Assembly (NCBI GenBank): GCA_021770755.1
Contig: JAETQI010000030.1
Span: 1-55,682 of the forward strand
Source of the DNA: Lachnospiraceae bacterium
GTDB taxonomy: Bacteria > Bacillota > Clostridia > Lachnospirales > Lachnospiraceae
Length of the DNA stretch: 55,682 bases
Direction: 5' to 3'
A program made the position numbers and the translations under genes. A model generated the notes under the pieces. The model made no database searches, was not told where the DNA came from, and saw nothing but the letters and a program-made list of their open reading frames with translations. Below are positions 1-55,682 of this stretch, piece by piece (the first letter of the stretch is position 1; each line of letters starts with the position of its first letter).

Positions 1-635
1 ATAATGTAGCTGCAGTCAATTACCGGCTGGCGCCGGAATTTCCGTATCCGGCGGGGGCAATGGACTGCCTTACAGTATATGAAACTCTCCTGAAACGGTA
101 CGATTCCAAAAAGATCATGTTTGTCGGGGAGAGCGCCGGAGGCAATCTGGTACTTTCCACACTGCTCCGGGCAAAAGAGAAAAACCTGCCGCTTCCGGCA
201 GCCGTTTTTGCACTTTCGCCGACGGTGCAGTACGACAAAGTACTGCCGAGTTATACAGAGAATCTGAATACGGACTGTATGGTTGGTTATCTGTCGGAAG
301 AAGTATGTGACCTTTATCTGCAGTCAAGGGATAAATCATTGTTAACAAATCCGTTTGTGGCACCCTATTATGGGGATTATTCCGGCTGTCCACCTATTTT
401 CCTTTGGGCTTCCAAGTCGGAGGTGCTCCGGGATGACAGTATTTGTTTATATAAAAAATTGAAAGATTGCGGACAGGACTGCGAGCTGTATCTCCGCGAT
501 CATATGATGCACCAGTATGTGACAACACCGTCGTTTCCAGAGGCGAAAAAGGATCTGAAAATTATGAAACAGCGCATGGATGAAGTGATGGGAGGGAAGA
601 CAGCTTTCGGAAACCGGTGGATTGAATTGAAATAG
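1..635 (+). CDS. alpha/beta hydrolase (HSL / alpha/beta hydrolase_3 family), 5' end outside window
   Basis: The reading frame is already open at base 3 and encodes Asn-Tyr-Arg-Leu-Ala-Pro-Glu, the block that precedes the active site in hormone-sensitive-lipase-like esterases, so the gene starts before the window. The nucleophile elbow is GESAGG (around base 130), with the serine inside it. Later segments FLWASKSEVLRDD and MMHQY would supply the acidic residue and the histidine of the triad. The likely role is a cytoplasmic carboxylesterase; the substrate cannot be read from sequence. The stop lies 15 bases before the next gene, behind the shared ribosome binding site AGGAGG, so the two were probably co-transcribed. 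ATG codons inside the frame, such as the one at 60, are internal. Confidence 0.85.
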   Translation, partial: NVAAVNYRLAPEFPYPAGAMDCLTVYETLLKRYDSKKIMFVGESAGGNLVLSTLLRAKEKNLPLPAAVFALSPTVQYDKVLPSYTENLNTDCMVGYLSEEVCDLYLQSRDKSLLTNPFVAPYYGDYSGCPPIFLWASKSEVLRDDSICLYKKLKDCGQDCELYLRDHMMHQYVTTPSFPEAKKDLKIMKQRMDEVMGGKTAFGNRWIELK

Positions 636-649
636 GAGGAGGTTATATC

Positions 650-1612
650 ATGTTTGAAAAATTATTTAGTCCGATAAAAATCAGAGGAATGGAGCTCAAA
701 AACAGGGTGATTCTTCCAGCAATGGGTACAAAATTTGCCGGAAAAGCAAGCTATGTCACGCCGCAGCTGGTCAACTACCATGTGGCGCGTGTCAGGGGCG
801 GGTGCGGACTGAACATTGTCGAAGTCTGCAGTGTACATAGTCCGAGCGCGCCGAGAGGATTTCTTTCGATCAGCGAGGATGCATATATCCCGGGACTGAA
901 AAGCCTGACGGATGCCATTCATGCGGAGGGCGGAAAGGCCGGGCTGCAGCTCTGGCAGGGAAGCCTTGCGGTAGGCATGGATCAGACGGCACAGATTCTG
1001 GTGGCAAGCGATATGCCAGTCAGTCCACAGATGACGATTCCCGGCATTACGAAGCAACAGATTATAGAAATAACGGATTGTTTTGGCAGGGCGGCCGCAA
1101 GGGCGGTAAAGGCCGGATTTGACTGTGTTGAATTTCACTGTGCGCACAATTATCTGCCACATTCTTTTCTGTCCGGTGGTATCAACCACAGGACAGATGA
1201 GTATGGCGGTTCGTTTGAAAACCGTGCAAGATTTCCGCTAGCGTGTATCTGCGCAATCCGTGCAAATATCCCGGAGGATATGCCAGTGCTCATGAGAATT
1301 GACGCGCATGACGATTATTTCGAGGGCGGGCTGACCATAGAGGAGGTCATTGATTTCTGTAAACTTGCGGGAGAGGCAGGCGTGGACGTACTGGACATCT
1401 CACGCGGCAACATCCTGTCTGCCGGTCTGAAATACGAAGTGCCGCCTGTTGACATTCCCAGGGCGTTTAACATGTCACAGGAGGAGTACCGCAAGGCGGC
1501 AGTCGGCGCAGTAAAGAAACTGTCACAGGATGTGGGGATATTGAAGAGATGCGCCATAAGGAGGTTTATTACGCCGAGGCAAAGAAGCGCAATGAAGATG
1601 TTCAGAAACTGA
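650..1612 (+). pseudogene. NADH:flavin oxidoreductase (Old Yellow Enzyme family), truncated at 3' end by a junction near 1535
   Basis: The N-terminal half of the FMN-binding TIM barrel is clear: IRGMELKNRVILPAMGT at the start, and further on the family block running from His-Asn-Tyr-Leu through DEYGGSFENRARF. Homology stops at about residue 295 (AVKKLSQDV). There the family expects a strand leading to the phosphate-binding Gly-Arg, but the frame runs into out-of-frame kinase DNA and stops at 1612. About 50-80 residues of the barrel, including part of the FMN phosphate site, are therefore missing, and the protein is probably inactive. The AGGAGGAGG ribosome binding site is intact. Translation would end inside the AgrC-like fragment, in another frame. 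Confidence 0.8.
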
Positions 1613-2193
1613 AACATGACCTGAAAAACAAGCTGTTTGGGCTCTACCATCTGATTGTGGCAGGGGATACAAGGACATTGCTGGAGCAGGTTCAGATATT
1701 CTGTAAGGAGCTGGAGCAGATTGATGCTGACAGTTATACGGTGAATCCTTCTGTTGACACAGTTCTCCGCATTAAACTTGGCCTGGCAAAGGCGGAAGGT
1801 ATCAAAGTGGATTTTATGATTCTCATACCGAAACGGCTGGAAATTGATTATGGAGATATCGGCGTGTTGTATGGGAATCTGCTTGACAATGCCATAGAAG
1901 CCTGCCGGAAAATCCCGGAAAAGGAGCGGTTTATCAGGGTGGAAAATAAATACCACGCCGGGAAACTGCTGCTGGTGATTAACAACAGCAAGGAAAACAG
2001 GAAAAATGAACATTTTAAGACTACAAAGAAAGATTTATACAGTCATGGTCACGGTGTTGCAAGTGTCCGCAGGGTGGTGGAAAAATATAATGGCGTCATT
2101 CAGTTTAAGGATAACGGGACGACTTTTGAAGTATCGGCGATGCTGTATGGTATTGGTACGGAAGAAGAGGGCAGGTCTGATATTGGGGAGTGA
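1537..2193 (+). pseudogene. C-terminal fragment of an AgrC-like sensor histidine kinase (GHKL ATPase)
   Basis: From the ATG at 1549, residues 23-28 are HDLKNK, the phospho-acceptor box of AgrC-type kinases. The N box GNLLDNAIEAC is at residues 109-118 and the G box HGHGVASVRRVVEKYNG lies near residue 170. The frame is open a few codons before the ATG (Asp-Ile-Glu-Glu), in keeping with the linker before the H box. The six to seven membrane segments that sense the peptide are gone, replaced by oxidoreductase DNA. Without a sensor it cannot respond to peptide in the usual way; a soluble phosphatase or kinase domain could still be made. No LytTR response regulator (AgrA) is present in the window. 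Confidence 0.75.
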
Positions 2194-2345
2194 ACTAAAA
2201 ACAAAGAGATTGGCATCAGATCATAGATGGACAGAAAAACGCTGTTATGAGGGCTTATAGGAGAAAAGACTGTTCTACAGAATGCGAAAATATGTTTCCA
2301 TACAGTGCCTTTACATGAACGAAATGATAGAAAATCAACAAAATA

Positions 2346-2405
2346 TTACACTTAACCGACAATCTGTTACACTTTGAAAAAATTTCATGTTTTATGTGTT
2401 ATACT
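2346..2405 (+). promoter_or_regulatory. AgrA/LytTR-type promoter upstream of agrD-agrB (copy 1)
   Basis: Two 9-bp direct repeats, TTACACTTA (2346-2354) and TTACACTTT (2367-2375), are spaced 21 bp start to start, two helical turns. This is the geometry bound by LytTR response regulators such as AgrA. The second repeat overlaps a -35 TTGAAA (2374-2379). After a long 20-bp spacer comes the -10 TATACT (2400-2405). Over-long spacers are typical of activator-dependent agr promoters. A near-identical copy lies at 3291-3350. Confidence 0.65.
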
Positions 2406-2527
2406 ATGAGGCGCATGGGAAAATATGAAAGAAATTCCATGACAGAGCGAAGTGGCTGAAAAACAAAGCATTTGACATCATAAATTATTTTTCTGCTGTT
2501 TCCAAAATAAAAAGGAGAACAGATATT

Positions 2528-2704
2528 ATGAGAAATTTGAATGTGGCAGTGAAGGGGAAAATGGACAGGATTGGAGACATGGCATTAAAAGGTGTTGCGT
2601 CGGTAGCGTTAAAGGTGACAACGGTAAATGTGCGTACATGCTGCTGGTTTGTGCTCGGGCAGGATAAACTGCCTGACGGTGCGGAAAAGTTACGCAGGAA
2701 TTAA
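2528..2704 (+). CDS. agrD: AgrD-like cyclic autoinducer peptide precursor, 58 aa
   Basis: A 58-codon frame with a good ribosome binding site (AAAGGAGA) ends 14 bases before agrB. Residues 1-30 form a positively charged amphipathic stretch, as in AgrD leaders. The centre, around residues 36-43, is VRTCCWFV with a thiolactone-capable cysteine (Cys38 or Cys39). The tail GQDKLPDGAEKL is acidic and carries the Leu-Pro needed for AgrB processing. AgrB would cut after the core and cyclise it through the cysteine. Two adjacent cysteines are unusual, so the ring size cannot be assigned by reading. The gene is driven by the AgrA-type promoter at 2346-2405. Confidence 0.75.
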   Translation: MRNLNVAVKGKMDRIGDMALKGVASVALKVTTVNVRTCCWFVLGQDKLPDGAEKLRRN

Positions 2705-2718
2705 GGGGAGGCAGCAGT

Positions 2719-3300
2719 ATGAAGGTGACAGCAGCATTGGCAGAGAAGATTACCGTAACACTGGTCAGCAGGGGCATTATACCGGAAGGCGATGCCGGAC
2801 TGCACAGATACGGAATAGAGAATGGCATAATGGTTGCAGGAAACCTTCTGGCGTCCCTCATGTTCGGACTGGTAACAGGGAGACTGGGAAATATCCTGGT
2901 CTTTCTGTTTTTTTATGGGGCGCTCAGGAGTTTCAGCGGAGGCATACACTGTAAAAACAGAACGGGGTGTTTTATTGCGTCAATATTGATACTGTTTATC
3001 CCGGCATATTTGTGCGACTGGGCAGTAAAGATTCCTTTTGTGGCTGTTATTATCGGTGGCATCACAGCGGCGGTGGTAATACTGGTGTTGAGTCCGGTGG
3101 AGAGCGTCAACAAACCGTTAAATAATGAGGACTGGGATTACTGCAGGAGAATGAGCCGCTGCATTGCGGGATGGCAGGTGTGCACCCTTGTGACGCTGTA
3201 CTGCATAGACAGGCTGGATTATTTTTATGCAGGGTACAGCAGTCTTGTACTGGTGGCAGTTTTCCTGATTGCGGGGAAGATAACAAAATATTACACTTAA
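2719..3300 (+). CDS. agrB: AgrB-family membrane endopeptidase that processes the AgrD-like peptide
   Basis: The protein has 193 aa, the usual AgrB length, with several hydrophobic segments. The active-site block reads RSFSGGIHCKNRTGC and places His77 and Cys84 at the same numbers as the catalytic pair of Staphylococcus AgrB. The start is set by GGGGAGG ending eight bases before the ATG. It acts in the cytoplasmic membrane to remove the AgrD tail and form the thiolactone. It forms an operon with the preceding peptide gene. Its stop codon lies inside the first direct repeat of the next AgrA-type promoter, so the end of agrB and the downstream promoter overlap. No transport or response partner is adjacent. 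Confidence 0.85.
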   Translation: MKVTAALAEKITVTLVSRGIIPEGDAGLHRYGIENGIMVAGNLLASLMFGLVTGRLGNILVFLFFYGALRSFSGGIHCKNRTGCFIASILILFIPAYLCDWAVKIPFVAVIIGGITAAVVILVLSPVESVNKPLNNEDWDYCRRMSRCIAGWQVCTLVTLYCIDRLDYFYAGYSSLVLVAVFLIAGKITKYYT

Positions 3301-3350
3301 CCGACAATCTGTTACACTTTGAAAAATTTCATGTTTTTTTCTGTTATACT
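3291..3350 (+). promoter_or_regulatory. AgrA/LytTR-type promoter upstream of XRE regulator (copy 2)
   Basis: This is a second copy of the promoter at 2346-2405. It has direct repeats TTACACTTA (3291-3299) and TTACACTTT (3312-3320), TTGAAA at 3319-3324, a 20-bp spacer and TATACT at 3345-3350. It starts inside the stop codon region of agrB. Behind it, CTGACA (3365-3370) and TGTCAG (3380-3385) can form a small leader hairpin before the regulator at 3468. The pair resembles the P2/P3 layout of agr loci. Confidence 0.65.
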
Positions 3351-3467
3351 GTCCCATGGCATGTCTGACAAAGGTTTTCTGTCAGCAGTGAATCCTCATA
3401 GATTTCTTTAAGGACAGGAAATATTTTCAGGTATGTTCACATATTTTACTTGCAGAAAGGACAGGCA

Positions 3468-3782
3468 ATGGAGAACAGAAAAAATTTATACATGGTGGTA
3501 GCCGACAATATCAGAAGGGAGCGCAGGAGATTACAGCTGACGCAGATGGAACTTGCGGACAGGGCAGACATATCCGTCGATACGGTCAAGAGCATAGAAC
3601 GCGGCAGACGGTCGATGAGTCTTGATACATACCTCGGCATTGTGCAGGCACTGGAGACTTCCCCGTCTGCGCTGGTGAACGGGAAACAGCCGGGGAAATA
3701 TATGGAAAGGTTCCGTTATATAGTGGATCAGAGGAGTGAAAGTGAAATAGAATTTGTACTTCATATGTTAGAACAGTTTTAA
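3468..3782 (+). CDS. XRE-family transcriptional regulator, 104 aa
   Basis: The N-terminal 65 residues form a Cro/CI-type helix-turn-helix: ADNIRRERRRLQLTQMELAD, then DISVDTVKSIERG. The start at 3468 is chosen because AGAAAGGA sits eight bases upstream; a TTG further up lacks such a site. The C-terminal 30 residues are acidic and helical, probably for dimerisation. It lies behind the second AgrA-type promoter and ends in a strong terminator, so it is likely its own transcript and a candidate output gene of the peptide system. Its target sites are unknown. Confidence 0.8.
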   Translation: MENRKNLYMVVADNIRRERRRLQLTQMELADRADISVDTVKSIERGRRSMSLDTYLGIVQALETSPSALVNGKQPGKYMERFRYIVDQRSESEIEFVLHMLEQF

Positions 3783-3788
3783 AAAGGG

Positions 3789-3828
3789 CAGCGCTGCTAT
3801 CCTGATGGGTGGCAGCGCTGTTCTTTTT
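3789..3828 (+). terminator. intrinsic terminator after the XRE regulator
   Basis: CAGCGCTGC (3789-3797) pairs perfectly with GCAGCGCTG (3812-3820), followed by TTCTTTTTAT. It closes the transcript of the regulator ending at 3782. Confidence 0.85.
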
Positions 3829-3883
3829 ATGCACATGCCGATACAAATGAAATATGCCACTAAAGTGGCGCATCGGCGGCGCG

Positions 3884-3913
3884 CGAGTAGGGAAGATGAA
3901 TCTTCTCTACTCG
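3884..3913. repeat. 30-bp hairpin in the gap between two XRE genes
   Basis: CGAGTAG (3884-3890) pairs with CTACTCG (3907-3913), and GAAGAT with the following TCTTC, giving a nearly continuous stem around a GAA turn. It has no T run. It sits with a small GCCAC/GTGGC hairpin (3856-3869) in the 296-base gap 3783-4078, which otherwise shows nothing recognisable. Confidence 0.5.
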
Positions 3914-4078
3914 ATTGAGCAGCCGGATATTTCTTTATTTGTGCTTCTGGAAGATTCTCCCTTAAAAGTGTACAATGTTCCACCCGGATAGCGGGTTTCG
4001 TCACTCTTCAATAAGATGTATCTATTGTAAAATGGGAAAAGCTTAAGCAAATAAAGCAGACGTCGGAAAAGAGCAGGA

Positions 4079-4408
4079 ATGAATTACAAAGTGGCAGAGA
4101 GTGGAAAACGGATCAGGGAGCTGCGCACAGCGCGAAACATGACAAGACAGCAGCTTGCAGAGAGGATCGGACTGACCATCAACGCACTAAGCAAGATTGA
4201 GACAGGTATTAACGGGGCAAAGATTGACACCCTTATCTGCATTGCGGAGCTGTTCCATGTGTCACTGGATTATCTGGTGTGCGGACGCGGGAATGAGACG
4301 GAATCCATACTTGAAGGGCTTCTGAAAGGACTTGGGAAAGGTGAAAGGGAGTACATTTGTAAGTTAATGCAGAGCGCAATAGAAAATATTACACTGTTAA
4401 AAGAGTGA
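4079..4408 (+). CDS. XRE-family transcriptional regulator, 109 aa
   Basis: A Cro/CI helix-turn-helix fills residues 8-65, with RIRELRTARNMTRQQLAERI followed by LTINALSKIETG. The pattern INGAKIDTLICIAELFHVSL leads to the conserved Asp-Tyr-Leu. The C-terminus is a short helix typical of repressors carried on mobile elements. The ribosome binding site is modest (GAGCAGGA). It probably acts as a repressor within the island. Alone between two non-coding stretches, its targets cannot be named. Confidence 0.8.
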   Translation: MNYKVAESGKRIRELRTARNMTRQQLAERIGLTINALSKIETGINGAKIDTLICIAELFHVSLDYLVCGRGNETESILEGLLKGLGKGEREYICKLMQSAIENITLLKE

Positions 4409-4659
4409 ATGACAGCCGGACAGTGGGTCTGATCCGGATTTTCTTTATCTTTTAAATGGTAGTACAAATCATACCTGGTGGGAGTGTGGGTGGATTTAAA
4501 GGCAGCAGTATGTCTGCTATATTTAAAATGGCTCCTGAAAGGAGCCGTTAAAGTTCTGCTTTTTTGTCCGGCTATGTGTTTTGCTGCAGGGCGGGCAAGA
4601 AAAGCATTACTGTCCAGTGTGCATTGACAAATAATGGGGGTATAACGCCTGTTCATAAG

Positions 4660-5180
4660 ATTCAGTATTCAAGTTTCTCCCGCTGTGTGGAGCTGTGAAA
4701 ACAGCAAGCGCCACAGACGCGGACGCGATAACTGCCTGCGGCGGCAGTACAGGGTTTTAATGTTTTAAGCCTGTCTGCCTCCGTCAACAAGATAGCATCA
4801 AAGGCACGAGCGGCAATCCGAAGGGGCTGTAGCCGGCACTGGTAATGCCGGAACGCCATGAGCCGCCGGCAGGGAGGACCAGAAAGGATTCCCGTACCGC
4901 AGGGTGAAAGGGGGATACTGTGGGCATGGTCTGGGCAGCCTAGTCAACTGCCGCCGCCTGCTGTCGGTATCATGGCGCTTATCAACCATAAGCGGCTTGG
5001 ATATTCCCTGTCCGGTCAGAATGGTCTGGTCGGTGTATGCCGGGGGTGGGCAGTAGGACAATCCCGTTGTCTGATAATACGGCATGATACAGAAAATTTT
5101 TTTAGAAATAGTTACGGGAACCCGCGCCGAAAAAAAGCGCTCTTTTAGAGCGGTCTGATTCCGGCGCGGAGTTCTGTCTG
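4660..5180 (+). ncRNA. candidate large structured non-coding RNA (family not identified)
   Basis: About 500 bases hold no convincing gene but many short perfect hairpins. These are ACTGCC/GGCAGT (4731-4748), ACAGG/CCTGT (4749-4774), CCGGCA/TGCCGG (4833-4851) and CGCTTAT/ATAAGCG (4976-4994). A terminal double hairpin has CGCGCCG (5123-5129) pairing with CGGCGCG (5162-5168) around an inner CGCTCT/AGAGCG (5138-5152). GC content is higher than in the flanks, and the longest frames across it lack ribosome binding sites. Size and setting recall the large ornate RNAs of phages and integrative elements (GOLLD, ROOL), but I cannot match it to either. Strand is inferred from the neighbouring genes. The flank 4409-4659 holds a GGCTCC/GGAGCC hairpin (4529-4545). 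Confidence 0.4.
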
Positions 5181-5429
5181 ATTTATATTGATATCCTTGC
5201 AGAATGCAAGACCTGACGCCACAAACTGTCTTTAAGGAACTGTACAGATGCTTAACATTATTTAATGGTGAAAATTATGGCAGCTTGTGGTGCATGGTGT
5301 TTCATTCGGCAGGGTTGAAGAAACTTGGAAGAGTACCTTTGGCACATTGGAAGGTCTGTGTGCCGAGGGAATATTTTTACACAGTTTTGATACTGTACGG
5401 AAGGAAAAAAGCGGACAAGGGGTGATGTA

Positions 5430-6794
5430 ATGAAGGTTTTCATAGATGAAATCAGGATTAAGGAAGGGCGGCGCAGCCTGGACACGGACCATGTGAAGGA
5501 GCTTGCAGACAGTATCTGTGAGCTGGGGCTTTTAAATCCCATAACCATAGACAGCGAAAACACCCTGATAGCAGGGCTGCACCGTCTGGAGGCGGCAAGG
5601 AGGCTTGGATGGAAGGAAGTGGAATGTACCGTGAGCAGTCTTGACGGACTGCAGGCGGAACTGGCAGAGATTGATGAAAATTTTGTGCGGAGTGGTCTGT
5701 CTGCCGTGGAATACGGTGAGATGCTTCTGCGCCGCAAGGAGATCTATGAAATGCTGTATCCGGAAACAAAGGCGACCTATGACGGTGGGGCTTTCCGTGG
5801 CAACCAGCATACGAATGGGGTGGGCGACAAAATGTCGCACACCTCAAAGTCATTTGTGCAGGACACGGCGGACAAGCTCGGCGTAGTTCCCCGCACGATT
5901 GAGCGGCAAATCCAGACGGCAAGGAACCTGACGCCGGAGGCAAAGAAAATAATAAAGGAATCAGAAACAAAACTCTCCAAAAAGGCGGCGTTAAAGCTTT
6001 CACGCCTGGAACCGGAACAGCAGAAGGAGGCTGCAGCACTTCTGGCAGCAAAGGAAATACAGAACATAGAGGAATATTCGTCAAGGGCAGGAGCAACAGC
6101 AGATATGCCGCATACGAATATGGAATCTGAATCACAGACATATGCAGAAAAGAGCGGTTCCGTTGCAGGAGTGTTTCCTTTGGAGACTGAACCGCAGGAA
6201 TATACATCAAAAGGGCTGTCAGAACAATCCACTCCTGATTTTGAACATCACTGTCTAACAGAACAAAACAGACCGGAAAAACAGACAGTCGGTGATGGAT
6301 TTCTGAATGGAAACGATATCGGTGAATCCGATATAAAAGGGCATAAGTGCCTGGTTTCAGGATCAGAGACAGTTCACAGACAACAGCCCGAAACAGAATC
6401 GGTGCCAGTACATACACAGTTTTACGAACCGGAGCCGGAAGTACCGCGGCAGGCAGGGCAGAAAGATAAAGCTGTACCATCGTCAGTCTGTGCCACGCCG
6501 GATATGGAACCGCAGGGCGGTATAAGCCTGAAAGAGATCATTGTAGATTTAAAGGACCCGGATAAGGACTGCAGCGGCACACCGGAAAGTTTCCTGCAGG
6601 AATATGATGCATTTGTGCGGAAGTTTCACAGGGAGATTGACTGGTACAATGATCCTTATTATGACACGGTTTATCCATTTTTAACGGACGGACAGCTGAC
6701 AGATTTAAGAAGTCTTACCGATTCCATTATCAGTTCCGTCGAGGAGCTTTTCCAGAAAGTAAAAACAGCATCAGAACAGAAAGGAACAGAATAG
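5430..6794 (+). CDS. ParB/Spo0J-like partition protein, 454 aa
   Basis: Residues 1-90 form a ParB N-terminal domain: LADSICELGLLNPITI, then the CTPase/nuclease-like box AGLHRLEAARRLGW. A helix-turn-helix follows near residues 150-175 (TADKLGVVPRTIERQI). Residues 220-370 are rich in Glu, Gln, Pro and Ser and probably disordered. A helical domain with an FVRKFHREIDWYNDP segment ends the protein. The start follows AAGGGGTGA. It precedes a ParB-like protein by one base, so the two form an operon. No ParA is present. Orphan ParB proteins are common in integrative and conjugative elements, where they may aid stability or regulate transfer. The target parS was not seen. Confidence 0.8.
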   Translation: MKVFIDEIRIKEGRRSLDTDHVKELADSICELGLLNPITIDSENTLIAGLHRLEAARRLGWKEVECTVSSLDGLQAELAEIDENFVRSGLSAVEYGEMLLRRKEIYEMLYPETKATYDGGAFRGNQHTNGVGDKMSHTSKSFVQDTADKLGVVPRTIERQIQTARNLTPEAKKIIKESETKLSKKAALKLSRLEPEQQKEAAALLAAKEIQNIEEYSSRAGATADMPHTNMESESQTYAEKSGSVAGVFPLETEPQEYTSKGLSEQSTPDFEHHCLTEQNRPEKQTVGDGFLNGNDIGESDIKGHKCLVSGSETVHRQQPETESVPVHTQFYEPEPEVPRQAGQKDKAVPSSVCATPDMEPQGGISLKEIIVDLKDPDKDCSGTPESFLQEYDAFVRKFHREIDWYNDPYYDTVYPFLTDGQLTDLRSLTDSIISSVEELFQKVKTASEQKGTE

Positions 6795-6795
6795 T

Positions 6796-7665
6796 ATGAG
6801 CAGTTACAGAAAAAAACATAATCCCCCAAAGTCACAAAAGATGGATAATATATTACAAGAGACACGACAACAGGAACCAGAATACCAGAATCCCGGCGTT
6901 GACCGGGAACTTCACACGAACCGTCTGACTTCCGGGCTTCCTTATCAGCGTCCGGTCAACCAGAAGGAGGTGGACCGCCTGATCCGCGAGTGGGACGAGC
7001 GGCTGCTTGACCCGGTTATTGTCAGTTTCCGCGACGGGAAATTTAATGTGGTTGACGGGCAGCACCGCATTTCTGCCATGCGGAAAATGAACAATGGAAA
7101 CGGTGTCATGGTACACTGTAAGGTTTATAACGGTCTGACATATGAGGAAGAGGCTGCCTTCTGCTATAAGCTGGACAAGGCAAAAAAGCGTCTGAGTCTT
7201 TCGCAGTCCACCAACGCGCTTGCAGAGTCGGGCACAGACCCGGAAACCATGGAGATACGCAGTCTTGTAGAAAACTGCGGTTTTGTGTGGGCGCTGGGAA
7301 AGCACAGCGGAAAAACAGGTGAGATTGTCACCACACGGGCACTGGTAAATGCCTACCGCCTGCTGGGAGGCGCCGCATTTACCCATATGCTGAACCTGTT
7401 ATGGGATACATGGCAGGGCGATCCACGTTCACTGACCGCTTCCATACTGTCAGGCATGGCTCTTTTTGTGAAAACATATGAGACAGAACTGAATGATAAT
7501 ACGTTTACAGCAAGGCTTTCCCAGGCGGACCCGGACGAGATCAACCGCAGGGGGCGGGCGGATTTCTCCACCAATAATACCGCTCTCCGCTTTGCCCGAG
7601 TGATATTGGAAAAATATAATGGGCAGCGCGGGGGCAAAAAACTGCCGTACCGTTTTAACGGATAA
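6796..7665 (+). CDS. ParB-like nuclease-fold protein (DUF6551-like), 289 aa
   Basis: The core around residues 60-125 has the ParB/sulfiredoxin pattern: LLDPVIVSFRDGKFNVVDGQ, then HRISAMRKM, where ParB would have its nucleotide-binding arginines. The C-terminal half is helical (TTRALVNAYRLLGGAAFTHM). Such proteins accompany ParB in Firmicutes mobile elements. It begins one base after the ParB stop and is probably translationally coupled, since no separate strong ribosome binding site is seen. The function is unknown; CTP- or ATP-dependent DNA binding is an inference from the fold. Confidence 0.7.
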   Translation: MSSYRKKHNPPKSQKMDNILQETRQQEPEYQNPGVDRELHTNRLTSGLPYQRPVNQKEVDRLIREWDERLLDPVIVSFRDGKFNVVDGQHRISAMRKMNNGNGVMVHCKVYNGLTYEEEAAFCYKLDKAKKRLSLSQSTNALAESGTDPETMEIRSLVENCGFVWALGKHSGKTGEIVTTRALVNAYRLLGGAAFTHMLNLLWDTWQGDPRSLTASILSGMALFVKTYETELNDNTFTARLSQADPDEINRRGRADFSTNNTALRFARVILEKYNGQRGGKKLPYRFNG

Positions 7666-7732
7666 GTTTTCGGACATAAGGACAAACTGTGAAATCATAT
7701 TATATAAAGAAGGAAGAGGAGCTGTAAAACTT

Positions 7733-7999
7733 ATGGATTTGCAAGCATTAACGATTGCTGATATAGATACTATGCAGGCAGTTGAGCTGAAAAATGTTGA
7801 TCGTGGTACACTGAGGGATATAAGAGATGTAGAAATCGATACCACATTGCCTAAAAAGGAACGTTTTCTTGATTATGTACGCCAGATTGGAAACCCTTAC
7901 TGCTATCGCCATGGTAAGTATACAGTAAAGGTTAGCTTTTCTGATACGGACGCAACACTGGAGGACAGGATGCTCTCGTATCTTCGCTTGAAATGTTGA
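7733..7999 (+). CDS. small DUF6870-type protein upstream of serine recombinase triplet 1
   Basis: An 88-aa protein. The ATG at 7733 lies about twelve bases after GGAAGAGGAG; upstream codons in the same frame overlap the previous gene and have no such site. It resembles the 89-aa protein at 44233 across its length: the pattern Lys/Arg-Asn-Val-Asp, Asp-Ile-Arg-Asp, Ile-Asp-Thr, Gly-x-Tyr-x-Val-Lys-Val-x-Phe, Glu-Asp-x-Met, Tyr-Leu-Arg is shared. Both copies sit directly ahead of a serine recombinase triplet, here with a MITE in between. The constant position suggests a role in recombination control, but no biochemical function is known to me. Confidence 0.7.
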   Translation: MDLQALTIADIDTMQAVELKNVDRGTLRDIRDVEIDTTLPKKERFLDYVRQIGNPYCYRHGKYTVKVSFSDTDATLEDRMLSYLRLKC

Positions 8000-8003
8000 C
8001 TTA

Positions 8004-8159
8004 GGAACTGTCGCGAAATAATCTGTGCTATTTCTTGTCTTTTTCTCTGATAGTGCTGCCCAAAAATCAGTTACATAGCCCACTATGCGCCTGATTTTCG
8101 GGCAGCACTATCGAAGAAAAATCCGGCGAACTATCTACAAATTATTTTGCGACAGTTCC
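8004..8159. mobile_element. foldback MITE-like element, 156 bp
   Basis: Its ends are inverted: GGAACTGTCGCGAAATAAT (from 8004) against ATTATTTTGCGACAGTTCC (to 8159), flanked by a TTA direct repeat at 8001-8003 and 8160-8162. A second long stem lies inside: 8049-8070 pairs with 8091-8112 with one mismatch. No coding capacity is seen. It separates the DUF6870-type gene from recombinase 1, which are 70 bases apart in the second triplet, so it is a later insertion. Confidence 0.75.
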
Positions 8160-8176
8160 TTAGCAGGTGCAAAACA

Positions 8177-8217
8177 CTATGGACAGAGTAGGAAAGTTAT
8201 GTTAATATAAACCATAG
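8177..8217 (+). promoter_or_regulatory. promoter with bounding inverted repeat ahead of recombinase triplet 1
   Basis: It has TGGACA at 8180-8185, a 17-bp spacer and TAATAT at 8203-8208. The promoter is framed by CTATGG (8177-8182) and CCATAG (8212-8217), a possible operator. Related sequences lie at 16353-16394 after the triplet (TGGATA, 17 bp, TATAAT, bounded by CTATG and CATAG) and at 44524-44557 ahead of triplet 2; all but the second contain AAGTTATGT. Confidence 0.5.
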
Positions 8218-8310
8218 GACAACAAATATCAGTGCCCTCTTGATTGTTAAGGTGTTTTGCTGATTTTAACACATGGTTAAAAATATACTTTAACAGTTAG
8301 GAGAGATCTT

Positions 8311-9987
8311 ATGAATCAAAGTGAATATAATTCTGTTCATTCAAAAGCATCAAAAGTATGGAATGCGTGTGGTTATCTGCGCCTGTCGCATGAAGATGGT
8401 GACAAGGAGGAAAGTAACAGCATTACAGGTCAAAAAAATTTAATTCGTGATTATTTTAACCATCATCCTGAAATTGTCGAATGTGGTATGAAAGTTGATG
8501 ACGGGTTTTCTGGCTCCAGTTTCGAGCGTCCCGCTTTTCAGGAGATGATGGCTGATGTGAAAGCAGGAAAGATAAACTGTATTGTAGTGAAAGACCTTTC
8601 ACGTTTTGGCAGGAATTATCTCGACGCAGGGGAATATATCGAGAGGATATTCCCTTTTTTGGGTATCCGTTTTATTGCTATCAACGACAATTATGATAGT
8701 TTGCATAGAAATAATCAATCTGATGAATTCGTAATTCCGTTTAAAAATCTGATTAATGAGGCATACTGCCGTGATACATCGGTTAAAATCCGCAGCCAGC
8801 TTGAGATTAAACGCAGGCGCGGTGATTTTATCGGATCTTTTGCTGTTTATGGTTATTTAAAAGATCCAGAAAACAAAAATCATTTGGTGATCGATGAATT
8901 TGCTGCCGATGTGGTGCGTGATATTTTCCGATGGAAAATAGAAGGGATCAGTGCAGGTGACATTGCAGATCGTTTGAACAGGGATGGTATACTGGCACCT
9001 TTGGATTATAAGAAATCCCAGGGGCTGCATTTTGCAACGCCGTTTGGAATCAATGCTCGTTCTTCATGGAATGCAACTACGATTCTGCGTATTCTAAAAA
9101 ATCCAGTTTATACAGGAGTACTGGAACAAGGAAAGAATACTACTCCAAGTTATAAAGTAAAGAGACGGATTGAAAAACCACGTGAGGAATGGAATGTTGT
9201 AAAGGGGATGCATGAGGCGGTTATAGACCAGCATGATTTTGAGGTTGTTCAGAAAGTGCTTTCAATGGATACGCGTACAAGTCCTGGAAATGATGCAGTA
9301 GAATTGTTTTCCGGCATGGTATATTGTGGGGAATGCGGTGCTGCGATGGTGCGTAAGACGGTTCCGTCTGGAAAAAAGAAATACATTTATTATGTTTGTG
9401 CGGCACATAAGAATGAAAAAACTTGTTATGCACATAGCTTGCGAGATAGTATTCTGGAGGAAATCGTATTAGAATCGGTGAAAAGGCAGGTGCAGAATGT
9501 GCTTGGCATGGAAAAAATCTTGGAACTGACAGAAACGGCCATACTGCAGCAGGCAGGAGTAAAAAAGCATCAGGGGCGGCTGGACAAAAAGAATGAAGAG
9601 ATCGGTCGGTATCAGAGGTTGTTATGTTCGCTTTATGAGAATCTAACAGAGGGTGTAATTGACCGTGAGGAATATCGGGGCCTGAAAACGAATTATACAG
9701 CGCTTCTTTCCGAAGCGGAAAGACAGGCGGAAGCAATCAGGACAGAGATTGGCCGCATAATGGAAAGCGGTGTGGAAGGGAAAAGCTGGATAGACCAGTT
9801 TAGAAAATACCAGAACCTTACAATGTTGGACAGAGCTGTTGTGGTATCTCTGATAGAACGCATTCTTATTTATAAGGATAAACAGGTGGAAATTGTCTAT
9901 AACTGGCAGGATGAGTATCAGTGGTTAACAGGTCTGCTTTTACAGGCGCAAAATATGGCACTTCCGTCTGGAACGGGGGTGATGTAG
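8311..9987 (+). CDS. large serine recombinase, first of triplet 1
   Basis: A 558-aa site-specific recombinase. The resolvase domain starts at residue 20 with catalytic Ser26 in YLRLSHEDGD and carries the arginine block VVKDLSRFGRNYLDAGEY. The recombinase domain covers about residues 170-300. The zinc ribbon uses Cys-Gly-Glu-Cys-Gly and a second pair in CAAHKNEKTC. A long coiled coil (residues 400-490) and a C-terminal beta segment follow. AGGAGA sets the start. It leads an operon of three such genes: the next ATG is one base after this stop. All domains look intact. Triplets of serine integrases are known integration modules of Firmicutes elements. Confidence 0.9.
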   Translation: MNQSEYNSVHSKASKVWNACGYLRLSHEDGDKEESNSITGQKNLIRDYFNHHPEIVECGMKVDDGFSGSSFERPAFQEMMADVKAGKINCIVVKDLSRFGRNYLDAGEYIERIFPFLGIRFIAINDNYDSLHRNNQSDEFVIPFKNLINEAYCRDTSVKIRSQLEIKRRRGDFIGSFAVYGYLKDPENKNHLVIDEFAADVVRDIFRWKIEGISAGDIADRLNRDGILAPLDYKKSQGLHFATPFGINARSSWNATTILRILKNPVYTGVLEQGKNTTPSYKVKRRIEKPREEWNVVKGMHEAVIDQHDFEVVQKVLSMDTRTSPGNDAVELFSGMVYCGECGAAMVRKTVPSGKKKYIYYVCAAHKNEKTCYAHSLRDSILEEIVLESVKRQVQNVLGMEKILELTETAILQQAGVKKHQGRLDKKNEEIGRYQRLLCSLYENLTEGVIDREEYRGLKTNYTALLSEAERQAEAIRTEIGRIMESGVEGKSWIDQFRKYQNLTMLDRAVVVSLIERILIYKDKQVEIVYNWQDEYQWLTGLLLQAQNMALPSGTGVM

Positions 9988-9988
9988 A

Positions 9989-11683
9989 ATGGCAAGAACA
10001 AAGCGCAAGGTAAACCCAGTGGTTCCAGCACCTGAACAGGAAAGGTCAAAACAGCGGATTTATCGTGCAGGTGGTTATGTGCGGTTATCCATAGAAGACA
10101 GTGGGAGGCCAGGGGCAGATACCATTGAGAACCAGAAAGAACTGGTCAGTGGATATATAGAAAGTCGGTCGGATATGGAATTTGCCGGGCTGTACTGCGA
10201 CAATGGGTGGACGGGTACAGATTTTTCAAGGCCAGAGTTCGAGCGGATGATGCAGGATGTAAGGACAGGGAAAATAGATTGCATCGTAGTAAAAGATCTT
10301 TCTCGTTTTGGACGCAACTACAGGGAGACGGGAAATTACCTGGAAAGGATTTTTCCGTTTCTTGATGTGCGGTTTGTGGCGGTATCCGATCAGTTTGATA
10401 CATTAGATGCCGAACGGAGCTCGGATGGGTATATTGTTCCACTGAAAAATATTATTAACGAGGCTTATAGTAAAGATATATCAAAAAAGGTAGGTTCCGG
10501 TTATGCTATCAAGCAACGCAAGGGAGAATTTACTGGAACATGGGCGGCATATGGTTATCAGAAATGTGAAGGTGATCCACATAGGATAGAACCGAATAAG
10601 GAAACGGCTCCTGTGGTACGGGATATTTTTAGACAGCGGATTTTGGGCAAGAGTTATACTTTGATTGCAAGGGAACTGAACAGACAGGGGATTGCCTCTC
10701 CAGCCCGTTATCACTATCTGAAAGGTGATGCAAAGTCTGAACGCTATGCCTGTGCGGAATGGAGTCCCAAGGTTGTGGGGGATATCCTTCTGAATGAGGT
10801 GTATCTTGGACATATGGTGCAGGGACGGAAAAGACAGTCTTTCAGTGAGGGAAAGAAACAGCAGTTACTGCCACAAGGGGAATGGGCAATTGTCAGAAAT
10901 ACACACGAGCCGCTGATTGATGAGGATACCTTTCGGAAAGTGCAGGAAGCAGCAAAATACAGTAAGGCATCTTATTTGGAAAGCTATGGGAAACGTCCCA
11001 GCACACCAAACATTCTGAAAGGTTTAGTCTATTGCGCGGACTGCGGACACAGAATGACACGTTTTAAAAGCGTTATAGGTAAAGGAACAAAGGCAGTGTA
11101 CTCGTATGTCTGCCGTTCACATACACTTGATCCGCTATCCTGTCCACTGAAAAGTATGCCAGAACTCAAATTGATTGAAATTCTTTGGGATATACTGAAA
11201 AGACAGTTTGCATTGGCAGATCGTATGTCAAAGCAGGCGGAGGTTTTCCAGCGTTCTGGATACTCGAGGGAGGTTGATGATATGCTGAAAAACGAGGCTG
11301 ACGCTGCTGGACAGGCATTAAGGCGTGCACAGGCTCTCTATGACAACCTGTATCCGATGTATGCGGAGGAAAAGATACTGACGGAACAGGAATATATGCA
11401 GATGAAAAAGGTATATCAGGCACAGATTGTACAGGCGCAGAAAGTGATAGAGGATATAGAGACAAAAAAGAGGACACATAGGGCACTGACAGAGGAAAAC
11501 CCATGGTTGAAAGCCTGCACGGATTTTTCTGGGGAAGATGCCCTGACAGAAGAGATGGCACATGCTTTTATTTCGCGTATAGAGATTGGCACTGACCGTC
11601 AGGTTTCTGTAGAATTACGTTATCAGGATGAATTCAGGAAGCTGGTGAAGCTTGGAACAGGCGGGGAGGCAGAAATAATATGA
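9989..11683 (+). CDS. large serine recombinase, second of triplet 1
   Basis: A 564-aa protein with a basic 25-residue extension ahead of the resolvase domain. Catalytic Ser34 lies in YVRLSIEDSG, and the arginine block is VVKDLSRFGRNYRETGNY. A recombinase domain, a zinc ribbon (CADCGHRMTR and CRSHTLDPLSC), a coiled coil near residues 420-490 and a C-terminal strand segment follow in order. Its stop overlaps the start of the third gene by four bases (ATGA), so the three are translationally coupled. It probably acts with its two neighbours on unlike half-sites of one att site, as CcrA and CcrB do as a pair; that is inference. Confidence 0.9.
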   Translation: MARTKRKVNPVVPAPEQERSKQRIYRAGGYVRLSIEDSGRPGADTIENQKELVSGYIESRSDMEFAGLYCDNGWTGTDFSRPEFERMMQDVRTGKIDCIVVKDLSRFGRNYRETGNYLERIFPFLDVRFVAVSDQFDTLDAERSSDGYIVPLKNIINEAYSKDISKKVGSGYAIKQRKGEFTGTWAAYGYQKCEGDPHRIEPNKETAPVVRDIFRQRILGKSYTLIARELNRQGIASPARYHYLKGDAKSERYACAEWSPKVVGDILLNEVYLGHMVQGRKRQSFSEGKKQQLLPQGEWAIVRNTHEPLIDEDTFRKVQEAAKYSKASYLESYGKRPSTPNILKGLVYCADCGHRMTRFKSVIGKGTKAVYSYVCRSHTLDPLSCPLKSMPELKLIEILWDILKRQFALADRMSKQAEVFQRSGYSREVDDMLKNEADAAGQALRRAQALYDNLYPMYAEEKILTEQEYMQMKKVYQAQIVQAQKVIEDIETKKRTHRALTEENPWLKACTDFSGEDALTEEMAHAFISRIEIGTDRQVSVELRYQDEFRKLVKLGTGGEAEII

Positions 11684-13296
11684 ACAGTTTTATAATTGCA
11701 AAGTATCTTCGTATTTCTGCTGAAGACGCGGACATAAGGGAGTGTGGCAAAGCTGAGTCTGACAGTATAGGGAACCAGCGCAATCTTATAGACGAGTTCA
11801 TAAACCGGAAACCGGAGTTTGCAGGTGCGAATATTCTGGAATTTTGTGATGACGGCTGGAGTGGAAAGAATTTTGAGCGTCCTGCGGTCATAAAGATGCT
11901 GGAGCAGGTAAGATGCGGCGGAGTCAACTGTATTATCGTAAAAGATTTGTCACGGTTTGGACGTGATTATTTAACTGTAGGTAACTATATTTCCCGTGTG
12001 TTTCCATTTTTGGGTGTCCGCTTTATCGCGATCAATGATGGTTTGGACAGTATGAATGCAATGGATGTAGACAGTCTGGAAACGTCATTCAAGACACTTT
12101 TGTATGACCTTTACAGCCGTGATCTGTCCCATAAAGTACGCAGTGCCAAACTGTTCAAGGCAAAGAAGGGAGATTTTCTTTCCCCCTTTGCTCCATATGG
12201 ATATGCTAAGGCGGTGGATAATAAGAACCAGCTTGTAATAGATCCAGAAGCGGCAAAGGTTGTACATAGGATTTTTAAGATGGCGGCGGACGGAATTTGT
12301 CTTGTTCAGATTGCGCGGATTTTGAATGACGAACAGGTTTCGACGCCTATGATGTATAAGAGGAAATCTGGTTGTTCACGATCTGAATGGCCATGTGTCA
12401 GCAGGGATAATTTCTGGACAGACGATACAGTAGTAAAAATCCTGCGGGATGAGCGTTATACTGGCAGGACTATTTATGGAAAGCGCACACGAGTTGAAGT
12501 GGGAAAAAATCAGGTTGTGAGCGTGCAGAAGTCAGATTGGATTGTTGCAGAGAACACTCATAAAGGGATTGTGTCCAAGGAGGAATTTGCGCTTGCTCAG
12601 GAACAGCTTAGGGAGTGTTCGGAACATAGTACAGCAATATCCAGCAGAAAAGGAACAATGCTGTATAAGAAAGTGCGCTGTGGTGTCTGTGGTCATGTTA
12701 TGAAACGGGTAAATGCAAAGCAACCATATTATATCTGCAACACACCGCGTCTTACAGATGCTTATTCCTGTGTGGAGGGACATATACTGGAAAGTGATTT
12801 GACAGAAACTGTGCTCACAGAACTGCATATGCAGGCGCTTTATGCCATAGAGATCAGTCATATATGGGAAGAAAGACAACAGAATAGGAAGAGTGATACT
12901 AATGTTACAGCAAAGATGCTTTCCAATTTAAAAGAGTCCTGTACGAAGCTGGAGAGTTCTATACAGGAACTTTACGAGAAATTTGCGTTTGGGGAACTGG
13001 ATAAAGATGGATATCTCAATGCAAAAAATATTCTTGTAAAAAAACGTGATGCTGTTTCCATACAGGTTGAAAAGCTCGAGGCAAAATTGAAGAATATAAA
13101 TGCCGACGGGACTCTGGAAAATCAGTTTGCAGACCATTTCAAACAGTATTCAGAGATAGAGGAACTGACAGCCGAAATTGTGGCTGATGTTCTGGACGGG
13201 ATTGTGGTATATCCTGATTACAGCCTGAATATTATCTGGAACTATCAGGAGGATTTGAGGCAGCTGCTTGTTGACGTTGGAGTAGGGGAAAAATAA
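11680..13296 (+). CDS. large serine recombinase, third of triplet 1
   Basis: A 538-aa protein. Catalytic Ser13 lies in YLRISAEDAD, followed by the arginine block VKDLSRFGRDYLTVGNY. The zinc ribbon uses CGVCGHVMKR and a Cys pair in YICNTPRLTDAYSC. A coiled coil runs from about residue 400 to 490. It shares more with the third member of the second triplet than with its own neighbours in the region DPYS/DLYS after the catalytic domain, so gene order is conserved between triplets. An ISLre2 copy was inserted four bases after the stop; the stop codon is part of the target duplication, so the gene is undamaged. Confidence 0.9.
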   Translation: MNSFIIAKYLRISAEDADIRECGKAESDSIGNQRNLIDEFINRKPEFAGANILEFCDDGWSGKNFERPAVIKMLEQVRCGGVNCIIVKDLSRFGRDYLTVGNYISRVFPFLGVRFIAINDGLDSMNAMDVDSLETSFKTLLYDLYSRDLSHKVRSAKLFKAKKGDFLSPFAPYGYAKAVDNKNQLVIDPEAAKVVHRIFKMAADGICLVQIARILNDEQVSTPMMYKRKSGCSRSEWPCVSRDNFWTDDTVVKILRDERYTGRTIYGKRTRVEVGKNQVVSVQKSDWIVAENTHKGIVSKEEFALAQEQLRECSEHSTAISSRKGTMLYKKVRCGVCGHVMKRVNAKQPYYICNTPRLTDAYSCVEGHILESDLTETVLTELHMQALYAIEISHIWEERQQNRKSDTNVTAKMLSNLKESCTKLESSIQELYEKFAFGELDKDGYLNAKNILVKKRDAVSIQVEKLEAKLKNINADGTLENQFADHFKQYSEIEELTAEIVADVLDGIVVYPDYSLNIIWNYQEDLRQLLVDVGVGEK

Positions 13297-13545
13297 AGAG
13301 GATAGTGTAACTTTACTTGGGGAATTTTTCCAAAAATAATATGGAGCACCGACTTTTTATGTTATAATGTAATTACCAACAAAACATACACATAAAAAGA
13401 GGAGGTGCCCCTATGAAAAATTGAAGTGGTATACTAAAACTGGACACGGAGGGGGTAGAAATTAGACAGGGAAAAGGGTAAGATTAAACACTGTGTATAT
13501 TACACATGAACATCTCTCCCAATGAAATGAACAGGAGGTTTACCA

Positions 13546-13914
13546 ATGGGCTACACAAGAGAAGAAAGACTAGACATCGGAAAGCAGATTTACAACAATG
13601 AAATAAGCAGAAGCGATGCAGCCATAAAATACAAAATAAGCGAGGGAACAGCCAGGGATTACATGAGGCTGTACCGGAATGTAAACGGTCTGCCGCCTAA
13701 AAATCGAATTCAGAAAGAAGGAAACACCGTGAAGATAAGCGTGCATTCCTCTGAACCCGGCTTGTCTGAATATGAGTCTATGACAAAAGAGGAACTTATT
13801 AAGGAGCTGGTGAAATCACGGATCAATGAAGCACGGTTAAAAAAAGGATACGAAGTGAAAGGGGATGGTTCAGACAGGACAATAACAATCTTCGACAGCT
13901 GGAATATGAAATAA
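13546..13914 (+). CDS. IS3-family transposase OrfA (helix-turn-helix), 122 aa
   Basis: The N-terminal half is a homeodomain-like helix-turn-helix (ERLDIGKQIYNNEISRSDAA, then KISEGTARDYMRLYRN) that binds the IS ends. The C-terminal part is helical and leads to the frame-change region near 13885, where OrfB is normally joined by programmed -1 frameshifting. The ribosome binding site AGGAGG lies eight bases before the ATG. OrfA looks intact, but the catalytic partner is broken, so the IS is unlikely to move by itself. Confidence 0.8.
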   Translation: MGYTREERLDIGKQIYNNEISRSDAAIKYKISEGTARDYMRLYRNVNGLPPKNRIQKEGNTVKISVHSSEPGLSEYESMTKEELIKELVKSRINEARLKKGYEVKGDGSDRTITIFDSWNMK

Positions 13915-14764
13915 TCCTGGAATTATCTGGTGAATTCCCAGTCCGTCTGTTATGTGAAACTATGGGCATTCAAAGGAGCAGCTTCTATTACTGGAAGAAA
14001 CGCCTTTCCGATCCGGCTCCATAAATAAAAACACTTGCAGACAATGTCATCCTGTTCAGGGAATATCATCTGAAATACCCATCACACGGATACCGGTGGC
14101 TGAATGCAAAAATAAGACTTGACACAGGGCTGAAGGTTTCTGATACGTATGCTCATAAATGCTGCAAAATTGCCGGCATAAAAAGCAAATCAAAGCATTA
14201 CCGGTATAAAAACCAGGTGAACCGCGCAGAGTATATCCGAACCTGATCCTTTCGGGGCTTAAGATTGACGGACCGATGCAGTGTATTGTGAGTGACATGA
14301 CGGCATTCCGGTTAAAAGGCATTTATTATGAACTGACACTGTATATGGATCTTTGGAATAATGAAATACTAAGCCATTCACTTTCAGCAAAACGCGGAGA
14401 CCGCATGACGTACATCAGCGGCATGCATGACCTTATGGAACTTAAGAAACAGCATCCGGAATATAAAACAGTGCTGCATTCAGACCAGGGATCGGTATAT
14501 GCATCAAAAAAATACAATGATCTGCTTAGATCATGCGGCATCATACACTCCATGTCACGCGCCGGAACGCCGACAGACAATGCAGCAATGGAATCCATCA
14601 ACGGATGGATAAAATCAGAACTGTTTACAGACTTTCATCTGCAGGGCGAAAATGTCAAAAAAGAAATGGCGGCGTACATAAAATTTTTCAACGAAGAACG
14701 ACCCGCATACTCGCTGGGGTATCTAACGCCCAAACAGTACAAAGAAACATACGCAACTGCATAA
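13885..14764 (+). pseudogene. IS3-family transposase OrfB (DDE), inactivated
   Basis: The catalytic rve domain can be read with Asp in IVSDMTAF, Asp in LHSDQGSVYAS and Glu in NAAMESINGWIKSE, so the family is clear. Two lesions break it. A nonsense codon TAA at 14022-14024 follows Asp-Pro-Ala-Pro. A one-base loss near 14240, after Tyr-Ile-Arg, shifts the frame: the next codons would read Asn-Leu-Ile-Leu-Ser-Gly-Leu if one base were restored. The segment from 14276 is open to its stop but lacks the N-terminal domain. Confidence 0.85.
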
Positions 14765-14828
14765 TACTTATAGATTGTATGTCAAAAAATACAATTTAAG
14801 TGTCCAATTTTTGTTGACCAGTGCAATT

Positions 14829-16288
14829 TTATCGAAAAAGGAATACCTGAATTAGAAAAAATAAAAATAAATTTTATGGATAACCCTGTGATGTTTGACA
14901 AAAGTGTGAAGGAAGTTCTGCAGGTTCTTCTTCGGTTCGCCTGCTGTTTGATCTGCGAATGGCTGGAAGAATGTAACACTCTTTTGGAATGCAGCGCGAA
15001 AAGGCGTGGACGCTGGTATGTGAAAGACCGTGGTCAGAAAAGTATCCTGACGCCTGTAGGCAGCATCACGTTTATCCGAACCCGCTTTATCAATAAAGAG
15101 ACAAATGAAACTGCCTACCTGCTGGATAAAATCTTTGGATGGGAGCCGCATACCCGCCTCAGTGACGGAACAAAGGCACGCATAGTGGAAGCTGCGGTCC
15201 AGACCAGCTATGAAAAAGCCGGAGAAAACGCATGCCTTGGAGAAGACAGGGTGAGCAGGGAGACAGTAATGCGTCAGGTGAGGAGTATGGAAGTGCCGTC
15301 TCAGGGGCGGGAAGAAGTGAGTGAAAAAAGGAAAGTAAAATACCTGTACGTGGAAGCAGATGAGGATCATATATCCCTTCAATATAAAGAGAAGAAGGGA
15401 GACGTGAAGCGGTATAAAGGGCACGCAGACAATGGACAGACCGTAAAACTTGTCTATGTACATGAGGGATATGAGGAAACCAGGGAAAACCCGAAAAGGA
15501 AGAAACTGAAAAATGTGGCATATTTTGGGGGGCTGTACCGTGGAAAAGACAATGAAAAACTCTGGGGGGAAGTAAAAGCATATATAGAAAGGCAGTATGA
15601 TACAGAAGGGATCGAAAAGATCTATTTCCAGTCCGACGGCGGGGCATGGATGAAGAAAGGAGTGGACATACTGGGAGCAGAGTTTGTGCTGGATGAATTC
15701 CATATTCAGAAATACATAAGGAAGATGTCCCGTCTGGGAGGGGGACAGACAGAGGAAGGAAGAGAAGAAACAGCGAAGAAACTGCTGGAATGGATCGAAA
15801 AGGGAAACAGGAAAAACCTGGAGGAGTGGGTCAGCCAGACGAGTGCAGCGCTTACAGAGAAAGAAGGAAAAAAACTGGCGGAAAGCTGTGAATACATAAA
15901 GAAAAACTGGAAAGGAGTACGCAGCCGGGTGAAAAAAGAGGAAGGCGTAATAGGGAGCAGCACAGAGAGCCATATCAGTCATGTGCTGTCAGCAGGGATG
16001 AGTTCACGACCGATGGGCTGGAGCAGGGAAGGAGCAGACAGGCTGTCGCAAATAAGGATATACTGGAAGAATGGCAGGGACATGCTGAAGCTGGTACAGA
16101 AACAGAAAGAAGAAACAGAGGAAGAAATTCAGGAAGAAGAAAAATATTTTAGTGCAAGCGAAATACTGTCATGGGAAAAGAAAACGAGTAAAGCGAATGG
16201 AAAATATATTGAAGCACTAAGGGCGCATATAAACAGCCCAATATCAGGGAAGTTAAACTTTTATAATTCGATTGCTAACATATGCTGA
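14829..16288 (+). pseudogene. ISLre2-family transposase, separated from its start by the IS3 insertion
   Basis: The frame runs from the IS3 boundary to 16288, about 486 codons, almost the full family length. The original ATG (13413) and ribosome binding site GAGGAGG lie on the other side of the IS3, so only the first three codons are cut off. The body is intact, with LYVEADEDHISLQY near the middle (catalytic acidic residues), FQSDGGAWMKKGVD and DEFHIQKYIRKM further on. An internal ATG at 14876 could allow low translation of 470 residues, but no good ribosome binding site precedes it. Expression from an IS3 promoter is possible; otherwise it is silent. Confidence 0.75.
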
Positions 16289-16436
16289 TAGAATAAGGGG
16301 AGTCTGCCTATAACATTCCCCAAGTAAAGTTACACTATCAATAAAGAGTTGGCTATGGATAGAATTGGTAAGGTATGCTATAATTTTTTCATAGCAACAC
16401 TAAATTTGAAGTTACAGTATAGAGATCATTTATAGC

Positions 16437-16557
16437 CTCTCGGAATCTATTATCAGAAAATAGCGTTTTTTGATTTATATTTTTCGTAAAGAGTGGGGGA
16501 ATCCATAAAAATGGAGGCTTAGAAGCCACAGAAAATAAGACTTAGAGATTCCGAGAG
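16437..16557 (+). promoter_or_regulatory. long-range inverted repeat in the leader of the TIR gene
   Basis: CTCTCGGAATCT (16437-16448) and AGATTCCGAGAG (16546-16557) are perfect 12-bp complements 97 bases apart. Each is followed closely by CTATTAT. Inside lies the small hairpin GGCTT/AAGCC (16516-16526). The right arm ends 28 bases before the ATG of the TIR protein at 16586, so pairing in mRNA could affect translation. It could instead be a degraded foldback element. Confidence 0.5.
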
Positions 16558-16585
16558 TCTATTATTTTAGAAATGGAGGAATATT

Positions 16586-19057
16586 ATGCCAAATATTTTT
16601 TTGTCTCATAGTAGTGTGGATAAAGAGCGGTATGTAAGGTTAGTGGCCGAAAAATTGGAAAAAAAATTAGATCAGCATTCTATTCACTATGATGAATATA
16701 CGTTTGAATCTGGAATGAAGTCGATGGAAGAAATAAAGAAGGGGCTTAATTCAACAGATTTGTTTGTTGTATTTTTGTCAAGAAAGGCATTGACATCGAG
16801 ATGGGTAAAAAAGGAATTACTTATTTCCAAAGAATTACTTGGAAAAGAGATGATTAAGAGAATTTATCCGATAGTGATAGAAGAGGATTTAGACTGGAAA
16901 GATCCAATAATTCCAGAATGGTTGACAGATTACACTTTAAAGTATATTTCTAAACCTACTAAAGCGGTGCAATTAATAATGAAAAGGGTTATAGAAATAA
17001 TGTGGGATTTGAATCCTAAAATTAAAGCTAAAGATGAATTATTTGTAGGACGGAATACTCAAATAGAAGAATTCGAAAACAGAAGATATGATTATGAGAA
17101 AGGTACTGTACTAGCTTATATTGCTGCTGGAATTCCTAAGTTGGGGAGAAGAAGCTTATTAAAGCATTGTTTTGCAAAGGCTAAAATAATTGAAAGACAA
17201 TATAGAGCTTCTGATATCGAACTTGGAATGTATGATGGTATTGAAGATTTTATTATTTATGTCAATGATTTAGGTTTTTCTAATAGTGTAAATTTAAAAA
17301 GGTTTATGAAACGTGGAATGAAAGATAAATGTGCTGTTTTAGCAGGGTTATTAGATGATATTGCACGTAATAAAGAGATTTTATTGATTGATGATCAAGG
17401 ATGTATTATTACACATGAAGGACAGATGTGTGAGTGGTTCATCGATACGCTAAAAATGATGAAAAATACTACACGAACTGTACTGGGGATAGCATCAAAA
17501 TTCAAGACATATATTCCTGTCAGAACTGATTTAGTGTTTGTAATTGATGTTCCGCCAATGAATAAGATGGAATGTGGTGGATTATTACAAGAGTATTTGG
17601 AAATTGATAATATATCTTTGAGTAAAGAAGATTATAAAAATTATGTGGGAATGATGAATGGATTTCCCGAGCAAATTAAATTTACTTGCTCGTTAATTGC
17701 AAAAAATGGAATACAAAGAACGTATGATTTTTCATCTGAAATTGCAAACTATGATTCTGAAATTATAGGTCAGTTAATGAGAACAATTGAGAGCTCAAAA
17801 GAAGATATGGATTTTTTACGGTTTTTAATAGAATTAAATATGGTGTCTTATCAAATTTTGCAGAAAATTGTTTTAGATGATGATTTGGTAAAAGAAAAAA
17901 TTAATAAATTCTATATTAATGGAATTATTGAATTTGTAGGAGTTTCGAATGAATATATAAAAATTGAAACGGCTATAAAAGATTATGTAACAAGAGCAGA
18001 GTATATATTGTCAGATGATTATTCAAAAAAATTGGATAAGTATATATCGGATTTTATAAATGAATATCAGTATGAAGAATTAGATATGCCAGATTATTTG
18101 TTAAAGTTAAAAGAATCTTTAAAAGCAAATGGGGAAATAGATAATCAATATATGATTCCATCGCAATATTTAAAAACAATGGTTGAATTATATGAGAAAC
18201 AAAAAGATTATGCTAAAGTAATAGAGTATGCAGATATAGTTTTGAAGAGTACTGATTATATTGAGGAAAAGTTAATCTTTGAAATTCGCTATTTCCTTTG
18301 TATGGCATTGGCAAAAAGAAGAAACAGAAGAATGCTAAGTGAAGTTCAAAATATTTCAGGTGCAGATCATAGTTTTTTATTAGGCTTTTATTATAGAATG
18401 GTAGGGAGTTACGATAAAGCGCTAGAAGAGCTGAATAAAAGTTTAGTAATAAGAAAGAACTTTTCAAAAGCTAAGAGAGAAAAAGTACAAGTGTTAATTA
18501 ATTTGGAACGTTATGAGGAAGCATTAGATGTGGCAAAAGAAAATTATGAAAATGATAAAGCGAACCCTTACCATGCACACGCATACTTTTTGTGTCTGAT
18601 TAAGGGTGATGAGTTTGAATCGAATGAGAGCGTTATAACGGAAGTAGTGGATAATTTGGGAAAAGCAACCTCGGATTTGGGGAAAGAATTATATATACGT
18701 TGTAGAGCATTAAAAGAAGCATATTTAGATAAGAATATTGATATGGCATTAGCGCTTATAGAAAATGCTTTTAAAGAAAGTAATAACCCAATTTATTCAT
18801 TGCAAGACAAGTTTGATATATGTGAACACCTTAAAGCTTATGGAGAGATGGATAAAGTTATTAGGGAAGTAGAAAATTTGAAAATGCAAGATACGTATGG
18901 AAAAGAAAGAGCTTTATATAGGATGAAAGCTTTATATGCAGCGTATGTTAATAATGAAAAAGAGGTTGCAAAAATTATGAAGCAGATTGAGGAAAAAGGT
19001 ATTAAGATAAATCTGGCAATTCTCAAGAAAAAAATTGATAATATATTCAAAAATTAG
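16586..19057 (+). CDS. TIR domain / STAND-like NTPase / TPR protein, probable NLR-type anti-phage defence
   Basis: An 823-aa protein. Residues 3-125 form a TIR domain: FLSHSSVDKE at the start, FVVFLSRKAL, then SRWVKKEL, where Glu77 fits the NADase glutamate. LFVGRN (152-157) opens an ATPase-like module. Its phosphate loop is atypical (GIPKLGRRSLL, 182-192; Lys-Thr replaced by Arg-Arg), and a Walker B-like LLIDDQG lies at 266-272. Residues 530-810 are repeated helices of TPR type (YYRMVGSYDKALEELNKSLV). This sensor-switch-effector layout matches bacterial NLR-like defence proteins that degrade NAD after phage sensing. It is a single gene with a good ribosome binding site (GGAGG) and much richer in A+T than its neighbours, so probably recent cargo. 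NADase activity is inferred. Confidence 0.75.
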   Translation: MPNIFLSHSSVDKERYVRLVAEKLEKKLDQHSIHYDEYTFESGMKSMEEIKKGLNSTDLFVVFLSRKALTSRWVKKELLISKELLGKEMIKRIYPIVIEEDLDWKDPIIPEWLTDYTLKYISKPTKAVQLIMKRVIEIMWDLNPKIKAKDELFVGRNTQIEEFENRRYDYEKGTVLAYIAAGIPKLGRRSLLKHCFAKAKIIERQYRASDIELGMYDGIEDFIIYVNDLGFSNSVNLKRFMKRGMKDKCAVLAGLLDDIARNKEILLIDDQGCIITHEGQMCEWFIDTLKMMKNTTRTVLGIASKFKTYIPVRTDLVFVIDVPPMNKMECGGLLQEYLEIDNISLSKEDYKNYVGMMNGFPEQIKFTCSLIAKNGIQRTYDFSSEIANYDSEIIGQLMRTIESSKEDMDFLRFLIELNMVSYQILQKIVLDDDLVKEKINKFYINGIIEFVGVSNEYIKIETAIKDYVTRAEYILSDDYSKKLDKYISDFINEYQYEELDMPDYLLKLKESLKANGEIDNQYMIPSQYLKTMVELYEKQKDYAKVIEYADIVLKSTDYIEEKLIFEIRYFLCMALAKRRNRRMLSEVQNISGADHSFLLGFYYRMVGSYDKALEELNKSLVIRKNFSKAKREKVQVLINLERYEEALDVAKENYENDKANPYHAHAYFLCLIKGDEFESNESVITEVVDNLGKATSDLGKELYIRCRALKEAYLDKNIDMALALIENAFKESNNPIYSLQDKFDICEHLKAYGEMDKVIREVENLKMQDTYGKERALYRMKALYAAYVNNEKEVAKIMKQIEEKGIKINLAILKKKIDNIFKN

Positions 19058-19127
19058 TATATTCATAGATTTTATAATGTTAAGGCGGACAGAGTACTTT
19101 GAAAATCTGATATAATTTCTAAAGAAA

Positions 19128-19686
19128 AATTAGTCCTTACTTGACAGAGGCTGATTTTGGCGTCGGACGGGATTTCGGCTACAAGAGACAGCACCTCGGG
19201 CACGACATGATGGGGCTTGTCGGCACGCCGATCATCGCAGTCGAGTCGGGCTATGTGGAGGCGCTTGGCTGGAACCGTTATGGCGGATGGCGCATCGGGA
19301 TCCGCAGCTTTGACAAAAAGCGGTATTATTACTATGCCCACCTGCGGCAGAACAGACCATACGCGGAGGGGCTCAAGGAAGGGGACTATGTCACCGCGGG
19401 GGATGTGATCGGATACATGGGGCATACCGGCTACAGTGACAAGGAGAACGTGAACAACATCAAGACGGTGCATCTCCATGTGGGGCTGCAGTTGATCTTT
19501 GACGAGTCGCAGAAGGATGGCAACAATGAGATCTGGGTTGACTTTTACCAGCTAGCAGGATTCCTGAGCGGCCACAGGTGTGAAGTCGAGCGCGATGATT
19601 TCACGAAGGAGTGGGACCGGAAATATGACATGAAAGATCCAGCCGTGCCCGATGCGGCGCCTGCGGAGACTGTGAAGGATGCATAA
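19128..19686 (+). pseudogene. M23-family metallopeptidase, 5' part missing
   Basis: The readable frame starts at a TTG at 19141. From residue 5 it is a LytM/M23 domain: the zinc motif HLGHD (His18, Asp22), then YYYYAHLRQN and the second zinc motif VHLHVG. The C-terminal 40 residues extend past the domain. A functional enzyme would need a signal or membrane segment and the start of the fold, which are absent; DNA upstream is AT-rich island sequence. The break coincides with TTACTTGACA (19137-19146), close to the right-end sequence of the element at 42319-51489. It is therefore a likely island boundary, although no matching 5' half is in the window. Confidence 0.75.
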
Positions 19687-19820
19687 ATCGCAGTAAATGG
19701 GAAAAATGCACAATAAACGGCGGCGATATAAGTCCGGGACAGAAGTGAATTTTATAAAAGTGGATAATTTTAACAGGCAAAATTCGTCAACATTGCAATA
19801 AATATCAAAAGACAAATAGA

Positions 19821-19849
19821 TTGCTTTTTTTTTAACAATGTGATAAAAT
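19821..19849 (+). promoter_or_regulatory. promoter with Rex-like operator ahead of the butyrate operon
   Basis: TTGCTT (19821-19826), a 17-bp spacer and TAAAAT (19844-19849) form a promoter. TTGCTTTTTTTTTAACAA (19821-19838) has a perfect right half of the Rex consensus TTGTTAA-N4-TTAACAA, and the left half matches four of seven. Repressor bound here would cover the -35. The 372-base gap 19687-20058 otherwise holds AT-rich leader without a gene. Confidence 0.45.
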
Positions 19850-20073
19850 AAGCACAATGGTTGTGGTTCATATAAAAAAGAGCAGAATTAGAATACTGCA
19901 CAAATGATTTGCACAATAAAAAGTTACGTTTAGAGAGATTGCAAAAAAAGTTTGTGCATTTTTCATGATTTTCCAGCTTTTGTTATAAAAATCACAGTCA
20001 CAAGGAAACTGACAGGCGGATGCAAAGACAGCGGAAGCCTGTTGTGAGAGTATAAAAAATGGAGGAAAAGAGA

Positions 20074-21258
20074 ATGGCAAAGAAAATTGTATTAGCAGGT
20101 GCATGTCGTACAGCAATCGGCACTATGGGCGGCTCGCTCAGTACAACTCCGGCTCCGGAGCTTGGAGCGATCGTGATCAAGGAGGCTCTGAACAGGGCGG
20201 GCGTTCCGGCTGACAAGGTGGATCATGTATATATGGGCTGTGTTATCCAGGCAGGACTGGGACAGAATGTTGCCCGTCAGTCTTCGATCAAGGCAGGACT
20301 TCCCATCGAGACACCGGCGGTTACGGTGAATGTTGTGTGCGGTTCCGGTCTGAACTGCGTGAACATGGCTGCCCAGATGATCCTGGCTGGCGATGCTGAT
20401 ATCGTAGTGGCGGGTGGTATGGAAAATATGTCCATGGCTCCTTTTGCACTTCCTAATGCACGTTTCGGCTATAGAATGAACAACGGAGTGCTGGTAGATA
20501 CCATGATCAAGGATGCGCTCTGGGATGCGTTCAATGATTACCACATGATCCAGACAGCGGACAATATCTGCGACGAGTGGGGGATCACACGCGAGGAGCT
20601 TGACGCGTTTGCATTGAAGAGCCAGCAGAAGGCGGAGGCCGCTCAGAAGTCGGGTGCGTTTGACAAGGAGATCGTACCTGTGATGGTCAAGAAGAAAAAA
20701 GAGATGGTAGAGTTCAAGGTAGACGAGGGACCAAGGGCAGGATCCACGATCGAGGGGCTTGCAAAACTTCGTCCGATCAACAAAGATAAATATGTCACAG
20801 CAGGCAATGCATCCGGCATCAATGACGGTGCGGCTGCGATCGTAGTCATGAGCGAGGAGAAGGCAAAGGAACTGGGCGTGACACCGATGGCAGAGTGGGT
20901 TGCAGGCGCACTTGCAGGTGTGAGACCGGAGGTTATGGGTATCGGGCCTGTCGCAGCGACCAAGAAGGTTCTGGCTAAGACTGGCATGAAGATCGAGGAT
21001 TTTGATATCATCGAGGCAAACGAGGCGTTTGCGGCACAGTCGATCGCGGTGGGCAGAGATCTGGGGATCGATGTGGATAAGCAGTTGAATCCGAACGGCG
21101 GCGCGATCGCGTTAGGCCATCCGGTAGGCGCTTCCGGATGCCGTATCCTGGTCACACTGCTTCATGAGATGGAGGCAAAGGACGCGAAGACGGGTCTTGC
21201 TACATTATGTATCGGCGGCGGTATGGGCTGCTCTACAGTTGTTAAGAAATACGAATAA
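20074..21258 (+). CDS. thlA: acetyl-CoA C-acetyltransferase (thiolase)
   Basis: A 394-aa enzyme that condenses two acetyl-CoA to acetoacetyl-CoA, the first step of butyrate synthesis in the cytoplasm. The nucleophile Cys89 lies in [10 protein letters not shown]. The C-terminal catalytic blocks are [17 protein letters not shown] (His) and IGGGMGCS (Cys). The start at 20074 is chosen because GGAGGAAAAGAG precedes it; an ATG at 20059 lies ahead of that site. It leads a six-gene operon on the same strand with 27-105-base gaps and no clear terminator until after etfA. A Rex-like site upstream suggests repression at low NADH/NAD ratio. Confidence 0.95.
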
Positions 21259-21285
21259 ATCACCAATCACAAACCGGAGGTAAGT

Positions 21286-22071
21286 ATGGAATACATATTA
21301 TATGAAGTAAACGGTGCAGTCGGAAAGATCACGATCAATCGTGAGAAAGCCCTGAATGCATTGAATTCGCAGGTGCTGGACGAGCTGGATGCGACACTTG
21401 ACGCTGTGGATCTCGATGCGGTGAGGTGTCTGATCCTCACAGGCGCAGGCACGAAGTCATTCGTTGCCGGCGCAGACATCGGCGAGATGAGCACGCTCAC
21501 AAAGGCGGAGGGCGAGGCTTTTGGCAAGAAGGGCAATGACGTGTTCAGGAAGCTTGAGACTTTTCCGATCCCTGTGATCGCGGCTGTAAACGGATTCGCA
21601 CTCGGCGGCGGATGCGAGATCTCCATGAGCTGCGATATCAGGATCTGTTCTGAGAATGCCGTGTTTGGCCAGCCGGAAGTTGGTCTTGGCATCACGCCGG
21701 GATTTGGCGGTACGCAGAGGCTTGCCCGTCTTGTGGGTGCCGGTATGGCAAAACAGATGATCTACACGGCAAGAAATATCAAGGCGGACGAGGCGCTCCG
21801 GATCGGTCTGGTGAACGCTGTATATCCTGCGGAGGAGCTGATGGCACAGGCGGAGAAGATGGCGGCAGGCATCGCAAAGAATGCTCCGATCGCGGTCCGC
21901 AACTGCAAGAAGGCGATCAACGAAGGTCTTGACGTGGATATGGACAAGGCGATCGTGATCGAGGAGAAGCTGTTTGGCGACTGCTTTGAGACAGAGGATC
22001 AGAAGTACGGTATGGCATTCTTCCTGGACAAGAACAAGGAGAAAGTGAAAGAACCGTTCAAAAACTGCTGA
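21286..22071 (+). CDS. crt: 3-hydroxybutyryl-CoA dehydratase (crotonase)
   Basis: A 261-aa enoyl-CoA hydratase that dehydrates 3-hydroxybutyryl-CoA to crotonyl-CoA. The oxyanion-hole segments are AGADIGEMSTLT and AVNGFALGGGCEISM. The two catalytic glutamates fit GQPEVGLGITPGFGGTQR and the preceding helix. Length and sequence are typical of clostridial Crt. It lies 27 bases after thlA behind CCGGAGG. The product is passed to Bcd/Etf two genes on, with the reductase Hbd in between. Confidence 0.95.
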   Translation: MEYILYEVNGAVGKITINREKALNALNSQVLDELDATLDAVDLDAVRCLILTGAGTKSFVAGADIGEMSTLTKAEGEAFGKKGNDVFRKLETFPIPVIAAVNGFALGGGCEISMSCDIRICSENAVFGQPEVGLGITPGFGGTQRLARLVGAGMAKQMIYTARNIKADEALRIGLVNAVYPAEELMAQAEKMAAGIAKNAPIAVRNCKKAINEGLDVDMDKAIVIEEKLFGDCFETEDQKYGMAFFLDKNKEKVKEPFKNC

Positions 22072-22135
22072 CCGGCGTTTGCTGCGAGCGCTTTAAGAAA
22101 AAGAAATAGAGAAAATATGAATAGGAGGATCAACA

Positions 22136-22978
22136 ATGAAGGTAGGTATTATTGGTGCTGGAACGATGGGTTCCGGTATTGCGCAGGCATTTGCGATGAC
22201 AGACGGTTATGAGGTGTGCTTATGTGATATCAAGCAGGAGTTCGCTGACGGCGGAAAGGCGAAGATCTTAAAGAATCTGAACTTCCTTGTCAGCAAGGAG
22301 AAGATCACGCAGGAGAAGGCGGACGCGATCGCAGCAAAGATCGCGACAGGTCTGAAGGATATCTGTACAGACTGCGATCTCGTGATCGAGGTTGCGCCTG
22401 AGAAGATGGAGATCAAGAAGACTACATTTAAGGAACTGCAGGAGATCGTAAAGCCTGAGTGTATCTTTGCCACAAACACTTCTTCCCTCTCGATCACAGA
22501 GATGGGCGCAGGTCTTGACCGCCCGCTCGTTGGTATGCACTTCTTCAATCCGGCTGACAGAATGAAGCTGGTGGAGGTGATCGCAGGTGCAAACACACCG
22601 GCCGAGCTGGTCGAGAAGATCAAGGGCATCGCGGCAGAGATCGGCAAGACGCCTGTCGAGGTGAACGAGGCGGCAGGTTTCGTTGTAAACAGGATCCTGA
22701 TCCCGATGATCAACGAGGCGATCAATGTGTACGCGGCAGGTGTAGCAAGTGTTGCGGACATCGATGTAGCGATGCAGCTTGGCGCAAATCACCCGATGGG
22801 ACCTCTGGCGCTCGGCGACTACATAGGACTGGATATCGTGCTTGCGATCATGGAAGTGATCTATGCTGAGACAGGTGATTCCAAGTATGCACCGTCACCG
22901 CTGCTCAGAAAGATGGTACGTGCCGGAAAGCTTGGAAAGAAGACAGGCGCTGGCTTCTATGATTATTCTAAGAAATAA
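22136..22978 (+). CDS. hbd: 3-hydroxybutyryl-CoA dehydrogenase
   Basis: A 280-aa dehydrogenase that reduces acetoacetyl-CoA with NAD(P)H. The Rossmann motif is VGIIGAGTMGSGIA at residues 3-16. The substrate-binding His lies in LVGMHFFNPADRMKLVEVI, and the C-terminal dimer domain has NHPMGPLALGDYIGLD. A strong AGGAGG precedes the start. It shares the operon with thlA, crt, bcd and etfBA, in the order common to Lachnospiraceae butyrate producers. The length is standard and no defect is visible. Confidence 0.95.
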   Translation: MKVGIIGAGTMGSGIAQAFAMTDGYEVCLCDIKQEFADGGKAKILKNLNFLVSKEKITQEKADAIAAKIATGLKDICTDCDLVIEVAPEKMEIKKTTFKELQEIVKPECIFATNTSSLSITEMGAGLDRPLVGMHFFNPADRMKLVEVIAGANTPAELVEKIKGIAAEIGKTPVEVNEAAGFVVNRILIPMINEAINVYAAGVASVADIDVAMQLGANHPMGPLALGDYIGLDIVLAIMEVIYAETGDSKYAPSPLLRKMVRAGKLGKKTGAGFYDYSKK

Positions 22979-23083
22979 TTGAGTATGTGATACGGCGGCG
23001 AGTCGCTGTGCAGTCAGCACAGGGGCTTGCTGTTCGTGGTATAAATAATCTATCAAAGTTAAATAAAACGGAGGAATAATAAC

Positions 23084-24250
23084 ATGGATTTTACATTGAG
23101 TAAAGAGCATGAGATGGCGAGAACACTCTTTAGAGAGTTCGCTGAGAAAGAGGTAAAGCCTCTTGCAATCGAAGTAGATGAGACAGAGGAGTTCCCAAGA
23201 GCTACTGTCGAGAAGATGGCGAAGGCTGGTTTCATGGGGATCCCTATTCCAAAGGAGTACGGCGGACAGGGCTGTGACGTCCTGACATATGCGATGTGTG
23301 TCGAGGAGCTGGCAAAGGTCTGCGGCACGACAGCGGTTATCGTGTCTGCACATACTTCACTCTGCTGCGACCCGATCCTTACATATGGTACAGAGGAGCA
23401 GAAGCAGAAGTACCTGCCGGATCTTGCGAGCGGTAAGAAGATCGGTGCTTTTGGCCTGACGGAGCCGGGCGCTGGTACAGATGCGCAGGGACAGCAGACC
23501 AAGGCTGTGCTGGAAGGCGATGAGTGGGTTTTAAACGGTTCCAAGATCTTTATCACAAACGGTAAGGAAGCGGATGTGTATGTGATCTTTGCGATCACAG
23601 GCATGATCGAGAAGCGCGGAAGAATGACGAAAGAGATCTCTGCGTTCATCGTGGAGAAGGGTACACCCGGATTCTCATTTGGTACGAAGGAGAAGAAGAT
23701 GGGTATCCGCGGTTCATCTACATATGAGCTGATCTTCACAGACTGCCGCATTCCAAAGGAGAATATGTTAGGTCAGCAGGGCAAGGGCTTTGGCATCGCC
23801 ATGCACACACTTGATGGCGGACGAATCGGTATCGCTGCGCAGGCGCTCGGTCTTGGCGAGGGTGCGCTGGAGAGGACGATCGCGTATGTAAAAGAGAGAA
23901 AGCAGTTTGGCCGTGCGATCGGCGCTTTCCAGAATACACAGTTCCAGCTTGCAGATATGGCTACAAAGGCACAGGCTGCACAGTTTATGGTTTATAAGGC
24001 TGCATGTACAAAGGATCAGTACACAAAGGATCACAAGACATCATACAATGTGGAGGCTGCCATGGCGAAGCTGTATGCTGCGGAGATGGCGATGGAAGTT
24101 ACCACAAAGGCGGTTCAGTTACATGGCGGTTATGGCTACACGAGAGAGTACGAAGTGGAGCGCATGATGAGAGATGCCAAGATCACAGAGATCTACGAGG
24201 GCACGAGCGAAGTCCAGAGAATGGTCATCTCGTCAAACCTCTTGAAATAA
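23084..24250 (+). CDS. bcd: butyryl-CoA dehydrogenase
   Basis: A 388-aa short-chain acyl-CoA dehydrogenase with FAD. It works with EtfAB to reduce crotonyl-CoA to butyryl-CoA; in Clostridia this complex bifurcates electrons from NADH to ferredoxin as well. Visible blocks are GAFGLTEPGAGTDAQGQQT (FAD and substrate), GGRIGIAAQALGLGEGALE and LHGGYGYTREYEVERMMRD. The catalytic glutamate is in IYEGTSEVQRM. The start follows GGAGG. A GC hairpin sits behind its stop (24258-24278), ahead of etfB, and may set the ratio of Bcd to Etf transcripts. Confidence 0.95.
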   Translation: MDFTLSKEHEMARTLFREFAEKEVKPLAIEVDETEEFPRATVEKMAKAGFMGIPIPKEYGGQGCDVLTYAMCVEELAKVCGTTAVIVSAHTSLCCDPILTYGTEEQKQKYLPDLASGKKIGAFGLTEPGAGTDAQGQQTKAVLEGDEWVLNGSKIFITNGKEADVYVIFAITGMIEKRGRMTKEISAFIVEKGTPGFSFGTKEKKMGIRGSSTYELIFTDCRIPKENMLGQQGKGFGIAMHTLDGGRIGIAAQALGLGEGALERTIAYVKERKQFGRAIGAFQNTQFQLADMATKAQAAQFMVYKAACTKDQYTKDHKTSYNVEAAMAKLYAAEMAMEVTTKAVQLHGGYGYTREYEVERMMRDAKITEIYEGTSEVQRMVISSNLLK

Positions 24251-24257
24251 AATATCG

Positions 24258-24278
24258 GAACGCCGGAGGGCGGCGTTC
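24258..24278 (+). promoter_or_regulatory. intercistronic hairpin between bcd and etfB
   Basis: GAACGCCG (24258-24265) pairs perfectly with CGGCGTTC (24271-24278) around a five-base loop, followed by TTCTGGG rather than a T run. It is probably an RNA processing or stability element or a weak attenuator, since the operon continues behind it. Confidence 0.5.
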
Positions 24279-24352
24279 TTCTGGGTGAATCGTACAATTT
24301 AGACAGCGAATATAAAAAATTGTATTAAAATAAAAATAGAAGGAGAATGAAC

Positions 24353-25135
24353 ATGAAAGTTGTAGTATGTGTGAAACAGGTACCTGATACAAAGGGTGGC
24401 GTTAAGTTCAATCCTGATGGTACACTTGATAGAGCAGCTATGCTGACGATCATGAACCCTGACGACAAGGCAGGACTTGAGGCAGCATTACGGTTAAAAG
24501 ATCAGTATGGGGCAGAGGTGACAGTAGTCACGATGGGACTTCCCAAGGCTGAGGAAGTGCTCCGCGAGGCGATCGCCATGGGCGCGGACAAGGGTATCCT
24601 TGTGACGGACAGGGTACTTGGCGGAGCGGATACATGGGCTACCTCCCAGACGCTTGCAGGCGCGCTCAGAAATCTTGAATATGACCTGATCATCACAGGC
24701 CGCCAGGCGATCGACGGTGATACAGCACAGGTTGGTCCCCAGATCTCAGAACATCTTGGAATCCCTGTGATCTCTTATGCGCAGAAGATCCAGATCGAGG
24801 GCGACAGTGTTATCGTTGAGCGCCAGTATGATGACAGGTATCATGTGCTGAAAGCAAAGATGCCCTGCCTGATCACAGCGCTTGCTGAGCTGAACGAGCC
24901 TCGTTATATGACTCCGGGCGGAATCTTTGACGCGTACAAGGCAGAGATCACCACATGGGGCAGAGCGGACTTAAAGGATGTAGAGGATTCCAACCTTGGA
25001 TTGAAGGGTTCACCGACACAGATCGCAAGAGCGTCTGACAAGGTTCGGAAAGGACAGGGCGAGAAGGTTACACTGGATCCTTCTGAGTCTGTGACATACA
25101 TCATGGATAAGTTAAAAGAGAAGCATGTCATCTAA
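24353..25135 (+). CDS. etfB: electron transfer flavoprotein subunit beta
   Basis: A 260-aa subunit of the EtfAB partner of Bcd. The N-terminus MKVVVCVKQVPDT and the motif GRQAIDGDTAQVGPQISEHL, which binds nucleotide, are family signatures. The ATG at 24353 is preferred to one at 24347 because the AGGAG site ends only one base before the earlier codon. In clostridial bifurcating Etf the beta subunit holds the bifurcating FAD, which takes hydride from NADH. It is co-transcribed with bcd and etfA. Confidence 0.95.
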   Translation: MKVVVCVKQVPDTKGGVKFNPDGTLDRAAMLTIMNPDDKAGLEAALRLKDQYGAEVTVVTMGLPKAEEVLREAIAMGADKGILVTDRVLGGADTWATSQTLAGALRNLEYDLIITGRQAIDGDTAQVGPQISEHLGIPVISYAQKIQIEGDSVIVERQYDDRYHVLKAKMPCLITALAELNEPRYMTPGGIFDAYKAEITTWGRADLKDVEDSNLGLKGSPTQIARASDKVRKGQGEKVTLDPSESVTYIMDKLKEKHVI

Positions 25136-25184
25136 GAAAGTATCGATAGAAGAATAAAACTCTTATAGATAATGGAGGTTAATC

Positions 25185-26228
25185 ATGAATTTAGAAGAAT
25201 ATAAAGGCGTGTTTGTCTTCGCACAGCAGGTAGATAACAAGGTTAGCAGTATCGCCCTTGAGCTGATCGGCGAAGGTAAGAGACTTGCAGAGAAATTGTC
25301 TGCGGAAGTAACAGCAGTGTTAGTCGGAAGCGATGTGAAGGGTCTGGCAGATGAGCTTGCAGCTTACGGTGCAGACAGAGTGATCGTGGTGGACGACCCT
25401 GAGTTAAAGGAGTACAGAACAGAGCCTTATGCACATGCGCTGGCGTCTGTGATTGAGAAATACAAGCCGGAGATCCTGCTGGTAGGCGCTACAGCGATCG
25501 GCCGTGACTTAGGTCCGAGAGTTTCCGCGAGAGTACATACAGGACTGACAGCAGACTGTACATCGCTTGAGATCGGTGATTTTCCGATCAATCCGGTTCC
25601 TGGCAAGGAGCAGAAGCACAATCAGTTACTCATGACACGTCCTGCATTTGGTGGAAACACGATCGCTACGATCGCTTGTCCTGACTTCCGTCCCCAGATG
25701 GCGACAGTCCGTCCCGGCGTTATGCAGAAGCTGGAGAAGAAGGAAGGCGCTCAGGCTGTGATCGAGGAGTTCAATCCTGGATTTACACCGGACAACAAGT
25801 ATGTTGAGATCGTTGAGGTTGTCAAGAATCTCACAGACACAGTAGATATCATGGATGCAAAGATCCTCGTTTCCGGCGGACGCGGTGTCGGAAGCCCGGA
25901 GAATTTCAAGATCCTCGATGATCTGGCTGAGGCGATCGGCGGCACGGTGAGCTGCTCGCGTGCGGTTGTAGATGCCGGCTGGAAGAATAAGGATCTGCAG
26001 GTTGGACAGACTGGTAAGACTGTTCGTCCGAACGTATATTTCGCGATCGGTATCTCAGGCGCGATCCAGCATCTGGCAGGTATGGAGGAGTCCGATATCA
26101 TCATTGCGATCAACAAGGATGAGACCGCTCCGATCTTTGATGTGGCAGACTATGGTATCGTAGGGGATCTGAACAAGATCGTCCCGATGCTGACAGAGCA
26201 GATCAAGGCTGCAGTGGCAGGCAAGTAA
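25185..26228 (+). CDS. etfA: electron transfer flavoprotein subunit alpha
   Basis: A 347-aa subunit. The C-terminal FAD domain carries SGGRGVGSPENFKILDDLAE, VGQTGKTVRPNVYFAIGISG and IIAINKDETAPIFDVADYGI, all family hallmarks. It pairs with EtfB and passes electrons to the Bcd flavin. It is the last gene of the butyrate operon and is followed by a strong terminator. The start is set by GGAGG ten bases upstream. The length is normal and no ferredoxin-like N-terminal extension is present. Confidence 0.95.
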   Translation: MNLEEYKGVFVFAQQVDNKVSSIALELIGEGKRLAEKLSAEVTAVLVGSDVKGLADELAAYGADRVIVVDDPELKEYRTEPYAHALASVIEKYKPEILLVGATAIGRDLGPRVSARVHTGLTADCTSLEIGDFPINPVPGKEQKHNQLLMTRPAFGGNTIATIACPDFRPQMATVRPGVMQKLEKKEGAQAVIEEFNPGFTPDNKYVEIVEVVKNLTDTVDIMDAKILVSGGRGVGSPENFKILDDLAEAIGGTVSCSRAVVDAGWKNKDLQVGQTGKTVRPNVYFAIGISGAIQHLAGMEESDIIIAINKDETAPIFDVADYGIVGDLNKIVPMLTEQIKAAVAGK

Positions 26229-26260
26229 TCAGGGAATCACAGGAAATACAAAATTTTCAT

Positions 26261-26297
26261 AAAACCTCAAAGGATTTGTCCTTTGGGGTTTTATTTT
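26261..26297 (+). terminator. terminator of the butyrate operon
   Basis: AACCTCAAAGGA (26263-26274) pairs with TCCTTTGGGGTT (26279-26290) around TTTG, followed by TTATTTTG. It closes the thlA-etfA operon. Confidence 0.9.
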
Positions 26298-26382
26298 GTC
26301 GAAAAATGGGGTATAATCAAAATGTATTAATTTAAAAACAAGATTAGGAACTGTCAAAGTTCCTTGGATAAGGAGAAAGAGA

Positions 26383-26925
26383 ATGGCATTAACAGAATTA
26401 AACACTTACACGATCAATGACGTATATAATCTTCCAGACGGGCAGAGAGCAGAGCTCATCGACGGAAAAGTATATTATATGGCGCCGACCACGAGAAATC
26501 ATCAGCGAATCGTCGGCGAGCTCTTTGCGACGATCCGTGAACATATCAGGAGAAATAATTTTAAAGGGGAAGTGGATATCAATCCTTTTGGCGTGTTCAT
26601 CAATGCCGACGACAAGAGTTATGTGGAACCCGATATCTGTATTATCTGTGACGAGAACAAGCTTGATGACAGGGGGTGCAACGGTGCGCCGGACTGGATC
26701 ATCGAGGTGGTGTCGCCTGCCAGCAGGAGGATCGATTACACGACAAAGCTCTTTAAGTATCGTTCGGCAGGCGTGCGCGAGTACTGGATCGTGGATGCGG
26801 ATAAGACCAGGGTCATGGTCTACAATTTCTATCAGGACGACATGAATGAGTACAGCTTTACAGAGGATATTCCCGCAGGGATCTACACAGACCTTACGAT
26901 CCGCATGTCAAATCTCGAACTGTAG
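26383..26925 (+). CDS. Uma2-family (DUF820) putative restriction-endonuclease-fold protein
   Basis: A 180-aa protein with the PD-(D/E)XK pattern of Uma2 proteins: AELIDGKVYYMAPTTRNHQR near the start, then VEPDICII and DWIIEVVSPASR, with KLFKYRSAGVREYWIVD after them. The acidic residues and the Glu of IEVVSP would bind metal. Such proteins are widespread in cyanobacteria and Firmicutes, with no settled role. It is a single gene between two terminators, with AAGGAG before the ATG. The leader has AGGAACTGTC meeting AAAGTTCCTT (26347-26364), which resembles the ends of the MITE at 8004 joined together. Confidence 0.8.
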   Translation: MALTELNTYTINDVYNLPDGQRAELIDGKVYYMAPTTRNHQRIVGELFATIREHIRRNNFKGEVDINPFGVFINADDKSYVEPDICIICDENKLDDRGCNGAPDWIIEVVSPASRRIDYTTKLFKYRSAGVREYWIVDADKTRVMVYNFYQDDMNEYSFTEDIPAGIYTDLTIRMSNLEL

Positions 26926-26937
26926 GAAGATATGCAA

Positions 26938-26971
26938 ATAGGGTTAAACCGATTTGTCGGTTTAACCCTAT
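26938..26971. terminator. bidirectional terminator between Uma2 gene and buk
   Basis: ATAGGGTTAAACCGA (26938-26952) pairs perfectly with TCGGTTTAACCCTAT (26957-26971) around TTTG. AT-rich runs on both sides suit convergent genes ending at 26925 and 26989. Confidence 0.85.
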
Positions 26972-26988
26972 GATTTATTTTACGGATA

Positions 26989-28056
26989 TTAATATTCCAT
27001 CGCTTTCTCTTCGCCGTTCAGCACGCGCAGGGCACCCTGTGCCAGCGCAAGCAGTTCGTCCTCGCCGGGATATACGGTGAAAGGAGCGATCCATTCCGCA
27101 TATTCTTTCAGCGCGGCAACGACATCTTCGCCGTACGCGATTCCGCCGGTCACGATGATCTGGTCCACTTTTCCGTTCAGGACGCATGCCATGGAACCGA
27201 TATCCTTTGATACCTGCAGCAGAAAGGCTTTCTTTGCTTCGGCGGCTTTCTCGTCACCCTCGTTTGCGCGTTTTGTGACTTCACGCATATCGTTTGTTCC
27301 GAGATAGGCGTTGAAACCGCCCTTGCCGACGATCTTGCCGTACACTTCCTTTTCCGTGTATTTCCCAGAGAAGCACATCTTGATCAGCGCGCCGCTCGGA
27401 ACAGCTCCTGCGCGCTCCGGTGAGAATGCGCCGTCTCCGTCGAGCGCGTTGAACACGTCGACAACTTTTCCGTTGATGTGGGCGCCTACAGAGACACCGC
27501 CGCCCATGTGGACTACGATCAGCCGGAGCGTGTCGTAGGGTTTTCCGATCTCTTTTGCGTATCTCTTGGCGACTGCCTTCTGGTTCAGCGCATGGAATAC
27601 GCTGGTGCGGGGCAGCTCGGGTACGCCGGAATATCTCGCGATCGGCATCAGCTCGTCGACAACGACAGGATCGACGATGTAGGAAGGAACGCCGATGGAA
27701 TCGGCGATCTCACGCGCAAGGATCCCGCCGAGGTTGGAGGCATGCTGTCCCTGCACACCGACTTTTAAGTCTGCAAGCAGCGCGTCTGTCACCGCATATG
27801 TACCGCCCGGGATTGGTTTCAACATACCGCCGCGTCCGACGACAACGTTCAGGGAGTGAAGATCAAAGTTTTTCTCGGTTAACAGATCCGTGATGATCTT
27901 TTTGCGGAAATCTTTCTGGTCCACGATCGTGGCATACTGGGAGATCTCCTCGGTAGAGTGCCTCAGTGTCTCCTCAAACAGTAAGGTTTCGTCCTCGAAA
28001 ACACCGATCTTGGTAGAAGTAGAGCCTGGATTGATGATCAGACTTTTGATTGACAT
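26989..28056 (-). CDS. buk: butyrate kinase
   Basis: A 355-aa ASKHA-fold kinase that makes butyrate and ATP from butyryl phosphate. The N-terminal phosphate site is [17 protein letters not shown] second block is [20 protein letters not shown] and a third [20 protein letters not shown]. It lies 24 bases behind ptb on the same strand, with AGGAGG before its start. The pair finishes the pathway started by the convergent operon only 760 bases away. This kinase route is the alternative to the butyryl-CoA:acetate CoA-transferase common in gut Lachnospiraceae. Confidence 0.95.
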
Positions 28057-28080
28057 ATATATTTTTCCTCCTTGATTAAG

Positions 28081-29010
28081 TTATTTTGCCTTTTTCATGG
28101 ACTCGGCAACGACTGCAGCGAGTGCGATGGAGTGCAGCTTTGCCTCGAAGCTGTCGGAGCGCGATGTCAGGATGACAGGTGCGGCCGTACCGGTGAGAAT
28201 ATTGCCGTTCTTGACATCGCAGAGGTGTGTCAGTACCTTGTAGACGAGGTTTCCTGCGTGGATATCCGGGAAGAGGATCACGTCGGCGTCGCCGGCGATC
28301 TTTCTGCCTGTGCCGCCCTTGTGCGCGGCAGCGGCGCTGTCGATCGCCATATCCATGGAGAGCGGTCCGTCGATCACGCAGCCTGTGATTCTGCCATCGG
28401 CGTTCATCTTGGAAAGCTCGTCAGCGTCAACGGTGCAGGGCATCTTGGGATTAACAACTTCCACGGCGGCGACAGGGGCAACCTTCGGCTCCGCGATACC
28501 GCATGCATGGCAGACCTCGACGGTATTGTTGATGATCGCGACTTTATCTTCCAGCGTGGGATAAGTCATGAATGCAACGTCCGATAAGAAGAGAAGGCGG
28601 TCGATCCCCTTGATCTCGAACACGCATACGTGGGAGAGCGCCCTGCCTGTGCGGAGACCGACTTCCTTGTCAAGAACGCTCTTTAAGAAATTCTTGGTGT
28701 CGATCAGTCCCTTCATGTACATGTCCGCCTTGCCGTCATGGACGAGCTTGACGGCTGTGTGTGCAGCCTGCACGTGATCGGTCTCGTTGATGATCTCGAA
28801 TCCTGTCAGATCCATGTTCATGCCGGCAGCGATCTCCCTGATCTTTGCCTCGTCGCCGACAAGGATGGCGTCAGCGATGCCTTTCTCCTTTGCAGCCTGG
28901 ACAGCCTCCAGTACCGGCTCGTCCTCCGCCACGGCGACAGCGACCGTCTTGCGGTCACACTCGTAAACTTTTTGCAGTAAGTCTTTAAAACCTTTACTCA
29001 TTTGAAACAC
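28081..29010 (-). CDS. ptb: phosphate butyryltransferase
   Basis: A 309-aa enzyme converting butyryl-CoA and phosphate to butyryl phosphate and CoA. Family signatures include AVAVAEDEPVLEAVQAAKEK near the start, DMYMKGLIDTKNFLKSVLDK, LSHVCVFEI and GDADVILFPDIHAGN near the end. It leads the ptb-buk operon. Its own promoter carries a Rex-like site, so the last energy-conserving steps are probably under the same redox control as the upper pathway. The length is standard. Confidence 0.95.
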   Translation of the reverse strand: MFQMSKGFKDLLQKVYECDRKTVAVAVAEDEPVLEAVQAAKEKGIADAILVGDEAKIREIAAGMNMDLTGFEIINETDHVQAAHTAVKLVHDGKADMYMKGLIDTKNFLKSVLDKEVGLRTGRALSHVCVFEIKGIDRLLFLSDVAFMTYPTLEDKVAIINNTVEVCHACGIAEPKVAPVAAVEVVNPKMPCTVDADELSKMNADGRITGCVIDGPLSMDMAIDSAAAAHKGGTGRKIAGDADVILFPDIHAGNLVYKVLTHLCDVKNGNILTGTAAPVILTSRSDSFEAKLHSIALAAVVAESMKKAK

Positions 29011-29099
29011 CTCTTAAATTTATAATTTTATAGTGAAACATGATCCTGTTTCTGTTATGCTGGTTTACAGGTTGTCGCAGGAATGTTCCTAAAACCCTA

Positions 29100-29135
29100 T
29101 GTTAAAATAATAACACTTTCAAAAACAACGGTCAA
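29100..29135 (-). promoter_or_regulatory. ptb-buk promoter overlapped by a Rex-like operator
   Basis: On the minus strand TTGACC (29135-29130), a 17-bp spacer and TATTAT (29112-29107) form a good promoter. The palindrome TGTTAAAATAATAACA (29100-29115) matches the inner Rex consensus TGTTAA-N4-TTAACA at 11 of 12 positions and covers the -10. Confidence 0.6.
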
Positions 29136-29234
29136 GGCAATCGGGCATGGATAATTGAAATAAGATATAGACGAACCGCAGAAAATGAAATATGATAATA
29201 CATAGAGATCATTTTTCAGGAGGATGGGATAGAT

Positions 29235-30020
29235 ATGGGCAGGGAAAAATCTTGTGAGGATCCGGCACTGGTGATGGAGTGTGCGCTCGATATGGGGGAG
29301 ACGATGCTGCGGTGCGGCGCGGAGATCCTGCGGGTGGAAGATACCATCACGCGCATCTGCACGACTTACGGCGGGGGGATTGTGGACGTGTTTACCATCT
29401 TGTCCCTGATCATCTTAAGCTGGAAGACAGATGCGGGGGAGAACCATACGCTCACGAGGCGGATCAACCCGCACTCGACGGATCTCAATAAGCTGGAGGA
29501 TCTGAATGCGCTGTCGCGCTACATCTGTGAGAAGAAGCCGCCGTGCAGTGAGATCACGCAGAAGATCCACGAGATCATGGCGCCGGAGGAAAGGCGTATA
29601 TACAAGTCCAAGATCACAGGGTACGTTCTGCTGGCGTCGGCGTTTGCCATTTTCTTTGGCGGCAACCTGCGCGACGGGCTGGCGTCTGGGATCGTGGCGG
29701 TGCTGATGTACTTTTGGGATTATTTTTTCTCGTCGCACAACAGGAACCGGGTGGTCTACAGCCTGATCATGTCGATCGTGGCGGGGGTGCTCTGCAGCCT
29801 GTCGGTGGTGGTCGGGATCGGGCAGAATATGGACAAGGTCATGATCGGCAGCATCATGCTGTCGATCCCAGGCATCAACCTGATGAATTCCCTGCGGGAT
29901 ATGATGTGCGGGGACATCATCACGGGCATCCTGCGGCTGGCTGAGGCGCTGATGATCTCGGTGGCCATTGCGGCAGGGTTTGGTATTGCGATCATGATGT
30001 TTGGAGGGGTGTTGAGATGA
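29235..30020 (+). CDS. threonine/serine exporter family protein, ThrE N-terminal part (DUF1212)
   Basis: A 261-aa protein. The first 115 residues are soluble, with the family block MECALDMGETMLRCGAEILR followed by a segment ending in LTRRI. Then come about five membrane helices (ITGYVLLASAFAIFFGG onward; IPGINLMNSLRDMMCGDIIT). In split ThrE exporters this half pairs with a small all-membrane partner, which follows here with a four-base ATGA overlap. The likely role is export of small amino acids; substrate is inferred. AGGAGG precedes the start. The upstream gap holds the divergent ptb promoter. Confidence 0.85.
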   Translation: MGREKSCEDPALVMECALDMGETMLRCGAEILRVEDTITRICTTYGGGIVDVFTILSLIILSWKTDAGENHTLTRRINPHSTDLNKLEDLNALSRYICEKKPPCSEITQKIHEIMAPEERRIYKSKITGYVLLASAFAIFFGGNLRDGLASGIVAVLMYFWDYFFSSHNRNRVVYSLIMSIVAGVLCSLSVVVGIGQNMDKVMIGSIMLSIPGINLMNSLRDMMCGDIITGILRLAEALMISVAIAAGFGIAIMMFGGVLR

Positions 30021-30526
30021 TCGGGGCATTTTGTGAGAAGTATCTAATCATGATATTGACGGCGGCGCTCGGAACCGCAGGGTACTGCCTGAATGTCAAT
30101 ATCAAGCGCAATAAGATCCTGTACGGCTGCATTGGCGGAGTGCTGTCGACATTCCTGTACTGTGTGTTTGTGGAGGCGGGACTGTCGCTGCTGCTGCAGA
30201 ATCTGATACCGGCGGCGGCGGTCACCTTTTACGCGGAAGTGCTGGCGCGGGTCGTGAAAGCGCCGGCGACGGTTTTTCTGATCCCGTCGATCATTCCCCT
30301 GGTGCCGGGCGGCAGGCTGTATTATACGATGCGCGCCATTGTGGACGGCGAGGGGAATGATGCCAAAATATACGCGATGGAGACGATCGTGATCGCGCTT
30401 GGTATCGCGGTGGGGATCGTGGTGGTATCGCTGGTATTTTATCATATCAGCCACAAAAAGGTGCAGTTCAAGGTGCGGTTCGATGCGGGAGAGGATCTGC
30501 CTCCCGGCAAAAAGCGCATCAGTTAA
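30017..30526 (+). CDS. threonine/serine exporter family protein, ThrE C-terminal part (DUF3815)
   Basis: A 169-aa protein with four to five membrane helices and the family motif IPSIIPLVPGGRLYYTMRA. It is coupled to the preceding half by the ATGA overlap and completes the split exporter. The end overlaps the convergent AraC gene by eight bases. The soluble C-terminus is short and basic. The pair is a housekeeping-type locus without signs of transfer. Confidence 0.85.
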   Translation: MIGAFCEKYLIMILTAALGTAGYCLNVNIKRNKILYGCIGGVLSTFLYCVFVEAGLSLLLQNLIPAAAVTFYAEVLARVVKAPATVFLIPSIIPLVPGGRLYYTMRAIVDGEGNDAKIYAMETIVIALGIAVGIVVVSLVFYHISHKKVQFKVRFDAGEDLPPGKKRIS

Positions 30527-31778
30527 AATCAACCTCCTCATGCTGCTGGAACCTATGATCCCGGATAGCGCTCTCCCGGTATAGCTTCGGTGTGACACCG
30601 GTCCGTTTCTTGAAGAGGCGGCTAAAGTAATAGATGTCGGGAATGCCGCACTGCTGTGCGATCGTCTTGGTGGGGAGATCTGTCGCGATCAGAAGTTTTT
30701 TGGCGTGTTCGATACGCTGGCGGTTGACGAAGTCTGTCAGCGGGATACCGACTTCCTTTTTAAACAGTGTGGACAGATAACTCGCGTTGACGTTCAGCCA
30801 GTCGGACATTGTTTTCAGACTGAGGTCTGCTGTCAGATCCGAGTTGATGTAGGTGATGATCTTCTGCGTCAGCAGGGAGTAATCCCGGAGGGTGTGCTTG
30901 CGGATCAGACGGCAGTAATTGAGCACGATCTTTGACCAGACCGTGTGGCACTGGTCTTTGTTTGTAACCTGTTCAATGAGCTGGACATGCTGGTTGGAAC
31001 ACAGATCGATGTGGATCGGGTGCACGCCGGCTTCCTCCGCCTTCTTCCGGAACAGGGTGTTGAAGGCGATCGTGTAATTCTTGTAGTCGCGCAGCTCGTC
31101 GGAGAGCCGGCAGGGCAGCGTGACGGAGGAGAGTTTGGAGACGAGCGACATCGCTTTGGCTTCGTTTCCGTTAAAGACTGCGTCCAGAAGCTGTGCCTCC
31201 AGCGCGTAGCGCATCTCGATCATCTCGATGTTCATCATGGAGTCCCCGCTGCTCCGGTATTGGTGGGAGTAGGATTCGTACCATGTCTCCATGTCGTTCA
31301 GATCCTGATAGACCGTCTCATACTGGTTTTCGCCAAACAGGGAATTTCCGAGCGTCAGGAAAATACTGTAGTAGACTGCCGGAACGGGGAACGATGCAAG
31401 GCGCAGGTAATAACTCTGCAGGACTGTATACAGCTCCTGCGGAAGCTGCACTTTTGTGGCGATGCTGTTTAGGCGGGAAGGGCGCATCTCCTCGAAGAGA
31501 ACCGGTCCGCAGACCATCAGCGTATTGCTGTCAGGTGTGCGGAAGATACTGTAAGTGCACTGGAAAGTGTCCCGAAAGTGGTATATCGTTTTTTCTTTTA
31601 ACTGTTCCAGATAGCTCTGGATCAGGTTGGGCTTGTAGTCCGGCAGGATATCCGAGCGCAGACCGCAGTCCAGCCATGTGGTACTTTCGTATGGGAGTGT
31701 GATAAAGTGAACAGGAATGCGGTTGTTTTCTAACAGATTTTGTACAAAAGACAGTAAAATTTCTTCCATATGCGTCAA
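30519..31778 (-). CDS. AraC-family transcriptional regulator of the glucuronide operon
   Basis: A 419-aa protein. The C-terminal 100 residues hold two helix-turn-helix units: MSDWLNVNASYLSTLFKKEV, then the segment from QRIEHAKKLL to YYFSRLFKKRTGVTPKLYRE. The N-terminal 300 residues are a long sensory region, with no known ligand domain recognised by eye. It is divergent from the GH2 gene across a 303-base AT-rich gap, so it most likely activates the uronide genes upon binding a sugar. The first codons overlap no other gene. Confidence 0.85.
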   Translation of the reverse strand: MTHMEEILLSFVQNLLENNRIPVHFITLPYESTTWLDCGLRSDILPDYKPNLIQSYLEQLKEKTIYHFRDTFQCTYSIFRTPDSNTLMVCGPVLFEEMRPSRLNSIATKVQLPQELYTVLQSYYLRLASFPVPAVYYSIFLTLGNSLFGENQYETVYQDLNDMETWYESYSHQYRSSGDSMMNIEMIEMRYALEAQLLDAVFNGNEAKAMSLVSKLSSVTLPCRLSDELRDYKNYTIAFNTLFRKKAEEAGVHPIHIDLCSNQHVQLIEQVTNKDQCHTVWSKIVLNYCRLIRKHTLRDYSLLTQKIITYINSDLTADLSLKTMSDWLNVNASYLSTLFKKEVGIPLTDFVNRQRIEHAKKLLIATDLPTKTIAQQCGIPDIYYFSRLFKKRTGVTPKLYRESAIRDHRFQQHEEVDFN

Positions 31779-31993
31779 CTCTTTTCTAAATTTCCCAAAA
31801 ATAGTATGAAAAATATGTATTTTTTTTATTTATTTTTGCACATTTTTTTGGCAAAAGCAACACAATATAATAAAAATGCAAAAAATACAAAAAATCGTAT
31901 ATCGCCAAAGACAGAGAGTGAAAATATGATTTAGATATGCAGAAATGACAAAAAATATATTGCATCATATGAAAAAATATATAAAATAACATA

Positions 31994-32022
31994 TTTACAA
32001 TGCGGCGGTTATAAAATATATT
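31994..32022 (+). promoter_or_regulatory. promoter of the glucuronide operon
   Basis: TTTACA (31994-31999), a 17-bp spacer and TATATT (32017-32022) are followed 60 bases later by the GH2 start. The gap 31779-31993 is very AT-rich. It probably holds the AraC-type operator and the divergent promoter, but no clear repeat could be fixed by eye. Confidence 0.55.
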
Positions 32023-32081
32023 GTGCAAAATGAATACAAAGGTATGACTGCCGCCGGGGCAAACCGAAAGGAGGACTTTAC

Positions 32082-34346
32082 ATGAGAACTATCATCAATC
32101 TCGACAAAAGCTGGAGGTTTATCAAGGAGAATGCGGGGCTTCCCGACAAACTCCCGACAGACTGGCCGGTGGTCGATCTGCCGCACACATGGAACGCGGT
32201 GGATGGACACGATGGAAACGGAAGCTATGACCGCGGCTGTTATTGGTATGCAAAGACATTTGACATGCCGAAGCAGCCGCTTGCAGGCGGGCGTGTCTTT
32301 GTGGATATCCCGGCGGCGGGACAGCAGGCGACCGTGTATGTGAACGGCAAGGAGATCTGTTACCATGAGGGCGGTTACTCCACATTCCGCGCGGATATCA
32401 CAGACGCCTGTGCGGAGGGCGAGAATCTTCTGGTGGTCGCGTGCAGCAACGAGAATAAGAGCAATGTGTATCCGCAGTCCGCAGACTTTACATTTTATGG
32501 CGGACTTTACCGGGGGCTGAATCTCATCAGTGTGCCGGAGACCCATTTCGAACTGATGTATTGGGGCAGCAACGGACTGAAGGTCACAGCGACGCCCACA
32601 GAGTGCGGCGGCGCGGAGTTTGCGCTGGAATCGTGGGTGGTGAACGCGGACGAGAACTTTACGGTACAGTACAGGATCTGCGATGCGGACGGCAGGGAAG
32701 TGGGATTCTGTGTGCGTCCGGCGGACAGCACGGCGGTGAAGCTTTTTGTGCCGGACGTGACATTGTGGGATTGCGACAATCCGTATCTGTATACGGTCAC
32801 GGCAATCCTGCAGAGGCGCAATGAGGCGTATGATATGGTCTCTGCGCGCGTGGGCGTCAGAAGCTTTTCGTGCGATCCGGACAAGGGCTTTATCTTAAAC
32901 GGTGTTCCGACGCCTCTGCGCGGTGTCAGCCGTCATCAGGACCAGCTCTACAAGGGCAATGCGCTGACGAGGGAGGATCACTATCACGATGCCAGGATCA
33001 TCAAGGAGCTCGGCGCAAACACGATCCGTCTCGCGCATTACCAGCATTCGCAGGATTTTTATGATGCGTGTGATGAGCTCGGATTTATCGTGTGGGCGGA
33101 GATCCCGTTCATCAGCGTGATGAGCAAGGATCCCGAGGCGCATCAGAACTGTATCACGCAGATGAAGGAACTGATCCTTCAGAATTATAACCACCCGAGT
33201 ATCTGTTTCTGGGGCGTCTCCAATGAGATCCTGATCGGCGGCATCTCAGAACAGCTCGTGGAGAACCACAAGGAGCTGAACGCGCTCTGCAAGGAGCTGG
33301 ACCCGACGCGTCTGACGACGATCGCGCATGTCTCCATGACGCCGGTTGACAGCCCTGTCCACAATATTACCGATGTGGAGAGCTATAACCATTACTTTGG
33401 CTGGTACGGCGGAAAGATGGAGGACAACGGTCCATGGCTTGACAACTTCCACAAGGCACACCCGGAGATCTGCCTCGGCGTCTCGGAGTATGGGTGTGAG
33501 GGTATCATCACCTACCACGGGCCAAATCCCGCATGCAAGGACTACAGCGAGGAGTACCAGGCGCTCTACCATGAACATATGGCGAAGGTGTTCGACGAGC
33601 GTCCGTGGATCTGGTCGAGCCATGTGTGGAATATGTTTGACTTTGGCTGCGCGGCGAGAAATGAGGGCGGCGTGGCAGGACGCAACAACAAGGGTCTGGT
33701 CACGATGGACCGCCAGACCAAGAAGGACAGCTACTATATCTACAAGGCATACTGGAACAAGGAGCCGATGGTGCATCTGTGCGGCAAGCGCTATGCGCAG
33801 CGCGCGGGTGAGACGACGCAGATCCGCGTGTACTCCAACCAGCCGACAGTGTCCCTGTTTGTCAATGGCGAGCTTTCCCAGGTGATGACGGCGGAGAAGG
33901 TGTTTGTGTTTACGGTTGCGCTCCGGGATGGATTTAACAGTATTCTCGCGCTGGCGGGAGACTGCAGGGACAGCATGACGCTCGAGAAGGTTGACAAGGA
34001 GCCGGCGATCTATGTACTGCCGGAGGTCAATGAGAGGGCAGAGGGCGTTGCCAACTGGTTTAAGCTGGCAGGCGATCTGGATCTCAAGGCGCCGATGGAA
34101 TTCCCGGAGGGCAAGTACAATGTCAAGTGCAAGATGGAGGATATCGCGGAGTGTCCTGAGGCGATGGAGATCGTGGCAAAGGCAGTCAAGCTTGCGACCA
34201 ACTTTGATGTGCGCCCGGGCGTTGGCATGTGGGATATGATGAAGTCCATGGCGCCGGAGGGCATGGTAGGCATGGCCGGAAATATGCTGCCGGAAGGCTT
34301 CCTGGAGAGCCTGAACGCACAACTGATCAAGATCGACAGGATCTGA
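32082..34346 (+). CDS. glycoside hydrolase family 2, probable beta-glucuronidase (or beta-galactosidase)
   Basis: A 754-aa cytoplasmic GH2 enzyme without signal peptide. Order: sugar-binding domain (WRFIKENAGLPD, DLPHTWNAVDG), Ig-like domain, then TIM barrel. The acid/base Glu is in FWGVSNEILIGG and the nucleophile Glu in GVSEYGCEG. GRNNKGLVTMDRQTKKDSYY carries Asn-x-Lys, the motif that binds the carboxylate in glucuronidases, although some galactosidases have a similar Asn-Asp-Lys. The genes behind it process uronic acids, which favours glucuronidase. About 150 C-terminal residues after the barrel end in a helical, Met-rich segment I do not recognise. AAAGGAGG precedes the start. Confidence 0.85.
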   Translation: MRTIINLDKSWRFIKENAGLPDKLPTDWPVVDLPHTWNAVDGHDGNGSYDRGCYWYAKTFDMPKQPLAGGRVFVDIPAAGQQATVYVNGKEICYHEGGYSTFRADITDACAEGENLLVVACSNENKSNVYPQSADFTFYGGLYRGLNLISVPETHFELMYWGSNGLKVTATPTECGGAEFALESWVVNADENFTVQYRICDADGREVGFCVRPADSTAVKLFVPDVTLWDCDNPYLYTVTAILQRRNEAYDMVSARVGVRSFSCDPDKGFILNGVPTPLRGVSRHQDQLYKGNALTREDHYHDARIIKELGANTIRLAHYQHSQDFYDACDELGFIVWAEIPFISVMSKDPEAHQNCITQMKELILQNYNHPSICFWGVSNEILIGGISEQLVENHKELNALCKELDPTRLTTIAHVSMTPVDSPVHNITDVESYNHYFGWYGGKMEDNGPWLDNFHKAHPEICLGVSEYGCEGIITYHGPNPACKDYSEEYQALYHEHMAKVFDERPWIWSSHVWNMFDFGCAARNEGGVAGRNNKGLVTMDRQTKKDSYYIYKAYWNKEPMVHLCGKRYAQRAGETTQIRVYSNQPTVSLFVNGELSQVMTAEKVFVFTVALRDGFNSILALAGDCRDSMTLEKVDKEPAIYVLPEVNERAEGVANWFKLAGDLDLKAPMEFPEGKYNVKCKMEDIAECPEAMEIVAKAVKLATNFDVRPGVGMWDMMKSMAPEGMVGMAGNMLPEGFLESLNAQLIKIDRI

Positions 34347-34378
34347 TAACGAAGTGACAGTGATAGAGGAGGGTTTTT

Positions 34379-35767
34379 ATGGCAGCAAATACAAATACAA
34401 AAGTGCCCCCGTTTGGCATGAAGGACAAACTGGGCTATATGTTCGGCGATTTCGGAAATGATTTTACATTTATTCTGTCCTCGAGTTTCATGTTGAAGTT
34501 TTATACGGATGTCATGGGGATCGATGCGGCGGTTGTGGGACTGCTGATGATGGCGGCGCGGTTCATCGATGCGTTTACGGATGTGACGATGGGGCAGATC
34601 GTCGACCGCTCCAAGCCGACAAAGGACGGCAAGTTCAAGCCGTGGATCAAGCGCATGTGCGGACCGGTGGCGATCGCTTCCTTCCTGATCTATCAGTCGG
34701 GATTTGCCAATATGGCATATGGGTTCAAGGTGTTCTGGATGGTCGTCACCTACATATTGTGGGGTTCGATCTTCTATACTTCCATCAATATCCCGTATGG
34801 CTCCATGGCTTCGGCAGTCTCCGCAGACCCGAAGGACCGCGCGGACCTGTCCACATGGAGGACGATCGGCGGCGCGCTTGCAGGACTGGTGATCGGTGTA
34901 GGTACGCCGATGTTTGCCTATGAGACAGTGAATGGCAATACGGTTCTGTCCGGCACACGCATGACTGTGATCGCAGGGATTTTCAGCGTGCTGGCGATCG
35001 TATGCTATCTGATCTGCTTTAACCTAGTGAGAGAGCGTGTGGAAGTTCCCGCGAACAATGCCAAGCTGAATATCGGAAATCTGTTGAAGAGTCTTGTCAC
35101 CAACCGTTCGCTGCTTGGTATCATCGCGGCAGCGATCGCCCTGCTGCTTGCGATGCTGACGATGCAGGGGATGGCTGGTTATGTGTTCCCGAACTATTAT
35201 GGAAATGCGACTGCACAGTCCATGTCCTCCCTGACCGGAACGCTCGCGATGCTTGTGATCTGTGCGCCGTTTGCGTCTAAGCTCTCCGCAAGGTTTGGCA
35301 AGAAGGAGCTGTCCGTGGTCTCCTGTGCGTCGGCTGCAGTCGTGTATCTGCTCTGCCTGATCGTGCACCCGGCGAACGCTTTTGTGTATGTAGCATTTTT
35401 TACAGTCGCCTATATCGGACTTGGATTTTTTAACACCGTGATCTGGGCGATGATCACGGATGTTATTGACGATGCAGAGGTGAAGAACGGTGTGCGCGAG
35501 GATGGTACGATCTATTCTGTGTACTCCTTTGCGAGAAAGCTCGGGCAGGCGCTCTCCGCAGGACTTACGGGTTCCCTGCTGACCATGATCGGATACTCCA
35601 ACGAGACAGCGTTTGATCCGGTCGTTACGGAGAGGATTTTCAAGCTCTCCTGCATCGCGCCGATCATAGGTTTTGGACTTGTGGCGGTATTTCTGGTGGT
35701 GATCTACCCGTTGAACAAGAAGCGCGTGGAAGAGAACGTTGCCACGCTCGCACGCAGAAGGAAATAA
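34379..35767 (+). CDS. GPH-family (MelB-like) sugar:cation symporter
   Basis: A 462-aa protein with about 12 membrane helices. The glycoside-pentoside-hexuronide signature is at the start: LGYMFGDFGNDFTFIL, ARFIDAFTDVTMGQIVDR and SKPTKDGKFKPWI. The second half has FFNTVIWAMITDVIDDAEV, also typical. It probably imports glucuronides or free glucuronate with sodium or protons. It lies 32 bases after the GH2 gene behind GAGGAGG, so uptake and hydrolysis are co-expressed. Confidence 0.9.
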   Translation: MAANTNTKVPPFGMKDKLGYMFGDFGNDFTFILSSSFMLKFYTDVMGIDAAVVGLLMMAARFIDAFTDVTMGQIVDRSKPTKDGKFKPWIKRMCGPVAIASFLIYQSGFANMAYGFKVFWMVVTYILWGSIFYTSINIPYGSMASAVSADPKDRADLSTWRTIGGALAGLVIGVGTPMFAYETVNGNTVLSGTRMTVIAGIFSVLAIVCYLICFNLVRERVEVPANNAKLNIGNLLKSLVTNRSLLGIIAAAIALLLAMLTMQGMAGYVFPNYYGNATAQSMSSLTGTLAMLVICAPFASKLSARFGKKELSVVSCASAAVVYLLCLIVHPANAFVYVAFFTVAYIGLGFFNTVIWAMITDVIDDAEVKNGVREDGTIYSVYSFARKLGQALSAGLTGSLLTMIGYSNETAFDPVVTERIFKLSCIAPIIGFGLVAVFLVVIYPLNKKRVEENVATLARRRK

Positions 35768-35774
35768 TATACCG

Positions 35775-35813
35775 ATTGTCTGAAAGGATGCGGCGACAGC
35801 ATTCTTTCAGACA
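35775..35813 (+). promoter_or_regulatory. 16-bp hairpin between symporter and HAD genes
   Basis: TTGTCTGAAAGGATGC (35775-35790) pairs with GCATTCTTTCAGACAA (35798-35813) with one wobble and a seven-base loop. There is no T run. It may slow or stabilise the downstream transcript and rules out the upstream ATG at 35776 as a start. Confidence 0.55.
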
Positions 35814-35850
35814 AAAACAGGCGGACAAAAAACAGGAAAGGGGATGGATG

Positions 35851-36696
35851 ATGGCAGATAAGTTTTGGGCGTACACGAAGCGAAGCGATTTTCTGGTCTG
35901 CGTGGACAGTGACGGATGTGCCATGGACACGATGGACATCAAACATATCCGCTGCTTTGGACCCTGCATGGTCGCGGAGTGGGGGCTGGAGGAATGGCGC
36001 GAGGCGATTCTGGAGCGCTGGAATGAGATCAATCTGTACACGATGACGCGCGGCATCAACCGTTTTAAGGGGCTGGTGAAAGCGCTTGGCGAGATCAGGG
36101 AAAAGTACTGCGAGATCGAGGAGCTGGATGCCCTGGAAAAATGGGTGGATGAGACGACGGAGTTGTCCAATGCCGCGCTGGAGCGTGAGATCGGCAGAAA
36201 GGACAACATCTGCCTGCGCAAAGCGCTTGCGTGGAGCAGGGCGGTCAATCAGTCCATCGACAGACTCCCGGAGGAGGATAAACGTCCTTTTGCCGGTGTG
36301 CTGGAGGCTCTGAAACGGGCATACCGCGATGCGGATATCGCGATCGTGTCCAGCGCGAACCTGAGCGCGGTGCTGGACGAGTGGGATTTTTATGGACTAT
36401 TGGAATATACGGATGTGGTGCTGGCGCAGGATTCCGGGAGCAAGGCGTTCTGCATCGGTGAGCTGATGAAGCGGGGATATGCCCCGGATCACGTACTGAT
36501 GTGCGGCGACGCCCCGGGAGATCTGGAGGCTGCCGAAAAAAACGGCGTGTACTATTATCCGATATTGGTGCAGCACGAGGCGCAGAGCTGGGAGGAATTT
36601 GTCAGGGAAGGGATCGGGCATTTTCTGGACGGAACTTATGGCGAGGGCTACCAGCAGGAAAAGAGGGAACAGTTTCTCAGAAATCTTGGGAAATAG
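35851..36696 (+). CDS. HAD-superfamily hydrolase
   Basis: A 281-aa protein with the haloacid dehalogenase motifs: motif I DSDGCAMDTM near residue 18, motif II Ser in IVSSANLS, and motif III CGDAPGDLEAAEKNG. A helical cap lies between motifs I and II (residues 40-140). The start at 35851 is favoured by GGAAAGGGG seven bases upstream. Its place inside the uronide operon suggests a phosphatase for a sugar phosphate or a by-product, but the substrate is unknown. Confidence 0.8.
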   Translation: MADKFWAYTKRSDFLVCVDSDGCAMDTMDIKHIRCFGPCMVAEWGLEEWREAILERWNEINLYTMTRGINRFKGLVKALGEIREKYCEIEELDALEKWVDETTELSNAALEREIGRKDNICLRKALAWSRAVNQSIDRLPEEDKRPFAGVLEALKRAYRDADIAIVSSANLSAVLDEWDFYGLLEYTDVVLAQDSGSKAFCIGELMKRGYAPDHVLMCGDAPGDLEAAEKNGVYYYPILVQHEAQSWEEFVREGIGHFLDGTYGEGYQQEKREQFLRNLGK

Positions 36697-36733
36697 CAGA
36701 GAATGATAGATTAAAAAAAGGAGAAGTGGTACA

Positions 36734-38506
36734 ATGGTAGATATGAAGGCAAAGCCGTTCAACCTGTCAGACGAGGACTGCAAGTGGGTGGAGGATACGA
36801 TCGCAGGTATGGACATCGACGAGAAGATCGGACAGCTCTTTTTCAACATGGGCTCCTCCCGGACGGAAGACTATCTGAAAATGACCGTAAATGATTACCA
36901 CATCGGCGGGATCCGGTACAATCCGGGCACGGCTGACGAGATATATGAGCAGAACCGTATCCTGCAGGAGAACAGCAAGGTTCCGCTGATCATCGCCTGC
37001 AACACGGAGAACGGCGGAAACGGCGCCTGCACGGACGGCACGCCCATCGGCAGCCAGACCAAGATCGGCGCGACCAGGAATGCGGACTATGCGTATCAGT
37101 TAGGCTATATGGCGAACAGGGAGGCTGCCGCGATCGGCTGCAATCTGTCCTTTGCGCCGGTCAGCGATATTATCTATAACTGGGAAAACCCGGTGATCGG
37201 ACTGCGGACATACGGCAATGACCCGAAGCGGGTGGCAGAGATGGCGAAGGCTTACATGGATGGTGCGCATGCGAATCCGGGATTCTGCTGTGCGGCAAAG
37301 CACTTCCCGGGCGACGGGCTTGATTTCCGGGACCAGCATGTGGCAAACAGCGTGAACGACATGAGCTGTGAGGAGTGGGACGAGACGTTCGGCCTGGTCT
37401 ACAGGACGCTCATCGACAACGGGCTGGAGGCGATCATGGCAGGGCATATCATGCAGCCGGCCTACGCGCGCCATTTTAATCCGGATATCACGGACGATGA
37501 GATGATGCCTGCGACGCTGTCACCGGAGCTGATCCAGGGGCTGCTCCGCGAAAAACTCGGGTTCAACGGCATGGTGCTGACGGATGCGTCCCACATGGTA
37601 GGACTGACGTGCCGCATGAAGCGCAGCGACGTACTTCCGGCGGCGATCGCAGCCGGCGTGGACATGTTCCTGTTCTTTAATGAGATGGACGAGGATTTCG
37701 CGAGCATGAAGCAGGGGTATCTGGACGGCCGTATCACCGAGGAGCGCCTCGACGACGCGCTTCACCGGATCCTGGCGCTCAAAGCGCACATGGGACTGCA
37801 CAAAAAAGCTAAGACAGAGCTGATGCCGCCGCGGGAGCAGGTGCATGAGATCGTCGGCTGTAAGGCGCATGTCGCGATGCAGAAGGAGATCGCTGATAAG
37901 TCGATCACATTGGTAAAGTACAAGGATAAGGACGTTCTGCCGGTCACGCCGGAGCGCTATAAACGGATCATGATCGTGTACGTGAAGGGACTGTCCGCAC
38001 CGGGACTCGGCGCGCTGTTCGGGGCTAAGAAATCCCCGGCGGAGACGCTGCGCGACAAGCTGGCTGACAAGGGCTTTGACGCGTTCATCTACGAGAGTCC
38101 GATCGAGAAGATGCAGAAGCAGATCCAGGCAGGGGAAAAGCCGGATATCAACATGTACTTTGCGGGGAAGACACCGATCAAGGAATTCCGCGAGAATCAG
38201 GATCTGATCATCACGCTGGTGGATATCCCGGGCGGATTCCAGCCGGTTGCGCGCCCTGCATTTGGCATGACGAAGGGCGGCGGGGAGATCCCGTGGTATG
38301 TGTTTGAGCTTCCGGTGGTCGTGATCGGCGTACAGCATCCGTTTGTGCTCGCCGACATTCCACAGGCGCGGACGTATATCAACACCTATGACAGCAACGA
38401 GTCCACGCTGGATGCGCTGGTCGAGAAGCTGATGGCGGGCGAGGGCGCGTTTACAGGCGAGGATCCGGTGGATTCCTTCTGCGGTATTTTTGATACAAGA
38501 ATTTAA
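36734..38506 (+). CDS. glycoside hydrolase family 3 (NagZ-like) protein
   Basis: A 590-aa protein without signal peptide. The N-terminal barrel has MDIDEKIGQLFFNMG, the motif KHFPGDGLDFRDQHV (family form KHFPGHG with a Asp-x-His dyad) and GMVLTDASHMVGL with the nucleophile Asp. A C-terminal domain of about 230 residues follows, starting with KSITLVKYKDKDVLPVTPE. GH3 enzymes of this branch cleave beta-N-acetylhexosaminides. In this operon it might release the amino sugar next to glucuronic acid in host glycosaminoglycan fragments. The start follows AAAAGGAG. Confidence 0.8.
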   Translation: MVDMKAKPFNLSDEDCKWVEDTIAGMDIDEKIGQLFFNMGSSRTEDYLKMTVNDYHIGGIRYNPGTADEIYEQNRILQENSKVPLIIACNTENGGNGACTDGTPIGSQTKIGATRNADYAYQLGYMANREAAAIGCNLSFAPVSDIIYNWENPVIGLRTYGNDPKRVAEMAKAYMDGAHANPGFCCAAKHFPGDGLDFRDQHVANSVNDMSCEEWDETFGLVYRTLIDNGLEAIMAGHIMQPAYARHFNPDITDDEMMPATLSPELIQGLLREKLGFNGMVLTDASHMVGLTCRMKRSDVLPAAIAAGVDMFLFFNEMDEDFASMKQGYLDGRITEERLDDALHRILALKAHMGLHKKAKTELMPPREQVHEIVGCKAHVAMQKEIADKSITLVKYKDKDVLPVTPERYKRIMIVYVKGLSAPGLGALFGAKKSPAETLRDKLADKGFDAFIYESPIEKMQKQIQAGEKPDINMYFAGKTPIKEFRENQDLIITLVDIPGGFQPVARPAFGMTKGGGEIPWYVFELPVVVIGVQHPFVLADIPQARTYINTYDSNESTLDALVEKLMAGEGAFTGEDPVDSFCGIFDTRI

Positions 38507-38518
38507 GGAGGTATTTTT

Positions 38519-39589
38519 ATGCAGATGACTTTTCGCTGGTACGGCGAGGGCAATGACAGCATCACACAGGAGCAGATCAGACAGATCCCCGGTGTGACGG
38601 GTCTTGTGTGGGCGCTGCACGACAAGGCGGCAGGCGAAGTGTGGGAGATCGACGAGATCGAGAAAATGCGTCATCAGATCGAGGATCACGGGTTTAACAT
38701 GGATGTCGTGGAGAGTGTGAACGTCCATGACGATATCAAGATCGGGCTGCCGACGCGCGACCAATATATTGAGAATTACAAGCAGACGCTGCGCAATCTG
38801 GCAAAGTTTGGTGTCAAAGTAGTGACGTATAATTTCATGCCGATCTTCGACTGGACGAGGACAGACCTGTTCCACCCGATGGAGGACGGTTCCACAGCAC
38901 TGTTTTATGAGAAGGCAAAGATCCAGGAGGACTACAAGGAGATGGCAAACTATATCCTTGAAAATCTTCACGGAATGACGTTCCCCGGCTGGGAACCGGA
39001 GCGCATGGCAAAGCTCGACGAGCTGTTCGAGGCGTACCGCCCGGTGACAAAGGAGAAGCTGTGGGACAATCTGAAATATTTCCTCGAGGCGATCATGCCG
39101 ACGTGCCACGAGACAGGGATCAAGATGGCGATCCATCAGGACGATCCGCCATGGGATATCTTCGGGATCCCGCGCCTCCTGGTGGACAAGGAGGCGATCG
39201 GTCGTTTCCTGTCGATGGTGGACGACGAGTACAACTGCCTGTGCCTGTGCTCCGGCTCGCTCGGTGCGAACCCGGAGAACGATGTGCCGGACATCATCCG
39301 GACGTACTGTGACAGGATCGCGTTTGCGCATATCCGCAATGTGAAGCATTTCCCGAACGGGGATTTCACAGAAGCTTCCCACCGCGACTGTGACGGCGAT
39401 GTGGGCATTCTCGAGATCATGCGCGCATATCACGATTGCGGCTATGACGGGTATATCCGCCCGGATCACGGCAGACATATCTGGGGTGAGCAGTGCAGAC
39501 CGGGATACGGGCTGTATGACAGGGCACTTGGCATCATGTATATGTGGGGCTGCTGGGATATGCTGGAAAGAATGGATGGAAAAGGCTGA
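38519..39589 (+). CDS. uxuA: mannonate dehydratase
   Basis: A 356-aa TIM-barrel enzyme that converts D-mannonate to 2-keto-3-deoxygluconate. Recognisable segments are TFRWYGEGNDSITQEQIRQI, VVTYNFMPIFDWTRTDLF, MAIHQDDPPWDIFGIPR and the C-terminal YIRPDHGRHIWGE with metal-binding residues. It begins 13 bases after the GH3 stop with AAGGAGG. With the SDR behind it, it forms the standard glucuronate branch after isomerisation; uronate isomerase is not in the window. Confidence 0.92.
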   Translation: MQMTFRWYGEGNDSITQEQIRQIPGVTGLVWALHDKAAGEVWEIDEIEKMRHQIEDHGFNMDVVESVNVHDDIKIGLPTRDQYIENYKQTLRNLAKFGVKVVTYNFMPIFDWTRTDLFHPMEDGSTALFYEKAKIQEDYKEMANYILENLHGMTFPGWEPERMAKLDELFEAYRPVTKEKLWDNLKYFLEAIMPTCHETGIKMAIHQDDPPWDIFGIPRLLVDKEAIGRFLSMVDDEYNCLCLCSGSLGANPENDVPDIIRTYCDRIAFAHIRNVKHFPNGDFTEASHRDCDGDVGILEIMRAYHDCGYDGYIRPDHGRHIWGEQCRPGYGLYDRALGIMYMWGCWDMLERMDGKG

Positions 39590-39701
39590 TGTGAGGATGC
39601 AATTTGGAAATGACAGGAGCTTGTTTCTGCCGGATTAGTCAGCATGAAAGGACAGAAAGAGTAGAAGATATAGAAGATGATATAGAAAGGATGGATTTCA
39701 T

Positions 39702-40547
39702 ATGATGGATTTGCCATTAAAGATAGACTTTAGCGGAAAGGTGGTCGTCGTGACAGGCGCCGGCGGCGTGCTGTGCGGTACGATGGCGAAAGCCTTTGCA
39801 CAGGCGGGCGCGAAGGTGGCGGCGCTCGATCTGAACGAGGAGGCCGTGAAGGCGCTTGCCGACGAGTGCAAGGCTGAGGGATTCGTCTGCGAGGGATACA
39901 AGGCAAACGTGCTGGAGCCGGAAGCGCTCGCGCAGGTGCACGCGCAGGTGCTGGCAGATTTAGGTCCCTGCGATATCCTTGTAAACGGCGCAGGCGGCAA
40001 CAATCCGCGCGCGACGACGGACAATGAATACCAGCATGAGGCGGTAGAGGGTCAGAAGACATTTTTTGATCTGGATCCGAATGGGGTGGATTTCGTGTTC
40101 AAGCTCAATTTCCAGGGAACACTGCTGCCGACGCAGGTATTTGCGAAGGATATGGTGGACAGGAAATCAGGCTGCATCCTGAATATTTCTTCTATGAACG
40201 CCTATATCCCGCTGACCAAGATCCCGGCTTATTCCGGGGCGAAGGCGGCTGTCTCGAACTTTACACAGTGGCTTGCAACACACTTTGCGGGCACCGGGAT
40301 CCGCTGCAACGCGATCGCTCCCGGTTTCCTGGTGTCAAACCAGAACCGCAGACTGTTGTTCAATGAGGACGGCACACCGACAGCGCGTTCCAACAAGATC
40401 TTAAGCGGCACGCCGACAGGACGTTTTGTCGACAGCGAGGAGCTGCTCGGCGGCGTATTCTTCCTGTGCGATGACAAGGCGGCGAGCGCGATCACAGGTG
40501 TGGTACTGCCGATCGATGCAGGGTTTGCTGCGTACTCAGGCGTATAG
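39702..40547 (+). CDS. SDR-family D-mannonate oxidoreductase (fructuronate reductase)
   Basis: A 281-aa short-chain dehydrogenase. The nucleotide site is VTGAGGVLCGTMAKAFA. The catalytic set is ISSMNAY, then YSGAKAAVSNF with Tyr and Lys. Long SDRs with the insert QHEAVEGQKTFFDL beside uxuA reduce D-fructuronate to D-mannonate. It is the last gene of the uronide operon, 112 bases after uxuA, with AAAGGATG before the ATG, and is followed by a terminator. Confidence 0.85.
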   Translation: MMDLPLKIDFSGKVVVVTGAGGVLCGTMAKAFAQAGAKVAALDLNEEAVKALADECKAEGFVCEGYKANVLEPEALAQVHAQVLADLGPCDILVNGAGGNNPRATTDNEYQHEAVEGQKTFFDLDPNGVDFVFKLNFQGTLLPTQVFAKDMVDRKSGCILNISSMNAYIPLTKIPAYSGAKAAVSNFTQWLATHFAGTGIRCNAIAPGFLVSNQNRRLLFNEDGTPTARSNKILSGTPTGRFVDSEELLGGVFFLCDDKAASAITGVVLPIDAGFAAYSGV

Positions 40548-40555
40548 GACAAACG

Positions 40556-40596
40556 GCGCGGACAGGGAAGTTTTTCCCCTGCCCGCGCTTTTTTCG
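40556..40596 (+). terminator. terminator of the glucuronide operon
   Basis: GCGCGG (40556-40561) and CAGGG (40563-40567) pair with CCCTG (40777-type arm at 40577-40581) and CCGCGC (40583-40588), followed by TTTTTTCG. Confidence 0.85.
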
Positions 40597-40644
40597 TTCT
40601 TACAGCATACACTATAATAATAACCTTTTGGATGAGGTAAGAAA

Positions 40645-42348
40645 GTGACCTGCAAAGAACGAATCTTGTCGAATGACTATGCGGACATCCTGGGAGATGT
40701 CATCTTAACGGGAGATTACGAGTTTGATCTGCCGTTTGACTACTGTTTTCATCAGATCACGCAGGACATAGGTATCTTATACATAGAGCGGAGCAGTACA
40801 GAAAATTATCCGATGGGGCAGCGTGCATACTCGCTGACACCGAAATGCTATGGGCTGATGGCATATGGGGAAGAGTCCGTGCTGAGGGCGGCGCAGGACA
40901 GGAATCTGAATACGCTTGCCCTTGCGGCGTCCGGGATCCTGTCCGTGCAGGGAGAACCGCTGAACCTTACCGGAAAAAATGTGACGATCGGTTTCATCGA
41001 TACGGGAATCCGCTATCAGGATCCGGTTTTCAGGGATTATGCAGGCAAAAGCCGTATTGTGGGGATCTGGGATCAGACGATCCAGACCGGCACGCCGCCC
41101 GATGGATTTGAGTTTGGTACGGAGTACACAAATGAGCAAATTAACGAGGCGCTTGCAAGCGACGACCCGCTTGGCGTCGTGCCAAGCACCGACGCGAACG
41201 GTCACGGGAGCGTTATGGCAAGTCTGGCGGCGGGAAGCTTCATTGAGAACAACAGTTTTTCGGGGGCGGCGCCGGACTGCCGGATCGCGGTCGTGAAGCT
41301 CAAAGAAGCAAAACAGTATCTGAAAGATTATTACAAGATCCCGCCCGGTGTTCCCTGCTACAGCGAGGCTGATATCATGCTGGCGATACAGTATCTGCAG
41401 AGATACGCGCTGCTGCTGACGAGGCCGCTCGTGATCTGCCTCGGAGTCGGAACGAGTCTCGGAGACCACACAGGCGGAGGTATGCTTGGCAATTATCTCA
41501 ATTATATCAGCACACAGAAAAGCAGGGTGTCCGTGGTCGCCGGCGGAAATGAGGGCAACAGCGCGCATCATTTTTTCGGACAGATCAGAGAGCGCGAGGT
41601 GTATCAGGACGTAGAGATCCGCGTGGGGGAAAACGAGAAAGGCTTTATCATGGAGCTGTGGGGGGATGCGCCCTATTTTTATAATGCGGTGATCCGGACG
41701 CCCGGCGGGGAGACTGCCCGCTGGAACAATCCCCGCAGCTATGTCCCGCAGGAGTTTACGTTTGTCTATGAAAAAACCAGGATCGTGATCGAGTATCAGT
41801 TGGTGGAATCCCTGTCGGGGGCGGAAGTGATCCGGTTCCGGTTTTCCGATCCGACGCAGGGAATCTGGAATATCCGGATCAATTCGGAGGGAAGCGCGAT
41901 GGGCGGACAGTTTGACATCTGGCTTCCGATATCTGATTTTCTGTCATCAGATACGTATTTTCTCGAATCGAATCCCTACACGACGATCACAGAGCCAGGG
42001 TATGTGCACAGCGCGGTGACGGTGGCAGGCTATCAGATCAGCAATAACAGTATCGCCGCGTCCTCGGGGAGAGGGAATGCGAGAGACAACTATATCGTTC
42101 CCGATATCGCCGCGCCGGGGGTGGGGATCTCCACGCCGTTCGGGGACAGGAGCGGGACCAGCGTGGCGGCTGCGATCACGGCAGGCGGCTGCGCGCAGCT
42201 CATGGAGTGGGCGGTCGTGAACCGCAACGACATTCTCGCTAATTCGGTCAATATCAAAAACTACCTGATCAGAGGTGCCGGGCGCGACGATTTTTTGGAG
42301 TATCCAAACAGGGAGTGGGGGGCGTGTGGTAATATAGTGTCAAGTTAG
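40645..42348 (+). pseudogene. Csp-like S8 serine protease, 3' end cut off by an integrated element
   Basis: Starts at GTG behind GAGGTAAG. It has a subtilisin triad: Asp in IGFIDTGIRY, His in DANGHGSVMASLAAG and Ser in SGTSVAAAITAGG. A large beta insert before the serine resembles the jelly roll of clostridial Csp proteases. The frame is normal as far as Asn-Arg-Glu-Trp-Gly (42307-42321), then leaves the family for Ala-Cys-Gly-Asn-Ile-Val-Ser-Ser and stops. The expected ending Tyr-Gly-Arg-Leu-Asp-Val and on is found in frame at 51490. The protein made now is 567 aa and lacks the last 20 native residues; activity may be kept or lost. The rejoined gene would encode 579 aa. Confidence 0.85.
42310..42347 (+). 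other. attL: left junction of the serine recombinase element
   Basis: Protease codons end in a run of six G (42317-42322). Then GCGTGTG (42322-42328), TAATATA and TGTCAAGTTA (42338-42347) belong to the element. GCGTGTG and TGTCAAGTTA are the reverse complements of CACACGC and TAACTTGACA at the right junction. Confidence 0.7.
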
Positions 42349-42468
42349 CAAGGAGCTTTACTTTTTGAAATTTCCCTACTCGATTAGACAAGATATACAA
42401 AGCAGGCATATTTTACAATACAAGAGAGGTATTGGACATTTTGGGAAAGCAGACTTACAATTTATTTA

Positions 42469-42490
42469 ATCCCCTTTGGGGATTTTCCTC
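42469..42490 (+). terminator. short terminator-like hairpin ahead of the aldo/keto reductase
   Basis: AATCCCC pairs with GGGGATT around TTT, followed by TTCCT. It lies 40 bases before the reductase start and could stop read-through from the protease or attenuate the reductase. The stretch 42349-42468 is otherwise AT-rich with no gene. Confidence 0.5.
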
Positions 42491-42528
42491 AAGGAAAGGT
42501 TTCCTGCACGCCGGGAAAGGAGCAGCAT

Positions 42529-43566
42529 ATGAAATACACAAAACTGGGAAATTCAGAGTTGAACGTATCCCGTATCTGCATGGGATGCATGGGGTTTGGA
42601 GATGCGGCAAACGGACAGCATTCGTGGACGCTTGATGAGGAACATTCCCGTGAGATCATCAGGCATGGCCTGGAGCTTGGCGTCAACTTTTTTGACACGG
42701 CAATCGGTTATCAGAGCGGCACAAGCGAACAGTATGTGGGAAGGGCATTGCGGGATTATGCAAAGCGTGACGAGGTGGTTGTGGCGACAAAATTCCTGCC
42801 CCGCACACAGGACGATATTGCAGCGGGAATGACTGGGCAGCAGCATGTCCAGCGCATGATAAATAAGAGCCTTAAAAATCTGGGTATGGACTATGTGGAT
42901 TTATACATTTACCATATGTGGGACTATCAGACGCCGCTTTACGATATCATGGAGGGGCTGAACAATATTGTTAAGGCGGGGAAAGCAAGGTATATCGGCA
43001 TTTCCAACTGTTTTGCATGGCAGCTTGCAAAGGCGAACGCATTGGCGGAAAAGGAGGGATTTGCAAAGTTTGTTTCCATCCAGGGGCATTATAACCTGAT
43101 CTTCCGCGAGGAGGAGCGGGAGATGGCGAAGCTGTGCGCGGAGGACAATATTGCCATGACGCCGTACAGCGCGCTTGCAGGTGGGCGTCTGTCAAAGGCT
43201 CCCGGCGAGACTTCAAAGCGTCTGGAGGAGGACAGTTATGCAAAATTCAAGTACGATGCAACCGCAGGGCAGGACGGCGTGATCATTGGGCGTGTGATGG
43301 AACTGGCAGAAAAACATGGCGTATCCATGACGGAAATTTCCCTTGCGTGGCTGTTGTCAAAAGTGACGGCTCCGGTGGTCGGGGCGACAAAGCTGCACCA
43401 TATCGAAGGCGCGGCTAAGGCGGTCGACCTGATTCTTACGGAAGAAGAAACCGCATATCTGGAGGAGCCGTATGTTCCCCATGCCCTTGTAGGCGTTATG
43501 GCACAGAATACGGTTTCGTCAGCAAAGGAGAAACATGTTTGGTCTACTGGAAATCAGAAAATATAG
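42529..43566 (+). CDS. aldo/keto reductase
   Basis: A 345-aa NADPH-dependent reductase. The tetrad can be seen as Asp-Thr-Ala with Tyr in NFFDTAIGYQSG, Lys in VVVATKFLP and His in DLYIYHMWD. C-terminal cofactor blocks include APVVGATKLHHIEGAAKAV. It is probably cytoplasmic and reduces carbonyl compounds; the substrate is unknown. AAAGGAG precedes the start. It forms a pair with the decarboxylase-like gene 12 bases on. GC content is close to that of the chromosome. It is cargo of the element. Confidence 0.88.
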   Translation: MKYTKLGNSELNVSRICMGCMGFGDAANGQHSWTLDEEHSREIIRHGLELGVNFFDTAIGYQSGTSEQYVGRALRDYAKRDEVVVATKFLPRTQDDIAAGMTGQQHVQRMINKSLKNLGMDYVDLYIYHMWDYQTPLYDIMEGLNNIVKAGKARYIGISNCFAWQLAKANALAEKEGFAKFVSIQGHYNLIFREEEREMAKLCAEDNIAMTPYSALAGGRLSKAPGETSKRLEEDSYAKFKYDATAGQDGVIIGRVMELAEKHGVSMTEISLAWLLSKVTAPVVGATKLHHIEGAAKAVDLILTEEETAYLEEPYVPHALVGVMAQNTVSSAKEKHVWSTGNQKI

Positions 43567-43578
43567 GAGGATGAGATT

Positions 43579-43899
43579 ATGGTTAAGCAGACGGCAGGAA
43601 GGGATCAGCTTGGGGAATTTGCCCCGAAATTTGCACAGTTAAATGATGATGTATTGTTTGGCGAGGTATGGAACAGGGAGGAAAAACTCTCGTTGAGGGA
43701 CCGTTCCCTTGTGACAGTCGTATCGCTGATGGCGCAGGGGTTAGTGGATTCTTCGTTCCAGTATCACCTGATGAGCGCAAAAAATAACGGGATCACAAAA
43801 GAGGAAATCGCCGAGATACTGACCCATGCGGCGTTTTACGCAGGATGGCCGAAAGCATGGGCGGCATTTAAGATGGCGAAGGAGGTCTGGACGGATTAG
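43579..43899 (+). CDS. carboxymuconolactone decarboxylase family protein, 106 aa
   Basis: A small all-helical protein of the AhpD/CMD fold: FGEVWNREEKLSLRDRSLVT, then GITKEEIAEILTHAAFYAGW, which is the family core. There is no Cys-x-x-Cys, so a peroxidase role is unlikely. It is often found next to aldo/keto reductases and oxidoreductases, as here. It is co-transcribed with the reductase behind AGGAGG. The function is unknown. Confidence 0.85.
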   Translation: MVKQTAGRDQLGEFAPKFAQLNDDVLFGEVWNREEKLSLRDRSLVTVVSLMAQGLVDSSFQYHLMSAKNNGITKEEIAEILTHAAFYAGWPKAWAAFKMAKEVWTD

Positions 43900-44232
43900 G
43901 GCAGGAGAGGAAACCATGAAGGACTGCACTGGAATATGGTACTGGGGCTGTTTCGTATAGTTTGCGGTGGACTGGTTTTATTTTGGGATCAGCCGCCGCA
44001 TTTTATGGGGCATGGTTTTTCGTAAAGAGAGATTTTTTTATTTATTTGTATGGCGTGTTCGGCCACATGAAGCGCCGCAGTCCTTACGGGGATTGCGGCG
44101 CTTTTGCGTTTGACACAAGATCCCCCGTTGTGCAGGGCTTTTCATTCCGGTGGTATAGGGAGGAACAGAGTTTTTGTGATAAGACAACCTTAACAGGAAA
44201 TAGAATATAGAAAGACGGTCAAGGGGCAGGAT
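43900..44232 (+). other. gap with gene remnant and terminator
   Basis: A ribosome binding site and ATG at 43917 start a short broken frame. Another frame reads LGLFRIVCGGLVLFWDQ, which looks like the start of a membrane protein and then stops, so this is probably a decayed gene. A terminator follows at 44069-44104. Bases 44110-44232 show no other feature. Confidence 0.4.
44069..44104 (+). terminator. terminator ahead of the DUF6870-type gene
   Basis: AGCGCCGCA (44069-44077) pairs perfectly with TGCGGCGCT (44092-44100), followed by TTTTGCGTTT. It isolates the cargo genes from the recombination module. Confidence 0.85.
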
Positions 44233-44502
44233 ATGGAACTGACAAGGGAAAAGTTACAAGAGATGGCGGCTGTGGATATACGAAATGTGGATATTAACAG
44301 CCTGACGGATTTAAGGGATATTGTGGTTGACACGAAAAAGACCGTTCCCCAGAAACTGGCCTCTTTTGCGGCGCAGACCAATAACGTATACATCCACCGG
44401 ATCGGGGACTATATCGTGAAAGTCCGTTTCATGGAAGAAGGGCCGACCATTGACGATAAGATGGAGGAATATTTAAGGCGGCTTGCGGAGATACATATTT
44501 AA
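44233..44502 (+). CDS. small DUF6870-type protein upstream of serine recombinase triplet 2
   Basis: An 89-aa protein homologous to that at 7733. Shared points are DIRNVD, Leu-x-Asp-Ile/Asp, VVDT/EIDT, a Gly-x-Tyr-x-Val-Lys-Val-x-Phe strand and the ending Glu-Tyr-Leu-Arg-Arg. It is acidic at the N-terminus and probably forms a small alpha/beta fold. AAGGGGCAGGA precedes the ATG. It ends 70 bases before recombinase 1. Being retained with the triplet in two unrelated islands, it may control integration or excision; this is inference. Confidence 0.75.
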   Translation: MELTREKLQEMAAVDIRNVDINSLTDLRDIVVDTKKTVPQKLASFAAQTNNVYIHRIGDYIVKVRFMEEGPTIDDKMEEYLRRLAEIHI

Positions 44503-44572
44503 ACCGGATGGAAGCCGATTGTCCTTGAAAGAGCGGAAAAGTTATGTTGATCTAAAGTCAGGGGTGATACAG

Positions 44573-46252
44573 TTGAAAGAAAAACAATTCTATGCGGCCA
44601 TGTACCTTCGTCTTTCAAAGGAAGACACCGATATGGATATCAGGGGCAGTTTCAATAAGTCCGAGAGCAACAGCATCGGCAACCAGAGGGAGCTCATCAA
44701 ATCATTCTTAAGGGAACAGCCGGACATAGAGCTTTACGACATCTATGTGGACGACGGCTTCTCAGGGAGCAATTTCGACAGGCCAGAATTTAAGAGGATG
44801 ATCGGCGACATTGAGGCAGGCAGGGTGAACTGCGTGGTAGTGAAAGACCTGTCTCGTTTCGGGCGCGATTACATTGAATCCGGGAGGTACATACAAAAGA
44901 CTTTCCCGGCTCTTGGTGTGCGCTTTATTGCGCTTACCGATCATTTTGACAGCATATCGGCGGATACGGGGGAAAGCTCTATTGTCCTGCCGGTAAAGAA
45001 TTTCATAAACGATTCCTACTGCCGGGATATTTCCACAAAGGTAAAGAGCCAGCTTGAAATAAAACGCAGGAACGGGGAGTGTGTATCTGCCTTTGCCGTT
45101 TATGGGTATCAAAAGAGCGGCACAGACAAGAACAGGCTGATCATTGATGAATATGCGGCGGAGAACGTGCGGCGGATTTTTGCATGGAAGATTGAGGGAA
45201 TGGCGGTTTCTGCGATTGCGGAAAAGCTGAACAGCCTCGGTATCCTCTCCCCAAAAGAATATAAAAAATCAATGGGGCTTCACTATCACAGTGGCTTTTC
45301 CGGGGCCGGGAGCAGCGTGTGGGGAAACGCTACCGTAAAACGGATACTGACCAATGAGGTCTATCTGGGTCATATGGTTCAGGGGAAAACAGAGAAGGTA
45401 AATTATAAAGTAAAGAAGCATACCGCCAAACCAAAGGGAGAATGGGTGAAAGTAGAAAATACCCATGAAGCAATCGTTTCCGCCGATGATTTTGCGGTAG
45501 TACAGCACCTGCTCAAAACAGACGGGCGCAAAAGCCCGGAATCCGGGACACTGAACCCTTTTGCGGGAATACTGTTCTGCGGCGACTGCAGCCAGCAGAT
45601 GATAAGGCGGGTGATACGTTATAAAGATACTGCAAAAGATTATTACATCTGCTCTACAAAGAACCGTGGGGAAGGATGCAGCAGGCACAGCATAGAGGAA
45701 AGCGTACTGAAAGAGATCGTCAGTGAGAGTGTCCGGAAGTTTGCCAATTCGTTCCTGAAAGAAAAGGAGCTTTCTGACCGGGCGGTGCAGTATGAGACGA
45801 ATTTTGAGGCGGTTGCCCGGTATGACAAAGAGATCGGGCGGCTGAAAAAAGAGCAGGATAAATATTACGCCCTCTGCTCCGGCTTATATGAGGATTTAAG
45901 GGAGGGCGTTGTCACAAAGGAAGAATTTGAACGTCTGCACAGCGGCTTTACGCAGAAAGGGAAGGAGCTGGAAGCTGCCATGCAGAAGCAGGAGCAGCTC
46001 ATTAAAGAGATGTTCAAAAAAGGGGCGCTTTCTGCGGGACGGCTGAAAACTTTTCAGAATTGTGTGGAACTGAGGGAGATAGACCGGTATACGCTGAGCA
46101 GCCTTGTAAAGCGGATTGATGTTTATGAAGACAGGCAGGTCGTGATCGACTTTTATTTTATGGATACGTTTGCTGTCATGGCAGGGATTGGCCGGAAAGT
46201 TCTGACGGACAAGACGGCGAAAGCACAGACGGCAGAAAGTGGAGGAGCCTGA
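44573..46252 (+). CDS. large serine recombinase, first of triplet 2
   Basis: A 559-aa protein from a TTG at 44573, five bases after AGGGGTGA. Earlier in-frame codons cross a conserved promoter-like stretch and are unlikely to be translated. Catalytic Ser15 is in YLRLSKEDTD, and the arginine block is VVKDLSRFGRDYIESGRY. The zinc ribbon uses CGDCSQQMIRR and CSTKNRGEGC, and a coiled coil lies at residues 400-490. It corresponds in order and sequence to the gene at 8311. Its TGA overlaps the next ATG (TGATG). Confidence 0.9.
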   Translation: MKEKQFYAAMYLRLSKEDTDMDIRGSFNKSESNSIGNQRELIKSFLREQPDIELYDIYVDDGFSGSNFDRPEFKRMIGDIEAGRVNCVVVKDLSRFGRDYIESGRYIQKTFPALGVRFIALTDHFDSISADTGESSIVLPVKNFINDSYCRDISTKVKSQLEIKRRNGECVSAFAVYGYQKSGTDKNRLIIDEYAAENVRRIFAWKIEGMAVSAIAEKLNSLGILSPKEYKKSMGLHYHSGFSGAGSSVWGNATVKRILTNEVYLGHMVQGKTEKVNYKVKKHTAKPKGEWVKVENTHEAIVSADDFAVVQHLLKTDGRKSPESGTLNPFAGILFCGDCSQQMIRRVIRYKDTAKDYYICSTKNRGEGCSRHSIEESVLKEIVSESVRKFANSFLKEKELSDRAVQYETNFEAVARYDKEIGRLKKEQDKYYALCSGLYEDLREGVVTKEEFERLHSGFTQKGKELEAAMQKQEQLIKEMFKKGALSAGRLKTFQNCVELREIDRYTLSSLVKRIDVYEDRQVVIDFYFMDTFAVMAGIGRKVLTDKTAKAQTAESGGA

Positions 46253-48000
46253 TGGGGAGAGTGTCAAAGAGGACTTTTGCCCCTGCTGTAGCGGCGAAAG
46301 AAACGAAAAAACGTTATAAAGCCGGTATTTATGCAAGGCTTTCATCAGATCAGGACAGAGATCCCTTGAAAGGAAACAAGGGCTCAAAGAATGAATCCGT
46401 GGAAGTACAGGTAAAGATTGCAGAAAAGCATATCGAAGAACTGAACCGGGAAGGGACAGAGCGGATAGAAATCATAGACCGTTATACAGATCTGGGGAAA
46501 ACGGGAAGTAATTTTGAACGTGGCGAGTTTCAGAGGCTTATGCAGGACATACGGCTGGGTGCCATTGACTGTGTGGTGGTCAAAGACCTTTCCCGCTTTG
46601 GCAGGAACTATCTGGAAACGGGGAATTATATTGAGAAAATCTTCCCGTTTCTGGGTGTCCGCTTCATAGCGGTTGCAGACGGACTGGATACGGGACACCG
46701 GGGAAGCGACACAAAGCAGATGGCAATGGAGATAAAAAACCTTGTCAACGACATGTATGCAAAGGATTTTTCCATAAAGGCAAAGCAGCATTTCAGGCAG
46801 AGACGGCAGGAAGGCTCCTATGTGGGAGGACCGCCGCCTTACGGCTACATAAGCGTCATGACAGGCGGAGCCTGTCATGGGAATAAGAAGATACGGAAGC
46901 TGGTGCCGGATGAAAATACTGCGGAGATTGTAAAGCATATTTATAAGCTGTTTATTGAAAGGGGAAGCTATGCGGCGGTGGCGGATGACCTCAACAGGAA
47001 AAAGATCAACCCGCCCTCTATATATAGGAAAACCGGAAAAGTCTTTTTTGACCCGGAACAGGGGGAATACAAGGGCTGGGATAAAGGCTCTGTGGAGCGT
47101 ATCGTGAAAAGTGAGACATACACCGGGAAGCTGGTGCAGGGACGGACTTCCATCACTGCAAGGGACGAGAAAAACCGTATCCACAAAGCGGAGGAAGAAT
47201 GGGTAGTCAAAGAAAACACCCACGAACCTGTTATTGATGCGGCGGTGTTTGCGGAAGCTGCAAAAGTGAGGGAAAGGCTCCATGAAAGGACGAAGTCCCA
47301 TGCCAATCCGACAGAGGGCTGTCCGATTGGGGAGAACATTTTTGACAGTGTGCTTTACTGCGGCGTGTGCGGCAGGAAAATGACACGGCATAGTTATGTA
47401 AAGACCCATGCGGACAGCAGGAAGGCGAGGCTGGACGGTTATTTCTGTTCAAATGGTGGGCAGACGAAAGTGGAGTGCTGCCCTGCATCAAACCGTATTT
47501 CAAAGGCGGAACTGGTGGATATTCTGTTACCGCTCCTTACAATGGAGTTTTCCGTGTATTTAGGGAAGCAAAAAAAATATACGGAGATTGTGAAAGAGCA
47601 GCTCTGGGAAGCCCAGGCAGGGATTGACGCAAAGGTAAGGAAAGCGGAAAGGGATATTGCCGCCGTAAAAGAGGAAGAACGGACAAAATATGTGGAATAC
47701 CGGGAGGGAAGTATCACCCAGAGTGAATACGCTGCTTATAAGATACGGCAGGAGGGCAGGTTGAAAGACTTAAGCCGGCAGAAGGAGGAACTGGAAGCTG
47801 GCAGGAAGAACCTGGATATTGTATCAGGGAAATACCTTGCGGCGGTCAGCGCCCTGCTCCGGTTAAAAAGCGGCAGGGCGCTGACAAAAGAAATGATAGA
47901 ATCCCTGATCCGGAAGATTTATGTCTATCCGGTGAAGCGGGTAGAAGTACAGTTTGCCTATACGAATGAACTGCTGGGGGAGGTGCTTGCAAATGGATAA
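46252..48000 (+). CDS. large serine recombinase, second of triplet 2
   Basis: A 582-aa protein with a basic N-terminal extension, as in the second gene of triplet 1. Catalytic Ser31 is in IYARLSSDQD, and the arginine block is VVKDLSRFGRNYLETGNY. The recombinase domain contains a PPYGYISVMTGGACHG insert. The zinc ribbon uses CGVCGRKMTRH and CSNGGQTKVECC. The start lies behind GTGGAGGAG. The stop overlaps the start of the third gene by eight bases, so the set is translated together. Confidence 0.9.
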   Translation: MGRVSKRTFAPAVAAKETKKRYKAGIYARLSSDQDRDPLKGNKGSKNESVEVQVKIAEKHIEELNREGTERIEIIDRYTDLGKTGSNFERGEFQRLMQDIRLGAIDCVVVKDLSRFGRNYLETGNYIEKIFPFLGVRFIAVADGLDTGHRGSDTKQMAMEIKNLVNDMYAKDFSIKAKQHFRQRRQEGSYVGGPPPYGYISVMTGGACHGNKKIRKLVPDENTAEIVKHIYKLFIERGSYAAVADDLNRKKINPPSIYRKTGKVFFDPEQGEYKGWDKGSVERIVKSETYTGKLVQGRTSITARDEKNRIHKAEEEWVVKENTHEPVIDAAVFAEAAKVRERLHERTKSHANPTEGCPIGENIFDSVLYCGVCGRKMTRHSYVKTHADSRKARLDGYFCSNGGQTKVECCPASNRISKAELVDILLPLLTMEFSVYLGKQKKYTEIVKEQLWEAQAGIDAKVRKAERDIAAVKEEERTKYVEYREGSITQSEYAAYKIRQEGRLKDLSRQKEELEAGRKNLDIVSGKYLAAVSALLRLKSGRALTKEMIESLIRKIYVYPVKRVEVQFAYTNELLGEVLANG

Positions 48001-49570
48001 ACTTGCTATTTATCTGCGGCTTTCCCTGGAGGATGCGCAAGCCATCGCAGATGGCTTTGATAAAGACGAAAGCAACAGTATCAGCAGCCAGAGGGTGCTG
48101 CTCCACGCTTATATACGCGGTAATGAGGAACTGCGGGGAAAAGAGGTCTCCGAGTTTTGTGATGACGGCTATTCCGGCACAAGTATGGAAAGGCCGGGGA
48201 TGCAGAGGCTCTTAAAAGAGGTAAAAGACAATAAAATCGGGTGCGTGATCGTCAAGGATCTGTCCCGTTTTTCAAGGGACTATATCGAGCTTGGAACCTA
48301 TATGAACCAGATATTCCCCTTTATGGGGGTGCGTTTTATCGCGGTAAATGACCGTTACGACAGCCGCGACCATGCAGGAAGCACTACCCCTATTGATACA
48401 GCTTTTCAGACACTTTTGTATGACTTATACAGCAAGGACATATCCGTAAAGGTCAGGACTTCGGTTGAAAATAAATGTGCGAACGGGGAGTATGTTTTCG
48501 GACAGGTTCCCTTTGGGTATGAAAAAAGCAGTGAAATTAAAAATACGGTTGTGGTGAATGAAAAGGAAGCGGAGATCGTGCGGTATATCTTTGCCCTTGC
48601 ACTTGACGGCAACGGAAGTACACAGATCGCAAGGATTCTCAATGAAAAGGGGATACCCACGAAAACACAGATACGCCATCCAGAGAGGACAGGGAAAAGC
48701 GGCAGGATGCAGGCGTGGGATAACGTCTCTGTCCGAACCGTCTTAAATAACCGCTTTTACTTGGGTGAGATGGCCTATGGGAAGTCAAAGCGCAAATTCG
48801 TGGGCAGTAAAGGCGGTATCGCTGTGCCGATGGAGGATTGGAAAGTGATACCAGATCACCATGAGCCGCTTATTTCACCGGAAGATTATGAAAAGGTATG
48901 TCTTTTCCGCAAAGGGGCAAACACGGCCAGAAAAGGGGAGAAAAATCCGCTTGTGGGGAAACTCTTCTGCGGCGGATGCGGCTATTCCATGACTTATAAG
49001 CCCATACGGGGAAAGAATAAATACCGCAGGTTTGAGTGCCGGAAACATGCTGTTTTGCAGATACCGGAGTGCTGTACCTGCTTTTCCTCTGATTTGCTGG
49101 AGGAAACGGTGCTGACCATGCTGAACAGGGAACTGATGGTGCGTGGAAATGCAGCAAAGGAGAATCAGAGCCTTGTTTCTTTCCAGAAGTCTTGTATCTC
49201 GAGGTTAGAAAAGAGGACAACGGAGTGCCGGGGCAGGAAAAAGCAGCTTCAAGCGGAGGCGGATGTCCTGTATGAAAGCTATGCGCTTGGAATAATCCAG
49301 GCCGTATCCTACAGGCAGCAAGCGGACAGAATAAAGGAACAGGTTGCTTTACTGTCGGCAGAGGAAGAAAAGCATGGAAAAGAACTGGAACAGTTCCGGG
49401 AGGAATACCACAGGACAGAGGAAGATATGAAGCAGGTCATACAGTATTCCCATTTAGAGGTGCTGACGCAGGAAGTGGTTGATATATTTATTAAGGAGAT
49501 ATATGTCTATAAAGACAAAAGAGTTGAAATTCAGTGGAATTTCCGCGAAAATGGGAAGGAGACAGAATGA
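47993..49570 (+). CDS. large serine recombinase, third of triplet 2
   Basis: A 525-aa protein. The ATG at 47993, behind GGGGGAGGTG, is preferred to a codon 39 bases upstream. Catalytic Ser11 is in YLRLSLEDAQ, and the arginine block VKDLSRFSRDYIELGTY has Ser in place of the usual Gly. The zinc ribbon uses CGGCGYSMTYK and CRKHAVLQIPECC. A coiled coil follows. The stop overlaps an ATG that opens a truncated fourth frame. Domains are complete, so the element may still be mobile. Confidence 0.9.
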   Translation: MDKLAIYLRLSLEDAQAIADGFDKDESNSISSQRVLLHAYIRGNEELRGKEVSEFCDDGYSGTSMERPGMQRLLKEVKDNKIGCVIVKDLSRFSRDYIELGTYMNQIFPFMGVRFIAVNDRYDSRDHAGSTTPIDTAFQTLLYDLYSKDISVKVRTSVENKCANGEYVFGQVPFGYEKSSEIKNTVVVNEKEAEIVRYIFALALDGNGSTQIARILNEKGIPTKTQIRHPERTGKSGRMQAWDNVSVRTVLNNRFYLGEMAYGKSKRKFVGSKGGIAVPMEDWKVIPDHHEPLISPEDYEKVCLFRKGANTARKGEKNPLVGKLFCGGCGYSMTYKPIRGKNKYRRFECRKHAVLQIPECCTCFSSDLLEETVLTMLNRELMVRGNAAKENQSLVSFQKSCISRLEKRTTECRGRKKQLQAEADVLYESYALGIIQAVSYRQQADRIKEQVALLSAEEEKHGKELEQFREEYHRTEEDMKQVIQYSHLEVLTQEVVDIFIKEIYVYKDKRVEIQWNFRENGKETE

Positions 49571-49773
49571 GGGCAACGATATACGAAAGAGTAGGAAATC
49601 CGGATCAGGTGGCAGTCCAGAATCAGACAGAGGTGCTGACAGGAGGCCCGGTCTGCAAAAACGGTTGCAGAGTGCTGGGACAGATTCTACTTGTAAATAA
49701 CAGAAAAATGATTATAATAATTATTAGATTAGAATATAATTTGAATTGGTTGGAGGATATATTATGTTTGTAG
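49567..49773 (+). pseudogene. truncated fourth frame coupled to recombinase 3
   Basis: It starts in an ATGA overlap with the preceding stop. Only the first 25 residues look meaningful: RATIYERVGNPDQVAVQNQ resembles the beginning of a small resolvase (Ile-Tyr-x-Arg-Val, Asp-Gln, Gln-Asn-Gln), although the catalytic Ser is replaced by Gly. After about 49640 the frame becomes low complexity (Met and a run of Ile) and overlaps the next gene. It is probably the remnant of a further conserved gene cut by recombination. Confidence 0.45.
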
Positions 49774-51098
49774 AAAACAAGACAACTGAATTCAAGCGAG
49801 AATATGTGGAAGATATTAAAAATACGATTGTTGCCTTTGCAAACTGTGATGGTGGTACACTTTATATCGGAGTGAACGATGATGGAACAGCTTGTGGCGT
49901 CGATGATGTCGATGATACTATGTTACGTGTAACCAATGCAGTTAGGGATGCTGTGCGGCCAGATATTACTATGTTTGTGGAATGCCGTAATGATGTAATG
50001 GACGAAAAGGCAATTGTATGTGTAATTGTCCAGCGCGGTACGGCAAGACCGTATTATCTGCAAGGAAAAGGAATCCGCCCGGAGGGTGTTTATGTTCGTC
50101 AGGGAGCATCGACAGTTCCGGCAACAGATACCGCTATCCTGAATATGATCAAGGATACCAGTGGTGACAGTTATGAGGCGGCTCGCTCTCTCGATCAGCA
50201 TCTTACTTTTAATAAAGCTGTCGATTTCTTTAGTAAACGGAAGGTAGAATTTGGAAGAACTCAGATGCGTTCACTTCACCTGATTGGCGAAGATGGTATG
50301 TACACAAATCTGGCATTTTTGTTGTCTGAACAGTGTACACATATGATCAAACTGGCTGTTTTTGAGGGGAGTAAGAAATCTATATTCAGGGATCGACAAG
50401 AATTGTCGGGTTCCCTTTTAAGTCAGATGGAGGAAGCTTTCAATTATATTGATCGTTACAATCGTACCCGTGCAGAATTCTTAGGACTGGACCGGTTAGA
50501 CATGAGAGATTATCCCACGGAGGCAATTCGTGAGGCACTACTGAATGCAATCGTCCATCGGGACTATTCTTTTAGCGGTGCTACGCTTATCAGTATTTTT
50601 GAGGACCGAATTGAATTTGTAACCATTGGTGGTTTGGTGAAAGGTATTGCATTGGATGACGTGATGCTGGGAGTGTCCGTGTTGCGCAATCAGCATTTAG
50701 CGAATATTTTCTATCGTCTGAGACTGATTGAAGCATATGGTACAGGGATTCTTAAGATCAATGAATGTTACGATAATTATGTTGTGAAACCTGTGATCGA
50801 AACAACAAGTAATGCTTTTAAGATTACGCTTCCCAATACCAACTTCCATGCAGACGAACAAAAAGCTCAAAATATCCTTAGAACGGGTGGAGTTACCAGT
50901 GCGACAAAAAAGGAAGAACGAATTAATACTGTTCTGGAACTGTGTCGCAGTAAAGGTTTTCTTGTTCGTAGTGATGTAGAAACGGAACTTGGTGTGTCCC
51001 AATCTACGGCAATCCTGCTTTTGCGAGAGCTAACTGACGAGGGCGTATTGATTAAAAAGGGAAAGACTAAAAACCTGCGATATTACGAGAATAAATAA
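49764..51098 (+). CDS. AlbA_2 (Schlafen-type) / HATPase_c_4 transcriptional regulator-like protein
   Basis: A 444-aa protein; start at 49764 behind TTGGAGG. Residues 1-110 form an AlbA_2 putative nucleic acid-binding domain: NKTTEFKREYVEDIKNTIVA, then FANCDGGTLYIGVNDDG. Around residues 250-340 is the GHKL-like ATP-binding C-terminal part: YPTEAIREALLNAIVHRDYS, ISIFEDRIEFVTIGGLVKG and RLIEAYGTGILKI. The last 60 residues are a winged helix (RSDVETELGVSQSTAILLLR). Such proteins occur often as accessory genes on mobile elements. A role in regulation or defence is possible but unproven. Confidence 0.8.
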   Translation: MFVENKTTEFKREYVEDIKNTIVAFANCDGGTLYIGVNDDGTACGVDDVDDTMLRVTNAVRDAVRPDITMFVECRNDVMDEKAIVCVIVQRGTARPYYLQGKGIRPEGVYVRQGASTVPATDTAILNMIKDTSGDSYEAARSLDQHLTFNKAVDFFSKRKVEFGRTQMRSLHLIGEDGMYTNLAFLLSEQCTHMIKLAVFEGSKKSIFRDRQELSGSLLSQMEEAFNYIDRYNRTRAEFLGLDRLDMRDYPTEAIREALLNAIVHRDYSFSGATLISIFEDRIEFVTIGGLVKGIALDDVMLGVSVLRNQHLANIFYRLRLIEAYGTGILKINECYDNYVVKPVIETTSNAFKITLPNTNFHADEQKAQNILRTGGVTSATKKEERINTVLELCRSKGFLVRSDVETELGVSQSTAILLLRELTDEGVLIKKGKTKNLRYYENK

Positions 51099-51470
51099 AG
51101 GAACGGTTGAAATTATGCCATTCAAATATGAGCGTGAAATTAACCAGTTTCGCATCAAAAATACTTAGGTAAAGATGGAGGCGAGGATATGCCTACGTTA
51201 AGTGAGATATTTGATAATTTGGCTAAATTATCCCGGTCATTATCGGACGCGGCAGGTTGGGGCAGGTAGTTGAAGTGTTTGGGAATAGATCGATATGTGC
51301 TGAGTAGGAGCATGGCGAGAATTGCAGAGAAGATTGTTTCGGACATTTCAACTTGACAATAATTTATCTCCAATTTTGCCCCGACGTAGCAGTAATTTAC
51401 CACACTTCCCACGAAGTTATGCGCCTTTCAGCGATTTTCATGTGGGAAAAGTGAAAAAAGTTTGTGACAT
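51099..51470 (+). other. gap at the right end of the element with two micro-frames
   Basis: Two short frames have fair ribosome binding sites: 51115-51168 (17 codons) and 51189-51269 (26 codons, MPTLSEIFDNLAKLSRSLSD, behind GGAGGCGAGG). Neither is recognised. The second may be the start of a lost gene. AAGTTATGCG near 51416 recurs near 54353. Nothing else is seen. Confidence 0.35.
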
Positions 51471-51489
51471 TAACTTGACACACGCGGGG
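51471..51489 (+). other. attR: right junction of the serine recombinase element
   Basis: TAACTTGACA (51471-51480) and CACACGC (51479-51485) end the element, followed by GGGG (51486-51489) and the protease codons from TAT at 51490. Together with the left junction this gives a palindromic attP of CACACGC, a G run and GCGTGTG. Confidence 0.7.
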
Positions 51490-51552
51490 TATGGGCGGCT
51501 TGACGTGGCGGGGGTGTTTGAGTTTCTGGCAGGGATCGGGCGTGGGGTATAG
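51487..51552 (+). pseudogene. displaced 3' end of the S8 protease gene (copy 1)
   Basis: It encodes GYGRLDVAGVFEFLAGIGRG, then Val and a stop. It continues the protease frame from Trp-Gly at 42316-42321 with the Gly codon shared, so one cut and join would rebuild the gene. No start codon or ribosome binding site belongs to it. Confidence 0.75.
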
Positions 51553-51569
51553 GGATTCAGTGGTCTGAA

Positions 51570-51785
51570 TTACACACGGGCACCAATGTGAAACACCGTA
51601 TACAGAAGTTTTCGCATTGGTGCCCGCCGCATGTTGGTTCCATGACCAAAATCGTCGCGATAAGCCACTGGAATACGATACTTATTACCAAATCTTTTCA
51701 GTTTCTCAACCAATAGCGGCGAAATTTCATCGGAATAATGTCCAAATATCAGCCCTGTTACGTGTTCCATTACGAATATAATCGG
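51570..51785 (-). pseudogene. C-terminal fragment of an LD-carboxypeptidase (peptidase S66)
   Basis: The reverse strand encodes TGLIFGHYSDEISPLLVEKL, then a segment with RIPVAYRDDFGHGTN, which fits the last third of S66 peptidases, including the catalytic His in FGHG. The end Ile-Gly-Ala-Arg-Val also fits, but an insert made of a palindrome interrupts the link. The catalytic Ser and Glu regions are missing, and the DNA upstream is unrelated, so this is a relic. It lies beyond the protease junction and before the ABC operon. Confidence 0.55.
51576..51626. repeat. strong inverted repeat inside the S66 peptidase fragment
   Basis: CGGGCACCAATG (from 51577) pairs perfectly with CATTGGTGCCCG (to about 51626), with further pairing of GAAAC and GTTTTC inside. 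It overlaps the reverse-strand peptidase fragment exactly where the conserved His-Gly and Asn should be followed by Pro-Ile-Gly. Confidence 0.6.
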
Positions 51786-51852
51786 TTAACGTTCCCGCGA
51801 CCAAATGCGGGACAGATTGTTTTTAATCCTGGGTCTGGCTCGTCAGGGGGTG

Positions 51853-52566
51853 CTATTTATCCATTTTTCGTAACAGAATACTACACATTACGGCAGCTAA
51901 GCTAAAAATCAAAAGTAGCGGCAAAAGGTTTTCAAACTTAAAAACATTTTCTGTCATTAGTCTATACCCCCATGCAGCCGGAAATAGTTTTCCTGCTGTT
52001 TCAAAGGCTTTGGGAAGTAATTCAATCGGAAACATAATTCCAGAAAGCATGATTGACGGTAAAAAAACAATAATAGAAAACATAGATGTTTTTGCAGGAT
52101 CTTTTACTGCCAGACCAATGATACTGGCAATACTAAGAGATACCGCGATAAAAACAGCAAGGCTGATGAAGTACTTCCCCGGATTTTCCGGTATTTCAGC
52201 TTGAAAAATAAGCGGCGCGGCAATATATAAAATAATGCTCATAAGGAACAAATGAATATATGCTGAAATATTGGTTAAGGCAAGCCCTAAGATTAACGGG
52301 ACACCATTCGCCTTGTAAACCTTTTTAATATCGCTGCTGTAAATTTCAACAAGAGAGGGCGGCAGACCGATCAATGCCCCCATTGTCACACCAAATACGG
52401 TCATTGACTGAATGAGCGTATATCTCGCTTCTGGCATGACGGATGTAAAGATACCGCCCATAATTGCAAAGAACAAAAGCGGCACGATATAGCAGGTGAT
52501 AAGTAATGTCTTACTCCTTATATCTAACTTCCATTGTAAAGAAACCCCGTACAAAAAAGCGCCCAA
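51853..52566 (-). CDS. ABC-2 type transporter permease
   Basis: A 237-aa membrane protein with about six hydrophobic segments, starting with LLITCYIVPLLFFAIMGGI. The ABC-2 signature region VFLPSIMLSGIMFPIELLPK lies near residue 185, before the last helix. It forms an exporter with the ATPase encoded two bases upstream in transcription order. The substrate is probably a drug or lipid-like compound, judged from MerR-linked relatives. It is last in the operon; no clear terminator was fixed behind it. Confidence 0.88.
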   Translation of the reverse strand: MGAFLYGVSLQWKLDIRSKTLLITCYIVPLLFFAIMGGIFTSVMPEARYTLIQSMTVFGVTMGALIGLPPSLVEIYSSDIKKVYKANGVPLILGLALTNISAYIHLFLMSIILYIAAPLIFQAEIPENPGKYFISLAVFIAVSLSIASIIGLAVKDPAKTSMFSIIVFLPSIMLSGIMFPIELLPKAFETAGKLFPAAWGYRLMTENVFKFENLLPLLLIFSLAAVMCSILLRKMDK

Positions 52567-52568
52567 TG

Positions 52569-53378
52569 TTATTCCCCCTTTGCGATTTTTATAAAGTGTT
52601 GTTCCAGTGAACCGCGGTCTATCTGAATATCTGTGATAGTTTCTCCTTTTTTTCTGTACTGCATCAGCAGCGAAAGCAGAGAATCCCCAATATTTTCTGA
52701 TTCATATCGTTCAGTTCTATTTTCAGTCTGGATTGTGATATGATAATGCTTTCCCATTGTTTTGCCTAACTGTTCGACAGTCCCGATAAAGGCAATTTTG
52801 CCGTCGGAAAGTATGGCGATCCGGTCACATAACTTTTCAACCTCTGCCATATCATGGCTCGCTAATATGATGGTCTTTCCGATTGCTTTTAACTGGCGGA
52901 TCTGTTCATGTAGAGCTATCTGTCCCTCAACGTCAAGTCCTGCGGTTGGTTCATCAAGGAACAGAATATCCGGATTTCGTGTCAGGGCAAGTGCCAGATG
53001 GAGCCGCCGCTTTTGCCCAGTTGATAATTGATAATACGGCTTTTTGGCAAGTTCATAAATACCGAGAGCGTCAAGCGCTGCTCTGTCAGGAGAGGTCTTA
53101 TTCCATTTGGCAAACAGCTTTACAGCTTCCAGTACTTTGATGTACTTCGGCAAAGAAGCCGATTGCAATTGAATGCCCATGATCCCATTTATGGCAATGC
53201 GTCCGCTGTCATATTTTCTTAAGCCCTCGATACATTCAAGGGATGTGGTCTTGCCTGCGCCATTGATGCCGAGCAGGGCAAAGATCTCTCCTTGCTGTAC
53301 GCAAAAATCTAAACCTTTCAGTACAGCGTGCGTTCCATAGCGTTTTGTTAAGCTGCTGACTTTTATAGACTCATTCAT
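52569..53378 (-). CDS. ABC transporter ATP-binding protein
   Basis: A 269-aa ATPase with Walker A LLGINGAGKTTSLE, signature LSTGQKRRLHLALAL, Walker B ILFLDEPTAGLD and the switch His in ILASHDMAEVEKL. The C-terminal 60 residues are an extra domain common in ABC-2 exporters. It overlaps the end of the MerR gene by four bases, so the three genes form one transcript. Paired with the permease it should drive efflux at the cell membrane. Confidence 0.92.
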   Translation of the reverse strand: MNESIKVSSLTKRYGTHAVLKGLDFCVQQGEIFALLGINGAGKTTSLECIEGLRKYDSGRIAINGIMGIQLQSASLPKYIKVLEAVKLFAKWNKTSPDRAALDALGIYELAKKPYYQLSTGQKRRLHLALALTRNPDILFLDEPTAGLDVEGQIALHEQIRQLKAIGKTIILASHDMAEVEKLCDRIAILSDGKIAFIGTVEQLGKTMGKHYHITIQTENRTERYESENIGDSLLSLLMQYRKKGETITDIQIDRGSLEQHFIKIAKGE

Positions 53379-54187
53379 TTGGTTTCCTCCTTGCTGCCAC
53401 CTTGAAACGGGTCAATGCCTAAACGGGAAAAATAGACGCCTAATGCCTGTTCAACATACCCGTTAGCAATATCCTGAACCTCTTTCCATTTATGATCTGT
53501 ATTTTGAAACTGCCCTAATTCAATAAGTCTGGGAAGCATACTCATATCTCCGCCAGTGAAATCCGTTATCATATTCCAATAGGATTTTGCAAAGTTCTGT
53601 CCCTCATCACTATTTGCAGGAACACCTGCATTTTGAAGTCGTATTGCTTCGTTTTGAAGCTGCATGAAAGTGTTCATAAATGCCATTCCGCTGTCTTTAT
53701 CAAAGTGGCTGCGGATATGGTCAAGCGTCTGGTCATCAAAATGTTTGATCAGCCAATAGAAATCATTTTTCATCTGCAGATTCACAATAATATCAGCATA
53801 TTTTTTGAAATCAACTGACTGCATTTGAAGGACTTCCTCCCGCAGCACTTCCAATTCTCGCAATGATTCAGACAGGCTTTCTATTTTTTGTCTGACAACG
53901 TCTGCCTGCTCTGTGAGGACGTCGGCAATTTCAGCCGGTGTATCAAGCGGAATAAGCCGATTCTTTATATCGTCCAAAGAGAAGCCTAAATGTTTGAGGG
54001 ACAAAATCTGATGTAACTTTACGATGTCTTTATCTGTGTATAACCTACGCCCTCCTTCGCTCATGGCAGATGGGGAAAGCAGACCCTCTCTGTCGTAATG
54101 TTGCAATGTCCGTACAGTAACGTCCATTTTTCCTGCAATTTCACCAACAGTCATATAACCTTGTGGTATCGCTTTATATTGATCCAT
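53375..54187 (-). CDS. MerR-family transcriptional regulator
   Basis: A 270-aa protein from the ATG at 54187, which has AGAGGAGG upstream; an upstream in-frame ATG overlaps the promoter. The winged helix is typical: MTVGEIAGKMDVTVRTLQHY, then YDREGLLSP and GGRRLYTDKDI. A coiled coil at residues 75-120 and a helical effector domain of about 130 residues follow, like TipA-type sensors but not clearly one. It probably senses the exported compound and controls the operon it leads. Confidence 0.88.
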   Translation of the reverse strand: MDQYKAIPQGYMTVGEIAGKMDVTVRTLQHYDREGLLSPSAMSEGGRRLYTDKDIVKLHQILSLKHLGFSLDDIKNRLIPLDTPAEIADVLTEQADVVRQKIESLSESLRELEVLREEVLQMQSVDFKKYADIIVNLQMKNDFYWLIKHFDDQTLDHIRSHFDKDSGMAFMNTFMQLQNEAIRLQNAGVPANSDEGQNFAKSYWNMITDFTGGDMSMLPRLIELGQFQNTDHKWKEVQDIANGYVEQALGVYFSRLGIDPFQGGSKEETK

Positions 54188-54201
54188 GTCACACCTCCTC
54201 T

Positions 54202-54232
54202 GTATAGTATATCTCATTACGCTGCGTCACAA
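54202..54232 (-). promoter_or_regulatory. promoter of the MerR-ABC operon
   Basis: On the minus strand TTGTGA (54232-54227) and TACTAT (54209-54204) are 17 bp apart. An alternative -10, CTATAC, would give the 19-bp spacer usual for MerR-activated promoters. Confidence 0.45.
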
Positions 54233-54407
54233 GCAAGCACTTTTGTGAAGATTTTAGAAGGCGCATAGGAGCCGCTGATCAGGGAAGAATTATTAGCATG
54301 AATGTGCCATTAATTTCTGACTGGCTTGGCATTAATTCACCATCGGTTCTGTAAAGTTATGCGGCTTTTCGGGCTTTTGAAGAGAATTGCATTCTAACTA
54401 AATGCGC

Positions 54408-54926
54408 GATAGTGTAACTTTACTTGGGGAATTTAAAAAATAATAAGGGACACCTTGTGGAGGAGGCCCTGTAGGTTTTCCTTCAGACAGCACGCTTCTT
54501 TGTCTGTGAATGGCTGGAAGAATGCAATTCCCTTTTGGAATGCAGCGAGAAAGGGCGTAGATGCCGGTATATGAAAGCCCATGACCAGAAAAGTAACCTT
54601 ACGCCTATAGGTAGCATAACGTATAACCGTACCCGCTTCATCAATAAAGAGACAAAAGAAAATGCGTACTTGCCGGACAGGAGTCTCGGATAGGATCCGC
54701 ATACCCGCCTCAGTGACGGGACAAAGACAGGCATCTTAGAAGCAGCAGCCCAGTGTAGCCATGAAAAGGTCGGTGAAATCGCATGCCATGGAGAAGACCG
54801 GGTGGCAAAAAGACAGTGATGCTCCAGGTGCGGAGTATGGAAATGCCGCCGGAGGGGCGGGAGGAGACATCTGAAAAAAGGAAAGTGAAGTACCTGTATG
54901 AGGAGACTGACGAGGATCATATATAA
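54408..54926 (+). pseudogene. truncated and decayed ISLre2-family transposase with left inverted repeat
   Basis: The left end (54408-54432) equals the left end of the ISLre2 element at 13301 over 25 bp. The DNA behind it matches the start of that transposase (WLEECN, LLECS, PHTRLSDGTK, EDRV) but with several stops and frameshifts. The match ends at GAGGATCATATAT (about 54925), about a third of the way through the gene. No right end is found, so a deletion removed the rest. Ahead of it, 54277-54360 holds a fragment reading MNVPLISDWLGINSPSVL, like the end of a tyrosine integrase. Confidence 0.8.
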
Positions 54927-55330
54927 GCTGTTTGATGAAAATGAGAAAGGAATGTTTTGTAAATATGCTGTGTTTTATAGAGCAATCGGAGCAGAACAGC
55001 CGCTGAAAAGATTTGAACTCGATAATATTGAAAAACTGTCATCTCAGTAGATTAAGAGTGATCTAATTCTTGAGATTCGCAAGGGAAAATGATTTGATTT
55101 GGAATTGGTTCTGCAGAAAGTTAGGGAATGCGCCTATTCTAATACCAACAAGAGAGGAAGAACCGTTCTGGAAAGTCTTTTCAGAAGAAAGTTATCACCC
55201 AGATTGGATATTTGGAGATAGTAATGAGCTTGAAAACATTGCAAAGCATCCTATGGTATTGTGGAAGTGTGAAAATAAGACAGAAAATACGATGTCTTTA
55301 GATAAGAGAAAAGTAAGATTGCTGTAAAAC
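54925..55330 (+). other. two unrecognised open fragments
   Basis: The first (54925-55050) encodes LFDENEKGMFCKYAVFYRAI and on to a TAG, with no start of its own; it joins directly to the IS remnant. The second (55070-55327) has 85 codons from a TTG with no ribosome binding site and includes REEEPFWKVFSEESYHPDWI. Neither family is known to me. Both are probably pieces of genes broken by rearrangement. Confidence 0.3.
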
Positions 55331-55361
55331 GACCTGAAAAAGGCGAAAAAAGTTCATGACA

Positions 55362-55443
55362 TAACTTGACATCAGCGGGGTATGGCAGTCTTAACGTGGT
55401 TAGGGTGTTTGAGTTTATGGTTGGGATAGGACGAGGGGTGTAG
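55362..55443 (+). pseudogene. second att-like junction and diverged S8 protease 3' end (copy 2)
   Basis: TAACTTGACA (55362-55371), then TCAGC, GGGG and TAT repeat the layout of the right junction at 51471. The following 20 codons read YGSLNVVRVFEFMVGIGRGV with a stop at 55441-55443. This equals copy 1 in length, with 14 of 20 residues and 46 of 60 bases the same by eye. Confidence 0.7.
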
Positions 55444-55603
55444 TACTATCAAAAAACACTTTATTTGTTATATGATTGATGAATAAATTGTTTTATTATT
55501 GAATAATTCAATAAAAAAGAATACACTATAGTGTGAATAAGTGATGTGGAAATAGTATTATTCAAATAAGAAACTGTAAATAAATTATTTGATAAACTTA
55601 TTC

Positions 55604-55682
55604 TTATTCTGCAGGCACCTTTACAACATAATTTCTTTTTCCTAGTTCATTCAAATATTGAATCGGGAGTGCAAAGAATTCC
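55604..55682 (-). CDS. C-terminal end of an unidentified gene at the window edge
   Basis: The reverse strand is open from the window end to a TAA at 55604-55606 and encodes EFFALPIQYLNELGKRNYVV with a short tail. It is too short to assign. Between it and 55443 the DNA is very AT-rich, with the palindromes TTATTGAA-TAA-TTCAATAA (55496-55514) and ACACTATAGTGT (55525-55536), possible operator or terminator sites. Confidence 0.35.
   Translation of the reverse strand, partial: EFFALPIQYLNELGKRNYVVKVPAE

Follow-up and report, generated by a model that had tools for sequence, protein, structure and literature searches.

The elements skin, SP-beta, gin and yin are excised in sporulating cells. The 55,682-nucleotide stretch of Lachnospiraceae DNA analysed here (hereafter the window) raises the question of whether an element with three serine recombinase genes, inserted in a Csp-like S8 protease gene, is mobile in a comparable way and could leave that gene intact. 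The element, of 9.2 kb, extends from approximately 42322 to 51485, between the 5' part of the protease gene and its detached tail. The features of the split gene and of the element ends are as follows:

40645 to 42321, + strand: Csp-like S8 protease gene, 5' part, 559 codons, up to Trp-Gly (Pfam Peptidase_S8)
42317 to 42350, + strand: left element end (attL), consisting of a G run, GCGTGTG and ATAGTGTCAAGTTAG; the same end is found at the same codon in other loci
51471 to 51489, + strand: right element end (attR), TAACTTGACA CACGC GGGG; a similar end is found in other members
51487 to 51552, + strand: detached 3' piece of the protease gene, GYGRLDVAGVFEFLAGIGRGV followed by a stop, in frame, by comparison with L006

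As read from the sequence, the protease frame (40645-42348) ends in NREWG, after which come the element-derived residues ACGNIVSS and a stop. The original prediction had the frame broken after NREWG and the lost tail lying in frame behind the element, which is where we found it; over its 20 codons this tail differs from L006, an intact protease, by no amino acid and by 11 silent codon changes. The split point, Trp-Gly/Tyr-Gly, precedes the last helix and, in a predicted fold of the L006 protein used only to locate breaks (mean pLDDT 80.5), it adjoins a loop modelled with low confidence. CspB is the best relative of the window protease among solved structures (4i0w, E 1.6e-61), and the NCBIfam CspBA and CspC models match it, both below cut-off. 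We therefore call this protein Csp-like, with a putative role in germination.

The description of the two edges also held up. Both have the G run in common, with six G residues on the left (42317-42322) and four on the right (51486-51489), and the end heptamers GCGTGTG (42322-42328) and CACACGC (51479-51485) are exactly complementary. TAACTTGACA at 51471 has an inverted copy at 42338, and the longest inverted match between the left and right ends is 11 bases, matches of at least 10 bases being found in 2 of 2,000 random pairs of segments of the same size. The window harbours three TAACTTGACA copies, against 0.07 expected.

We read the Trp-Gly/Tyr-Gly site in 30 same-genus copies of the gene, 27 of which are intact and three occupied. 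At the unoccupied sites of relatives the reading frame is unbroken exactly at this codon, confirming that the triplet element sits inside a Csp-like gene; because these sites run through there, the objection that an empty site might not rejoin Trp-Gly-Tyr-Gly falls away. The same junction was identified in L010, L018, L022, L051 and L082 and at six more positions in the family scan, one of those genomes being that of L051. The left end lies at the same codon in L010, L018, L022, L051, L104 and L106-L110 and, with variations, in L082 and G232. Across 397 genomes from this family, most of them drafts whose contigs often break inside these elements, the motif of the left end was found eight times; seven occurrences, including that of the window, place it at this codon of an S8 protease gene. 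The eighth, L105 (G342), lies outside S8 genes and was regarded as a chance match. A stricter left-end pattern retrieved only four already known places from these 397 genomes. The left-end scan of IMG/VR yielded 52 stretches but no phage or circle form, since a G run preceded the motif in only two of them, neither of which was convincing. Neither an excised circle nor a mixed site was seen in the window's own genome, which contains a single left end and two right ends.

The element itself encodes seven main proteins:

42529 to 43566, + strand: cargo, aldo/keto reductase (Pfam PF00248)
43579 to 43899, + strand: cargo, carboxymuconolactone-decarboxylase-like protein (PF02627)
44233 to 44502, + strand: DUF6870 protein, 89 residues (PF21757)
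44483 to 46252, + strand: serine recombinase R1 (Pfam Resolvase, Recombinase, Zn_ribbon_recom)
46252 to 48000, + strand: serine recombinase R2 (Pfam Resolvase, Recombinase, zinc-ribbon)
47954 to 49570, + strand: serine recombinase R3 (Pfam Resolvase, Recombinase, zinc-ribbon)
49746 to 51098, + strand: protein with Schlafen/AlbA_2 and RecG-C-type ATPase domains (PF04326, PF13749)

The three recombinase genes are adjacent and in the same orientation, with all frames open, and their products are presumably active. The DUF6870 gene often directly precedes R1, a position that makes its product a candidate accessory or directionality factor. Among 15 further regions examined for it, 11 contained a homologue; the four without one are G322_C46, G075, G199 and G290, of which the first two start near a contig end. 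The Pfam scan, which covered these seven main proteins, revealed neither conjugation nor phage structural domains. Cargo differs among family members, and RepA_N was found in the G407 unit.

The DNA beyond the detached tail contains a second unit and another right end:

51553 to 55361: second unit, no recombinase found
51853 to 52566, - strand: ABC-2 permease
52569 to 53378, - strand: ATPase
53375 to 54217, - strand: MerR regulator
54927 to 55330: degenerate ORF
55362 to 55380, + strand: orphan right end, TAACTTGACA TCAGC GGGG, with the third TAACTTGACA of the window
55378 to 55443, + strand: orphan, decayed protease tail, GYGSLNVVRVFEFMVGIGRGV followed by a stop, by comparison with L006

Over 20 codons the orphan tail differs from L006 by six amino acids and five silent codon changes. 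The last stretch of the second unit is common to L008 and L014. The second right end speaks against reading 51553-55443 as ordinary neighbouring DNA. The third TAACTTGACA at 55362 and the degenerate tail copy were absent from the original prediction.

To delineate the group, we collected triplets whose R1 is at least 52% identical to that of the window. There are at least 17, in a set that is incomplete because only the best three candidates per genome were scored; the right end is readable in 13 and unreadable in three, and one was not followed. Twelve of the 13 open into S8 genes and one, in the close member G081, into an M23 peptidase gene. The recombinases use two target motifs, the C-terminal Gly-(Tyr/Phe/Trp)-Gly and, in a related branch, the catalytic Asp-Thr-Gly: among at least ten matches to a clade-B R3, likewise an incomplete set for the same reason, all eight that are readable lead into the Asp-Thr-Gly motif of an S8 gene. 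The targets of G322_C46, G407 and G359 were identified only from the 13-14 residue tail past the right end and that of G075 from a short tail at the edge of a contig, and only the right side was read for G373b, G190 and G035. No S8 target was found among the four readable distant triplets, which a midpoint-rooted tree splits from the window group with a support of 0.997. In G373, one protease gene is split at both the catalytic and the C-terminal motifs. In the single-contig genome G290, a 23.7-kb insertion can be followed on both sides; its target, first read as a non-S8 gene, is an S8 gene. The group has spread between genera: the window R1 is 90% identical to one from another genus, in G322, where two contigs other than that of R1 carry occupied S8 genes sharing 48% and 31% identity with the window protease. 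Plasmid and phage collections contain only R1 relatives below 60% identity (39 and 20 records, respectively, with E up to 1e-50). Gene splitting as originally proposed stands, but as one example from a family whose members use two target motifs, carry different cargo and occur in stacked units.

Taken together, we consider it very probable that these are horizontally moving, site-specific elements specialised on S8 protease genes and capable of precise excision. Such integrative elements would rely for movement on three serine recombinases, all of which may be required, that would insert a circular element into a conserved stretch of coding sequence in Csp-like S8 protease genes: the one encoding Trp-Gly-Tyr-Gly ahead of the last helix in the window, and the one encoding the catalytic Asp-Thr-Gly in the related branch. 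Exchange would take place inside the short G run common to both partners, and therefore the reverse reaction, by which the element probably excises, should restore the gene in frame. Recombinase-free units can lie next to a recombinase unit, and orphan right ends would be left behind when parts are lost.

The window stems from a draft genome of 122 contigs, a possible source of assembly artefact or chance likeness, but this is, in our view, refuted by the same junction in other assemblies and by the related insertion with both sides in a single-contig genome. It is also improbable that the insertion is fixed and the element immobile, with a truncated protease that either functions despite the loss of the last 20 residues or is not needed. 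The truncated frame does have its own stop, its break is modelled next to the low-confidence loop, and most same-genus genomes possess a second S8 gene (32-39% identity); however, three open recombinase frames, an undamaged detached tail next to a damaged orphan one, and close recombinase relatives in other genera all count against static disruption.

More tentatively, and in our view rather doubtfully, the elements may be reversible developmental switches, the protease gene becoming whole only after one excision, or two where both motifs are split as in G373, probably in the sporulating cell, so that a germination protease is turned on at the right time; the same doubtful reading would cover the whole recombinase-triplet group, specialised on germination proteases of gut Firmicutes. 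The host genome encodes SpoIVA, the protease is closest to CspB, and gin, which lies in gerE of Bacillus cereus, is not a phage and carries three serine recombinase genes, is excised in sporulation (PMC5595907). Detached tails are well preserved, with amino-acid differences of zero (window versus L006), zero (G373a versus L043) and one (G017 versus L009), against six and three in orphan tails, yet recent insertion explains clean tails equally well. Among close relatives of the window, omega is 0.054 in occupied 5' parts versus 0.052 in empty ones, whereas in a second gene set the occupied genes are mildly relaxed (0.085 versus 0.041, 2dlnL 9.8). The patchy occurrence (three of the 30 same-genus copies read), diverse cargo and between-genus spread resemble those of ordinary mobile elements.

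Among the open-licence PMC papers listed by our searches, we found no report of elements of this kind in csp-like genes. The published spore-gene-splitting elements compared here are single cases with one target each. Here one recombinase group, in several gut-commensal genera, returns to one enzyme family, targeting the DNA of two of the most conserved S8 protease motifs and connecting mobile DNA with proteases of the germination type. The naturally occurring split genes and their intact counterparts offer material for testing developmental excision, and the group is a source of site-specific recombinases with defined protein-coding target words.

The element shares features with several known systems. 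It resembles SCC cassettes (PMC5595907) and the stacked Clostridioides difficile island 023_CTnT (PMC6814731) in having serine recombinases and tandem units at one attachment site, found at 55362 in the window and at the G397 junction. Its targets differ from those of both, and the Ccr models score only 24-101 bits in the window against cut-offs of 700-900. Three adjacent serine integrase genes in the same direction and gene disruption are shared with streptococcal ICE triplets, whose 2-8 bp repeats have a counterpart in the very short direct repeat (the G run) at the window element's ends. The targets named for those ICEs are mutT, traG and hsdM (PMC4701971) rather than two motifs of S8 protease genes and, unlike them, the scanned window element proteins have no conjugation domain. 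Like yin in yabG, which also encodes a protease, and skin in sigK, the window element is an insertion predicted to be restorable, in a gene that is spore-related in those two cases; yin and skin are described as prophage-like with a single recombinase (PMC10747680), whereas the window element has three. In common with skin, gin and yin, it has its own serine recombinases and the frame is continuous at the unoccupied site. Gin, whose host gene is a spore gene, parallels it as a non-phage element with three serine recombinase genes, a short shared core and in-frame rejoining, the latter predicted here (PMC5595907). GirC is the recombinase that carries out gin excision, together with GirX, and its gene is separated from girAB (PMC5595907), in contrast to the three adjacent genes of the window. 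Unlike gin, the window group targets S8 protease genes and has close relatives in other genera.

As the original prediction had it, the window carries a protease gene cut in two by an element with a serine recombinase triplet (R1, R2 and R3), and the lost tail lies in frame behind that element. The signals predicted at the two element ends are also present and are improbable by chance. The source genome is a draft of 4.74 Mb in 122 contigs, in which the window is contig C101, and the nearest named relatives of the window are uncultured Lachnospiraceae. Frame reading and a domain search between the protease halves gave the following features.

40645-42348: protease frame, matching its family as far as Asn-Arg-Glu-Trp-Gly, then ACGNIVSS and a stop codon
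Between the halves: aldo/keto reductase
Between the halves: carboxymuconolactone-decarboxylase-like protein
Between the halves: DUF6870 protein
Between the halves: three serine recombinases
Between the halves: Schlafen/AlbA protein
51487-51552: lost protease tail, in frame

The G run shared by the edges is six bases long at the left end and four at the right; by our arithmetic, a single exchange within the run can thus give five G in both products; locus L006, whose protein is 90% identical to that of the window, has a run of five (GAGTGGGGGTATGG).

Among 67 protease loci, 25 were read at the insertion site; three are occupied (L010, L018 and L022), and the rest are continuous, mostly with Trp-Gly-(Tyr/Phe)-Gly. 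The same-genus set comprised 30 copies, from 29 relatives and the window, with the gene-bearing G001 and G010 left out as they had no assigned locus. The site is intact in 27 of these copies, one of them readable only up to a contig end just past it, and occupied in three (window, G017 and G033). A search of 397 family genomes with the left-end pattern ATAGTGTCAAGTYAG returned eight places in seven genomes. Seven of them, the window counted, lie inside an S8 protease frame right after Trp-Gly or Val-Gly, and the one in G342 lies outside such a frame. Among the 67 loci, the pattern occurs in L010 (the G017 locus), L018, L022 and L051 (the G373 locus), with a variant form in G033 (L082). Identity of the occupied proteases to that of the window ranges from 31% to 84%. 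An assembly artefact was rejected because G290, a single-contig genome, shows both junctions of a related insertion: its S8 gene halts at ...YPNREVGYG, and the displaced tail is found 23.7 kb on, behind a triplet.

Targets were surveyed from the R1 side in order to avoid selection by end motif. With the best three candidates per genome scored, a search of 397 genomes (E up to 1e-180) gave at least 15 matches; a search of 35 relatives (E up to 1e-150) gave five, the window among them. Together, at least 17 distinct R1 proteins at ≥52% identity were collected. Of these 17 near triplets, 13 were counted, as the right end, after which the target gene tail resumes, was unreadable in G322_C48, G199 and G298, and G003 was left out. 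Twelve of the 13 open into an S8 protease gene, and that of G081 sits inside an M23 peptidase gene, both halves of which were found. Nine target the C-terminal Gly-(Tyr/Phe/Trp)-Gly motif (window, G373a, G232, G017_C8, G075, G290, G407, G322_C46 and G359). G075 was assigned from a tail of 18 residues next to a contig end, and G407, G322_C46 and G359 from the motif only, since their tails, of the paralogue type GYGALC, are just 13-14 residues long. Three others, all read on the right side only, target Asp-Thr-Gly (G373b, G190 and G035).

This second habit was followed with the clade-B R3 of G190, for which at least 10 matches were obtained in the 397 family genomes (best three candidates per genome scored). 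Seven right ends lead directly into an S8 frame at Asp-Thr-Gly (G190, G035, G373, G309, G251, G331 and G341, the last in a subtilisin of a different type); in G397, a second tandem unit lies between right end and protease, and the right ends in G298 and G437 were unreadable. Both S8 halves were seen in two cases. In G331, a first piece of ~104 residues up to Val-Asp-Thr-Gly is followed by an 8.2-kb element and then by the remaining protease, and in G341 (L221, about 8550-13570), the first piece runs up to VAVLDTG and the protease restarts ~5 kb later. The G341 element, of clade B, is compact, at about 5 kb, with little beyond a DUF6870-like frame and the triplet. In G373, one protease gene is split twice, by separate triplets at Asp-Thr-Gly and at Trp-Gly|Phe-Gly.

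Eight more distant triplets (R1 at 38-46%), picked from the R1 matches, served as a control. None of the four with readable right ends targets an S8 gene: the second triplet of the window itself enters an M23 peptidase gene, G009 and G017_C30 share one unassigned frame, and G290 (L225, about 7800, minus strand) leads into an enolase-like frame, named by eye. G322_C40, whose doubtful end lies ahead of an integrase-like frame, was left out of this tally. A midpoint-rooted tree of 26 R1 proteins splits the eight from the near group, which also includes G081 and three unread members, with support of 0.997. The Asp-Thr-Gly branch has support of 1.000, and its position relative to the G290/G199 branch only 0.647. 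As R1 of the window is 90% identical to one from another genus, the element moves between genera.

Cargo behind the common left end varies. At 12138-21046 of L022, cobalamin (CobQ-type) synthesis and FecCD-type transport genes follow the left end within the protease gene; L018 has a response regulator there, L010 an actin-like protein and G407 a RepA_N replication protein. The second DUF6870 and triplet element of the window spans 7619-19686 (recombinases at 8311-13296). Its right end, ACTTGACA at about 19138, gives in-frame entry into a truncated M23 peptidase gene, the same gene as is split in G081, at a different codon. Adjoining this end, 16586-19057 codes for an 823-residue protein whose N-terminal domain is of TIR type (TIR_2, ThsB_TIR), possibly defence cargo.

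Several arrangements indicate that units stack and decay at the protease site. In the window, genes for an ABC transporter and a MerR regulator lie in a unit that precedes a second right end at 55362, behind which comes a degenerate copy of the protease tail; our guess is that this copy came from capture of a composite circle. In L008, the protease gene is intact, and a tail copy at 13852, decayed and preceded by a damaged right end, lies 2.1 kb downstream as the scar of an earlier element. G397 (L230, 5674 and about 16650) has two tandem clade-B units, the right end of one directly abutting the left end of the next; the second unit carries genes resembling a chemotaxis set (named by eye), and no recombinase was found within it. 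L195 of G359 (reverse strand) is also a stacked array, with two successive right ends at oriented positions 12393 and 13863 and a DUF6870 piece between them.

The best solved relatives of the window protease are CspB (4i0w, E 1.6e-61) and entries labelled germination-related or germination-specific proteases; matches to the NCBIfam CspBA and CspC models fall under their cut-offs. The source genome encodes SpoIVA. In a predicted model of the L006 protein, the C-terminal break comes directly after a low-confidence loop (552-558), ahead of the last helix (565-572), and the Asp-Thr-Gly break, placed by alignment, right behind the strand ending at Asp119.

In a 20-codon comparison, the detached tail in the window shows 0 amino-acid and 11 silent differences from L006, 2 and 12 from L008, and 3 and 7 from L009; that of G017 shows 1 and 6 from L009. 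The G373a tail shows 0 and 4 from L043 over 18 codons, the stop codon being one of the four. For the orphan tails, the counts are 6 and 5 (window copy against L006) and 3 and 7 (L008 copy against its own gene). The clean detached tails fit a gene still in use after excision and a recent insertion equally well. With a purpose-written codon model (terminal branches, gapped columns removed), omega for the window and close relatives was 0.054 on occupied versus 0.052 on empty branches (14 genes, 551 codons, 2dlnL 0.05). In a second set, it was 0.085 versus 0.041 (8 genes, 440 codons, 2dlnL 9.8), which speaks for some relaxation in these occupied genes.

A large survey of serine recombinases lists other favoured targets; its available passages do not name S8 proteases, and "peptidase" is absent from its main text (PMC10083194). 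In clostridial spores, Csp proteases activate a cortex-lytic enzyme (PMC8953710). Serine integrase triplets in streptococcal ICEs interrupt mutT, traG and hsdM (PMC4701971), C. difficile is known to carry stacked elements (PMC6814731), and yabG is the insertion site of the yin element (PMC10747680). Of the three serine recombinases of the gin element, which sits in gerE, it is GirC that, with GirX, excises the element in sporulation (PMC5595907). The family described here is real, recurrent and target-specialised, and it belongs among gene-splitting, triplet-driven mobile elements.
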